In this document: positions 1-50,716 of the stretch, piece by piece
Numbering within the stretch: the first letter of the stretch is position 1
Layout: each line of letters begins with the position of its first letter
DNA from: a virus
Direction: 5' to 3' (one strand)
Virus record (IMG/VR): IMGVR_UViG_3300043775_003628
Span: 1 to 50,716 of that record
Length of the DNA stretch: 50,716 bases
Notes under the pieces: generated by a model
Told to the model about the DNA's origin: nothing
Seen by the model: only the letters and a program-made list of their open reading frames with translations
The model's database searches: none
Position numbers and translations under genes: made by a program

Positions 1-2
1 AT

Positions 3-221
3 ATAATAGGAATTACTTCTGGTTCATTGAATATAAGAAATGGTAATATAAATGTGACTGGTTCGGTTAATATTGATAATGCTATTAAATTAAAACCGGT
101 AACAAACTTCCCAACTGGAGAAGCTGGAATGTTAGTAGCATCAGCATCGTATGGTAAAACAAATTTATATATGTATGATGGTTCTGATTGGAAATGGTTA
201 GTGACAGGTTCAATCGCATAA
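3..221 (+). CDS. C-terminal end of a truncated fibre-like virion protein
   Basis: The reading frame is open to the left edge of the window, so this is the 3' end of a longer gene and not a small gene beginning at the TTG at 27. The visible 72 or so residues begin with a GSL-type beta repeat (ITSGSLNI, NVTGSVNI) like those that open the giant fibre genes further right, followed by a short domain with FPTGEAGML and YMYDGSDWKWL. That ending resembles the short beta tip found at the end of many phage fibre or head-decoration proteins. The stop is TAA, and a 77-nt gap follows that carries a TATTTATA motif. The role as a fibre or decoration protein is inferred from the repeats; the length and N-terminus cannot be seen. 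Confidence 0.6.
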   Translation: MIGITSGSLNIRNGNINVTGSVNIDNAIKLKPVTNFPTGEAGMLVASASYGKTNLYMYDGSDWKWLVTGSIA

Positions 222-264
222 TTTTACATAATCCCTTTCTAAACACTATTCTTTTGATTCTTAA

Positions 265-272
265 TATTTATA
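265..272 (+). promoter_or_regulatory. TATTTATA motif, candidate late promoter
   Basis: The octamer ends 26 nt before the ATG at 299. It is the first of a set of identical motifs in the intergenic gaps of this window. It is read here as the -10 element of a phage late promoter; no -35 element is evident. Confidence 0.4.
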
Positions 273-298
273 GGTAACGATAAAATAAGTACTTATAA

Positions 299-1465
299 AT
301 GGCACTAGAAACATTAATATATCCTGGTTCATCTTCATTCTTTCCAGGTCAGACTCCTTTTGGAATATACGATGATGATTATGAGTTCCAAGAAGAAGCT
401 CCAAAGGTGGCACTTTGGTGTGCTAGACGATTGGGGTATCCTATTCAAAACATAGAATTGATAGATGAGAATTTCTATGCTTGCTTTGAAGAATCGGTAT
501 CCGAATATGGAGCGCAAGTAAACCAGTTTAACATTCGTAATAATTTAGATTCTCTTAAAGGAAAAGCAAAAACAACAAATCTTACAAGTAAATTAGTACA
601 AGGTTCAAATTTACCCAATTTGATAGCAATTTCCGATGCGTATGGTACATTGGCAGGAGTTGGTGGAAATACTGACATTAAGAAAGGATTTATAGAACTA
701 AAATCAGGCCAGCAAGAATATAATCTAGATACATTATGGTCAGCTGTTGAAGAAGGCGGAAAGCGTATAGAAATAGTTAAAGTATTCCAAGAACCAACAC
801 CGGCAATTAATAGATTCTTTGACCCGTACTCGGTTTCTGGACAAGGTACTTTAAACTTAATTGATGAATTTGGATTTGGGTCATTTTCACCAGCTGCGCA
901 ATTTGTATTGATGCCACTTTACGAAGACCTTCTTAGAATACAGGCTATTGAATTTAATGACCAATTCAGAAAATCGGCATTTACTTTTAATATTGTAAAT
1001 GGTAAAATACGAGTATTCCCAATGCCAACATCTCAAAATGTAAATCTTTATGGAAAGTTATATTTTGATTATTATGTAAAGGATGAATTTACTGAAAATT
1101 CTACAACTGTAACACCAAATGTAATTTCTGATTATTCGGATATACCTTACAACTTTATGGAATATGGTGGAATTAATGATGTGGGTAAACAATGGATTAG
1201 GAAATATACATTAGCATTAGTAAAAGAATTATTAGGTGCTATTAGAGAAAAATATTCAAGTATTCCAATACCTGGTTCTGAAATTAGTTTGGATGGTGCT
1301 GCGTTAAGAAGTGAGGCACAAACTGAAAAGGAGGCTTTAATGACTCAGTTAAGAGAAACATTAGAAGAACTTAGTAGAAAAGTACAATTTGATAATAGAA
1401 ATACGGAGGCTAATCAACATCAAGAAATGTTAAGAAAAGTACCTTTGGCAATTTATGTAGGATAA
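299..1465 (+). CDS. Probable neck protein (gp13-like)
   Basis: A 388-aa protein that heads the neck cluster. Residues about 30-75 are helical and contain the pattern ARRLGYPIQNIEL followed by an acidic helix (ENFYACFEESVSEYG). I associate this pattern with the N-terminal part of neck or head-tail connector proteins of T4-like phages. The C-terminal part ends in a charged helix rich in Glu and Arg. T4 gp13 is shorter, about 309 residues. Synteny supports the call: the next two genes resemble gp14 and gp15, and the T4 order is 13-14-15. The start ATG has no strong Shine-Dalgarno but lies 26 nt after the TATTTATA motif. The alternative is an unrelated connector protein; the assignment rests on weak similarity and position. 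Confidence 0.45.
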   Translation: MALETLIYPGSSSFFPGQTPFGIYDDDYEFQEEAPKVALWCARRLGYPIQNIELIDENFYACFEESVSEYGAQVNQFNIRNNLDSLKGKAKTTNLTSKLVQGSNLPNLIAISDAYGTLAGVGGNTDIKKGFIELKSGQQEYNLDTLWSAVEEGGKRIEIVKVFQEPTPAINRFFDPYSVSGQGTLNLIDEFGFGSFSPAAQFVLMPLYEDLLRIQAIEFNDQFRKSAFTFNIVNGKIRVFPMPTSQNVNLYGKLYFDYYVKDEFTENSTTVTPNVISDYSDIPYNFMEYGGINDVGKQWIRKYTLALVKELLGAIREKYSSIPIPGSEISLDGAALRSEAQTEKEALMTQLRETLEELSRKVQFDNRNTEANQHQEMLRKVPLAIYVG

Positions 1466-1466
1466 T

Positions 1467-1922
1467 ATGGCTAGATTTGCATTAAGTAGAGATATAAAAT
1501 TCTTTGAAAGTATATCCAGAGAATTAGTAGATGTAGTAATCGAAACTGCTGTGGTACTATATAAACTTGTCATAGAGGATAGTAAAACAAATCTATACGG
1601 AGAATCTTTAAATAAAACATATTATCAGGGGGTAGAAACAACTGCGGTAATTGAAAGAGAACAATCTACAAGTGATTATGAAGGATTTGGTGCGGATAAA
1701 AATCAAAGTGTAGAATTTCGTTTTAATCGTTTTACATTGGAAGATACTGGATTCTATCCAGAAGTAGGAGATATTATATTTCACAATGAGGGATATTTTG
1801 AAATTGATAATGTAAGAGAAGACCAATTAGTAGGTGGCCAAGTTGATAATAAGTTTTCAATTATATGTTCTACATTTATGACTAGAAGAAGTACAATACA
1901 AACTGAAATGAGAGTAGTATAA
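1467..1922 (+). CDS. Probable neck protein (gp14-like)
   Basis: A 151-aa protein starting one base after the preceding stop. The middle contains NLYGESLNKTYYQG, then a beta segment with YPEVGDIIFHNEGYFEI. T4 gp14 has the equivalent order: a 'GEDLKNKF' segment followed by 'EGDLIYFPMDNSLFEI'. In T4, gp13 and gp14 form the neck that seals the filled head and docks the tail. This protein is shorter than T4 gp14 (256 residues) and would correspond to its core without the C-terminal tail. Its place between a gp13-like and a gp15-like gene supports the call. The stop and the next ATG overlap as TAATG. Confidence is moderate because the similarity was judged by eye. Confidence 0.5.
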   Translation: MARFALSRDIKFFESISRELVDVVIETAVVLYKLVIEDSKTNLYGESLNKTYYQGVETTAVIEREQSTSDYEGFGADKNQSVEFRFNRFTLEDTGFYPEVGDIIFHNEGYFEIDNVREDQLVGGQVDNKFSIICSTFMTRRSTIQTEMRVV

Positions 1923-2980
1923 TGGACAAGAAAGAAACAAATAGAGCCAACCAAGTTTCAGTAGAGAAACAATATATTAAAGGTGTAAAACTTATTGATA
2001 TAGATACAACTATTGCAGATTATATGTCTTCTGTTATTATTCCTGATGTGGAAGAAAATGGAAATATAATAAAAGTTCCATTGATATATGGGAATGCTGA
2101 AAGATGGAATGGTGCTAGAAAAGAAGGATATTTGCGAGATACGAGGGGTAGAATACAAATACCTTTAATAATGTTCAAACGAAATTCAATTGAAAGAAAT
2201 GACCTTATGGCAAACTTTCAAGAAGTAAATATGATAGCAACATATCAGAAATACTCAAAGAAAAACCGATATGAAAGATTTAGTTTACAAAATGGAGTTG
2301 CTCCAACTAGAGATTTATATAGTATAAATGTTCCCGATTATGTAACACTTACTTATGAAGTAATGATTTGGACATCGTTTACGGAACACATGAATACGAT
2401 TGTAGAAGCATTTCAATATGCAACTGATAGATATTGGGGAAAAGAAGATGGGTATAAATTTAAAGTAAAAATAGATTCGTTTGATACACAACAAGAAGTT
2501 GGACAGGGTTCTGAAAGAATTATACGAACTACATTTACTATGGTTGCAAATGCTTATTTATTACCTGAAAGATATAACGCAAAGCCTAATATTAAAAAAG
2601 GAAAATCATTAAAAAGAGTTGTATTTGGGGTAGAAACCGATTTGACTGGTAATTTATTTATAAATCCAAACTTGTATAATGAATATGCGCAAGTAATAGA
2701 TTTTGTGGCAGTAAGAGGCTCTCAAATGGCAACATTTATAAACTCATCAACTGTCAAATTAACTAATGTTATAAAACCAGTTTTACCATCTGAATTATTT
2801 GGAATATATGATACTGTAAATTGGTTTAGAATTTATATAAATGGTGATTTCATTTCACCATCATCATATACATATTCATATAATGGTGTTAATAACGAAA
2901 TAATATTTGTATTTACTTTGCCATTCCCATTAGATGAGAACGATGAAGTAGCGATAACTGGTAAATTTCAGGAACTATGA
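1922..2980 (+). CDS. Tail sheath stabiliser / tail terminator (gp15-like)
   Basis: A 352-aa protein. Residues about 40-230 follow the T4 gp15 pattern: a KVPLIYGNAERW strand (compare VPITYASKEHF), a RIQIPLIMF strand, a YQKYSKK segment, then PDYVTLTYEVMIWTSF with a following helix, and finally a TTFTMVANAYLLPE strand (compare gp15 LTFEVNGWMYPP). gp15 forms the hexameric ring that caps the tail and holds the last sheath ring. The protein is about 80 residues longer than T4 gp15. The extra C-terminus (about residues 290-352) is a small beta domain with a YINGDFISPSSY strand and a closing ITGKF. The same module closes the next two genes. The stop overlaps the next start (ATGA). Confidence 0.65.
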   Translation: MDKKETNRANQVSVEKQYIKGVKLIDIDTTIADYMSSVIIPDVEENGNIIKVPLIYGNAERWNGARKEGYLRDTRGRIQIPLIMFKRNSIERNDLMANFQEVNMIATYQKYSKKNRYERFSLQNGVAPTRDLYSINVPDYVTLTYEVMIWTSFTEHMNTIVEAFQYATDRYWGKEDGYKFKVKIDSFDTQQEVGQGSERIIRTTFTMVANAYLLPERYNAKPNIKKGKSLKRVVFGVETDLTGNLFINPNLYNEYAQVIDFVAVRGSQMATFINSSTVKLTNVIKPVLPSELFGIYDTVNWFRIYINGDFISPSSYTYSYNGVNNEIIFVFTLPFPLDENDEVAITGKFQEL

Positions 2981-3336
2981 ATGTAAGACTTCTAAAAAAT
3001 ATAATGAAAGAGGTAAATGAGCCAAATGAATTTGAATTATTTCAAGACCCAACATTTCATCCATTTTATTGGATTTATAAAATTGAAAATGTGAGGGTTA
3101 AAACTTTATATTCAAAACTAGAAAGTTTAAGAAAACCCTCTGCAAGATTCGATGTTTTTATAAATGGATTATTTATATCTGAAAATGATTATGTGTTTGA
3201 AATGATAGGAAACACTTTTTATATAAAATTTTTAAAAAATAGATTTCCTGCGTTTGACCGTTTTGGAAATGAATATGATTTGGAAGAATCCGATGAAGTA
3301 AAAATAAAAGGAGATGTGGAAAAATTCATAGTATGA
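2977..3336 (+). CDS. Small virion-associated protein with shared C-terminal beta module
   Basis: A 119-aa protein of no recognised family. The N-terminal half is charged and partly helical (MKEVNEPNEFELFQ, then FYWIYKIENV). The C-terminal 60 residues read DVFINGLFISENDYVFE, a hydrophobic strand, an acidic loop, and DEVKIKGDVEKF. This closely parallels the end of the gp15-like protein upstream and the end of the next gene. The gene is translationally coupled on both sides by ATGA overlaps, so it is probably made together with the tail-completion proteins. A role as an accessory neck, collar or fibre-attachment subunit is inference from position only. Confidence 0.55.
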   Translation: MNVRLLKNIMKEVNEPNEFELFQDPTFHPFYWIYKIENVRVKTLYSKLESLRKPSARFDVFINGLFISENDYVFEMIGNTFYIKFLKNRFPAFDRFGNEYDLEESDEVKIKGDVEKFIV

Positions 3337-3716
3337 GAAGACAAGTACCAAATATAACATTAGATACAACTCAAAAGTTAAGAGATAGAGCTGCTTTTAA
3401 AGATTTTGTATTAAGGGTTAATACCGATACATTTACATACGCATATAATCCTGATACGATAACCGTAGAAAACCAAATTTATTTTACTTTAACTTTGGTA
3501 AATAAACGATTTATTTTTGATATTTTGGAGGTTGATGATGTTACCGATTACATTGATGTATATTTATTTGGAGTAAAACAACCGCAAGACCGATATAACG
3601 CATCGGTTAGTGAAAATAATATTATTGTTACATTTGTTGCCAATATTACTAGGCTACCAAACGAAGTAAGTGCAACTGATTTTGAAATAAAAGGAAAAAT
3701 AGCAGAAATAGTATAA
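3333..3716 (+). CDS. Small virion-associated protein, second copy of the shared module
   Basis: A 127-aa protein of no recognised family. A charged N-terminus (MRRQVPN, KLRDRAAFKDF) leads into beta strands. The last 60 residues repeat the module of the two preceding genes: a DVYLFGVKQPQDRYNAS strand pair, NNIIVTFVANITRLP, and the closing FEIKGKIAEIV. The start overlaps the previous stop as ATGA and its own stop overlaps the ATG of the giant gene as TAATG. This tight coupling to the 4183-aa gene suggests it could link the neck to that fibre or whisker protein; this is inference. Confidence 0.55.
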   Translation: MRRQVPNITLDTTQKLRDRAAFKDFVLRVNTDTFTYAYNPDTITVENQIYFTLTLVNKRFIFDILEVDDVTDYIDVYLFGVKQPQDRYNASVSENNIIVTFVANITRLPNEVSATDFEIKGKIAEIV

Positions 3717-6700
3717 TGGCAAGATTAATACCTCGTAAACAAATTGAAGAACAACAGAATATAACAGGTTCTCTAATTATTAGAGAAAACCTCTTTTTAG
3801 GCAATGATGCGGTTATTTCTGGTTCATTATTTGTTTCTAAAAGCTTTTTTTTAGGTAATGATACCGGTTCTAAAAATGAAATTACTGGATCTGTATTTGT
3901 AACTGGTTCGTTTACCGTTGATGGATTATTTCAATTAGGTTCACAAACCCTATTTTCAGGAACCGCTTCATTTGCATCGGAATCAGTAGATACTCAGAGA
4001 TACGCTGGTATCCTTGCAAAAGATTTTGGTGCTAACTTACCTACACTGTATGTATCTTCAACTGATGGAGATGATACCAACGATGGTAGAACTATTCAGT
4101 ATCCACTTCGTACAATTAAGAGAGCGGCACAATTAGCATCTCCAGGATATGATGGTAGATATGGATTTGATACCGGTTCGGTTTCAAATGGATATGTAAT
4201 CAAAGTACAGGCAGGAACTTACTTAGAAGATAATCCTGTGATACTTCCATCCAACACAACCATTTGGGGTGCGGGATTGCGTATTACCAAAATTAATGCT
4301 AAAAACCCATCGGAAGACCTATTTCACGTAAACTCTGGATGTTATATTGCAGAGGTAACTATGGGAGGTTTAAGATTATTTCCAGACCAAATAAATCCTG
4401 AAAAAGGATTTGCGGTAGCGTTTCAACCTGGAGCATTTATTACAACTTCACCATACACTCAGAACTGTTCGCAGATTTCAAACCAAGAGAATTCATTCAC
4501 CGAACTTTACGAAGAAATTCCACCAGGAGGTGGAGGTCTTTATGTTAATGGTGATGTGATACATCCCGATTCACCATTAGCTTCAATGGTATTAGACGCC
4601 TATACTCAAATTTCTCCAAATGGTGTAGGGTGTTTGGTAAATGGTAGAGGATTTATTCAGTTGGTATCTTTCTTTACTAACTTCTCTTATTATGCTATTA
4701 GAGTAAACAATGGTGGACATGCTACACTAAACAACTCAAACATTTCGTTTGGTTTATATGGTATGTATGCATCTGGTTCTCGTTTTATTTCTGGTAGTGG
4801 TGGTAATATTGATGCAAGAAACAAAGTAAGACAGAGTTGGAGTGTGGTAGTTGATGTTCTTAATAGAGGATTAGATGCACTTCCTGAAATTACAACTTTA
4901 AATACAGCGGAGGGCATCCGTGCAACATCACTTTTACAATATCCACAATTATATCTTTCTGGTAGTGAAATAGCTAATACTCCAACTACAAAAAATATTG
5001 AAGAAGTAGCATCTGATTTTAAATTGGTTTCTACTATTGTTGAAAATGGTACGTCAAACTTTCCAACCTTATTAGCAAGAAGTTCTAATAAAGGATATGG
5101 ATTTGAATCCCCATATAATATTTTGGGAGCAGAACAAATTACATCATCGTTGGCATCTGCATCATTAGAAACGTTAAATGAAATTAGTAAATCGTTTGGT
5201 GCTATTTTAAGTATATTCTCGAATGGTACAGGTTCTTTTGATTTTAAATCAAATACATCGTCATCTATCAAAGTATCATCTGTAACACCGGTATTGCCAA
5301 GCATATCTATATCAAATCAAATAACTGGTAGTGTAAGTTCATCGTTTGAAACTGTTATTTCTATTATATCAAATGGTTTAACGGCAACTCCAAGAGTAAC
5401 ATCATCTAATGAAGCAGCTGTAAAAGTTTCTAATTTAGACCAATTCACAACCGGAGTATCCGCATCATTGCAAACAACTAATAAGGTAAGCTCAAGCTTC
5501 AGTATAATTTATAATATTTTAGACAAAGGAACTGGAAGTGTAATTTTACCTATACCAACTAATCATATTAAAAACTACACTATAACTAATAATGGTAGTT
5601 CTTCATATAATTGGGAGGGTGTTGGCTCTAACCCAACAATAACACTTTATAGAGGTGAAACATATAAATTTTATGTAAGTGCATCAAGTGTATTGGGTGG
5701 TATAAATTATCCATTCTTTATTAGAACACAACCATTAAGTGGTATTAGTGAACAATTTGATTATGATAAAGGTGTAATAAATAACGGAGATGCGGTAGGT
5801 AATATAACATTTACTGTACCATACGATGCACCTAATGAACTATATTATGTTGCACAAAATACTAATAATATGGCTGGTAAGTTTCATATTATTAATAATT
5901 CGGCAACACCATTTGATTTAATAGCAAATACTTTAACATATCCTCAAACGATAAGTGGTAGTAATGAATCAACGGATAATATTGATTTATTAAATGCATA
6001 CGAACTTTTAATAGGAAACAAATCATTTATTGAAGAAGAAACAATTCAATTTGTATCATCTTCTTGGAGTGATTTTGATTATGTAGAATCCACTTGCCGC
6101 AGAGATATCGGATTCTTAATAGATGCGGTAGCTAATGACCTTATCTATGGTGGTAATAACAATAGTATTACTGCTGGTAGATTTTATTATGAATATCCAT
6201 CAACTGCAACAACAACACAAAAAGACCCAACCAAAACGGCAGTAAAATATACAGCTGGTATGGTTCAAAAATTATTAAGAGGTGTAACTTTTGTAGAACC
6301 TAATAATGAAAGAGATGCGGTAGCAACATCTATTAGAGAAAATAGAGAATTTATACAAAATGAAACTATAACTTTCCTTTCATCTTCTTGGAGTAACTTC
6401 TATTATAATGAAGCTAAATGTAAAAGAGATGTAGGATATATTTTAGATGCAGTAGCAACTGATGCTTTGTATGGTGGAAATGAAAGAGCGGTGCAAGCCG
6501 GACAATTCTATTACCTATACCCATCATTGGCAATAGTTGAAGGAGATGGTGATGGACTAGGACAGTTAGGGCAAACTTTAGATGGTATCCGATTTGCAGC
6601 AGGCAATACTGTTAATATTGTAAGAGGCATTGCACATCAAACCGCATCGTTAGAAATTAGAGAATCATATAGATTATTAAGAGAAAATAAAAGATTAATT

Positions 6701-9700
6701 CAGAATGAAACAATTGAATTTATCAATGTTGCATTTCCGCAATTAAAATACAATACTGAAACTTGTAGAAGGGATGTTGGATATATCATAGATGCAATAT
6801 CAACCGATTTATTATATGGTGGTATTGAGAGAAGTGTAACTGCTGGTAGATATTATTATGAATATCCATCTCAAGCTACAAAAAGCCAAAAAAGAGAAAC
6901 ATCCGGCGGTATAAGATATTCTAAAATTATTTCTGACTTTATTGTTCAAAATATTATATTAGAAACACCTCGTATTATTACTAATGATGAAAAATTAATT
7001 AAAGTAGTAAGTGGTAGTAACAATATAACATCATCTTTTAGTGGTACTATAAACGAACAAAATTCTATTAGTAGTTCTTTTGCTATTATTGAAGGAATTA
7101 TAAAAAGAGGAACTGCGGCAATACCATCTATTTTAGCACAAAATAGTGATTTGAATTGGGGAATCGGTATTCCATTAAATGTTAGTGGACAAACGCAAAT
7201 AACAAACTCATTTGTATCTTCGGATGAAGTTGAGAAGTTAGGAAGTGGTTTTGATGTAGTAACATCCATACTTCAAAATAATGGAGTTGAACCTGTATTG
7301 ACATCATCTTTACAATCACAAATAAAAGTAACCGATAATACACAAATAACTGGTTCGGTTTCTAATCCTTATGCACTTACATCATCAATATCTGCATCAT
7401 TCGGATACGTTGTTGAAATTATAAGTGGTGGATTATCTAAGATTGACCCAATAATATCAAATGTAAATGGTTTAATAAAGGTAACTCCAACTACACAATG
7501 GGCAAGTGGTATTGTTGGTACTAACTCACAAACATCAAGTATAAGTTCTTCATTCGGAAGTATTATAAATGTAATTGTAAGTGGTACAGCCGCACTTCCT
7601 ACGTTGGTACAAAATACTAATGCAAATAGAAAGGTAACTTCAACACCACAATTTATATCAGCATCTTATAGTGGTAGTTTGGAAGATATAACATTTGTAT
7701 CTCAATCTATTTCTAAAGTAACACAAATAGTTGAAACAGGAAATGTAGACCTATTTGGAAAAACAAATTATTCAGCAACTATTGCTACTAAAGTTGGAGT
7801 GTATGAAATATTAAAACAAAATATTCCATTCATCCAAAACGAAACTATTGCATACCTAAGTTCTTCTTGGGCTGGATTCCAATATGATGAAGTTAAGTGT
7901 AAGAGAGATATTGGTTTAATTATTAGTGGAGCAGCTGAAGACCTTTTATTTGGTGCTAATTCTGCATCTATTGTAAATGGACAATTCTATTATGAATATC
8001 CATCACAGGCAACTATTGCAAACGATGGTGATACTGGTGGTCAATTAAATCAAACTTTGGATGGTATTAACTATGCAAGTAGATTGGCACAAAAAGTAAT
8101 TCAGAATGTGGTATTTGGTTTACCATCAACTGAAGTATCCGCATCAAACGCTTTATTATTTAATAACAAAGAGTTTATACAAAATGAAACTATTGCATAC
8201 CTAAGTTCTTCTTGGGGTGGGTTTGATTATAACGAAACAACTTGTAAGAGAGATGTTGGTTATATTATAGATGCGGTAAGAACTGATTTGGTTTATGGTG
8301 GAAATGAAAGAAGTAGACAAGCTGGTTTATATTATTTCTTATACCCATCACAAGCAACTGGTTCACAATTATTACAAACAACTGATGGTGTTAAATACGC
8401 TAGTAACTTATCACAAAAAATAGTTAGTGGTTCTATATTCCAATCTGCTGATTCTGATAAATTGGAGACAAGTAGATTAATGAGAGTGAACAAAGGACTT
8501 ATTGCTGATGAAGTTGTTGCCTATGTATCATCTTCTTGGAGTGGTGTTTATTATAACGAATCTAAGTGTAAGAGAGATGTAGGATTTATTATAGATGCGG
8601 TAAGAACTGACTTAGTTTATGGTGGTAACGAAAGAACATCTATTGCAGGTGAATTCTATTACCGATTCCCATCATCAGCAACTGTTGGTGGAGTACCTTC
8701 GGCAACTGCTCAATTAGACCCAACAACTACTGGTATAGAATATGCTAGCCGTTTAGGACAAAATATTATACAAAATAAAATATTAACTAAACCGGCTTCC
8801 GATGTACTGGAAACCGCTACATTGGTTAGAAATAATAGAACATTCTTACAACAAAATGTAATACAATTTATTTCTCAAAACTATCCTAACTTAGATTACT
8901 TAGTAGATAAGTGTTTTAGAGATGTTGGATTTATCGTAGATGGTGTTGTAACCGATTTAGTTTATGGTGGAAACGAAAGAAGTATAAACTCTGGTAGATT
9001 CTACTTTAAATTTGTAAGTAAAGCTATCGATGAGCAATTGGTAGAAACAATAGCTGGTATTAAGTTTGCAAAAGATTTAGCAAAATTAACTGCGATTGGT
9101 GGAAAGGCCATTGAAGACGGGTATGATAACGTTGCTAAAATTATAGCAAGTGGTAGTTCGGTTGCCCCAACAATAGTATCAAATACTGAAAACGGAATAA
9201 GAAAAACATTTGAAACACAATTTACATCAAGTCAAAATGTAACAACATCTGATAAATTATTGGTATCATCATCATTTGCTAATGTAATTAATATAATTTC
9301 AAATGGTACAGGTTCCATACCAACTATTACAAAGAGTTCTAACAGAGGTGTATTAGTGACGAGTGGTTCACAAATAACATCATCTATTACGTCATTTGTA
9401 GATGATATTAATAAAGTTGAAAGTGGATTTAATATTGTAACAAATATTGTTGAAAATGGATTGAGTGTATTACCTACATTAGTTAAAAATACTCAAAATA
9501 ACATTAAGAGAACTGATACAATCCAATTTGCATCAACGGCATCTATATCTGAAAATATTATTACAAGTTCTAATAGTGCATTTGATAATGTAATATTAAT
9601 TGTAAACGAAGGAACTGATTCAACTCCATCATTGGTTAAGAATACTGCTAATTTAGTTAAGATATCGAATACAAATCAATATATCGGAACTGCAGCTGTA

Positions 9701-12700
9701 TCAGCATCGAGAGTAAATGGAATCACTGGTAGTTTTGATACTATTATAAGAATATTAGAAAATGGATTAGGTGTTGTGCCTGCTGTTGTAAATAACAATA
9801 ATGCTAACATAAGAGTTACAAGTACACCAAACTATGTATCATCATCTTATAATGGTACATCAATTCAATCTGGATTCGTATCGGCATCTATTTCTATTGT
9901 AACTGATATAATTGCGAATGGAATTGGAAGTTTACCAACGATGAGTTTATATACATCATCATTCTCATCATCTGCTATATTAGATGCATACAACATATTA
10001 AAAGCACATATACCATTTATTCAGAATGAAACAATTGCATACCTAAGTTCTTCTTGGAGTACGGCATCGTATGATGAAGATAAGTGTAGAAGGGATATTG
10101 GTTTAATTATTAGTGGCGCGGCTGAAGACCTTATTTGGAACTCAAATTCTGCATCTATTGTAAATGGTAAGTTCTACTATGAGTACCCATCACAAGCACA
10201 AGGTGCACAGTTAAATCAAACTTTAGATGGTGTGTTCTACGCAAGCCGTTTAGCACAAAAAGTAATACTAAATACCGCATTTAATTTACCAACATCACAA
10301 TCTAATTTGGCGTATGACTTATTGGTAGAAAATAAAGAACTTATTCAGAATGAAACGATAGCATATATTTCTTCATCTTGGAGTACACATCAATATAATG
10401 AAGTTACTTGTAAGAGAGATGTAGGATATATTATAGATGCAGTAGCAACTGATATTAAGTGGGGTGGTAACGAAAGAACTATTAAAGCTGGTGAATTCTA
10501 TTACCTATATCCATCTGAAGCAACTGGTTCTCAATTAGAAGAAACTGTAACAGGTATAACTTATGCAAAAAATCTATCTGATAGAATTTTAAGAAGATTA
10601 CTATTACAAAATGTTTCTCAAAATAAATTACAGGCTAAAGAGTTAATATTCAACAACAAAGGATTTATACAAAACGAAGTTATTGAGTATGTATCGGCTA
10701 GTTGGAATGGTTTCTTATATAACGAAGAAACTTGTAAGAGAGATGTAGGATTCATTTTAGATGCAGTTATTACTGATGTGGTATATGGTGGTAATGAAAG
10801 AAGCCTTGAAGCTGGTAGATATTATTACTTATATCCATCTGAAGCAACAACAACTCAATTAGGACCAACATTAAGTGGAATTAGACACGCAAAAGGAATG
10901 GTTGAACAAGTATTAAAAGGTTCAACATTTGTTACAGCATCTAATTCAGCGCAAAATGTTTATAACCTATTATTAGATAATAAACAACTTATACAAAACG
11001 AAACAATAGCGTTTGTAAGTTCTTCTTGGAGTTTCTTCAATTACAACGAAGCAAGTTGTAGTAGAGATACCGGCTACATTGTAGATGCGGTAGCAACTGA
11101 TATTCTTTATGGTGGAAACGAAAGAGTAAGAGAAGCAGGTGAGTACTATTACTTATATCCTTCGTTAGCAACTGTTGATGGAGATGGTGATTCAGCTGGA
11201 CAATTGGGACAAACTTTAGATGGTATTAACTACGCTAAAGGTATTTCTACAAAGATTGCAGCAAATCAATTATTACAAACCGCAAGTATTTCGGAATTAA
11301 CTGCTTGGACATTATTAAGACAAAACAAACCATTAATTCAAAAAGAAACTATTGCATATCTAAGTTCTTCTTGGACAGGTGTAGACGGATTCTATTACAA
11401 TGAGGCTAGTTGTTCAAGAGATGTGGCATATATCATAGATAATGTAGCAACTGATATTTTATATGGTGGAAACGAAAGAAGTTCTAAAGCAGGAGAATAT
11501 TACTTCCTGTATCCATCTAAGGCAACTGTTGGTGGAGTACCATCGGTTAATGCACAATTAGAGCAGACAGTTCAAGGTATTAGATTTGCGGCAGGTAATG
11601 TACAAAACGTAATATCAAATAAAGTATTAACGCAACCAACTGAATTTGTATCATCTTCTGTGACTCTATTAACAAATAATAGAACATTCATTCAGAACGA
11701 AACAATTCAATACATAGATGCATTCTTCCCTAGTTTAGTTTACAATAGAGAGAAGTGTAGAAGGGATGTTGGATACATTGTTGATAACATAGCAACTGAT
11801 TTATGGTATGGTGGCAATGAAAGAAGTATTATCGCTGGAGATTACTATTATAGATACCCATCATTAGCAACTAAGCAAGAGCAAGTTAGAGAAACTGTGG
11901 CTGGTGTTGAGTACGCTAAAGCAGTATCTAAACAAATCGTACAAAATGTATTATTACAATCACCAACGTTAGGGTTAAATACTGATGCTAATATTAAAGT
12001 TGGAAATGTAGCACAAATTACTTCATCTATATCAGCTACTAATACGGAAGTATCAAACGTTAGTTCATCGTTTGCAACTGTAACTAAAATCATTGAAGGT
12101 GGTTTAACTTCATTACCAAACGTTGTATCTAATAACGAAGGTAGAATAAAAGTAACAAACGCACAACAATTTACATCTTCGATATCGGCAAGTTCGGTTG
12201 AAGTTGGTATTGTAACCGCATCATTTGGATTGATTAGAGATATTATCTATTGGGGTTCTGCATCTCTACCTGATTCATTGGCAAATAATTTCCAATATGG
12301 ATTTAATAATAGTGTACCAACATTATTGCGTATTTCTTCATTCACTCAAACATTAGGAAGTGGTGAATATAATGTACAAACTTCAAGCGTAAGTTCTTCA
12401 TTTGGTAATGTAATTAATGTTATCAACAACGGAACTGCATCATTGCAAACATTAAACGCAAACACATCAGCAAGTGTTAATATAAATGGAAATACTCCGT
12501 TTAAATCAACAACCTCTGGTTCTGAATATCAAAAGACTAGAATCGGAAACTTGTTTGGGTTGGTTATGAACATTGTTGAAAATGGTAGAGGTTCTATACC
12601 TACATTATTATCAAATACTTCAGCATCAATTAAAGTAACACAAACTCCACAAATTATAAGTGGTAGTGGTGCAGATAGATTGCAAGCAAGATTGATATCA

Positions 12701-15700
12701 TCTTCATTTGGAATTGTAGTAGATTCTCTATTGAATCTTGGTACAAGTTCTATATCTTATGTAGCACCAACTGGAATTAATACTAATCCAAAAATAACTT
12801 CTGCATATAATTTGTTATTGAATAACCAACAAATGATTATAGATGAAACCATAACTTATATGAGTTCATCTTGGAGTGGATTCCAATATACACAATCATT
12901 ATGTGAAAGAGATTTAGGATTGATTATTAGTGGAGCAGCATTTGATTTACTATGGGGTGGTAATTCTGCATCATTGGTAAATGGTAAATACTATTTTGAA
13001 TCTGCATCACAAGCAACAACAACTCAATTAGACCAAACAATTACCGCAATTAGATATGCGGGTGGAATAGCTGAAAAAGTTGTGAGAAATACAATATTAC
13101 AACATATATCTTCATCTTTAGAAACATCGGCATCTTACTCATCATTGATTAATAACAAACAATTTATACAATCAGAATCAATTTCTTATGTAAGTTCTTC
13201 TTGGGAAGGATTTATGTACGATGAAGTTAAGTGTAAGAGAGATGTTGGATATATTGTGGATGCGGTAGCAACGGATTTATTATATGGTGGAAATGAGAGA
13301 AGCATTGTGGCTGGAAGATACTATTATGACTTCCCATCACAGGCTACTTCAACTCAATTAGAACCTACATTGACTGGTGTGAGATATGCTAAAGGAACTT
13401 CAATGAATGTTGTTGTTAATACGCAATTCTTCTCACCAAATACTAATAACCAAACGGCTTATAACTTAATCAAAGATAATAAAGAGTTCATTCAGGAAGA
13501 AACTGTAGCGTTTGTAAACGCTAAATACCCTGAATTGGATTACATCGAATCTAAGTGTAAAAGAGATGTTGGATTTATTGTAGATGCAGTTTCAACTGAC
13601 TTACTATATGGTGGAAACGAAAGAAGTAACAAAGCTGGTGAGTTCTATTATTTATATCCATCTTTAGCAACTGAAAATGAGCAAGTAGTTGAAACAACAA
13701 CTGCGGTTGATTATGCTAGAAGATTAACACAAAATATTATTAATAGTGTAGTAATACCTACACCACAAATAATCTCTAATGCTCAAAATAGTATTAAGGT
13801 AACAAATACACCTCAATATTTGAGTTCATCATTTAGTGGTAGTGTATATGAAGCATCATTGATATCGGCATCAATTTCAATTGTAACAAATATTGTAGCA
13901 AATGGTATTGGTGTAGCAGGGAGTCCTGTAAATTATACAACACCATCAACTGCATCAAACGTTTGGTACGCTTATAACTTATTAAAAGAGAATATAGGAT
14001 TCATCCAAAACGAAACTATTGCATATATTAGTTCTTCTTGGAGTACAGCATCTTATGATGAGGCTAAATGTAAGAGAGATGTTGGTTTAATTATTAGTGG
14101 AGCAGCTGAAGACCTTTTATTTGGTGTAGATTCTGCATCGATTGTAAATGGTAAGTTCTATTTCGAATCAGCATCACAAGCAACTGGTGACCAATTAAAT
14201 TATACATTGGATGGATTGTTCTACGCAAGTAGATTAGCACAAAAAGTGGTTAGAAACGTAGAATTTGTGACAGCATCTTTATTAGTATCTGCATCTTACG
14301 CATTGATGAGAAATAATAAATTATTTATCCAATCGGAATCCGTAGAATATGTTGATTCTTCTTGGGTTGGATTGGATTATAATAAAGAAAAGTGTAGAAG
14401 GGATGTTGGCCATTTAATTGATGCAGTTTCAACTGACCTTTTATATGGAGGAAACGAAAGAAGTGCGATAGCTGGAGAATACTATTTCAAATATCCATCG
14501 GAAGCTACAACAGGTTCTCAATTAGACCCAACGGTAGATGCTATTGATTACGCAAGTGGTTTAGCAACTAAAGTAATTCAAAGTTTAACATTTGTAACTG
14601 CTTCTCAAATAGTATCTGCATCGGTTGGATTGTTGAGAGGAAATAGAAACTTCATACAGGAAGAAACAATGGCATACTTAACTGCTAGTTGGAGTACTTT
14701 TGATTATGATAAAGTAAAATGTAGAAGGGATGTTGGATACATCATTGATGGCGTAGCAACTGATTTACTATATGGTGGAAACGAAAGAAGTGTAATGAGT
14801 GGTGAGTTCTATTATAGATACCCATCTAAAGCAATACTATTGGGTGATGGTGATGGAGCTGGACAATTAAAACAAACTGTTGATGGTATAAACTACGCAA
14901 GTAGAATATCGCAAAAAGTTGTTAAGAATATTCAATTCCAAACTGCATCTTTAGAGGCATCAGCATCTTTTGATTTATTAAGAAAGAATAAAGAGTTTAT
15001 TCAGAAAGAGGGTATTGCGTATGTAAGTTCTTCCTGGAGTACTGTTTATTACAACCAATCAAGTTGTTCTCGTGATATTGGATACTTAGTAGATGCAGCA
15101 GCAACTGATGTATTATATGGTGGTAAAGAAAGAAGTGTAATAGCAGGAAACTTCTATTATCTATTCCCATCAAAAGCAACTAATGCTGGTGTACCATCTG
15201 AACAAAATCAATTAGACCCAACAATTACTGGTGTAAGATACGCTGGAAGATTGGCAACTAAAGTTGTAGTTAATCCTACATTTGTAGAAGCATCTGGTTC
15301 TGCATTAGGTGGTAGTAAATTATTACAATTAAATAAATCTTTAATTCAAAAAGAAACTATAACATTCTTAAGTTCTTCTTGGAGTACATTAGTTTACAAC
15401 GAAGCAAGTTGTTCTCGTGACGTAGGATTTATCATTGATGCCGTTAGGACTGACTTAGTTTATGGTGGTAATGAAAGAAGTATTGAAGCGGGTTCTTACT
15501 ATTATAAGATTCCTTCAGTAGCAATTAAAGAATCATATACTGATAACGGTACGGTTGGACAGAAAAAACAAACTGTTGATGGTGTAAACTATGCGGGTGG
15601 TATATCTGAAAAAATTGTAGCACAAACTCAATTAGTAAGACCTGGTACTAAGAGAATTGAAGCTACTAATAGATTAAGAGGAGCTAAAGATGAATTAAAA

Positions 15701-16267
15701 CAAAGAGCAATTGGATACACAAATGGAGCATTCCCATATTTAGTATATAATGAGGCTAGTTGTTCTCGTGATACTGGTTTGATTGTAGATGCTTGTTGTA
15801 CGGATTTATTCTATGGAGGAAATGAAAGAGGTATTGCAGCAGCATCATCCTATTTTAATGGACAATTCGGAAGTGCGGATGAAGTAATATTTAAACAAAG
15901 ACTAGAAACTCTTGAAACTAACAGATATTTAAGAACTAGAGCAGAGTTTATAGCAGCTGGGGCACCTGTTGAAGCATTTGGTTCATTGATTGTTGCAACT
16001 GGTATTGACTATTCTTATAATGGTAGTGGTGTGACATTTAAAGCACTTCCTCCAAATCAGGGTGGTAGTGGTGTTGCGAATCCGGCATTTGAAATTACCG
16101 AATTGGGTGGTGGTAGAATATTCTTTACCTCTGGTAACCAAGATGGTGACTTTAGAATTGGTACGGGTTTAAGTATTAATCAGGCAACTGGTACTCTTGT
16201 GGGTAGAACATTTAGTAAATCTCTATTCTCATTGGTAACTCCGTTCTCATTGGCACTACAAATTTAA
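3716..16267 (+). CDS. Giant 4183-aa fibre/whisker protein: beta-helix plus 22 helical one-Cys modules
   Basis: Residues 1-90 are GSL-type beta repeats (NITGSLII, VISGSLFV, EITGSVFV). Residues about 110-370 look like a right-handed parallel beta-helix of the type seen in cyanophage structural proteins (YPLRTIKRAAQLA, VQAGTYLEDNPV, GAFITTSPY, LNNSNISFGLYG). Then come blocks of beta-type linker modules (IKVT..Q..SS, SSSFxxVxxIIxNG) alternating with blocks of helical modules. Each helical module reads FIQNETIAYLSSSW, then C[KR]RDVGYIIDAV, YGGNERS, AGxYYY and YPSxAT, and spans about 107-117 residues. I count 22 helical and about 20 linker modules. A decayed cupredoxin-like domain sits at 619-728. 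The C-terminus (RIFFTSGNQDGDFRIG, SLFSLVTPF) matches a known phage fibre ending. A long trimeric whisker or side fibre that binds the host is inferred. Confidence 0.75.
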   Translation: MARLIPRKQIEEQQNITGSLIIRENLFLGNDAVISGSLFVSKSFFLGNDTGSKNEITGSVFVTGSFTVDGLFQLGSQTLFSGTASFASESVDTQRYAGILAKDFGANLPTLYVSSTDGDDTNDGRTIQYPLRTIKRAAQLASPGYDGRYGFDTGSVSNGYVIKVQAGTYLEDNPVILPSNTTIWGAGLRITKINAKNPSEDLFHVNSGCYIAEVTMGGLRLFPDQINPEKGFAVAFQPGAFITTSPYTQNCSQISNQENSFTELYEEIPPGGGGLYVNGDVIHPDSPLASMVLDAYTQISPNGVGCLVNGRGFIQLVSFFTNFSYYAIRVNNGGHATLNNSNISFGLYGMYASGSRFISGSGGNIDARNKVRQSWSVVVDVLNRGLDALPEITTLNTAEGIRATSLLQYPQLYLSGSEIANTPTTKNIEEVASDFKLVSTIVENGTSNFPTLLARSSNKGYGFESPYNILGAEQITSSLASASLETLNEISKSFGAILSIFSNGTGSFDFKSNTSSSIKVSSVTPVLPSISISNQITGSVSSSFETVISIISNGLTATPRVTSSNEAAVKVSNLDQFTTGVSASLQTTNKVSSSFSIIYNILDKGTGSVILPIPTNHIKNYTITNNGSSSYNWEGVGSNPTITLYRGETYKFYVSASSVLGGINYPFFIRTQPLSGISEQFDYDKGVINNGDAVGNITFTVPYDAPNELYYVAQNTNNMAGKFHIINNSATPFDLIANTLTYPQTISGSNESTDNIDLLNAYELLIGNKSFIEEETIQFVSSSWSDFDYVESTCRRDIGFLIDAVANDLIYGGNNNSITAGRFYYEYPSTATTTQKDPTKTAVKYTAGMVQKLLRGVTFVEPNNERDAVATSIRENREFIQNETITFLSSSWSNFYYNEAKCKRDVGYILDAVATDALYGGNERAVQAGQFYYLYPSLAIVEGDGDGLGQLGQTLDGIRFAAGNTVNIVRGIAHQTASLEIRESYRLLRENKRLIQNETIEFINVAFPQLKYNTETCRRDVGYIIDAISTDLLYGGIERSVTAGRYYYEYPSQATKSQKRETSGGIRYSKIISDFIVQNIILETPRIITNDEKLIKVVSGSNNITSSFSGTINEQNSISSSFAIIEGIIKRGTAAIPSILAQNSDLNWGIGIPLNVSGQTQITNSFVSSDEVEKLGSGFDVVTSILQNNGVEPVLTSSLQSQIKVTDNTQITGSVSNPYALTSSISASFGYVVEIISGGLSKIDPIISNVNGLIKVTPTTQWASGIVGTNSQTSSISSSFGSIINVIVSGTAALPTLVQNTNANRKVTSTPQFISASYSGSLEDITFVSQSISKVTQIVETGNVDLFGKTNYSATIATKVGVYEILKQNIPFIQNETIAYLSSSWAGFQYDEVKCKRDIGLIISGAAEDLLFGANSASIVNGQFYYEYPSQATIANDGDTGGQLNQTLDGINYASRLAQKVIQNVVFGLPSTEVSASNALLFNNKEFIQNETIAYLSSSWGGFDYNETTCKRDVGYIIDAVRTDLVYGGNERSRQAGLYYFLYPSQATGSQLLQTTDGVKYASNLSQKIVSGSIFQSADSDKLETSRLMRVNKGLIADEVVAYVSSSWSGVYYNESKCKRDVGFIIDAVRTDLVYGGNERTSIAGEFYYRFPSSATVGGVPSATAQLDPTTTGIEYASRLGQNIIQNKILTKPASDVLETATLVRNNRTFLQQNVIQFISQNYPNLDYLVDKCFRDVGFIVDGVVTDLVYGGNERSINSGRFYFKFVSKAIDEQLVETIAGIKFAKDLAKLTAIGGKAIEDGYDNVAKIIASGSSVAPTIVSNTENGIRKTFETQFTSSQNVTTSDKLLVSSSFANVINIISNGTGSIPTITKSSNRGVLVTSGSQITSSITSFVDDINKVESGFNIVTNIVENGLSVLPTLVKNTQNNIKRTDTIQFASTASISENIITSSNSAFDNVILIVNEGTDSTPSLVKNTANLVKISNTNQYIGTAAVSASRVNGITGSFDTIIRILENGLGVVPAVVNNNNANIRVTSTPNYVSSSYNGTSIQSGFVSASISIVTDIIANGIGSLPTMSLYTSSFSSSAILDAYNILKAHIPFIQNETIAYLSSSWSTASYDEDKCRRDIGLIISGAAEDLIWNSNSASIVNGKFYYEYPSQAQGAQLNQTLDGVFYASRLAQKVILNTAFNLPTSQSNLAYDLLVENKELIQNETIAYISSSWSTHQYNEVTCKRDVGYIIDAVATDIKWGGNERTIKAGEFYYLYPSEATGSQLEETVTGITYAKNLSDRILRRLLLQNVSQNKLQAKELIFNNKGFIQNEVIEYVSASWNGFLYNEETCKRDVGFILDAVITDVVYGGNERSLEAGRYYYLYPSEATTTQLGPTLSGIRHAKGMVEQVLKGSTFVTASNSAQNVYNLLLDNKQLIQNETIAFVSSSWSFFNYNEASCSRDTGYIVDAVATDILYGGNERVREAGEYYYLYPSLATVDGDGDSAGQLGQTLDGINYAKGISTKIAANQLLQTASISELTAWTLLRQNKPLIQKETIAYLSSSWTGVDGFYYNEASCSRDVAYIIDNVATDILYGGNERSSKAGEYYFLYPSKATVGGVPSVNAQLEQTVQGIRFAAGNVQNVISNKVLTQPTEFVSSSVTLLTNNRTFIQNETIQYIDAFFPSLVYNREKCRRDVGYIVDNIATDLWYGGNERSIIAGDYYYRYPSLATKQEQVRETVAGVEYAKAVSKQIVQNVLLQSPTLGLNTDANIKVGNVAQITSSISATNTEVSNVSSSFATVTKIIEGGLTSLPNVVSNNEGRIKVTNAQQFTSSISASSVEVGIVTASFGLIRDIIYWGSASLPDSLANNFQYGFNNSVPTLLRISSFTQTLGSGEYNVQTSSVSSSFGNVINVINNGTASLQTLNANTSASVNINGNTPFKSTTSGSEYQKTRIGNLFGLVMNIVENGRGSIPTLLSNTSASIKVTQTPQIISGSGADRLQARLISSSFGIVVDSLLNLGTSSISYVAPTGINTNPKITSAYNLLLNNQQMIIDETITYMSSSWSGFQYTQSLCERDLGLIISGAAFDLLWGGNSASLVNGKYYFESASQATTTQLDQTITAIRYAGGIAEKVVRNTILQHISSSLETSASYSSLINNKQFIQSESISYVSSSWEGFMYDEVKCKRDVGYIVDAVATDLLYGGNERSIVAGRYYYDFPSQATSTQLEPTLTGVRYAKGTSMNVVVNTQFFSPNTNNQTAYNLIKDNKEFIQEETVAFVNAKYPELDYIESKCKRDVGFIVDAVSTDLLYGGNERSNKAGEFYYLYPSLATENEQVVETTTAVDYARRLTQNIINSVVIPTPQIISNAQNSIKVTNTPQYLSSSFSGSVYEASLISASISIVTNIVANGIGVAGSPVNYTTPSTASNVWYAYNLLKENIGFIQNETIAYISSSWSTASYDEAKCKRDVGLIISGAAEDLLFGVDSASIVNGKFYFESASQATGDQLNYTLDGLFYASRLAQKVVRNVEFVTASLLVSASYALMRNNKLFIQSESVEYVDSSWVGLDYNKEKCRRDVGHLIDAVSTDLLYGGNERSAIAGEYYFKYPSEATTGSQLDPTVDAIDYASGLATKVIQSLTFVTASQIVSASVGLLRGNRNFIQEETMAYLTASWSTFDYDKVKCRRDVGYIIDGVATDLLYGGNERSVMSGEFYYRYPSKAILLGDGDGAGQLKQTVDGINYASRISQKVVKNIQFQTASLEASASFDLLRKNKEFIQKEGIAYVSSSWSTVYYNQSSCSRDIGYLVDAAATDVLYGGKERSVIAGNFYYLFPSKATNAGVPSEQNQLDPTITGVRYAGRLATKVVVNPTFVEASGSALGGSKLLQLNKSLIQKETITFLSSSWSTLVYNEASCSRDVGFIIDAVRTDLVYGGNERSIEAGSYYYKIPSVAIKESYTDNGTVGQKKQTVDGVNYAGGISEKIVAQTQLVRPGTKRIEATNRLRGAKDELKQRAIGYTNGAFPYLVYNEASCSRDTGLIVDACCTDLFYGGNERGIAAASSYFNGQFGSADEVIFKQRLETLETNRYLRTRAEFIAAGAPVEAFGSLIVATGIDYSYNGSGVTFKALPPNQGGSGVANPAFEITELGGGRIFFTSGNQDGDFRIGTGLSINQATGTLVGRTFSKSLFSLVTPFSLALQI
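4040..4830 (+). other. Parallel beta-helix domain of the giant protein
   Basis: Residues about 110-370. The opening YVSSTDGDDTNDGR and PLRTIKRAAQLA are typical of pectate-lyase-like phage domains, where the first helix caps the beta-helix. It is followed by short rungs with stacked hydrophobics and Asn. No obvious catalytic acid pair can be assigned by eye, so it may bind rather than cut polysaccharide. Confidence 0.6.
5572..5900 (+). other. Decayed cupredoxin-like domain
   Basis: Residues about 619-728 of the giant protein align with the two cupredoxin-like domains of the 3656-aa fibre: NPTITLYRGETYKF against NPTLTLVRGLQYTF, GVINNGDAVGNITFTVP against GVTNNGEDSGVITFTPP, and LYYVAQNTNNMAG against LYYNCQFHSSMAG. 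Three of four copper ligands are replaced: His by Tyr665, Cys by Ala713 and His by Thr716. Only Met719 remains. The fold is probably kept without the metal. Confidence 0.6.
5990..15860 (+). repeat. 22 helical CxRDVG modules in five blocks (3-4-6-3-6) with linker blocks
   Basis: Cys codons of the modules lie near 6095, 6419, 6764 / 7898, 8252, 8569, 8912 / 10085, 10411, 10732, 11058, 11410, 11756 / 12902, 13231, 13556 / 14069, 14392, 14720, 15064, 15409, 15761. Spacing inside a block is about 320-350 nt. The gaps between the first four blocks are 1134, 1173 and 1146 nt and each hold five linker modules. The last gap is 513 nt with one. The first module of blocks 2-5 is a variant with LIISGAAEDL and SASIVNG in place of YIIDAVATDL and ERSIVAG. 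Confidence 0.75.
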
Positions 16268-16294
16268 AAAAAAGAAAATAAAAGATAAAATAAA

Positions 16295-17218
16295 ATGGCA
16301 GAAGTTTTTGTACCACTAAATCGATTCCAGTCAGTTGTAACAAACTTGACTGGCGAACAAGATGAAATATATGTAACACCACTTGGTGTATCATCGATTG
16401 TGCTATCAGCTCAAATTACAAATAATAGTTTTGTAACACAACCTGTAACTATATTTGTAACATCTAATAGAGAATTACCAATTCCATCATTCGAAGGCCT
16501 TTATATTAGTTCATCATTTTATAGTGGTTCAACTAATTTAGAAAGTTTTAGTGGAAGTTTCCAAAGTGCATCGGCATTGCTTACACTAAACAGGCAATTT
16601 ATTCGTAGAGAGGTGGCAGCATATACATCATTTCAAAATAACTTGCAAGAAACGCCATTTGCATTTACTCCTACTAGATTTGAGGAATACGCATTAGGTG
16701 CAACTGATGCAATTTCGTATGATATAGCAAATTCAAAAACTATCAGAACAGATAAAGAAGCAAAATCATATTTTACAAAAAACGGAGTTAATATTATAAA
16801 AACTTTATATGATGTTGAATATTCTGCATCACTATTTGCATTAGATTATGTTGGAAAGTTAGCAGGGCAAATAATAAAAAATCAATCTGTAACAGGTTCT
16901 ACGGAAATTGGTAGATTGTATCAAACAGCGGTAACTCAATCATTTGATTCTAATTATGCAATAAGCGGTTCTGCATGGAGTGGTTCTAATTTTATTATAA
17001 ATGAATTAATTGATGTTATAACAACTACAATAGAAAATCCAAATTTAGTTGCACAATCTCCTATAAAATTAGTAACTAATGTAACAATACCTGCTGCAGA
17101 TTCACTTTCACCTGTTGTAAGTGGTAAATTGGTATTAGAAGAAGGTTATGGATTCATTGTTTCTGGTTCAACTGACCTAAGTGTAATTCTTTCTTTGCTT
17201 GAAAGTGCTAATGAATAA
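16295..17218 (+). CDS. Virion protein with a decayed helical module and beta C-terminus
   Basis: A 307-aa protein 27 nt after the giant gene. The N-terminal 60 residues are a beta domain (MAEVFVPLNRF, IVLSAQITNN). Residues about 95-205 resemble a degenerate copy of the helical module of the preceding protein: LLTLNRQFIRREVAAYTS corresponds to LLxxNRxFIQNETIAYLS, followed by a helix with DVEYSASLFALDYVGKLAGQII, which is like the closing helix of each module. The Cys-Arg-Asp signature and YGGNERS are missing. The C-terminus (AADSLSPVVSGKLVLEEG, LSVILSLLE) matches the end of the 110-aa protein at 29963 and is a family I know from marine T4-like phages. It may be a fibre-attachment or decoration subunit; the function is not established. 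Confidence 0.6.
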   Translation: MAEVFVPLNRFQSVVTNLTGEQDEIYVTPLGVSSIVLSAQITNNSFVTQPVTIFVTSNRELPIPSFEGLYISSSFYSGSTNLESFSGSFQSASALLTLNRQFIRREVAAYTSFQNNLQETPFAFTPTRFEEYALGATDAISYDIANSKTIRTDKEAKSYFTKNGVNIIKTLYDVEYSASLFALDYVGKLAGQIIKNQSVTGSTEIGRLYQTAVTQSFDSNYAISGSAWSGSNFIINELIDVITTTIENPNLVAQSPIKLVTNVTIPAADSLSPVVSGKLVLEEGYGFIVSGSTDLSVILSLLESANE

Positions 17219-17238
17219 GTGATATTATCTTTAGGTAA

Positions 17239-17246
17239 TATTTATA
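17239..17246 (+). promoter_or_regulatory. TATTTATA motif, candidate late promoter (distal copy)
   Basis: First of two identical octamers in the 68-nt gap before the 3656-aa fibre gene, 40 nt before its ATG. It overlaps the right arm of a weak 7-bp hairpin (ATATTAT / GTAATAT) that has no U-tract. Confidence 0.35.
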
Positions 17247-17258
17247 AGGGATTCATTA

Positions 17259-17266
17259 TATTTATA
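17259..17266 (+). promoter_or_regulatory. TATTTATA motif, candidate late promoter (proximal copy)
   Basis: Second copy, ending 20 nt before the ATG at 17287. A purine-rich GGAAAG six bases before the ATG can serve as ribosome binding site. The doubling of the motif upstream of a giant fibre gene may raise expression. Confidence 0.4.
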
Positions 17267-17286
17267 AAAAAGCTGGAAAGTAACGA

Positions 17287-20200
17287 ATGGCAATTAGTAA
17301 TCTATTAACAGGAAGGGTAAGGGTAGTTTCACCTAAAAATGTAACACAAGAAAGGTATCAGTTTTTGGATTTATCTCAAGCTGAACCAAATTTAGGTGTC
17401 CCTAATTTCTCCGCATCACTTTCTGGTTCTCCAGCTATCGTAGTATCGGATGACCAAGGTAACAGAGGATTTGTAAGAAGTTTAGATTTAGATAGAGTAA
17501 CCGGGCAATTTACCGGTTCATTTACCGGTAGTGCTACTGATTTAAGCGGTAGTTTTTCTGGTTCTTTTACTGGTTCATTTATAGGTGATGGTTCAAGATT
17601 AGTTAATTTACCTGAAGTAACTAGAATTGCAAGTGGTTCTGCAACCGCATCTATTTCTCCCAATTTAGGATTTCAAATTAATGTAGATACAACGATTACT
17701 GAAAATCTTTATGTATCTAAATCAATTTATGCAGAACAATTAATTGTTTCTTATATTTCATCATCAATAATTTACTCATCTGGTTCAAATATATTTGGTG
17801 ATAATTATGATGATAGACAAGAATTTACTGGATCTGTATTAGTTAGTTCATCTATTATAGTAAATGATATAACTGCATCCCAATCTATAACAGGTTCATT
17901 TACAGGTTCATTCTTTGGCGATGGTAGAGATTTAAAAAATGTACAATCTGCAATTGAATCCGCAATATTAGCAAGTGGTTCGGTTACCGCATCGGTTGTT
18001 GGTGATATTTTAATAATAAATGCACAAAGTGCATCATTCTTAGGTGGTGTACAAATTACTGGAAGTTTACGTTTAACCACTGGTTCTGTTATTGTGGAAT
18101 CGGGTTCTATTATTGGTGCTAACGCTGTAATAACAGATTTTACAGCATCATCCGCAACCGGTTCATTTACGGGTTCTTTCTTTGGTGACGGTAGAAATTT
18201 ATTTAATTTACCAGAAGCAACAAAATTAGCAACAGGTTCTGTTACCGCATCTGTTAGTCCTGAATTTGGATTTAAAGTATTATCGGTTGCAAGTGGTTCT
18301 GAATTTACTGGAAGTGTAACTATTAGTGGTAGTTTAGAAATAACAGCAACTTCTGGTTCTCTTATTTTGGGGTCATCATCTGCATATTTTGGAGAAGGTA
18401 CTTATTTAAGAAATATACCAAGAACTGCATTAACTGAAGATGCATTAATATCAACCGAAATCAAATCGGGTTCAGTAACGGCTTCCGTATCACCTAACTT
18501 TGGATTTGTTGTAAAATCTGCCGCAAGTGGTTCTGAATTTACTGGTTCTGTTGATGTAAGTGGTAGTCTTACCGCACAATTTTTTATAGGAGATGGTTCG
18601 CAATTATTAAATGTACCATCAACAGTAGCACCTAGAATTGCAAGTGGTAGTGTAACTGCTTCCGTTTCTCCTGAATTTGGATTTAAAGTAGAATCATTAC
18701 AAAGTGGTTCTCAAATAACTGGAAGTGTTAATATTAGTGGTAGTTTATTTGTATCACCTTTTAGTGGTTCACTGCAATTAGCATCTGGTTCATCATACTA
18801 TGGTGAAGGCCAATATCTACGAAATATACCTCGTTCAGCACTTACTGAAGATGCACTAATATCAACCGAAATTAAATCAGGTTCAGTAACAGCATCGGTT
18901 TCACCTGTTTTTGGATTCAGAGTTGAATCGGAAGTAAGTGGTTCTGAATTTACTGGTTCAATTGATGTAAGTGGTTCGATATCGGCTTCTTTATTTCAAG
19001 GTGATGGTAGTGGTCTATTTAATATTCCATTATCTGCATTAGCAGAAGAAGTTTTAGTAACAACTCAAATTTCAAGTGGTAGTGTAACTGCTTCTGTATC
19101 TCCAAATTTTGGATTCAGAGTAGAATCTACACTTAGTGGTTCACAATTTACTGGTTCTTTATTGGTAAGTGGAAATGTTGAATTATATACCGGTTCATTT
19201 AGTGGTAGTGGTAAGAATCTTAGAGAAATTCCAAAATCGGCAATTTCTGATTTAGATACTTCATTAATATTTTCTGGTTCTGCAACAGCATCGGTTAATC
19301 CTGTAAGAGGATTTAATGTAAATATATTTTCACAATTTAGTGGAAGTATGTCCGTTTCATCTTCAAATTTTCCAATACCAACCTCATCTATAAATACTGT
19401 ATTTAATGTAAGTAACGCGGCTAGTACCGCATATACATTTACTGGAGCTGCAGAAGGTTCTAACCCAACATTAACTTTAGTAAGAGGATTACAATATACT
19501 TTTAATCTAAATGCAAGTGGGCATCCTTTCTATATAAAAGTAACACCATCAACTGGTATTATTTCTACATACGATAATGGTGTAACTAATAATGGTGAAG
19601 ATAGTGGTGTTATAACATTTACACCACCATCTGGTTCTCCTGATGTATTATATTATAATTGCCAATTCCATTCTTCAATGGCGGGTACAATTAACATAGT
19701 AGATGCCTTAGTAAGACCATCGTTAATAGAGTTTATTGGCCCAACAAAAATAACAGGAAGTTTAGCGGTAAACGGTAATGTAACTGCTTCGATGTATAGT
19801 GGTAGTGGTAGAGGGTTATTTGATATTCCTCGTTCTGCATTATCTGAAGAAGTATTTAGAATTGCAAGTGGTAGTATTAGTGCATCAGTATCTCCTGCAT
19901 TTGGATTTAAAGTAGAATCTTTAGGAACTGGTTCGCAATTTACTGGAAGTATTAATATTAGTGGTTCATTATTTGCGAGTGGCTCTATAACAGCATCTAG
20001 AGCTGTAATTGCACCTATAATTAGTGCATCATTTTTTGAAGGAGATGGTAGTAGATTACGAAATGTACCATCTGTTGAAAGTAATAGGATTGTTAGTGGA
20101 AGTATAACTGCTTCCGTTTCACCTGACTTTGGGTTTAAAGTAGATGCTGTAGGTCCTGGTAGTCAATTTACTGGAAGTATAAGAATTAGTGGAAGTGTAT

Positions 20201-23200
20201 TCATACCATCTGGAAGTGGTTTCTTTAGTGGTAGTGGTGCTGGGTTATTTGATATACCTCGTTCGGCACTTACTCCTGATGCATTAACAAATGTTGAAAT
20301 TAAATCAGGTTCAGTAACCGCATCGGTATCTCCAAATTTTGGATTCAAAGTTGAATCGATAGCTAGTGGTTCGGAATTTACCGGTTCGGTTGATGTTAGT
20401 GGTAGTTTACGAATAACTGGTACCGTAACTGCATCAATGTTTAGCGGTAGTGGTAGAGGGTTATTTGATATTCCGGTAGCTGCATTAGCAGATTTGGATA
20501 CATCAAAAATTTTTAGTGGTAGTGTAACTGCATCAGCAACTCCTAACTTTGGATTTGTAGTTACATCTGTTGCTAGTGGGTCTACGTTTAGTGGAAGCTT
20601 AGTAGTAAGTGGAAGTAGTAGATTCAGAATGGGTGTATCTGCATCCGTATTTAGTGGTAGTGGTGCTGGATTAACCGATATTCCTTTCTCTGCACTTTCT
20701 CAAGAATTATTTAGAATTGCAAGTGGAAGTGTAACAGCATCGGCATTGCCTGATAGAGGATTTGTTGTAGAATCTGTAGCAAGTGGTTCTAGGATTACCG
20801 GTAGTGTTGCAATTACGGGAAGTTTACGAATTACTACAACATCTGGTTCGTTAATATTAGATTCATCTTCTGCGTATTATGGTGAGGGTACTTATTTAAG
20901 AAATATTCCTAGAAACGCTTTAACCGAAGATGCGTTATTATCAACCGAAATCAAATCAGGTTCAGTAACCGCATCGGTATCACCAAATTTTGGATTTGTA
21001 GTTAAATCCGCTGCAAGTGGTTCTGAATTCACTGGTTCAATTGATGTAAGTGGAAGTGTTAGTGTAATAAGTGGAAGTTATTTCATTGGTGATGGTAGAT
21101 TCCTTAATAATATTACATTAGCGAATTTAGCAATTGATTCTACAAAAATATTTAGTGGAAGTGCTACTGCATCAATTTCGCCTGATAGAGGATTTGAAGT
21201 AAATGTTAATAGTAGAATAGATGGTAATTTAATAGTATCTTCATCCGCAAGAGCATTATCAACATCATCTATAAATACTGTATTTGATGTAACCAATGAT
21301 GGTAGTAACTCTTATATATTTAGTGGTTCGATACAAGGGGTAAATCCAACATTAACTTTAGTAAGAGGATTGGAATATACGTTTAATGTAAACGCAAGTG
21401 GACATCCTTTTTATATAAAAACCGCAAATTCAACTGGAACATCCAATACATATAATGATGGTGTTAATAATAATGGTGAAGATAGTGGTGTTATAACATT
21501 TACACCACCGTATGATTCACCAGATACATTATATTATAATTGCCAATTCCATTCTTCAATGGCGGGCACGTTTAATATTGTAAATTCTATAATATTACCT
21601 GCCGAAATAAGATTAATTGGTGAAACTAAAATTGAAGGTAATGTAACTGCATCAATGTTTAGTGGTAGTGGTAAAGGATTGTTTGATATTCCAATCGCTG
21701 CTATATCGGGTGATACTGTTAGAATTGCAAGTGGTAGTGTAACCGCATCCGTTGCACCTGATTTTGGATTTAAAGTTATCACTCCATTCACTTCATCAGT
21801 AGATATAAATGGTGTTTATAAAACTCAAATTGCTTCACAACTCACTGGTTCAGTAGATATAAGTGGTAGTTTGTATGTAAATGATATAAGTGGTGGTGTA
21901 TTTATAAATTCTTCTTCATTCTTGTACGCAGATGGTACATATCTTAGAAGAATACCTCGTTCAGCATTAACTGAAGATGCATTAATTAGTACGGAAATCA
22001 AAAGTGGTTCAGTAACCGCTTCCGTTTCACCTAATTTTGGATTTAGAGTAATAACTCCATTTACATCTTCTTTAGGTGAAAATGGGGTATTTACCGCATC
22101 AATAGCATCTCAATTTACCGGCTCTATTTCGGTAAGTGGTAGTATATTTGTAAATGATACGAGTGGTGGTTTATTCATAGAATCCTCATCATTTATCTAT
22201 GCAGAAGGTACTTATTTAAGACGAATACCTCGTTCGGCATTAACCGAAGATGCACTTATTTCAACTGAAATCAAATCTGGTTCGGTAACGGCATCGGTAA
22301 CACCTGATGAAGGATTTAGAGTTATTACTGATAGAACTGGTTCTCAAATAGGTTCTCAATTTACCGGTTCTATTGAAGTTAGTGGAAGTATTAGAGCAAC
22401 CGATTTTCTATTTGGTGATGGTAGATTTATTACCAATGTACAAGCGGCAGCAGCTCCTTTAATAGCAAGTGGTTCTGCAACTGCTTCGGTGGCAAGTGGA
22501 GAAACTTTTGTAGTAACAACTGCAAAAACTGGTTCACAAATTGGTTCTGAATTCACCGGTTCGGTTAGTGTAAGTGGCTCGATTTCGGCGTTTGATGTAA
22601 CATCAACCGGATTCTTCTTTGGTGATGGTAGATTTATTACTAATGTTGTAGCAACTGCGGCTCCATTTATTGCTAGTGGTAGTGCAACTGCATCGGTAGC
22701 AAATGGATTTGATTTTAGAGTAATAACTGCGGCAACGGGTTCGGAAGTAGGTTCTGAATTTACTGGTAGTGTAGAGGTTAGTGGTTCATTAAAAGCAGAT
22801 GATTTAACTGCAAGAGGATTTGTATTTGGTGATGGTAGATTCTTAACAAATGTACAAGCGGCGGCAGCACCTTTGATAGCAAGTGGTTCGGCTACTGCAT
22901 CTGTACAAAGTGGAGATACCTTCAGAGTAACAACTGCACCTTCATCTGGTTCATATCGTTCTCAATTTACATCATCGGTAGCAATTAGTGGTTCGGTAAC
23001 TGCATCGTTATTCATAGGTGATGGTGGTGGATTATTTAACATCCCACCTGATGCGATTGAAAACTTAGAGTTATTTAAAATTAACTCCGGTTCTGGTATT
23101 GCTATTATTGACCCAAACAAATTAAGTGTAAATGTACCAATTACCGCGGCTCGTTATGATGGTGATGGTAGTGGATTGTTTAACATTCCACCTGAAGCGT

Positions 23201-26200
23201 TGGATGACCTTAAGATTGATAGAATTCAATCTGGTTCACTTCAAGCGGTAATATCTCCGAACAGAGGATTAGAAATTGGAACTAGAACCTTTATATCTGG
23301 TAATTTAAGTGTTAGTGGTGGATTGTTTATCACTGGTGGGAATGTAATAGCAAGGTCTGGTTCATCATTTATTGGTGATGGTAGTGGTTTAACAAACATC
23401 AACATCGCTAATTTAGCATTTGAAACTTCAATATTAAAAAGTGGTTCATTTACGGCATCAATTTCTCCTGATAAAGGATTTGTAGTTAATTCATCAGCCA
23501 GTATTTGGGGTAATCTTTATATTGGCAATAATGTTACTGCTTACGATGTAACTGCATCACATAGAGTATTTGCACCATTATTTACCGGTTCATTCTTAGG
23601 TACATATAATTTCCAAGGAGTTGGACCAACTGCATCTGCACAATATGATATTTTAAGATTTGATGAGGCGAGAGGATATTTTATACCTCAACCTGAAACA
23701 TCATTAACTGAAACCGTATCGTTTAATAGTGTAAGTGATTTAACTATCGTACACAATTTGGGTATAAGATATCCAATGGTACAAGTATATGCAACTGGTT
23801 CTGAAGACCAAATATTACCTGGACAAATAATTGCAATCGATGAAGATACAATCCAACTTAAATTTGCTGGATTAACTTCTGGACATGTTGTAATTGGTAG
23901 TGGAGGTTCATTGATTAATGGTACAATTCCTGGTGATAGAGTATTTGGAAATGTACTATCTTCATCATACGCAATTAAAGCTGGTGTAGCGGAAGCGGTG
24001 GCGGGATTTGATTCATCTTCTTTGGCGCAATTATCAGCATCATTAGGTGATACTGCACAATATGTAAGAAACAATCAAACATCCTCAATGGCGGTGTTTA
24101 GTGCGGTGAGTGCATCTTATGCATTAACTGCATCATACGCATTAAATGCGGGAGATGGTGGTGGTACTGATTTATTTGTTTATTATACGAGTTCGTTAGT
24201 AAAATCACAAGTTGCAAAAATAAACTTTAGTGGTTCTGGCGTAAATTTAGTTCCATCTGGTTCGGATGGTGTATTAGTAACAATTAATGGTGGGTTAGCT
24301 CAGAGCTCTCAAACAGCATCTTACATATTATCAACTGGTGTAGATGGACCTTTGGGAATGGATAGTGTAACATTTGCACTTTCTTCATTAACTGCATCAT
24401 ACGCATTAAATTCGGCGAATACTGATACATCATCATTCTTAAACATTAATAGTGACCAAACAATAAACGCATCACTTACAATAAGTGGAAGTTTGGGAGT
24501 AAGTGGTAGTGTTGCATTTAGTAGTAGTATAGCATTTCAAAGTTTACCTTCTGGTTCATCAAACGAAGTTGTTATTTGGGACCCTATAACTAAAAGATTA
24601 GCATATAGAAACGTAGCTGCGGCAGTTGGTTCATCTGGTACCGGTGGTACTTCCGGAACTTCGGGAACTAGTGGAATTTCGGGAAGTAGCGGTTCTTCCG
24701 GTTCATCTGGTTCATCTGGAAGTAGTGGAAGCAGTGGAAGTAGTGGAAGCAGCGGAAGTAGTGGTGCTGATGGTACTTCCGGTTCTTCTGGTTCATCCGG
24801 AAGTAGTGGTTCGGTAGGAACATCGGGAAGTAGTGGAACTTCTGGTTCATCTGGTTCAAGTGGAAGTAGTGGTTCAGCAGGAACATCTGGTTCATCCGGA
24901 ACTTCAGGAAGTAGCGGTTCATCGGGTACTTCTGCTACAAGTGGAACATCTGGTTCAGATGGTTCTTCGGGAAGTAGTGGAAGTAGTGGAACTTCTGGTT
25001 CAAGTGGAAGCTCCGGAACATCAGCAACTTCAGGAACTTCAGGAAGTTCTGGAACATCTGGAACATCGGGAAGTAGTGGTTCATCTGGTACATCTGGTAG
25101 TAGTGGAACTTCTGCAACAAGTGGTACATCTGGTAGTAGTGGAAGCTCGGGTTCATCCGGTAGTGGAGGAACTTCTGGTTCATCCGGTAGTGGAGGTACA
25201 AGTGGAACTAGTGGAAGTTCAGGAACTGCAGGCTCATCTGGAAGTAGTGGTACTTCTGGTAGTGGAGGTACGAGTGGTTCTTCGGCATCTTCCGGAACAG
25301 GAGGTACTTCGGGAACCTCTGGTACATCTGGTTCATCCGGTACAAGCGGCACTTCGGGAAGTAGTGGTAGTGGAGGAACTTCTGGTTCTTCAGCATCTTC
25401 CGGAACCGGAGGTAGTGCTGGTACATCGGGTACATCTGGCACAAGTGGCACATCAGGAACTTCTGGTTCATCCGGAAAAGATGGTTCATCGGGAACATCG
25501 GGAACTTCTGGTTCATCTGGGCAAGCTGGTACATCGGGAACTTCTGGCACATCTGGAAGCAGTGGAACATCTGGAACTAGTGGTAAAGATGGTACTTCGG
25601 GAACATCTGGAAGTAGTGGAACTTCAGGAACATCTGGTTCAGATGGTTCATCTGGTTCAAGTGGAAGTAGTGGAAGTAGTGGTACTTCGGGTACAACGGG
25701 TTCATTTGGTACATCGGGTTCATCAGGAACTTCTGGGAGCAGTGGTTCATCTGGAAGCAGTGGAACATCCGGTTCATCTGGTTCGGCAGGAACTTCAGGA
25801 AGTAGTGGTTCATCGGGAACTTCAGGAAGTAGTGGAACAAGTGGTACTGATGGAACTTCTGGTTCTTCTGGTTCATCGGGAACTTCTGGAACAACTGGTT
25901 CATTTGGAACATCTGGAACAAGTGGAACTTCTGGTTCTGATGGAAGTAGTGGAACTTCTGGTACTGATGGAACTTCTGGAAGTAGTGGTTCATCTGGTTC
26001 TTCTGGCACATCCGGAACGGATGGTTCTGCAGGTACTTCTGGTATAGATGGTACTTCGGGAAGTAGTGGTTCATCCGGTACATCCGGTTCATCTTCTACA
26101 TCTGGTTCATCTGGAACTAGTGGAAGTAGTGGAACAACTGGAAGTAGTGGAACTTCGGGAAGTAGTGGCTCTGATGGTTCATCTGGAACTGCTGGTTCAT

Positions 26201-28257
26201 CTGGAAGTAGTGGAAGTAGTGGAAGTAGTGGCACATCAGGAACTTCAGGTTCTGCTGGAACTTCTGGTTTAGATGGAACTTTCTTTGGTAGTAGTGGTAC
26301 TTCTGGTACAAGCGGCACTTCGGGAACATCTGGCACAACAGGAACATCTGGAACATCTGGATTAGATGGAACATTCTTTGGTAGCAGTGGAACTTCTGGT
26401 GAAAGTGGAAGTAATGGTACATCTGGTAGTAGCGGAACTAGTGGCACAACTGGTTCTTCCGGAACTAGTGGTAGTAGTGGTATAACAGGTACATCGGGAA
26501 CTTCTGGCTTAGATGGAACTTTCTTTGGTAGTAGTGGAAGTTCGGGTTCATCGGGAACAACCGGGACAAGTGGTACATCTGGTACATCCGGTACAAGTGG
26601 TACATCTGGTGTGGATGGAACTTTCTTTGGTTCATCTGGAACGAGTGGAGAAACTGGTACATCCGGTACATCCGGTACAACGGGTACCTCTGGTACATCG
26701 GGTGAAAGTGGAACTGCAGGGACTAGTGGTAAAGATGGAACTTTCTTCGGAAGTAGCGGCACAACAGGAACTTCGGGAACTTCGGGAACATCTGGTACTT
26801 CTGGTACAAGCGGCACATCGGGAAGTAGCGGTTCTTCTGGTTTAGACGGAACTTTCTTTGGTAGTAGTGGTACAACAGGAACATCTGGTTCAAGCGGAAG
26901 TTCGGGTACTGCAGGTTCAGCCGGTAGTGGTGGTACATCTGGAACTAGTGGAACGAGTGGAGAAAGTGGAACTTCTGGATTGGACGGTACATTCTTCGGT
27001 AGTAGTGGTACGAGTGGCGAAAGTGGAACATCCGGAACAGGCGGCACTTCTGGTTCAAGTGGGACTACTGGTACTTCTGGTACTTCTGGTGAAAGTGGAA
27101 CTTCTGGTTTAGACGGAACTTTCTTTGGAAGTAGTGGTACAACGGGAACTTCGGGAACTTCAGGAATAAGTGGAAGTGAGGGAACTTCCGGAACTTCAGG
27201 AAGTAGTGGAACTTCTGGTTTAGACGGAACTTTCTTTGGAAGTAGTGGTACAACGGGAACTTCGGGAACATCTGGTGAAAGTGGAACGAATGGAACATCT
27301 GGTGAAAGTGGAACTGCTGGTTCATCTGGTACAAGTGGATTTGATGGTACATTCTTTGGAAGTAGTGGTACAACAGGAACATCTGGAACATCTGGTTCGG
27401 CAGGCACATCGGGAATTAGTGGAAGTAATGGTTCTTCTGGTACATCTGGTAAAGATGGTACTTTATTCGGAAGTAGTGGTACATCCGGAACATCAGGTAC
27501 ATCGGGAGCGGGTACATCTGGTACATCCGGATTGGGTACGAATGGTTCATCGGGAACCAGTGGTAAAGATGGAACTTTCTTTGGAAGTAGTGGTACATCA
27601 GGTACATCGGGAGCGGGAACATCGGGTACATCTGGAACATCTGGTTTAGGCACATCAGGTACATCGGGTGTAAATGGTACATTCTTTGGAAGTAGTGGTA
27701 CAACGGGAACTTCGGGAACATCTGGAGCAGGTTCATCCGGTACTTCTGGTGTTAGTGGAACGAATGGAACATCTGGTTCTTCTGGATTCTTAAATTTAGC
27801 AGGAACAACTGATAATGGTATTATTACTTGGAATAACCCATTAACATTTGGTAATGTTGAAAGTAATTTAACTTTTGATGGTTCAACTTTAAGTGTAACT
27901 GGAAATACTGAAAATAGTGGATATGTAGCATCAACAACATATAGAGAAACTTATTCTGATTTAGGAACAGGAGGAAGTGTAACATTAGACCTTTCAACTG
28001 CAAATAACTTCAGAAGACAATTTAATGGAACAGCAACAATTACAATAAGTAATGCACCTGGAGCTCCTAGAGCATTTGGATTTACTTTAACTGCTGTAAA
28101 TGCTGGGGCACATGTAATAACTTGGCCTGCTAGTATAGATTGGGTTAGTGGAACAGCACCTATATTAACATCAGCAGGTACGGATGTATTAACATTCTTT
28201 ACATTTAATGGTGGTACAACTTATTACGGATTTGTAGTTGGAAAAAATATGAGTTAA
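17287..28257 (+). CDS. Giant 3656-aa tail fibre: SGSVTAS modules, two cupredoxin domains, collagen-like tract
   Basis: Residues about 60-2050 hold about 24 copies of a beta module: SGSVTASVSPxFGFxV, then SGSxFTGSxxVSGSL, then FxGDGSxLxNIP and a short helix (ALTEDALISTEIK). The GDGSGL motif is common in phage fibres. Two cupredoxin-like domains lie at residues about 704-807 and 1332-1434. A 'HNLG' beta domain lies near 2150-2205, followed by ASYALTASYAL segments. Residues 2448-3500 are a Gly-X-Ser collagen-like tract without proline. Residues 3501-3656 form a tip (VESNLTFDGSTLSVTGN, TLTAVNAGAHVITWPASIDW, TFNGGTTYYGFV) known from phage fibre ends. The protein is inferred to be a trimeric long tail fibre. 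Small downstream genes probably assist its assembly or attachment. Confidence 0.75.
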   Translation: MAISNLLTGRVRVVSPKNVTQERYQFLDLSQAEPNLGVPNFSASLSGSPAIVVSDDQGNRGFVRSLDLDRVTGQFTGSFTGSATDLSGSFSGSFTGSFIGDGSRLVNLPEVTRIASGSATASISPNLGFQINVDTTITENLYVSKSIYAEQLIVSYISSSIIYSSGSNIFGDNYDDRQEFTGSVLVSSSIIVNDITASQSITGSFTGSFFGDGRDLKNVQSAIESAILASGSVTASVVGDILIINAQSASFLGGVQITGSLRLTTGSVIVESGSIIGANAVITDFTASSATGSFTGSFFGDGRNLFNLPEATKLATGSVTASVSPEFGFKVLSVASGSEFTGSVTISGSLEITATSGSLILGSSSAYFGEGTYLRNIPRTALTEDALISTEIKSGSVTASVSPNFGFVVKSAASGSEFTGSVDVSGSLTAQFFIGDGSQLLNVPSTVAPRIASGSVTASVSPEFGFKVESLQSGSQITGSVNISGSLFVSPFSGSLQLASGSSYYGEGQYLRNIPRSALTEDALISTEIKSGSVTASVSPVFGFRVESEVSGSEFTGSIDVSGSISASLFQGDGSGLFNIPLSALAEEVLVTTQISSGSVTASVSPNFGFRVESTLSGSQFTGSLLVSGNVELYTGSFSGSGKNLREIPKSAISDLDTSLIFSGSATASVNPVRGFNVNIFSQFSGSMSVSSSNFPIPTSSINTVFNVSNAASTAYTFTGAAEGSNPTLTLVRGLQYTFNLNASGHPFYIKVTPSTGIISTYDNGVTNNGEDSGVITFTPPSGSPDVLYYNCQFHSSMAGTINIVDALVRPSLIEFIGPTKITGSLAVNGNVTASMYSGSGRGLFDIPRSALSEEVFRIASGSISASVSPAFGFKVESLGTGSQFTGSINISGSLFASGSITASRAVIAPIISASFFEGDGSRLRNVPSVESNRIVSGSITASVSPDFGFKVDAVGPGSQFTGSIRISGSVFIPSGSGFFSGSGAGLFDIPRSALTPDALTNVEIKSGSVTASVSPNFGFKVESIASGSEFTGSVDVSGSLRITGTVTASMFSGSGRGLFDIPVAALADLDTSKIFSGSVTASATPNFGFVVTSVASGSTFSGSLVVSGSSRFRMGVSASVFSGSGAGLTDIPFSALSQELFRIASGSVTASALPDRGFVVESVASGSRITGSVAITGSLRITTTSGSLILDSSSAYYGEGTYLRNIPRNALTEDALLSTEIKSGSVTASVSPNFGFVVKSAASGSEFTGSIDVSGSVSVISGSYFIGDGRFLNNITLANLAIDSTKIFSGSATASISPDRGFEVNVNSRIDGNLIVSSSARALSTSSINTVFDVTNDGSNSYIFSGSIQGVNPTLTLVRGLEYTFNVNASGHPFYIKTANSTGTSNTYNDGVNNNGEDSGVITFTPPYDSPDTLYYNCQFHSSMAGTFNIVNSIILPAEIRLIGETKIEGNVTASMFSGSGKGLFDIPIAAISGDTVRIASGSVTASVAPDFGFKVITPFTSSVDINGVYKTQIASQLTGSVDISGSLYVNDISGGVFINSSSFLYADGTYLRRIPRSALTEDALISTEIKSGSVTASVSPNFGFRVITPFTSSLGENGVFTASIASQFTGSISVSGSIFVNDTSGGLFIESSSFIYAEGTYLRRIPRSALTEDALISTEIKSGSVTASVTPDEGFRVITDRTGSQIGSQFTGSIEVSGSIRATDFLFGDGRFITNVQAAAAPLIASGSATASVASGETFVVTTAKTGSQIGSEFTGSVSVSGSISAFDVTSTGFFFGDGRFITNVVATAAPFIASGSATASVANGFDFRVITAATGSEVGSEFTGSVEVSGSLKADDLTARGFVFGDGRFLTNVQAAAAPLIASGSATASVQSGDTFRVTTAPSSGSYRSQFTSSVAISGSVTASLFIGDGGGLFNIPPDAIENLELFKINSGSGIAIIDPNKLSVNVPITAARYDGDGSGLFNIPPEALDDLKIDRIQSGSLQAVISPNRGLEIGTRTFISGNLSVSGGLFITGGNVIARSGSSFIGDGSGLTNINIANLAFETSILKSGSFTASISPDKGFVVNSSASIWGNLYIGNNVTAYDVTASHRVFAPLFTGSFLGTYNFQGVGPTASAQYDILRFDEARGYFIPQPETSLTETVSFNSVSDLTIVHNLGIRYPMVQVYATGSEDQILPGQIIAIDEDTIQLKFAGLTSGHVVIGSGGSLINGTIPGDRVFGNVLSSSYAIKAGVAEAVAGFDSSSLAQLSASLGDTAQYVRNNQTSSMAVFSAVSASYALTASYALNAGDGGGTDLFVYYTSSLVKSQVAKINFSGSGVNLVPSGSDGVLVTINGGLAQSSQTASYILSTGVDGPLGMDSVTFALSSLTASYALNSANTDTSSFLNINSDQTINASLTISGSLGVSGSVAFSSSIAFQSLPSGSSNEVVIWDPITKRLAYRNVAAAVGSSGTGGTSGTSGTSGISGSSGSSGSSGSSGSSGSSGSSGSSGSSGADGTSGSSGSSGSSGSVGTSGSSGTSGSSGSSGSSGSAGTSGSSGTSGSSGSSGTSATSGTSGSDGSSGSSGSSGTSGSSGSSGTSATSGTSGSSGTSGTSGSSGSSGTSGSSGTSATSGTSGSSGSSGSSGSGGTSGSSGSGGTSGTSGSSGTAGSSGSSGTSGSGGTSGSSASSGTGGTSGTSGTSGSSGTSGTSGSSGSGGTSGSSASSGTGGSAGTSGTSGTSGTSGTSGSSGKDGSSGTSGTSGSSGQAGTSGTSGTSGSSGTSGTSGKDGTSGTSGSSGTSGTSGSDGSSGSSGSSGSSGTSGTTGSFGTSGSSGTSGSSGSSGSSGTSGSSGSAGTSGSSGSSGTSGSSGTSGTDGTSGSSGSSGTSGTTGSFGTSGTSGTSGSDGSSGTSGTDGTSGSSGSSGSSGTSGTDGSAGTSGIDGTSGSSGSSGTSGSSSTSGSSGTSGSSGTTGSSGTSGSSGSDGSSGTAGSSGSSGSSGSSGTSGTSGSAGTSGLDGTFFGSSGTSGTSGTSGTSGTTGTSGTSGLDGTFFGSSGTSGESGSNGTSGSSGTSGTTGSSGTSGSSGITGTSGTSGLDGTFFGSSGSSGSSGTTGTSGTSGTSGTSGTSGVDGTFFGSSGTSGETGTSGTSGTTGTSGTSGESGTAGTSGKDGTFFGSSGTTGTSGTSGTSGTSGTSGTSGSSGSSGLDGTFFGSSGTTGTSGSSGSSGTAGSAGSGGTSGTSGTSGESGTSGLDGTFFGSSGTSGESGTSGTGGTSGSSGTTGTSGTSGESGTSGLDGTFFGSSGTTGTSGTSGISGSEGTSGTSGSSGTSGLDGTFFGSSGTTGTSGTSGESGTNGTSGESGTAGSSGTSGFDGTFFGSSGTTGTSGTSGSAGTSGISGSNGSSGTSGKDGTLFGSSGTSGTSGTSGAGTSGTSGLGTNGSSGTSGKDGTFFGSSGTSGTSGAGTSGTSGTSGLGTSGTSGVNGTFFGSSGTTGTSGTSGAGSSGTSGVSGTNGTSGSSGFLNLAGTTDNGIITWNNPLTFGNVESNLTFDGSTLSVTGNTENSGYVASTTYRETYSDLGTGGSVTLDLSTANNFRRQFNGTATITISNAPGAPRAFGFTLTAVNAGAHVITWPASIDWVSGTAPILTSAGTDVLTFFTFNGGTTYYGFVVGKNMS
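19398..19707 (+). other. Cupredoxin-like domain 1, type-1 copper ligands intact
   Basis: Residues about 704-807. After NPTLTLVRG come GHPFYIK (His746) and LYYNCQFHSSMAGTINI (Cys792, His795, Met798). The spacing Cys-x2-His-x2-Met equals that of amicyanin (Cys92, His95, Met98), and the upstream His completes a type-1 copper set. Copper binding is inferred and not shown. Confidence 0.65.
21282..21588 (+). other. Cupredoxin-like domain 2, type-1 copper ligands intact
   Basis: Residues about 1332-1434, a near copy of domain 1. Ligands are His1373, Cys1419, His1422 and Met1425; the His-to-Cys spacing of 46 is the same in both. The DNA over the ligand loop is identical to domain 1 for more than 30 bases, so the duplication is recent or maintained by gene conversion. 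Confidence 0.65.
24628..27786 (+). repeat. Proline-free collagen-like Gly-Thr/Ser-Ser tract, 1053 aa
   Basis: An almost unbroken Gly-X-Y series in which X is mostly Thr or Ser and Y is Ser, with occasional Ala, Asp, Glu, Lys-Asp or Leu-Asp. From about 26270 a four-residue interruption recurs: a [LVKF]DGTFFGSSG segment that appears 13 times (one with GTLF, one with VNG), about every 33-50 residues. Base composition rises well above the AT-rich flanks. All six serine codons and several glycine and threonine codons are used, so DNA identity between triplets is low. Confidence 0.9.
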
Positions 28258-28268
28258 TAATTATAGTT

Positions 28269-29174
28269 ATGAGTATAGCAAGAAAATTAATACCATCTGA
28301 TTCGGCACAAGTGTTTCCATTTGTTTTTAGAATTACAACAACGGCAGCAAATACAGTATTTACAACTCCATTATCTGATTATGGTGGATTGACACCACAA
28401 CTTACTATCGATTGGGGTGATAGTACTCCAAATTCTGGTTTAATAACCGCATCAAATTCTATAAATAGAATACACACTTATGTATCCCCTGGAACATATA
28501 CAATTACTATTAGTGGATTTATGCCAGGATTTACTGTAAACAATAATTCTGGTATTAGAAATCTAGTTACCGAATTAGTACAATGGGGAATTGTTGGATT
28601 ACGTTCTATAAATTTTTATGGATGTGTAAATCTAACAGTTATTCCTGGAAGTGATGATTTGGATTTAGTTGGTGGATATACTGGTTTAAATGAAGTTGTT
28701 TCTTTTGCTAATTTTATGAGAGGAACTAGAATAACCGCAATTCCTGCGGATATATTTGACTTTTCTCCGGCAGCAACAACATTTACCGATACCTTTTCAT
28801 CAATAACAACATTGACAACCGTGCCAACTGGATTATTTAATAATGTAACATCAGCAACAACATTTGCATCTTGTTTTTTTGGTTGTACGGCGCTTGAATC
28901 AGTACCATCAACTTTATTTAACACAAATACTAATGTTGTAAACTTTTCTGGTACATTTAGAAACTGCCGTTCTCTAACAAATGTATTACAATTCACATTT
29001 AATACAAATGTAACAATTTTCAATAACGTATATAATATGAGTTCTACGGCAAACGCATTGACGGGAACAGCTCCTGAATTATGGTTAAGAACTCCAACTC
29101 CAGCTGGAACAGATGCATTTAATAATTGTACTGGTTTATCAAACTTCGCATCAATACCTCTAAACTTTAGATAA
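28269..29174 (+). CDS. PKD-like domain plus BspA-like (DUF285) repeats, putative adhesin tip
   Basis: A 301-aa protein. Residues about 45-90 look like a PKD or Ig-type domain (TIDWGDSTP at 46-54, HTYVSPGTYTITISG at 69-83). Residues about 95-300 carry degenerate leucine-rich repeats of the BspA / DUF285 kind: FYGCVNLTVIP, FANFMRGTRITAIPADIF, TTVPTGLFNN, CFFGCTALESVPSTLF, FRNCRSLTNV, FNNCTGLSNFASIP. BspA-like repeats are known in bacterial surface adhesins and occur in some phage fibre proteins. The gene lies 11 nt after the collagen-bearing fibre and one base before the chaperone-like gene, so it is probably a receptor-binding or fibre-tip protein. No signal peptide is present, as expected for a virion protein. 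Confidence 0.65.
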   Translation: MSIARKLIPSDSAQVFPFVFRITTTAANTVFTTPLSDYGGLTPQLTIDWGDSTPNSGLITASNSINRIHTYVSPGTYTITISGFMPGFTVNNNSGIRNLVTELVQWGIVGLRSINFYGCVNLTVIPGSDDLDLVGGYTGLNEVVSFANFMRGTRITAIPADIFDFSPAATTFTDTFSSITTLTTVPTGLFNNVTSATTFASCFFGCTALESVPSTLFNTNTNVVNFSGTFRNCRSLTNVLQFTFNTNVTIFNNVYNMSSTANALTGTAPELWLRTPTPAGTDAFNNCTGLSNFASIPLNFR

Positions 29175-29175
29175 T

Positions 29176-29619
29176 ATGTATTTAAGAATAGTAAATAATA
29201 CAACAACCTACCCATATACAATAAAAGATTTAAGAGAATCTTTGCCAAATGTAAGTTTACCTGCTAATTTGACAAATGAGCACTTAATAGAGTGGGATAT
29301 GTATGAGGTAGAGTTTACACCTGCACCAATTGATTATACAAAAAATATTATAGAAGGTGCTCCAACTTTAATAGATGGTAAATACTATCAAAATTGGGTA
29401 CAAACTAATGCAACGGAATCCGAAATTGAACAGAGATTAGAAGATAAATGGTTTGAAGTTAGGGAAATACGGAACCAATTATTACAAGAATGTGATTGGA
29501 CTCAATTGGGTGACATATCAACTGAAACTAAAAATATTTGGAGTAATTATAGACAAGAATTGAGAGATGTAACAAATCAATCAAATCCTTTCAATATAAA
29601 TTGGCCTGTTAAACCTTAA
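29176..29619 (+). CDS. Tail-fibre / tail assembly chaperone-like protein (Phage_tail_APC type)
   Basis: A 147-aa protein. The C-terminal 60 residues carry the family signature: an EVREIRNQLLQECDWTQLGD helix, KNIWSNYRQELRDV, and a final NINWPVKP. These match the pattern R..R..LL...DW.Q..D...........W..YRQ.LRD.........WP.KP of the phage tail assembly chaperone family (PF16778 as I remember it). Members sit next to fibre genes and are thought to help fibre folding or attachment. The N-terminus (MYLRIVNNTTTYPYTIKDL) begins like other fibre-associated proteins. The start follows the previous stop by a single base. Confidence 0.7.
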   Translation: MYLRIVNNTTTYPYTIKDLRESLPNVSLPANLTNEHLIEWDMYEVEFTPAPIDYTKNIIEGAPTLIDGKYYQNWVQTNATESEIEQRLEDKWFEVREIRNQLLQECDWTQLGDISTETKNIWSNYRQELRDVTNQSNPFNINWPVKP

Positions 29620-29634
29620 AAGAGGGATAGTTTA

Positions 29635-29642
29635 TATTTATA
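29635..29642 (+). promoter_or_regulatory. TATTTATA motif, candidate late promoter
   Basis: Located in the 50-nt gap between the chaperone-like gene and the mini-fibre gene, ending 27 nt before the ATG at 29670. It is the same octamer as in the other gaps. Confidence 0.4.
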
Positions 29643-29669
29643 TCTATAACTTAAAAGATTAGATATTAA

Positions 29670-29951
29670 ATGGTAATACACAATCCCATATTTTCGGGTT
29701 CAATAATTCAAGATAGAAATAATGCATTTGCTGACCTTAGCGGTTCATTTACTGGCTCTTTAACGGGTTCGTTTAAAGGAACTATTGATGTACAACAAGC
29801 ATCGTTTGATAATCTTAGGGTAAATAATAGTTTATCGGTAAGTGGTTCGATGAGAATGACTGGTTCGATGAATTTAACACAAGGTGGATATTTAGTAGAT
29901 GGGGTAAATGTATTGGATTCAGCTATCGCATTTGCAATAGCATTGGGATAA
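29670..29951 (+). CDS. Mini-fibre protein of GS-type beta repeats
   Basis: A 93-aa protein built like a short piece of the giant fibres: DLSGSFTGSLTGSFKG, then NNSLSVSGSMRMTGSMNL, and a C-terminal hydrophobic stretch (LDSAIAFAIALG). The repeats match the TGSFTGSF segments at the N-terminus of the 3656-aa fibre. It may cap or connect a fibre, or provide a trimerisation stub. No specific family was recognised. It shares a promoter-like motif with the gene after it, which begins 11 nt downstream. Confidence 0.55.
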   Translation: MVIHNPIFSGSIIQDRNNAFADLSGSFTGSLTGSFKGTIDVQQASFDNLRVNNSLSVSGSMRMTGSMNLTQGGYLVDGVNVLDSAIAFAIALG

Positions 29952-29962
29952 AATAAATAAAG

Positions 29963-30295
29963 ATGGCAAATATATTTAAAAATAGTATAACGGGTTCAAT
30001 TGGAACAACTGGTGTTACGGTGTATCAATCACCGGTAGCAACTTCAACAACTGTAATTGGTGTGAGTGTTGCAAACGTAAACACACACAATATTTCGGTA
30101 AGTGTAATGGTGCGTGATGCATCTTTAAATAACACTGTATATGTTGTTAAGGATTCTTTAATTTTACCCGGTAGTGCAAATGTATTAGTTGGTGGTGAAC
30201 AAAAATTAGTTTTGGAAGCCGGAGATTTTCTTTCGGTAACCTCATCATTAGCTAATTCTGCTGATGTAATTGTTTCGGTTTTGGAAATTAGTTAA
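29963..30295 (+). CDS. Small beta-structured virion protein
   Basis: A 110-aa beta-rich protein (TTVIGVSVANVNTHNISVSVMV, KDSLILPGSANVLVGGEQKLVLEAGDF split over neighbouring strands) ending in ADVIVSVLE. The second half matches the C-terminus of the 307-aa protein at 16295 and a small-protein family I recognise from T4-like phages of marine bacteria, in which a PGS or AGS turn is followed by KLVLxxGD and a closing VxVSxLE. Its function is not known to me; a decoration or fibre-junction role fits the position between fibre genes. The next gene starts 12 nt later. Confidence 0.55.
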   Translation: MANIFKNSITGSIGTTGVTVYQSPVATSTTVIGVSVANVNTHNISVSVMVRDASLNNTVYVVKDSLILPGSANVLVGGEQKLVLEAGDFLSVTSSLANSADVIVSVLEIS

Positions 30296-30307
30296 AAGTT
30301 GTAATGA

Positions 30308-33300
30308 ATGGAATATTTAGGTGGTAACCCTAACGGTTTAAACCAATTAAGTTCAAGCTTAGTTGCGTTATATGTAAGTGGAAGTAAAATAGCTAACTTC
30401 TCATCTGAATCGGTGAGTGTAGTTGGTAATTTTACCGCTTCTGGAATTCAAACTAATAGAATTCAAACTAATTTAATCGTTAGTCAATCTAACTCACCTA
30501 TATCGGTTATAGGTAATGTAAAAATAACAGGTTCATTAAATATATCATCATCGATATCTGCATCTATATTTCAGGGCGATGGTGGTGGATTATTTAATAT
30601 TAATGCATCGGCAATTGGAGACCTAAATCAAATTAAATCGGGTTCAGCAATTGCACAAATTTCACCAAACAGAGGATTGGTAGTAAATGTACCAACTTCA
30701 ATTGGTGGTGTATTAGCAGTAAACGGAAATTCAAATATAACAGGTTCGGTTGTAATAAGTCAAAACTTAAATGTGGCTGGAAGAATTACAACAACCGAAT
30801 TACATACAACATTTATATCATCTTCAGTAATATTTTCATCTGGTTCGAATAAATTTGGTGATAATGTAGTTGATAGACAAGAAATAACCGGTTCTCTTTC
30901 AGTAAGTGGTTCTATTTTAGTGACGGGAGATTCTATACCAACCGATAATACAACAAATGAGGTGTTGGTATTGAATATGACTACCGGTAGAATCAGTAGA
31001 AGATTTGCAGCAGCAACTTCTGGTACTTCTGGTACTTCTGGTACATCTGGAAGCAGTGGAAGTAGTGGTACAACTGGTTCTGCAGGTACTAGTGGTTCAT
31101 CGGGAACTAGCGGAAGTGGAGGAACTTCAGGAACTTCGGGAACATCTGGAACTTCCGGAACAAGTGGTTCATCGGGAACTAGTGGTAGTGGTGGTACATC
31201 GGGTAGTGGAGGTTCATCCGGTTCTTCTGGTTCAAGTGGAACTTCTGGAACTTCTGGAACAAGAGGTAGTGCAGGTACATCGGGTAGTGGAGGAACTTCT
31301 GGTTCATCTGGTACAAGTGGTTCATCTGGTTCAAGTGGAACTTCGGGAAGTAGTGGTTCATCTGGTTCAAGTGGAACTAGTGGGACAACGGGTTCAGCAG
31401 GTACATCTGGTAAAGATGGAACTTCTGGAAGTAGTGGTTCATCGGGTACATCTGGTAAAGATGGTACTTCTGGGACAAGCGGAACTTCTGGTAGTAAAGG
31501 TTCGGATGGAACTTCAGGAAGTAGTGGTATAACTGGAGGAGCAGGAACTTCTGGTACAGGTGGTACAACTGGTTCTGCAGGAACTAGTGGCACTTCTGGT
31601 ACAAGTGGAACTTCGGGTACATCTGGTTCAAGTGGTTTAACCGGAGCTGGTGGTGGAAGTGGTTCATCGGGAAGTAGTGGTTCATCCGGAACATCTGGAA
31701 CTTCAGGTAGTAGTGGTGTATCCGGTTCATCGGGAAGTAGTGGAACTTCGGGAACTTCAGGTACATCTGGTATAAGTGGTGCTGGAGGTACAAGCGGAAG
31801 TGGTGGAACTTCGGGTACATCTGGTTCATCTGGTACATCCGGTAAAGATGGTTCATCGGGCACATCTGGTACAAGAGGAAGTGCAGGTACATCCGGTAGT
31901 GGAGGAACAAGTGGAACTACTGGTTCAGCTGGAACTTCTGGTAGTGGTGGAACATCTGGAACATCCGGAACTAGTGGAGTAACGGGTTCTTCGGGTTCTG
32001 CAGGAACTTCCGGAACTTCTGGTAAAGATGGAACTTCCGGTACTTCTGGTACGAGTGGAACTTCTGGTAAATCTGGTAGTTCGGGAACTTCCGGTACATC
32101 TGGAACAAGTGGAACTTCTGGTATATCTGGCACATCTGGAACTAGTGGAAGTGCAGGTACAAGTGGAAGTGCAGGTACAAGTGGAAGTGCAGGCACAAGC
32201 GGAAGTGGAGGCTCGGCAGGAACTTCTGGAACATCAGGCACATCAGGTACATCAGGTACTTCAGGAAGTGGTGGTACAAGCGGAAGTGGGGGAACATCTG
32301 GTTCTGGTGGAACTGCAGGAACTTCTGGTAGTGGAGGAACTTCTGGTAGTGGAGGAACTTCTGGTAGTGGTGGTACATCGGGAACAAGAGGCACCGCAGG
32401 AACATCTGGAACTTCTGGAACATCTGGAAGTAGTGGAAGTAGTGGTTCATCTGGTTCATCCGGAACAAGTGGAACTTCTGGAACTTCTGGAACTTCTGGA
32501 ACAAGCGGAAGTGGAGGTACATCTGGTTTATTATCATTAACCGGTACAACTAATAATGGTGTAATTACCCTAAACGGAACTGCACCAAACGGAACGGTTG
32601 AAAGTAATTTAACTTTTGATGGAACATTATTGACAGTAACCGGTAACGCCACAATTACAGGAAATTTAACTGTAAGTGGTACAACAACTACGATTAATAC
32701 TGAAACAATCCTATTAGCGGATAATATTATAACTCTTAACTCAAACTTTACATCTGGCGCACCAAGTGAAAATGCTGGTATAGAAGTTAGGAGAGGTTCA
32801 TCATCAACAGTACAATTTTATTGGGATGAAACTAATGATAGGTGGTATGCTGATAACACATTACAAGTAAATGGTAACATAATCCTTAGCGGTACAATTG
32901 ATACGGGACAAGGTGCAACCGAAGTTTACTTAATGAACCAAAATCTTCGTACAACTGATAACGTAAATTTTGGAAATATAAGAATAAGTGGTGTAATACA
33001 GAATAATAGCGGTACAACTATATTAGACCAAAGTGGTAATGTACCTGGTTCAGCTGGTAGTGTAGCGTGGGCTAACATTTCTGGTCAACGAACTTTAACA
33101 CGTGATAATGCAGGTCTTAGAGGAGATGCTGGAGCACGAAGTGGTTTCTTTGAAACATCATCTCCTACAAATTATTATACAGGTGCATCCAGTTGGCAAC
33201 ATCTAATTGATGTAAGGCATACTAACGATGGTAACAATTATGCAATGCAACTTGCGGGTAGTTTCTTTGACCAAGCTATTTGGTTTAGAAAAACTAATGA

Positions 33301-36300
33301 TTCCGCAACAACTGCTTGGAGAAGACTTGTAACTAATGATACTGATACTACTTGGAATCTTAATATTACTGGTACTGCCGGTAGTGAAACTTTGGCAACC
33401 GTAACTAATAGAGGTAATATATCAACTGGTGACATTTACACACCGGGTGGAAGCTATTTTAGAGCAAGATATACATCGAATAATACATATCATGGTTCAT
33501 TTAGTTGGTATCATCTTCAGTTAGGTAACAATGGTGATAACTACATTATAGCAGGTAGAACTAATACGGGAGGTAGATTAAGATTTTTCGTAAATAATAC
33601 AACAGATTTCACATCAATCAATGGTACTGAAGGTATGAGATTGGATAGTGATGGTAGATTATATTCTTATATAGATACTCGTTCTCCAATATTTTATGAT
33701 AATGATAATACATCGTTTTATGCAGATTTTAACTCAACCGGAACTTCGATAAACGCAGCTGGATTTATTCAAGGTTCTAATATAAACACATCGATACGAT
33801 ATTTGGGTACTGGTGTTTCGTACAATAACGATAGAACTACTAAAGTATCAAATGGTTTGGCTGTTTATCAAGCATACAATGGTGGTTCAAATTCACCATG
33901 GACGTATGATACCGCACTTCAAATAATCGCAAGTGGTACAGGATTTGAATTTTCAGCCGATTGGATATCAACTGGTTCAACTGGATTAAAAATTCGTTCA
34001 CTTAGAGATTGTTGTCAAAACTGGTCTTCTTGGTCTGATGTTGCAACGTCAAATCGTTCATTTACTAACACGGTCGATTTAAGAGCACCTGTATTTTATG
34101 ATTCAGATAATACCGCATTCCGTTTAGATTTAAATTCATCATCAAGATTAAGAAACTTATATGTTGGTGATTCTGGTAGCGATTGGTCCGATCCAGGAGG
34201 ATGGGGGACTCAACTACATGTTTCAAACGGTCCACATTCTATTATAAGAGTATATGCACGAAACGAAGGTATTGAAACCGGTATGTTCTCACATGTTGGT
34301 GGGCAATCTAAAGTGGGTTCGTTTACAAATCATAATTTTAGTATAGTTAGAAATTTCTCAGATAGAATGATATTCTATTCTGGATATACATACGCAAATG
34401 GATATTTGGAAGCTCAAAGTGATATGAGAGCACCAATATTCTATGATTCAAACGATACATCTTGGTATGTAGACCCTAATTCGGTATCTAGAATGTATTC
34501 AGTTCAAGCTCGTAACTTAGGTGGAGCGAACTTACAAGTTGTTAGTACAAATATTGGTGTAAATGCAGTTAATGAAGCAATAACCTTTATAGATGGTAGT
34601 ATTGTTCAAGCTCATACTTCAACCGGTACTGGATGTGGTGGATGTTGTTATAATTGGTACTCATCCGAATGGTTAGAAATTGATCCTGAAAAAGATTATG
34701 AGTTTAGTGTTTGGGTAAGAAGTACAGGAAACGATGCAATTTATTTTGGTTGGCATGAACTTAATGCAGCTGGAAACTATATATCTGCGAACCCTTACTT
34801 CCATGGTTCTTATAGAAATACAAATGGTACTTGGATTCAGTTAAAAGCAATGCTTAGAAACTGGCGTACACCTGCCAATGCTTCTAATACCGAAGGACAA
34901 GATAGATATGCAAATAATACTTCCGAAGAAGCACATTATTCTAGTGATGGTGTAATGCACTCAACAACAAGAAGAATACATGTTAGATTTGGTACTTGTT
35001 ATGGTAGCGTTGCTGGTAGTAAAACTTACTATCATGGATTAAAAGTAAGAGAGAATCCGGTATCGGATGTAGCTAATCAATTCACCGTTCCTTATTATAA
35101 TGGTTCTTCTTATGTAGGTAGAATGAGATGGAGAACGAATACCCATTGGGATTCTCGTTCTGGTATCGATATTATAGGTGCTGCTGGTGAATTCCGTATG
35201 AGTTCAGATAGTGGTAACTTAAACCTTAGAGTTGACGGTTGGATTATAGGTGAGGATTATGTACAGGGCAGTGGCGGAGTTTATGGTCCAGTATTCTATG
35301 ACACTAACAATAGTGCATATAGAATGGACTTAACTGATTCCGGAAACTCAATAGTAGCAGCGGGTTCTTACAATGTACAAAATCATAATAAACCTGCTAT
35401 ATTATTAAACTCATCCGGTACATCATCGGCTGGTGCAGCATTTGCTATTCAACAAGTAACCGGAGAAGGTTGGACAGGTATATTCGTAGATTACGAACCA
35501 TATACTGGATGGGGATTGTATCATGATAACCCAAATAACTTCTTCTGTATTACATCGGAAGGAACTACCGGTCAAATAAGAAGCTTTACTGTTCCAAGTA
35601 GAGCATCTGGTAACAGAACTGCTTATGAAAAAATAAGATTAGACCAAAATAATGGTAACATTATAATGGGTGGTAACCTTGATGTTTATGGTGGTAATAT
35701 TACAATTAGAAAAAGTGGTACTGATTCTAGAATAGATTTTGCAGCACAATCAAATGATCCTGGTTATATTTGGCACTATGAATCATCTAACACCGCGAGA
35801 ATGTGGTTTGCGGCATCAGATGATGATGGTACAAATGATTACTTTGGATTTGGATTCACCGGTGATAGAGAAAGATTAATTATTTACACATCCGGTAGAA
35901 TGGATGTTCCTATAATTTACGATAGAAACAACACCGGATATTATGTAGACCCGAATGGTTCAACACAATTAGCAACAGTATATGCAAATGATTGGTTCAG
36001 ACCTCAAGGATGTACTGGTGTTTATTTGCAATCTTATGATAAAGGTATTTGGTCTCCTGAATGTGCTGGTAATGCGTATGGTACTGTAAATACTTACGGA
36101 AGTGGTAGAAACGGATGGTATGGATGGGGTATCGGTAGTAGATACGTCTTAATGAGTACATTAGGTGATAATGTGGGTATGCACGATAACAGCCGTAGCT
36201 GGATTTGGTATATGGATGGTGGAAGGCTACAAATGTATTGGGCTGGAAGCCGTAGAATGGTAACTGAATCACATGGTGTGTACTTTGATGCGGATGCTAG

Positions 36301-38392
36301 AGCTTCTATATTCTATGACCACGATACTTCTTTCTATTTTGATGGAAATGGTACAACTAGATGGCAAGGATTAGATTCCTACTCTAAAATGAGAATTGGT
36401 CTTACCGGTAGAAACAATGAAAGAAGAAACGATTATTCAGGTGGCGATACCAACTATTGGACAGGTGCTATGGGTTGGGGTACTACTGATTTTATCTCCG
36501 CATTTAACTGGGGTAGTGGATTTATCGATACGTGGGGTGGTATTCCAAACTCTCCTGGTGATACATCTCACTATGTAGGTGTTCAAGCATCTCACTATGT
36601 AGCTGGATATAATAATGGATATGGTATCCAAATAGTTGGTGGACCTATTCAAGGTTTATGGCATACATCTTATTGGAATACAAAACGTTCTTGGTATAAA
36701 ATAGCAATGTATGGACTGAACGAAAGTTCAGGTACATTCTGGTCATCAATAATGTATGATTCCAATGATAGTGGTAGATACATTGACCCTAATGGAACAT
36801 CACAACTTCAAGAAGTTTATTCATTCTCATATAGAGGTAACGGTAACGTAGGTGGAACAGGTAACGCATCTTGGCATCCAAATGGCATCTATTCGGCCGG
36901 ATATAACTGGTTGTATGGTGGTATGAATGCTGGCGGTGGTTCTGCTACAAACTTTGGTGATGTAAGAGCGAACATATTCTATGATAACCAAAATACTGGA
37001 TATTATTTAGACCCTAACTCGGTATCACAACTTCGTTATGTGATGGCAGATGATTGGTTTAGACCACAAGGCTGTACCGGTGTTTATTGGAATTCGTATG
37101 GTAGAGGTATGTGGATGCCTGAGTGTGAGGGTAATCCTTATGGTAACATAACAACCTATGCTGGCGGTAGAAACGGATGGCAAGGCTGGGGCATACAAAG
37201 TAGATATACCCTAATGAGTACGGGTGGTGATAACGTTGGTATGCATGATTCGGCTAGAGGCTGGATTTGGTATATGAGTGGTGCTGAATTGAATATGTAT
37301 TGGGCAGGTAACCGTAGAGCTGTAACAACATCTTGGGGTACATACTTTGATGGATATACTGAAGCAGGTGGTTCAGTAAGAGGGCCTATATTCTATGATA
37401 ACCAAGATACTGGTTATTATTTAGACCCACATAATACTGACCAACAAGGTTTAAGAATTAGAGGTGGTACTTTACATGGACCTAACTGGTGGTGGGGAGC
37501 TTATTTAAGAGTTGGTACAAATAACTATGTTGATAGCTGGGCTACTATATTCACATCGAATGGTAACTTACACATCGATGCGAGAGCGGGTTATCCATTG
37601 TATTTAAACTGGCACACCGGTAACGATACGTTATTAACCGGAGCTATTCAAGCACGAATATACTATGATATAGATAATACTGGATACTATTTTGGTAGCG
37701 GTGGTTCTGCAGATTCTAGATTGGGATATGTAAACTGTAATGGAGGATTTTCACAACCAAACAACCAATTCCAATTCGTAACTGATAGAGCGAGCCGTGC
37801 GGGTGATACGAATACCGCTAACCTACAAGCTTGTGCGAATAGTAACTTATCTGCATTCTTCTCTTGGCACAAATATGGTGTATTTGCAACCAATATGGGA
37901 CTTGATAACGATAACGTAATTCGTATCGGTGGATGGTCAATGAGTGCTAATAGATGGCAATTAGACCCATCGGGTAATATGTATGCAGCTGGTAACGTAG
38001 TTGCGTATTCATCTGATGAAAGATTGAAAGAAAATATTACTACAATTGGGGATGCATTAGGAATGTTGAAACGATTGAGAGGTGTTTACTTTGATTGGAA
38101 ACCAATTGTTGATGAATTAGGATTCTATCCGGAAGATAGACATGATATTGGTGTTATTGCACAAGAAGTTGAAAAGGTAATACCACAAGCTATTAAACCA
38201 GCTCCATTTGATGCACTTGCCGATGGTAAATCGATATCCGGACAAAACTATAAGACTGTACAATTAGAAAAAATTGTTCCTGTACTTATACAATCGGTTA
38301 AAGAACAACAGGTAATTATTGAATCACAATCGAAAGAAATTGCTGAATTAAAAGAAATTGTTGGTAAGATATTAAAATTACACAATCAATAA
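30308..38392 (+). CDS. Giant 2694-aa tail fibre with collagen-like tract and S74 intramolecular chaperone
   Basis: Residues 1-236 are GSL and GDGGGLFNI beta modules; one SGSAIAQISP module matches those of the other giant fibre. Residues 237-740 are a proline-free collagen-like tract. Then follow VESNLTFDGTLLTVTGN and a TVSGTTTTINTETI / LADNIITLNSN domain typical of phage fibres. The shaft holds ten copies of a FYDxxxTxYYxDPNxxSxL motif separated by beta domains, two of them 102-aa duplicates. Residues about 2566-2694 are a peptidase S74 (endosialidase-type) chaperone: SDERLKENI with Ser2569 and Lys2574 as the expected dyad, DIGVIAQEVEKVIP, and a C-terminal coiled coil. Self-cleavage just before Ser2569 would release the chaperone after trimer folding. 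The start ATG is preferred over the out-of-frame ATG four bases upstream. Confidence 0.8.
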   Translation: MEYLGGNPNGLNQLSSSLVALYVSGSKIANFSSESVSVVGNFTASGIQTNRIQTNLIVSQSNSPISVIGNVKITGSLNISSSISASIFQGDGGGLFNINASAIGDLNQIKSGSAIAQISPNRGLVVNVPTSIGGVLAVNGNSNITGSVVISQNLNVAGRITTTELHTTFISSSVIFSSGSNKFGDNVVDRQEITGSLSVSGSILVTGDSIPTDNTTNEVLVLNMTTGRISRRFAAATSGTSGTSGTSGSSGSSGTTGSAGTSGSSGTSGSGGTSGTSGTSGTSGTSGSSGTSGSGGTSGSGGSSGSSGSSGTSGTSGTRGSAGTSGSGGTSGSSGTSGSSGSSGTSGSSGSSGSSGTSGTTGSAGTSGKDGTSGSSGSSGTSGKDGTSGTSGTSGSKGSDGTSGSSGITGGAGTSGTGGTTGSAGTSGTSGTSGTSGTSGSSGLTGAGGGSGSSGSSGSSGTSGTSGSSGVSGSSGSSGTSGTSGTSGISGAGGTSGSGGTSGTSGSSGTSGKDGSSGTSGTRGSAGTSGSGGTSGTTGSAGTSGSGGTSGTSGTSGVTGSSGSAGTSGTSGKDGTSGTSGTSGTSGKSGSSGTSGTSGTSGTSGISGTSGTSGSAGTSGSAGTSGSAGTSGSGGSAGTSGTSGTSGTSGTSGSGGTSGSGGTSGSGGTAGTSGSGGTSGSGGTSGSGGTSGTRGTAGTSGTSGTSGSSGSSGSSGSSGTSGTSGTSGTSGTSGSGGTSGLLSLTGTTNNGVITLNGTAPNGTVESNLTFDGTLLTVTGNATITGNLTVSGTTTTINTETILLADNIITLNSNFTSGAPSENAGIEVRRGSSSTVQFYWDETNDRWYADNTLQVNGNIILSGTIDTGQGATEVYLMNQNLRTTDNVNFGNIRISGVIQNNSGTTILDQSGNVPGSAGSVAWANISGQRTLTRDNAGLRGDAGARSGFFETSSPTNYYTGASSWQHLIDVRHTNDGNNYAMQLAGSFFDQAIWFRKTNDSATTAWRRLVTNDTDTTWNLNITGTAGSETLATVTNRGNISTGDIYTPGGSYFRARYTSNNTYHGSFSWYHLQLGNNGDNYIIAGRTNTGGRLRFFVNNTTDFTSINGTEGMRLDSDGRLYSYIDTRSPIFYDNDNTSFYADFNSTGTSINAAGFIQGSNINTSIRYLGTGVSYNNDRTTKVSNGLAVYQAYNGGSNSPWTYDTALQIIASGTGFEFSADWISTGSTGLKIRSLRDCCQNWSSWSDVATSNRSFTNTVDLRAPVFYDSDNTAFRLDLNSSSRLRNLYVGDSGSDWSDPGGWGTQLHVSNGPHSIIRVYARNEGIETGMFSHVGGQSKVGSFTNHNFSIVRNFSDRMIFYSGYTYANGYLEAQSDMRAPIFYDSNDTSWYVDPNSVSRMYSVQARNLGGANLQVVSTNIGVNAVNEAITFIDGSIVQAHTSTGTGCGGCCYNWYSSEWLEIDPEKDYEFSVWVRSTGNDAIYFGWHELNAAGNYISANPYFHGSYRNTNGTWIQLKAMLRNWRTPANASNTEGQDRYANNTSEEAHYSSDGVMHSTTRRIHVRFGTCYGSVAGSKTYYHGLKVRENPVSDVANQFTVPYYNGSSYVGRMRWRTNTHWDSRSGIDIIGAAGEFRMSSDSGNLNLRVDGWIIGEDYVQGSGGVYGPVFYDTNNSAYRMDLTDSGNSIVAAGSYNVQNHNKPAILLNSSGTSSAGAAFAIQQVTGEGWTGIFVDYEPYTGWGLYHDNPNNFFCITSEGTTGQIRSFTVPSRASGNRTAYEKIRLDQNNGNIIMGGNLDVYGGNITIRKSGTDSRIDFAAQSNDPGYIWHYESSNTARMWFAASDDDGTNDYFGFGFTGDRERLIIYTSGRMDVPIIYDRNNTGYYVDPNGSTQLATVYANDWFRPQGCTGVYLQSYDKGIWSPECAGNAYGTVNTYGSGRNGWYGWGIGSRYVLMSTLGDNVGMHDNSRSWIWYMDGGRLQMYWAGSRRMVTESHGVYFDADARASIFYDHDTSFYFDGNGTTRWQGLDSYSKMRIGLTGRNNERRNDYSGGDTNYWTGAMGWGTTDFISAFNWGSGFIDTWGGIPNSPGDTSHYVGVQASHYVAGYNNGYGIQIVGGPIQGLWHTSYWNTKRSWYKIAMYGLNESSGTFWSSIMYDSNDSGRYIDPNGTSQLQEVYSFSYRGNGNVGGTGNASWHPNGIYSAGYNWLYGGMNAGGGSATNFGDVRANIFYDNQNTGYYLDPNSVSQLRYVMADDWFRPQGCTGVYWNSYGRGMWMPECEGNPYGNITTYAGGRNGWQGWGIQSRYTLMSTGGDNVGMHDSARGWIWYMSGAELNMYWAGNRRAVTTSWGTYFDGYTEAGGSVRGPIFYDNQDTGYYLDPHNTDQQGLRIRGGTLHGPNWWWGAYLRVGTNNYVDSWATIFTSNGNLHIDARAGYPLYLNWHTGNDTLLTGAIQARIYYDIDNTGYYFGSGGSADSRLGYVNCNGGFSQPNNQFQFVTDRASRAGDTNTANLQACANSNLSAFFSWHKYGVFATNMGLDNDNVIRIGGWSMSANRWQLDPSGNMYAAGNVVAYSSDERLKENITTIGDALGMLKRLRGVYFDWKPIVDELGFYPEDRHDIGVIAQEVEKVIPQAIKPAPFDALADGKSISGQNYKTVQLEKIVPVLIQSVKEQQVIIESQSKEIAELKEIVGKILKLHNQ
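31016..32527 (+). repeat. Second collagen-like Gly-X-Ser tract, 504 aa
   Basis: The composition is the same as in the 3656-aa fibre but it lacks the GTFF interruptions. Short DNA tandem repeats of 18 nt are visible inside: three units from 32147 to 32200 (GSAGTS) and three units from 32327 to 32380 (GSGGTS). Confidence 0.9.
35984..36289 (+). repeat. 102-aa duplicated fibre domain, copy 1
   Basis: Residues 1893-1994 of the 2694-aa fibre (DWFRPQGCTGVY, GRNGWYGWGIGSRY, DNVGMHDNSRSWIWYM). Copy 2 at 37046-37351 has exactly the same length, with many scattered substitutions. Each copy is Trp-rich and contains two Cys. Confidence 0.8.
37046..37351 (+). repeat. 102-aa duplicated fibre domain, copy 2
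   Basis: Residues 2247-2348 of the same fibre (DWFRPQGCTGVY, GRNGWQGWGIQSRY, DNVGMHDSARGWIWYM). The Cys pair and most Trp are kept, while surface-like positions differ from copy 1. Confidence 0.8.
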
Positions 38393-38412
38393 GTTATTTT
38401 TCAAAATAAATA

Positions 38413-38420
38413 TATTTATA
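38413..38420 (+). promoter_or_regulatory. TATTTATA motif, candidate late promoter
   Basis: Lies in the 43-nt gap after the S74 fibre and ends 15 nt before the ATG at 38436, the shortest spacing in the set. Confidence 0.38.
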
Positions 38421-38435
38421 GAAAACAATTATATT

Positions 38436-38858
38436 ATGGGATATACTGAACATTGGGAACTAAAAGGCCTAAGAAAACAAAATTATGGTGACCTTTCTGG
38501 TGTAATAATCGGAACAACTTGGAAAGTCACACTTACGGATGAAGATGGGTTTGAAGGGTCATTTAGTGGAGCAACTCCATTTAGACCTGTTGATGTTGAT
38601 ATTGACAACTTTACTGAATATAACGAATTGACCGAAGAACAAGTTTTGGCATGGGTAAAAACTACGGTAAGTGGTTCTAATCCAACAACAAACTATTGGG
38701 ACCATATACATGGTAGAATCCAAAAAGAAATTGATGCCAAAAAGTATAATGTTCAGGTAGTTACCGAACATGATTTACCTTGGTCACCAACATCGGGAAG
38801 TTCTGTTACACCAGACCCATTGGCAGGTGAAGCATTATATGCAGCTTCTGCTGATTAA
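38436..38858 (+). CDS. Small conserved phage protein, function unknown
   Basis: A 140-aa protein with an N-terminal beta region (YTEHWELKGL, IIGTTWKVTLTDEDGFEG), a middle segment with FTEYNELTEEQVLAWVK and a helix ending in IQKEIDAKK, and a low-complexity C-terminus after DLPW. I recall a similar layout in small proteins of cyanophages: a W.VTL.D strand, a T/S-rich loop, LTEE.V..WVK and an IQ..ID..K helix before a final LPW. Their function is not known to me. It lies between the last fibre and the terminator that closes the fibre region, so it may be virion-associated. Confidence 0.55.
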   Translation: MGYTEHWELKGLRKQNYGDLSGVIIGTTWKVTLTDEDGFEGSFSGATPFRPVDVDIDNFTEYNELTEEQVLAWVKTTVSGSNPTTNYWDHIHGRIQKEIDAKKYNVQVVTEHDLPWSPTSGSSVTPDPLAGEALYAASAD

Positions 38859-38882
38859 AATGTATAAAATAAAAAATGTAAG

Positions 38883-38930
38883 AACTCAAAACACTTTCTA
38901 TTATAAAATTGTGTTTTGAGTTTTTTATTT
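38883..38930 (+). terminator. Intrinsic terminator after the fibre region
   Basis: A perfect 12-bp stem (38883-38894 with 38911-38922; arms CTCAAAACAC / GTGTTTTGAG at the core), a 16-nt loop, and a T-rich run (TTTTTTATTT). It separates the fibre genes from the sheath gene. Confidence 0.85.
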
Positions 38931-38931
38931 A

Positions 38932-38939
38932 TATTTATA
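38932..38939 (+). promoter_or_regulatory. TATTTATA motif, candidate late promoter for the sheath gene
   Basis: Immediately follows the terminator U-tract and ends 54 nt before the sheath ATG, leaving room for a leader. A terminator followed directly by the octamer and then a gene is what a new transcription unit would look like. Confidence 0.45.
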
Positions 38940-38993
38940 CGTGTATTTTTGACAGAATACAATTTATAACAAAAATCTAATTGGAGAAATAAA

Positions 38994-41369
38994 ATGGCAG
39001 AAAGAATCGTATCACCTGGTGTATTCACAAGAGAAAATGACCTATCATTTATAGCACAAGGGGTAGGGGAAATTGGAGCAGCATTTATAGGACCTTTTAA
39101 ACAAGGACCTGCGTTTGTTCCTACTATCGTGAGAACACAATCAGAATTTGAAGATATCTTCGGAACACCTGATGGAACTTATTATACTGAATATTCAGTA
39201 CAAAATTATTTAAGAGAAGCTGGTTCGGCAACTATTGTAAGAGTAGCTGGAGTTGGTGGGTATGAGCAATCTAAGGCTTTAGGTCTTTTTGCTACACCAT
39301 CTGGTTCAACTCAAAAATTAATTGGTGTATTATATAATACCAATTTAGGAGCACAAGATGTTGGATTCGATACAGTAACTGCGGCTAGTGCTAGTGCATT
39401 TAATTCATTGGGTAAATTTATACTATTTGGTGGATTGGATTCTAACCTACTATCTGGTTCAGCGGTAGCAATTTCTGCATCATTGAATCCAGCTGATATA
39501 AATGATATTTCCGATGTATTTGGTACTTCTCCAATTGTATCACAAGCGAGTACATCTAAGAAAAGTTATTCATTTATCTACTTTGAAAATTCAGCATCAT
39601 TGGTGTGTGCAGCAGAGGCTTCGGCATCATTTGAAGTTAAAGAATTGCCTGACCAAGATTATACGGGAGATACATTAGTTCCTGCATATTCTGAAGCATT
39701 TACTCCTTGGGTTAAATCTCAAGATATAAGTGGTGATAGATACGAACTTTTCCGTTTTGCAACATTAGGACATGGTACTAACTACAACACTAAATACAAA
39801 ATTGGTATTTCGAATGTAAAAGCAGCAGGTGAAGATGGTGCAACTGATTACGCAACATTTACTGTAAGTATTAGAAGTTTTGTTGATACTGATAGAAGAA
39901 AAGCTGTTATTGAAACATTCAATAATGTAAACTTAGACCCTGCATCTCCTAATTATATTGCTAGAAGAATTGGTGATAGATATTTAACTATCGATTCTGA
40001 CGGTAAAATTACTGAAAATGGTGACTATGTAGCTAGGTCAAAATATATTAGAGTAGAAGTTAAGGAAGCGGGTGCATATCCTGTATCAGCAGCTCCATTT
40101 GGACACTCTGCATATTTTAATCCAATTGCGTTAGTTACTTTAGATGCATCAAAAGTTCCAGCAGTTGTATATACAACCGGTTCTGTTAATAACACATCAT
40201 CATCTCCATTGAATTTCTCTGGATTTGATTTTGAAAAGACAGGTGTATCTACTGATAACAAACAATATTTAAAACCATTACCTTTGGGTGTTGGAGTTGG
40301 TGCTAACGTAGATTTTGCTTTCGATAATAGTTCTTTAGGATTAACATTCGAAATGACAGGTTCTGCATCATCTGATATGGCTAAAAGACAATTTGTATTG
40401 GCTTTCCAATCTGGATACGATGGTATGAACCCAACTACAAAAGCGGCTAAAGCTGGTGATGCAGAATGGGGTGCGGCGAATACACAAGGATTTAATTGTT
40501 CTTCTGCAATTGCAGGTGGTTCATTATCATACACCAGAGCAATAAACGCTGTATCTAACCCAGATGAGTGGGATATCAATATGGTAGTAACTCCTGGTAT
40601 TGTTAAAAGTATTCACCCATCGGTTACTCAAAGAGTAATTGATATGGTTGAAGATAGACAAGATGCATTCTACATTGCTGATTTTAACAACTATACTGAT
40701 TCAATTACTGAAGCAACCGAAGCGGCAAATTCAGTAGATTCTAACTATGTAGCTACTTACTATCCTTGGGTTAAAACAATTGATACAAATACAAATAAAC
40801 TTACAACTGTTCCACCTTCAGTATTACTACCAGCGGTATTCGCACAAAACGATAGATTAGCGGCTGAGTGGTTTGCACCTGCAGGTTTGAATAGAGGTGG
40901 TATCACCGGAGCGGTTAGTGTATTGAATAGATTAACACACGCTGAAAGAGATACTCTATATGAGAACAAAGTAAACCCAATTGCGGCATTCCCTGGACAA
41001 GGTATTGTGGCATTTGGACAGAAAACATTGCAAGATAAAGCATCTGCTTTAGATAGAATCAATGTTAGAAGATTACTTATCACTGTTAAGAAATTCATCG
41101 CATCTACTTCTAGATTCTTAGTGTTCGAACAAAACACCGCAACAACTAGAGGAAGATTCTTAAACACTGTGAACCCTTACTTAGAAGCAATTCAACAAAG
41201 ACAAGGTTTATACGCTTTCAGAGTAGTGATGGATGAAAGTAATAACACACCTGATGTAATCGATAGAAACATATTAGCTGGACAAATTTTCTTACAACCT
41301 GCGAAGACTGCGGAATTCATCGTAATTGATTTCAACATTCTTCCAACCGGAGCAAGTTTCTCAGCATAA
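38994..41369 (+). CDS. Contractile tail sheath protein (gp18-like)
   Basis: A 791-aa protein, longer than T4 gp18 (659). The N-terminus (ERIVSPGVFTRENDLS, then IGAAFIGPFKQGPAF and FGTPDGTYYTEYSVQNYL) is the classic sheath start. The C-terminal domain is unmistakable: INVRRLLITVKKFIASTSR, LVFEQNTATTRGRF, RQGLYAFRVVMDE, NNTPDVIDRNILAGQI and LQPAKTAEFIVIDF. The protein polymerises around the tail tube and contracts to drive the tube through the cell envelope. The middle of the protein (about residues 130-450) is expanded and probably forms the surface-exposed variable domains. A good Shine-Dalgarno (GGAG at 38983-38986) precedes the ATG by seven bases, one of the best in the window and fitting for an abundant protein. 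Confidence 0.95.
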   Translation: MAERIVSPGVFTRENDLSFIAQGVGEIGAAFIGPFKQGPAFVPTIVRTQSEFEDIFGTPDGTYYTEYSVQNYLREAGSATIVRVAGVGGYEQSKALGLFATPSGSTQKLIGVLYNTNLGAQDVGFDTVTAASASAFNSLGKFILFGGLDSNLLSGSAVAISASLNPADINDISDVFGTSPIVSQASTSKKSYSFIYFENSASLVCAAEASASFEVKELPDQDYTGDTLVPAYSEAFTPWVKSQDISGDRYELFRFATLGHGTNYNTKYKIGISNVKAAGEDGATDYATFTVSIRSFVDTDRRKAVIETFNNVNLDPASPNYIARRIGDRYLTIDSDGKITENGDYVARSKYIRVEVKEAGAYPVSAAPFGHSAYFNPIALVTLDASKVPAVVYTTGSVNNTSSSPLNFSGFDFEKTGVSTDNKQYLKPLPLGVGVGANVDFAFDNSSLGLTFEMTGSASSDMAKRQFVLAFQSGYDGMNPTTKAAKAGDAEWGAANTQGFNCSSAIAGGSLSYTRAINAVSNPDEWDINMVVTPGIVKSIHPSVTQRVIDMVEDRQDAFYIADFNNYTDSITEATEAANSVDSNYVATYYPWVKTIDTNTNKLTTVPPSVLLPAVFAQNDRLAAEWFAPAGLNRGGITGAVSVLNRLTHAERDTLYENKVNPIAAFPGQGIVAFGQKTLQDKASALDRINVRRLLITVKKFIASTSRFLVFEQNTATTRGRFLNTVNPYLEAIQQRQGLYAFRVVMDESNNTPDVIDRNILAGQIFLQPAKTAEFIVIDFNILPTGASFSA

Positions 41370-41390
41370 TATAAAAACGTAACAAAGAGA

Positions 41391-41398
41391 TATTTATT
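41391..41398 (+). promoter_or_regulatory. TATTTATT, one-mismatch variant of the intergenic motif
   Basis: In the 51-nt gap between the sheath and tube genes, ending 22 nt before the tube ATG. It differs from the octamer only in the last base. It may give extra tube transcripts. Confidence 0.3.
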
Positions 41399-41420
41399 AA
41401 TAAAATAAAGGAACAATAAA

Positions 41421-41915
41421 ATGGCAGAAATACTAGAGTTTGATAAGATGTTCTATACGAACTTCGAACCTAAGATGAAAAATAGGTATGTGATGGAATT
41501 CGGCGAAGTTGGATTACCTGCATATCTTGTAAAAGCGGCTAATAGACCTACTATTCAATTTGAAGTAGTAACATTAGACCATATCAACGTAAAAAGAAAG
41601 TTGAAGGGTAAAGGTGAGTGGCAAGATATTACTCTCACTCTGTATGACCCAATTGTTCCATCAGCAGCACAAGGTGTAATGGAATGGATTCGTTTATCAC
41701 ATGAATCTATTACTGGTAGAGATGGATACGCAGAGTTCTACAAAAAAGACATTGATTTTTATATGTTAGGACCTGTGGGTGATAAGATTGAGCAGTGGAA
41801 ATTAAAAGGTGCATTTATCAACCAAGCAAACTTTGGTGATGTTGCATTTGATTCTAATGAACCTGCAACAATCGAATTAACACTATCTTATGATTACGCA
41901 ATCTTAGAATTCTAA
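41421..41915 (+). CDS. Tail tube protein (gp19-like)
   Basis: A 164-aa protein, almost the same length as T4 gp19 (163). It has the N-terminal pattern KNRYVMEF, the LVKAANRPTIQFEVVTLDHINVKRKL region (split here across the tube signature), then WQDITLTLYDPI and a C-terminal ELTLSYDYAILEF. The order of sheath then tube is conserved in myophages. Hexameric rings of this protein stack to form the inner tube, with length set by the tape measure. AAGGA eight bases upstream provides the ribosome binding site. A strong terminator follows. Confidence 0.93.
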   Translation: MAEILEFDKMFYTNFEPKMKNRYVMEFGEVGLPAYLVKAANRPTIQFEVVTLDHINVKRKLKGKGEWQDITLTLYDPIVPSAAQGVMEWIRLSHESITGRDGYAEFYKKDIDFYMLGPVGDKIEQWKLKGAFINQANFGDVAFDSNEPATIELTLSYDYAILEF

Positions 41916-41945
41916 AAATATTCCTTACGGAAGCTACCGAAGGAC

Positions 41946-41979
41946 AACCCTCATCAGAAATGGTGGGGGTTTTTTATTT
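41946..41979 (+). terminator. Intrinsic terminator after the tail tube gene
   Basis: An 11-bp stem with two G-U pairs (41946-41956 with 41961-41971), a GAAA tetraloop, and the run TTTTTTATTT. It ends the sheath-tube unit. Confidence 0.85.
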
Positions 41980-41999
41980 CCAACTTTTTAAAATTTATG

Positions 42000-42007
42000 T
42001 ATTTATA
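42000..42007 (+). promoter_or_regulatory. TATTTATA motif, candidate late promoter
   Basis: Just after the tube terminator and 23 nt before the chaperone ATG. It again follows the pattern terminator, octamer, gene. Confidence 0.45.
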
Positions 42008-42030
42008 TATACAAACAAAAAATAGACGTT

Positions 42031-42783
42031 ATGAGTGAAAAACAATATGATTTTCCAACGGAAGTATTAGACCTTCCATCAAAAGGGTTAGTTTACCCAA
42101 AAGACCATCCATTAGCATCTGGTCAAATTACTATTAAACACATGACTGCAAAAGAAGAAGATATTCTTTCTAATCAAAATCTTATTAAAAAAGGTATAGT
42201 ATTGGATAAATTATTTGAATCTATTGTTGTAGATGATGTTAATATAAATGATATTATTATTGGTGATAAAAACGCAATTGTATTGGCAACCCGTTTGTTG
42301 GGATATGGTCCTGAATACAAAATGAAGTTTTACTCATCGGTTACTGGAGATAGTAAAGAAATAACAATCGATTTATCAAAAGTACAAACAAAAGAAATAG
42401 ATTTTTCCGCTTTTAAAAATAAAAATGAGTTTGAATATACCCTACCTTCTAGTGGTAAAAAAATTACTTTTAGATTACTTACTCATTACGATGAAATAGC
42501 AATTGAAAAGGATATTGAAGCTTTAAAAAAATTGAGTAAAGATGTATCGGCGGATATTACAACTAGGTTACGTTATATGATTAAATCGGTTGACGGTGAT
42601 AATAGTGTAGGTGCTGTAAATAAGTTAATAAATGGTATGTTAGCTAGAGATAGTAGAGCATTCAGAGAATATGTAAAAAATATTTCTCCTGACATGGATA
42701 TGAAATATGAATATGAACATGAAACTGGTGAAAAGGAGGTCATCAATATTACGTTAGGTGTTGGGTTTTTTTGGCCTAGCTAA
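42031..42783 (+). CDS. Tail assembly chaperone / baseplate hub assembly protein (gp26-like)
   Basis: A 250-aa protein with the pattern of the T4 gp26 family: FPTEVLDLPSKGLVYP near the start, then ITIKHMTAKEEDILSNQ, LIKKGIVLDKLFESI, and IIIGDKNAIVLATRLLGYG. The C-terminal half is helical and ends at a TAA just after a run of seven T. In T4, gp26 is needed for hub assembly. The position between tail tube and tape measure is also where long-tailed phages keep the paired, frameshifted tail assembly chaperones. The frame continues one phase over in the next entry, and a shifted product of about 317 residues is likely. A strong Shine-Dalgarno-like AGGAGGT at 42734-42740 lies inside this gene ahead of the slip site. 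Confidence 0.8.
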   Translation: MSEKQYDFPTEVLDLPSKGLVYPKDHPLASGQITIKHMTAKEEDILSNQNLIKKGIVLDKLFESIVVDDVNINDIIIGDKNAIVLATRLLGYGPEYKMKFYSSVTGDSKEITIDLSKVQTKEIDFSAFKNKNEFEYTLPSSGKKITFRLLTHYDEIAIEKDIEALKKLSKDVSADITTRLRYMIKSVDGDNSVGAVNKLINGMLARDSRAFREYVKNISPDMDMKYEYEHETGEKEVINITLGVGFFWPS

Positions 42784-42982
42784 AGACCATAGCGTAATGG
42801 TACATTCTCAAATATTTGATATGATAAATTATGGGAATGGTTTTACTTTTTCAGATGTATACCAGATGCCAACTTATTTAAGAAATTTTTATTATAATAA
42901 GTTGGTAGATACTAAAAAGAAAGAATCTGAACAAATTAAAAAAACAAACTCTCAAAAATCATCTAAAGTTAGGATAAGGTAA
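42758..42982 (+). CDS. Frameshifted C-terminal extension of the tail assembly chaperone
   Basis: A 74-codon frame that opens right after a TAG at 42755-42757 and overlaps the end of the gp26-like frame by 26 nt. It reads VHSQIFDMINYGNGFTF, SDVYQMPTYLRNFYYNKL, then a Lys-rich tail. The phrase MPxYLRxFYYxKL is what I would expect at the end of myophage hub-assembly chaperones. The frame is +1 (or -2) relative to the upstream gene. The most natural reading is an extension made by frameshifting at the T7 run. Alternatives are independent initiation at the ATG at 42797, or a one-base homopolymer error that split a single 317-aa gene. Confidence 0.65.
   Translation: MLGFFGLAKDHSVMVHSQIFDMINYGNGFTFSDVYQMPTYLRNFYYNKLVDTKKKESEQIKKTNSQKSSKVRIR
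42763..42774 (+). promoter_or_regulatory. Putative ribosomal frameshift site (GGGTTTTTTTGG)
   Basis: In the zero frame the codons are GGG TTT TTT TGG, with the stop at 42781-42783. A +1 slip, or a -2 slip by re-pairing of the Phe tRNA along the T run, enters the downstream frame. A -1 slip reaches TAG within three codons and cannot be productive. Confidence 0.5.
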
Positions 42983-43005
42983 CCCCAAATCCTAACTTTT
43001 TGTTT
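42965..43005 (+). terminator. Intrinsic terminator after the chaperone pair
   Basis: A perfect 11-bp stem (42965-42975 with 42989-42999), a 13-nt loop that contains the TAA of the extension frame, and a T-rich tail. It overlaps the 3' end of the coding region. Confidence 0.8.
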
Positions 43006-43012
43006 TATTGGA

Positions 43013-43020
43013 TATTTATA
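43013..43020 (+). promoter_or_regulatory. TATTTATA motif, candidate late promoter
   Basis: Follows the terminator directly and ends 20 nt before the ATG at 43041. It is the third instance of terminator then octamer. Confidence 0.45.
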
Positions 43021-43040
43021 CAATATAAAACCATGGCGAT

Positions 43041-43283
43041 ATGAAAAAATATAAAATATCTAAAAAAAATCTAAAAGAATTTTTTGGGTTTTTCACTAAA
43101 AAAGTGAAAACACCTGCTGAAATTCAAAAATTAATAGATAATGATCCTGTGCTACAAAGGTTAGAAAAAGATTTGAAAGTAATCAATTCAAAAAATCAGG
43201 ATTATATGGATGGATTGAAAACTAAAAATCCAAAACTATATAAATGGTTGGATGATAATGGGATGATAAATACTCAGTATTAA
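43041..43283 (+). CDS. Small protein preceding the tape measure gene
   Basis: An 80-aa basic, helical protein: MKKYKISKKNLKEFFGFF, then DPVLQRLEKDLKVINSK, and a C-terminal NPKLYKWLDDNGMI. I recall proteins of this shape (a DPxLQ helix, a Lys/Glu-rich linker and a closing WLxxNGLI) just before tape-measure genes in T4-like marine phages, but no function is known to me. It may be a tape-measure chaperone or a small tail subunit. The tape measure gene starts five nt after its stop. Confidence 0.55.
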   Translation: MKKYKISKKNLKEFFGFFTKKVKTPAEIQKLIDNDPVLQRLEKDLKVINSKNQDYMDGLKTKNPKLYKWLDDNGMINTQY

Positions 43284-43288
43284 TATAG

Positions 43289-45601
43289 ATGAATCAAAAC
43301 GAAAGAGCAAAACGTGATTTATTAATAGAAATTGCGGAAATTAACGAAAGAATTTCCGAGCAGAATAAACGTGCCGCAGTCGCAACGGGTGAAGAAAGAG
43401 AGGAGTTAGAACGTAGAATAGCTAATAATAGAATTGCTCTCGGTATAGCTGAAGACCAATTAGATGTTGTAAAAGATATACTGGCTGAAGAAAAAAAGCA
43501 AGCAAAACTAGCGGAAGAAAGGAATAAGAGACAACAAGAAGCAAATGATTTGCAGGATGAATTTGCCACATCCTTTACAAGAATGGGCAATCAGCAAAAA
43601 AAGTTTCTTACCGATTCAAACTCCTCTAGTAATTCATACGCTAATATTACTGCAAAGATAGTAGAATTAAAACAACAAGAAGTTGATGCATCCGATGACG
43701 ATAGAGCTATTTTGGCACAAAGACGTGCTATTTTAGAAGGAATACGAACCGAACAAATAGAAGCTGCTGAAGCTGCTGCAATGGCTAGACAGGAAATGTT
43801 TGGAATATCAGATGCGGAACAACGAAGAAATGAATTTCAACAATCAATAGCCGGTTTATCTCAAGATGAAAAAGATATGGCAGAAGCAACATTTGCTGCC
43901 AAAGAAAATCTATTATTACAACAAGAAAGATATAATCAATTACAACAGGGTGGTAGCGAAATTTTAGGAAAATTGCCAGCCGGCGTTCAAAGTGTAGTTG
44001 GTGGTATTAAAAATATGATATCCGGAATACGTGCTTTCGGTATTGAGGCGGCAATAGCAACTGCGGGTATTACATTAGTAATTGGTGCGATAATAGCTGG
44101 AGTGGATTATATGATGGGCATGGAAAAAGCCAGTGAAGAATTTAGGAAAGAAACTGGTATTACAAATTCTATGATGGCCGATATGAATGATAAGGCCGTT
44201 TCCATAAATAAACAATTTGCAAATTATGGTGTATCTATCGAAGATGCATACGATACAATGGCAGCTTTAAGAGATGAGACTTCTGAAATTGCAAATTATT
44301 CGGAAGCTGCTGTTGCCGGCCTTACCTTAATGAAAACTAATTTTGGTGTAAGTGCTGAAGAAGCAGCGAAAGTGCAAGGAGTATTAGAAAGTGTAGGAGG
44401 ATTATCAGAAGATACTGCGGTTAATGTTCAGATGCAAGTTGCCAATATGGCTAAATTAGCAGGAGTTGCTCCTAAGAAAGTATTGAAAGATATTGCCGAT
44501 AATGCAGAAGCAGCTTCTACCTTTTTTAAAGGTGATATTACATTATTATCACAACAAGCGGTACAAGCTAGAAGATTAGGTACAAACTTAAAAGAGGTAA
44601 CGGCTACCGCAGAAAAACTTTTGGATTTTGAAAATAATATTGAACAAGAATTAGTAGCGGCAACTTATGTTGGTGGACAATTTAACCTTAATAGAGCAAG
44701 AGCTTTGGCAATGGAGGGTAAATTGGTAGAAGCGCAAGAAGAAACGTTGAAACAAATTCAAAGAAGTGGTGATTTCAGACAGCAAGATTATTTTACACAA
44801 CAACAATTAGCCAAAGCTGCTAATATGAGTGTTGAAGAAATTAATAAACAATTAAACGCACAGGAAAAATTAGGTAAATTAAACGAAGAAGATAAAAAAC
44901 GTGCCCAAGAAGCGATAGATGCTGGATTAGATATTACTAACTTAAATGATGAACAATTAATGCAAGAGGTTGAAAAAGCCGCTGCACAAAAGGAAATGGC
45001 ATCTACTATAACTGATATGGAAAATACATTCAAAGGTATTTTAGCGTCTGTTGGTGGTGCATTGCTTCCTATATTTCAACTGTTAGGACCTGTGCTAGCA
45101 TTTGCGTTCTTCCCATTAAAGTTAGCAGCTAAAGCACTTCAATTTATCATAGATGGTATTATGTGGTTATTGAAAAAAATACCTTTTGTTGGTGATATGG
45201 TTGATAAAATAGGAAGTTTGACTGGTCAAGTTGATTCTGCTGTTACTAATTTTTCTGTGGCAGGGTTAGAAGGTGGTGGAATGGGTAGTGTTGTTGAAGC
45301 CGGTGATGTGATTTCTCCAGCGAATGGACAAACTATGATTTCTACAAAAGAAGGTGGTTTACTAAAATTATCTGGAAACGATGATGTAGTAGCTGCTCCT
45401 GGAGCTGCAAGTGCAATTGGAGGTGGTTCAAGTTTAGCGGCTTTATCTGCACCACTAAACGCTATGATTAATGAAATAAAGGCTTTAAGAGCAGATTTGG
45501 CAGCCGGTAAAATAGCAGTTAATATGGATGGAGCAAGGGTTTCAGCAGGAATTGGTAAAATTGTTGATGGTAGTAGCCGTAACAATTTTTCTATGGGTTA
45601 A
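43289..45601 (+). CDS. Tail tape measure protein (gp29-like)
   Basis: A 770-aa mainly alpha-helical protein. Residues 1-220 are highly charged coiled coil (RDLLIEIAEINERI, EEREELERRI, LLQQERYNQLQQ). A hydrophobic segment at about 251-276 (AAIATAGITLVIGAIIAG) and a longer one at about 583-636 (ILASVGGALLPIF through WLLKKIPFV) are the membrane-like stretches common in tape measures. Ala-rich helices fill the centre, with NLNRARALAMEGKLVEAQ near residue 475. The C-terminus (ISTKEGGLLKLSGNDDVVAAPGA) matches endings I know from other phage tape measures. It sets tail length and probably enters the host membrane during injection. At about 1.5 angstrom per residue the expected tail is roughly 115 nm, which is an estimate from length only. 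Confidence 0.85.
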   Translation: MNQNERAKRDLLIEIAEINERISEQNKRAAVATGEEREELERRIANNRIALGIAEDQLDVVKDILAEEKKQAKLAEERNKRQQEANDLQDEFATSFTRMGNQQKKFLTDSNSSSNSYANITAKIVELKQQEVDASDDDRAILAQRRAILEGIRTEQIEAAEAAAMARQEMFGISDAEQRRNEFQQSIAGLSQDEKDMAEATFAAKENLLLQQERYNQLQQGGSEILGKLPAGVQSVVGGIKNMISGIRAFGIEAAIATAGITLVIGAIIAGVDYMMGMEKASEEFRKETGITNSMMADMNDKAVSINKQFANYGVSIEDAYDTMAALRDETSEIANYSEAAVAGLTLMKTNFGVSAEEAAKVQGVLESVGGLSEDTAVNVQMQVANMAKLAGVAPKKVLKDIADNAEAASTFFKGDITLLSQQAVQARRLGTNLKEVTATAEKLLDFENNIEQELVAATYVGGQFNLNRARALAMEGKLVEAQEETLKQIQRSGDFRQQDYFTQQQLAKAANMSVEEINKQLNAQEKLGKLNEEDKKRAQEAIDAGLDITNLNDEQLMQEVEKAAAQKEMASTITDMENTFKGILASVGGALLPIFQLLGPVLAFAFFPLKLAAKALQFIIDGIMWLLKKIPFVGDMVDKIGSLTGQVDSAVTNFSVAGLEGGGMGSVVEAGDVISPANGQTMISTKEGGLLKLSGNDDVVAAPGAASAIGGGSSLAALSAPLNAMINEIKALRADLAAGKIAVNMDGARVSAGIGKIVDGSSRNNFSMG

Positions 45602-45612
45602 AATAAAATAAT

Positions 45613-47568
45613 ATGCCTACTTTAAGAGAATTATTTAAAACAAAAAAAATTGACGGTAATCTAACTGCTGAGCAAAAATACGCTATTCGTAATAGTAAAG
45701 ATGTGCCTGTTATTGATGGGTTTGCAATTAATGCATTGAGAAGAAGTCCTATTGCTAATAGAACACGTGAAACTAGATTAGAAGAAGAATTAATAGGTGT
45801 AAGAGCAATTAGAGGCCTTAGAAGTCCAATATTATATGGTACTGATATCATACGATTAAAAGAAAAAACAACTCCAATTTTAACTGATATGAAATTGGAA
45901 GCCAATGGTGTTCAAAATCAAGATGGTGGATTGATTGGAAAGGGATTAGATAGATTGACTGGTGGTAAGATAAAGAGTGTACAGGAAATAAAATCTAAAG
46001 TAACAAAACTTGCAACACAAATAACTACAAAGTTGGGAATAAATTTTCCAGAAACTATGATTCCAACTAGAGTAGCAAATGATTTAATGTTTAAAGAAGC
46101 AAGCCCACACCAAACGGCTGATACTGTAATAAAAATAAAAAAGAAATCAGAAGGTAATTTACCTGGACAAATATTAGCTTCGGCATTCAAAAGTGGAACA
46201 CCTAATCAAATTGGTAATAAGATTGCTGGTGAAGCTTTAAGATTGGGGAAACAACAATTAAAAAAGGCTTTATTTGGTGTTAATACAATAGATATGGGTG
46301 GTATAAGAGTACAACCCAATATTGGAATTGGTACAAGGGGATTGGTAAAAACGGTTCATAGTGATAAAGATACAACAAGTCTATTTGCACAGGTAATTGG
46401 TGGAGTACTTCCAAAATATTCAAAGCATGTAAACCCTATTGCGGATACTATTAGAGAAAAAAATGATTTATCTACAATTTATGCGGATAGATATAATGAT
46501 ATTGCTGCTTTAGATCCTGGTGAAATGAATTTATTAAATAGAACTGTTGAAAATGCTTCTATACCAGTTGGGCCATCTTCTCCGAGATTTGAAAGATATT
46601 CGGTAAGACGTGGGTTTCCTAATAGGGAACAACAAAGTGGATATGAGTTAGAAAAGAATATAGAAACTAGTAGAGGAATGACTAGTAAATCGGATTATCT
46701 AAATAGTTTAGGTCCATATTCTTCTCCTAATGGTGCACCTCAAACCGATGGTACAAATAAATTTTATGAAGATTATGATTTTGTACCACTAAAATTTTAT
46801 TCCATAGCTAAAGAAACTGCTGTAAATTTTAGAGCAACGTTATCTGGATTAACTGAAAATTTAAGCCCATCTTGGGAAAGTAATAAAACATTGGGAAATC
46901 CATTTAGTTATTATACTTATTCTGGTATTGAACGAAGTGTAACATTTACGTTTAAAGTGTTTTCTCTAAATGCAAACGAACATAAGCAGGCTTGGGAAAA
47001 GATTAATTTCCTAACAGGACTAGTATATCCTGCAAATGGTATAGGTGTTAGTGGAAATGTATTCATTACTCCTCCATTTTTAAAATTAACATTAGGTGAT
47101 ATGTTTAAAAATGCAGAAGGATTTATTGAGACATTATCGTATAATGTAGAAGATATATATCCTTGGGAAATTGGATTTGATATAGATAGAACATCCGATG
47201 TTGAAAACTATAAATTACCTAGAATTTTAAGTGTTGATGTGACATATAAATTCTTAGATACAATGGGTGATTCATATAATATTGGTGAAGATGGTACATT
47301 TTTGGCAAATAGATTTTATTCTTTTGGTGGAGTTGGAAAAAACCAATCAACTAGAAAAGGATTAGAAAATGGTAGTAATTTGGATGGTTCTACTAATCCT
47401 GAATTACCGGAGGCACTTGTATCTGCTAAAAAACCTGATTCTGCTATAAAAAAAGATATAGGTAAAATTAGTAATGCGGCAACCGCTAATTTAAAACTGA
47501 AAGATATAAAAAACGTAACCACAAACACGCCATCGATACCAAATTTAGCGGGCCGTTTGGGAAGATAA
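45613..47568 (+). CDS. Baseplate tail-tube cap/initiator protein (gp48/gp54-like)
   Basis: A 651-aa protein directly after the tape measure, the T4 position of gp48 and gp54. The N-terminal 380 residues are Lys/Arg-rich and of low recognisability (KTKKIDGNLTAEQKYA, GLDRLTGGKIKSVQEIK). A conserved core at about 390-560 reads FVPLKFYSIAKETAVNFRA, LSPSWESNKTLGNPFSYYTY, IERSVTFTFKVFS, KINFLTGLVYP, PPFLKLTLGDMF and YPWEIGFDI. This is the beta-type tube-initiator domain seen in baseplate proteins of many myophages. It would form the ring linking the hub to the first tail-tube hexamer. It is longer than either T4 protein. The exact T4 counterpart cannot be fixed by eye. Confidence 0.65.
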   Translation: MPTLRELFKTKKIDGNLTAEQKYAIRNSKDVPVIDGFAINALRRSPIANRTRETRLEEELIGVRAIRGLRSPILYGTDIIRLKEKTTPILTDMKLEANGVQNQDGGLIGKGLDRLTGGKIKSVQEIKSKVTKLATQITTKLGINFPETMIPTRVANDLMFKEASPHQTADTVIKIKKKSEGNLPGQILASAFKSGTPNQIGNKIAGEALRLGKQQLKKALFGVNTIDMGGIRVQPNIGIGTRGLVKTVHSDKDTTSLFAQVIGGVLPKYSKHVNPIADTIREKNDLSTIYADRYNDIAALDPGEMNLLNRTVENASIPVGPSSPRFERYSVRRGFPNREQQSGYELEKNIETSRGMTSKSDYLNSLGPYSSPNGAPQTDGTNKFYEDYDFVPLKFYSIAKETAVNFRATLSGLTENLSPSWESNKTLGNPFSYYTYSGIERSVTFTFKVFSLNANEHKQAWEKINFLTGLVYPANGIGVSGNVFITPPFLKLTLGDMFKNAEGFIETLSYNVEDIYPWEIGFDIDRTSDVENYKLPRILSVDVTYKFLDTMGDSYNIGEDGTFLANRFYSFGGVGKNQSTRKGLENGSNLDGSTNPELPEALVSAKKPDSAIKKDIGKISNAATANLKLKDIKNVTTNTPSIPNLAGRLGR

Positions 47569-47578
47569 ATAAAATATT

Positions 47579-47878
47579 ATGATTAGTAGATACGAAAATA
47601 ATCCAAGCAAAAAAACAATTGATGGTAGAGAAGTCTATCAATCAAAGATATATCCCAATATCGAATTAAGAGATACTGATTTATATGTAGCAACGGAGAC
47701 TGGTGATAGATTGGATACACTTGCACATCAGTTTTATAATGATTCATCTTTATGGTGGATTATAGCATCTGCAAATAATATACATGATGCGCCAATTGGG
47801 TTACCGGATGGTACTATTTTAAGAATACCTGAAGCATATTTATCTATTATAAGGGACTTTAAAAATGTTGAATTCTAA
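47579..47878 (+). CDS. LysM-like baseplate wedge protein (gp53-like)
   Basis: A 99-aa protein. Residues about 34-84 form a LysM-like unit: YVATETGDRLDTLAHQFY, then DSSLWWIIASANNI, and DGTILRIP. The combination GDRLDxLAxxxY, SLWWxIAxAN and PxGTxLRIP is the signature of small baseplate wedge proteins such as T4 gp53, where the LysM fold mediates protein contacts and not peptidoglycan binding. It is flanked by the tube initiator and the hub. Its stop overlaps the next ATG as TAATG, so it is probably made in step with the hub protein. Confidence 0.75.
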   Translation: MISRYENNPSKKTIDGREVYQSKIYPNIELRDTDLYVATETGDRLDTLAHQFYNDSSLWWIIASANNIHDAPIGLPDGTILRIPEAYLSIIRDFKNVEF

Positions 47879-50583
47879 TGTGGCCACAGTTAACAAATAT
47901 AGAAACATCTATAAGTGATACGATTAAATCTAGAAGTAATACTAAAGTAGCATCAAAATTAAATCCTTGGGTTAGAATAATTTCGGGAGCAGTTGTTAGT
48001 GGTGTACAGGGATTAGTTATATCATCTAATAACGATTTTAAATTATTCAAAGCTGCAGACCAAAATTTTGGTACAATATATGGTAGTAAATCCGAATCCG
48101 GTGCGTTAGGTTATGATTTAGCAAATAAAAACGCAATAGGTGCAGGCGGTGAAGGTAGAGGATTTAGACCTTCTCCCATAATAACAAACTTAAATTCTAA
48201 AGAAGGTAAAGACCAAATATCTAGAGAATTAGAACTCACTATAAAGTGTTTTTCTAAAGACCAAATGGAATTACTCCAATCTTTTCTAATGGAACCTGGA
48301 TATAATCTATGTGTTGAATGGGGATTTAATACTGCCAGAGCGATGACACAAATGATTAATACCGGTGGAAGTTTGGAAAGTATTCTAAATTCTGTGGCAG
48401 ACCGATGTTTGAATCAGGATAACATTCATGCGGTAAGAAAAAGTTCCGGCGGTGAATATGATATATTTTTAGGATTTATAGTTGGTGGAACTGTTACTTC
48501 GGACGGTGAATCGTTTATACTAACTATAAAATGTAAAGGAGCACCTGGATTACCAACATTTTTACAAACTCATAGAAAAACACAACAATTGGGGGCAGAT
48601 GGTAAAGTAATAGAATTACCAACTGTACAACCATTTAATCCATCCGAACTACTAAATGATGACTCTACTTCTCAAGATGTAATTAGAAAGCGTAGGTTTA
48701 AATATATGTTTAATGAATTGCCTGCGGAAAAACAAATTAAAGAAATAAAAGATTTAGTAGAAACAGGTGAGTATGGAATGTTTGATTTTATAAATTTTGA
48801 TGAAGTTGTAAATCAACAATTAACCTCATTTGAAACTAGTGGTGGCTGGGATTTGTTTAATTGGGCTGGACAAAAGGAAATAACGGTTGGAAATTCTAGT
48901 CTTAAAAAGGAAGCATTATTTCCTGATTATTCTTATATAAGCATGGATTTGTGTGCAAAAATATTAAATAGAAATGGAGGACTGACATCGCTAAAAATCC
49001 GAGATAAGGAAGTAAAAGTAATGATAGATATTGCCAATGCGGTAATTGGAGCTTTTCCAAATATGTTTGCAATTAAAGCGGAAAAGTTGATTATACCTGG
49101 AGCGGCACTTCCACCATTTAAAAAATATTTTTTATCTACGGTTGATATTCAACAAAGTGCGGGAGGAACTTTATCAGAAGAAGGACCAATTGATTATTCA
49201 TTAGGATTTAATGGAGAAATAAGATTTCCACAAAATACTGCATTAGATAAATTCGGGCACAAAGAAGACGCCAATTATTGGGGATATTTAAAACATATCT
49301 ATGTAAATTTTGAAATGTTTAAATCAAAATTAAATCAACCAAACAAAACTATTAGAGAAATATTTTTGGATATATTAAACGAATTATCTTCTGGAGTAAA
49401 CTCATTTTGGAATTTTCAAATTGTAGAAACCATTGTAACGAAAGAAAAGCCAGTTACGGGTTTAAAAGAAGGTGATATTGTAATAAGTGTAATTGATGAA
49501 AATTGGGTAGGAAAAAATACACAACCAGCACCTCCAACTAAATTTGTGCATGCCGGTATTTATTCTGCATTTACATCTGCTGAATTGGATATAAGTATTC
49601 CACAAGATATGACCAGTATGCTTGTTTCTAAAAGATTGGCTTTGGCAACTAACCCCGAATCTGCAATTGTAAATACCGGCGAATTATTTAATAGTGATGT
49701 TGATTTGTTTATGAAAAAGGTTACCTTACCACCTGGTGGTGAAGGCGGTGCGGAACCCGAACCGGGAGCACAAACTGATGTTGAAAAACAAGAAAAAGAA
49801 TTAGAAGATATTGATAAAACTCGCAATGAGTTAAGACAAAAAAATAAAGATATAGACGTACAAATTAATCAGATAATTAAAGATTATTCAGAATTGGGAG
49901 CACGTTCAATTTTAGGTGAGGTAGGGGCAACACTTGTTTCTGGAATAGCTGGATTGGCTGATACTCCAGAGGAACGAAGAAGGAGAGCAGAAGCTGAGGC
50001 GGCAAAAGATAAATTGGAAGCCGAAAGAGATGCTAAAATAGCGGAGTTGAAAAAACAAAAAGCTGAAAATGAAAAGGCAGCAGATGAGTGGGATGATAAA
50101 TATGACGAAAAAGAGGATGCAAGGGATGAAGCAATTGAAAAGGCTGAAGAAGATGCATTAGCAGCTGAACAAGCAAAACTAACATCCAATTTTGAAAAAA
50201 TAGCAATTTTTCCAAACCCGTTAATGGTATCGGTAAATGTAACATCCGATAGTATAAAGAGTCAGGATACATTTGCTCCTGGTGCCAGTTTACGAATATA
50301 TACTTTAAATGATGGAAACTATTTCGATAGATTAAGGAATGATGCGTTTTCTCCACAAGATACTGGTAAGAATAAACGATTATCACATCCATTGCCTATT
50401 AAATACAATTTCACAACAATTGGTGTTAGTGGTTTACGAAGGGGTGATATGTTTAATATTTTGGGAATACCTGATAAATATGAAAAGCATGGTATGTTTC
50501 AAATAACACAAGTTGAACATGAATTAAGTGGTATGGAATGGAAAACGAGTGTTACTGGTGAATATAGACAGTTTAATTCTTAA
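47878..50583 (+). CDS. Baseplate hub protein (gp27-like) with coiled-coil insertion
   Basis: A 901-aa protein. The N-terminal third contains RPSPIITNLNSKEGKDQISR and ELTIKCFSKDQMELLQSF, then PGYNLCVEWGFN and DIFLGFIVGGTVTSDGESF, a pattern I associate with baseplate hub subunits of T4-like marine phages. The C-terminus (LPIKYNFTTIGVSGLRRGD, HGMFQITQVEHELSGMEWK, TGEYRQFN) resembles the last domain of gp27 or late-control-D type hub proteins. Residues about 634-767 are a highly charged coiled coil (KQEKELEDIDKTRNELRQ, EERRRRAEAEAAKDKLEAE) with a short apolar centre (LGEVGATLVSGIAGLADT). T4 gp27 is much shorter (391 residues). No lysozyme motif is visible. It would form the trimeric centre of the baseplate to which the spike docks. 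Confidence 0.7.
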   Translation: MWPQLTNIETSISDTIKSRSNTKVASKLNPWVRIISGAVVSGVQGLVISSNNDFKLFKAADQNFGTIYGSKSESGALGYDLANKNAIGAGGEGRGFRPSPIITNLNSKEGKDQISRELELTIKCFSKDQMELLQSFLMEPGYNLCVEWGFNTARAMTQMINTGGSLESILNSVADRCLNQDNIHAVRKSSGGEYDIFLGFIVGGTVTSDGESFILTIKCKGAPGLPTFLQTHRKTQQLGADGKVIELPTVQPFNPSELLNDDSTSQDVIRKRRFKYMFNELPAEKQIKEIKDLVETGEYGMFDFINFDEVVNQQLTSFETSGGWDLFNWAGQKEITVGNSSLKKEALFPDYSYISMDLCAKILNRNGGLTSLKIRDKEVKVMIDIANAVIGAFPNMFAIKAEKLIIPGAALPPFKKYFLSTVDIQQSAGGTLSEEGPIDYSLGFNGEIRFPQNTALDKFGHKEDANYWGYLKHIYVNFEMFKSKLNQPNKTIREIFLDILNELSSGVNSFWNFQIVETIVTKEKPVTGLKEGDIVISVIDENWVGKNTQPAPPTKFVHAGIYSAFTSAELDISIPQDMTSMLVSKRLALATNPESAIVNTGELFNSDVDLFMKKVTLPPGGEGGAEPEPGAQTDVEKQEKELEDIDKTRNELRQKNKDIDVQINQIIKDYSELGARSILGEVGATLVSGIAGLADTPEERRRRAEAEAAKDKLEAERDAKIAELKKQKAENEKAADEWDDKYDEKEDARDEAIEKAEEDALAAEQAKLTSNFEKIAIFPNPLMVSVNVTSDSIKSQDTFAPGASLRIYTLNDGNYFDRLRNDAFSPQDTGKNKRLSHPLPIKYNFTTIGVSGLRRGDMFNILGIPDKYEKHGMFQITQVEHELSGMEWKTSVTGEYRQFNS

Positions 50584-50586
50584 ATT

Positions 50587-50716
50587 ATGGCAATTTATAT
50601 ATACGATTATAAGAAAGTATCGAATAATAGTTTAGAGTTCGCAAACGAAGATAGACTTGTTGTAAATACCTTTTGTCCAATGCCAACTGAAACCGATTAT
50701 AAAAATGGATTTATTA
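50587..50716 (+). CDS. Truncated gene, start of an unknown baseplate-region protein
   Basis: The ATG lies three bases after the hub stop and the frame stays open to the window end (43 codons). The visible N-terminus reads MAIYIYDYKKVSNNSLEF, then NEDRLVVNTFCPMPTETDY. I recall a similar opening in proteins following the hub gene in related marine phages, but I cannot name the family. Position suggests a baseplate component. Confidence 0.6.
   Translation, partial: MAIYIYDYKKVSNNSLEFANEDRLVVNTFCPMPTETDYKNGFI

Follow-up and report, generated by a model that had tools for sequence, protein, structure and literature searches.

Whether a phage tail fibre can carry type-1 copper sites, and what such sites would be used for, is the question raised by the 50.7-kb virus record analysed here, the whole of which (50,716 nucleotides) we call the window. 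It comes from an uncultured phage of freshwater type. Tail genes are spread along its whole length, with annotated sheath, tube, baseplate hub, head-tail adaptor, sheath stabiliser and tail-fibre assembly proteins. The features on which the question turns are these:

Positions 17287 to 28257, plus strand: tail-fibre-like protein of 3656 amino acids (Pfam Collagen, 2.3e-97).
Positions 19399 to 19704, plus strand: predicted cupredoxin domain, copy 1, with His746 (19522), Cys792 (19660), His795 (19669) and Met798 (19678).
Positions 21280 to 21585, plus strand: predicted cupredoxin domain, copy 2, with His1373 (21403), Cys1419 (21541), His1422 (21550) and Met1425 (21559).
Positions 29176 to 29619, plus strand: protein of the tail-fibre assembly family (PHROG 4912 and 8716), which supports the fibre context.
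Positions 38994 to 41369, plus strand: tail sheath protein, the context of a contractile-tailed phage.

The collagen-like repeats of the 3656-residue protein, the tail-fibre assembly gene just downstream and the surrounding tail genes suggest that this protein is a tail fibre. It is laid out as a repeat shaft, the two predicted cupredoxin domains, a C-terminal half of collagen-like Gly-Ser/Thr sequence and a small C-terminal domain. Antisense to the collagen-like half, an open frame of 1038 amino acids occupies positions 24537 to 27653 of the minus strand and probably arises only from the codons of the repeats. Beyond the tail tube and hub genes, between 43289 and 50583, no PHROG match was obtained for three large ORFs of 770, 651 and 901 amino acids. 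The best isolate match of the tail sheath was that of Microcystis phage Mel-JY01 (47%), and its nearest relatives came from a Microcystis phage and from Flavobacterium phages. With these neighbours, and with psbA absent from the 22 related contigs examined, the window's assignment to a cyanophage was not supported.

The earlier note had named the four residues given above for each copy as ligands, and a re-reading of the open reading frame reproduced all of them exactly. The domains are of about 102 amino acids each, copy 2 lies exactly 627 residues past copy 1, and both present His, Cys, His and Met at the amicyanin spacing, Cys-x2-His-x2-Met. Cys792 and Cys1419 are the sole cysteines of the entire protein; a disulfide role was rejected, since there is one cysteine per domain, each at a ligand position. 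The ligand loop, LYYNCQFHSSMA, is the same in both copies in protein and in DNA (12 of 12 codons) and is covered by an identical run of 39 bp at 19647 to 19685. This identity had been singled out in the earlier note, and it is real, but its special status is weak, because DNA identity over the full domains is 80% and a second run, of 42 bp at 19587 to 19628 (copy 1 coordinates), is identical as well. The same codon is used at 48 of the 68 other residues common to both copies, which puts the naive chance of 12 out of 12 near 0.015.

The sequences flanking copy 1 differ from those flanking copy 2, yet each set is kept across relatives. The 627-residue spacing recurs in relatives, where it is the commonest, and copy 2 of the window clusters in the tree with copy 2 of relatives. 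Both copies are therefore old, and neither has lost its ligands. The same shaft repeat is also found in relatives without the domain (at residue 275 of locus L001, for example), from which it appears that the domain is a cassette.

An AlphaFold2 model of the domain, run on a 46-sequence alignment of the family and containing no metal, gave a sandwich of eight strands (pLDDT 97.7, pTM 0.89). In a prediction that included the shaft, the domain was confident and its flanks were of low confidence. A Foldseek comparison of the model with the PDB gave 21 matches at E ≤ 0.001, and every one was a cupredoxin or a copper enzyme that contains a cupredoxin. Rusticyanin came first (1.1e-5); the others were AcoP, three-domain nitrite reductase, plastocyanin, pseudoazurin and a multicopper oxidase. 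Amicyanin came next, at 1-2e-3, together with a pseudoazurin engineered to carry the amicyanin loop. The quality of these matches was modest, with TM-scores of 0.4 to 0.6 and rmsd values mostly of 4 to 8 Å. In the model, Cys91 closes strand 86-91, the loop ahead of strand 98-104 carries His94 and Met97, and His45 immediately precedes strand 47-50, a placement that we take to be plastocyanin-like, with the ligands at type-1 positions. The reading put forward in the earlier note depended on a cupredoxin fold, the Greek-key beta-sandwich of about eight strands, and such a fold is what the prediction and the PDB matches returned.

Sequence similarity to known copper families was more distant. PF00127 (plastocyanin/azurin) matched nowhere in the window, and distant family members scored 19.8 and 14.4 bits, under the cut-off of 21.2 bits. 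At weak E-values, PF00127 was matched by 4 of 46 family members and PF13473 by 2; a P-SSM2 fibre (1.8e-4) and P-TIM68 gp9 (0.007) gave further bridges to these families. The family profile aligned the Cys, His and Met of the domain onto those of nitrite reductase 6hbe (E 0.097). Half the family (23 of 46; best 6e-7) matched PF25489, At5g54830-like, and the window copies scored about 18 bits (18.1 for copy 1, and 20.7 for the whole protein) against a cut-off of 27. NCBIfam returned no match for the window domains, and a PDB sequence search with one domain returned only a chance match, a tail terminator. Direct capture of a plastocyanin gene was rejected, since cyanophages have a separate petE and the profiles of the domain and of cyanophage plastocyanin barely match (hhalign probability 6%). 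The domains resemble the type-1 blue-copper proteins (amicyanin, pseudoazurin, plastocyanin, rusticyanin and AcoP) in predicted fold, in strand order near the ligands and in the amicyanin spacing, whereas those proteins are free in the periplasm or thylakoid and the domains here lie within a virion fibre and stay under the family cut-offs. Each domain is likely to be a genuine cupredoxin-fold module with a real type-1 metal site.

A survey of homologous fibres for ligand conservation had been proposed in the earlier note. We compared 95 non-redundant domains with less than 70% mutual identity. His, Cys and His were kept in 83 of the 95, a fraction inflated by the partial use of His-motif patterns in retrieving the loci, and in 82 of these Met was kept as well, in the same order and spacing. 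The survey thus came out in favour of the two ligand-complete sites, whose four residues recur beyond chance. Among the 84 domains with the Cys, the first His was present in 83, the second His in 83 and the Met in 82, at a median identity of 46%, and the ligands stayed fixed down to 17% pairwise identity. They form the most conserved columns, together with an adjacent Pro and a Tyr. The site was intact in all 23 domains from cells, in 15 of the 16 from isolate phages and in 45 of the 56 from viral contigs. The sole intact domain without Met, an Acidobacteria copy (L068), has Gln at the axial position, as in stellacyanin.

The 12 domains that had lost the site had lost it almost completely: 11 lacked both the Cys and the second His, one kept the Cys and lacked the other three ligands, and none of the 95 had lost the first His with the remaining ligands kept. 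Scaffold residues (e.g. YY, NNG, G) were mostly 83 to 100% conserved in these site-less domains. Co-loss of Cys and the second His gave p = 1.5e-13 (Fisher, relatedness ignored), a merely indicative value, since the best tree has about 10 changes, 3 of them on well-supported branches, and independent losses are modest in number. As read from the alignment, this all-or-none loss matches the prediction for a metal site. A broken copy stands beside other copies in seven fibre ORFs, each of which also keeps an intact one, and ORFs with a broken copy alone belong mostly to one orthologous group, a big baseplate-region protein. An isolate, Synechococcus phage RN05-S (L199), offers a natural negative control, since the site is gone from its tail-fibre copy (Phe/Ala/Val). 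The window contains a member of the baseplate-region group, with a third copy of the domain:

Positions 5573 to 5896, plus strand: ligand-less third copy, within the ORF of 4183 amino acids at 3716 to 16267, with His replaced by Tyr, Cys by Ala and His by Thr, and Met kept.

Orthologues of this copy read among L171-L180 likewise lack the ligands. With the same scaffold, no site and a place in a nearby gene, the third copy gives the window its own natural control.

The persistence of ligand-less copies on the same scaffold, in the group of the 4183-residue ORF and in a few fibres, indicates that in some contexts the fold can do without metal, and many Ig-like domains of phages are metal-free. 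The domain might accordingly be a metal-free, Ig-like beta-sandwich that serves as adhesin or spacer, its ligands kept by packing or by recent descent. This would account for the ligand-less copies and not for joint conservation elsewhere: the ligands are fixed at 46% median and 17% minimum identity, all 23 cellular domains keep them, their loss is nearly all-or-none and spares the neighbouring residues, and packing would not predict that Cys and both His disappear together. We regard this explanation as unlikely. If the site does hold a metal, Zn, Ni or Fe in a structural role would be an alternative to copper. The Cys/His/His/Met sites of apo-cupredoxins take up Zn in recombinant proteins, and Zn exceeds free copper in the cytoplasm. 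The conserved Met and the exact type-1 loop nonetheless point to copper, and another metal seems very improbable.

We infer that copper would be acquired late. The fibre would fold in the reducing, copper-poor cytoplasm of the host, with the site empty yet preformed, and, the cytoplasm having nearly no free copper, loading would most likely follow lysis, when the fibre could pick up copper from the water. The metal would then lock an exposed decorating domain in both its loop and its sandwich, and the domain would offer a stable surface for cell contact. This whole account, a type-1 copper module in the fibre shaft that is loaded after lysis and stabilises a surface domain, we give an even chance, and that a stabilising or adhesive role is the main use of the site we propose tentatively, at somewhat below even.

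Two further uses of a copper site were weighed. A fibre copper could exchange electrons with a redox partner on the host surface, so as to sense or trigger attachment. The axial Met, which tunes redox potential and is unneeded in a purely structural site, is present in 82 of the 84 Cys-bearing domains, as such a function would have it. No redox partner gene was seen and Pfam found no further redox domain in the fibre; the position ahead of the loop His, which is Pro in amicyanin and plastocyanin, is here variously F, L, Y, I, N or S. Nothing in this analysis as a whole favours electron transfer, and we consider it extremely doubtful.

Copper at an exposed loop might instead act as bait, recognised by a copper-binding or copper-uptake protein of the host surface by analogy with the Trojan or Ferrojan Horse proposals for iron. 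T4 gp9 belongs to the baseplate and not to the fibre tip, the window domains are mid-shaft and away from the tip, carriers of the domain infect hosts as different as cyanobacteria, Pelagibacter and Actinomycetia, and no copper receptor of these hosts emerged from the analysis, all of which count against such bait, whereas the location of the domain in isolates, in fibres and at the C-terminus of gp9, and the retention of at least one intact copy per fibre would suit it. There is also a published precedent in iron-binding His-x-His sites of phage fibres (T4 gp37, alterophage R22Y), for which a role in receptor contact has been suggested (PMC11705849); these are metal-binding fibre residues too, and differ in fold, metal and ligand set. 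Receptor bait appears rather unlikely, and a stabilising or adhesive copper site remains the reading we prefer.

The domain is widely distributed. A search of isolate-phage proteins returned 347 records with it, nearly all from Synechococcus and Prochlorococcus phages, with a Pelagibacter phage (at a looser limit) and an Actinomycetia phage among the other carriers; podoviruses carry it too. It occurs in isolates in fibres and in gp9, the baseplate wedge tail fibre connector, and in many of them it is the C-terminus of gp9, the N-terminus of which matches T4_gp9_10_N, as in S-SM1, whose virion proteomics has been published (PMC3037559). The C-terminal domain of PHROG 677, which comprises cyanophage gp9, is homologous to the two window domains (6.5e-24 and 5.9e-28, over profile positions 298-411 and 283-412 of 412) and carries these four ligand residues in almost every isolate read. 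Pfam found no T4_gp9_10_N in the 3656-residue protein, so PHROG 677 and the fibre have the domain in common and not the whole protein: gp9 has a single C-terminal copy, the window fibre two internal ones.

We found no source that names the gp9 C-terminal domain a cupredoxin, and the open literature, to which our search was confined, contained nothing linking cupredoxins to phage fibres or cyanophages. The cupredoxin fold is known; its placement in virion fibres, and on this scale, is apparently undescribed in the open literature searched, and the domains appear to form a large family of virion cupredoxins. That the ligands are conserved in so many cyanophages is surprising. Few particles in surface waters are as abundant as cyanophage virions; if copper does occupy the sites, these virions would be copper proteins and the gp9 C-terminal domain would gain a defined chemistry, with consequences for how phages attach and for trace-metal chemistry. 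Given the domain in marine cyanophage tails, copper on the attachment machinery may be a feature of many phages. A bolder proposal, which we think doubtful, is that a large fraction of aquatic tailed phages bear loaded blue-copper centres on baseplate and fibres and use the copper to recognise the host, or as a switch of redox state or stability that is set only after release; virions of this kind would in addition form a copper-binding pool in natural waters.

Cellular relatives, at most 60% identical over the domain, occur in secreted-looking proteins of Bacteroidota, Acidobacteriota, Neomarinimicrobiota and other bacteria; they keep the ligands, lack fibre repeats and are presumably cell-surface or secreted proteins. 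Among those at L061-L092, the domain follows several CHRD domains in Flavobacteriaceae proteins and four DUF7282 domains in a Marivirga protein. In the viral structure library BFVD, the fold matched fibres and gp9 proteins of cyanophages and, among large DNA viruses, beta-sandwich proteins that include small ones from Pithovirus- and Marseillevirus-like genomes.
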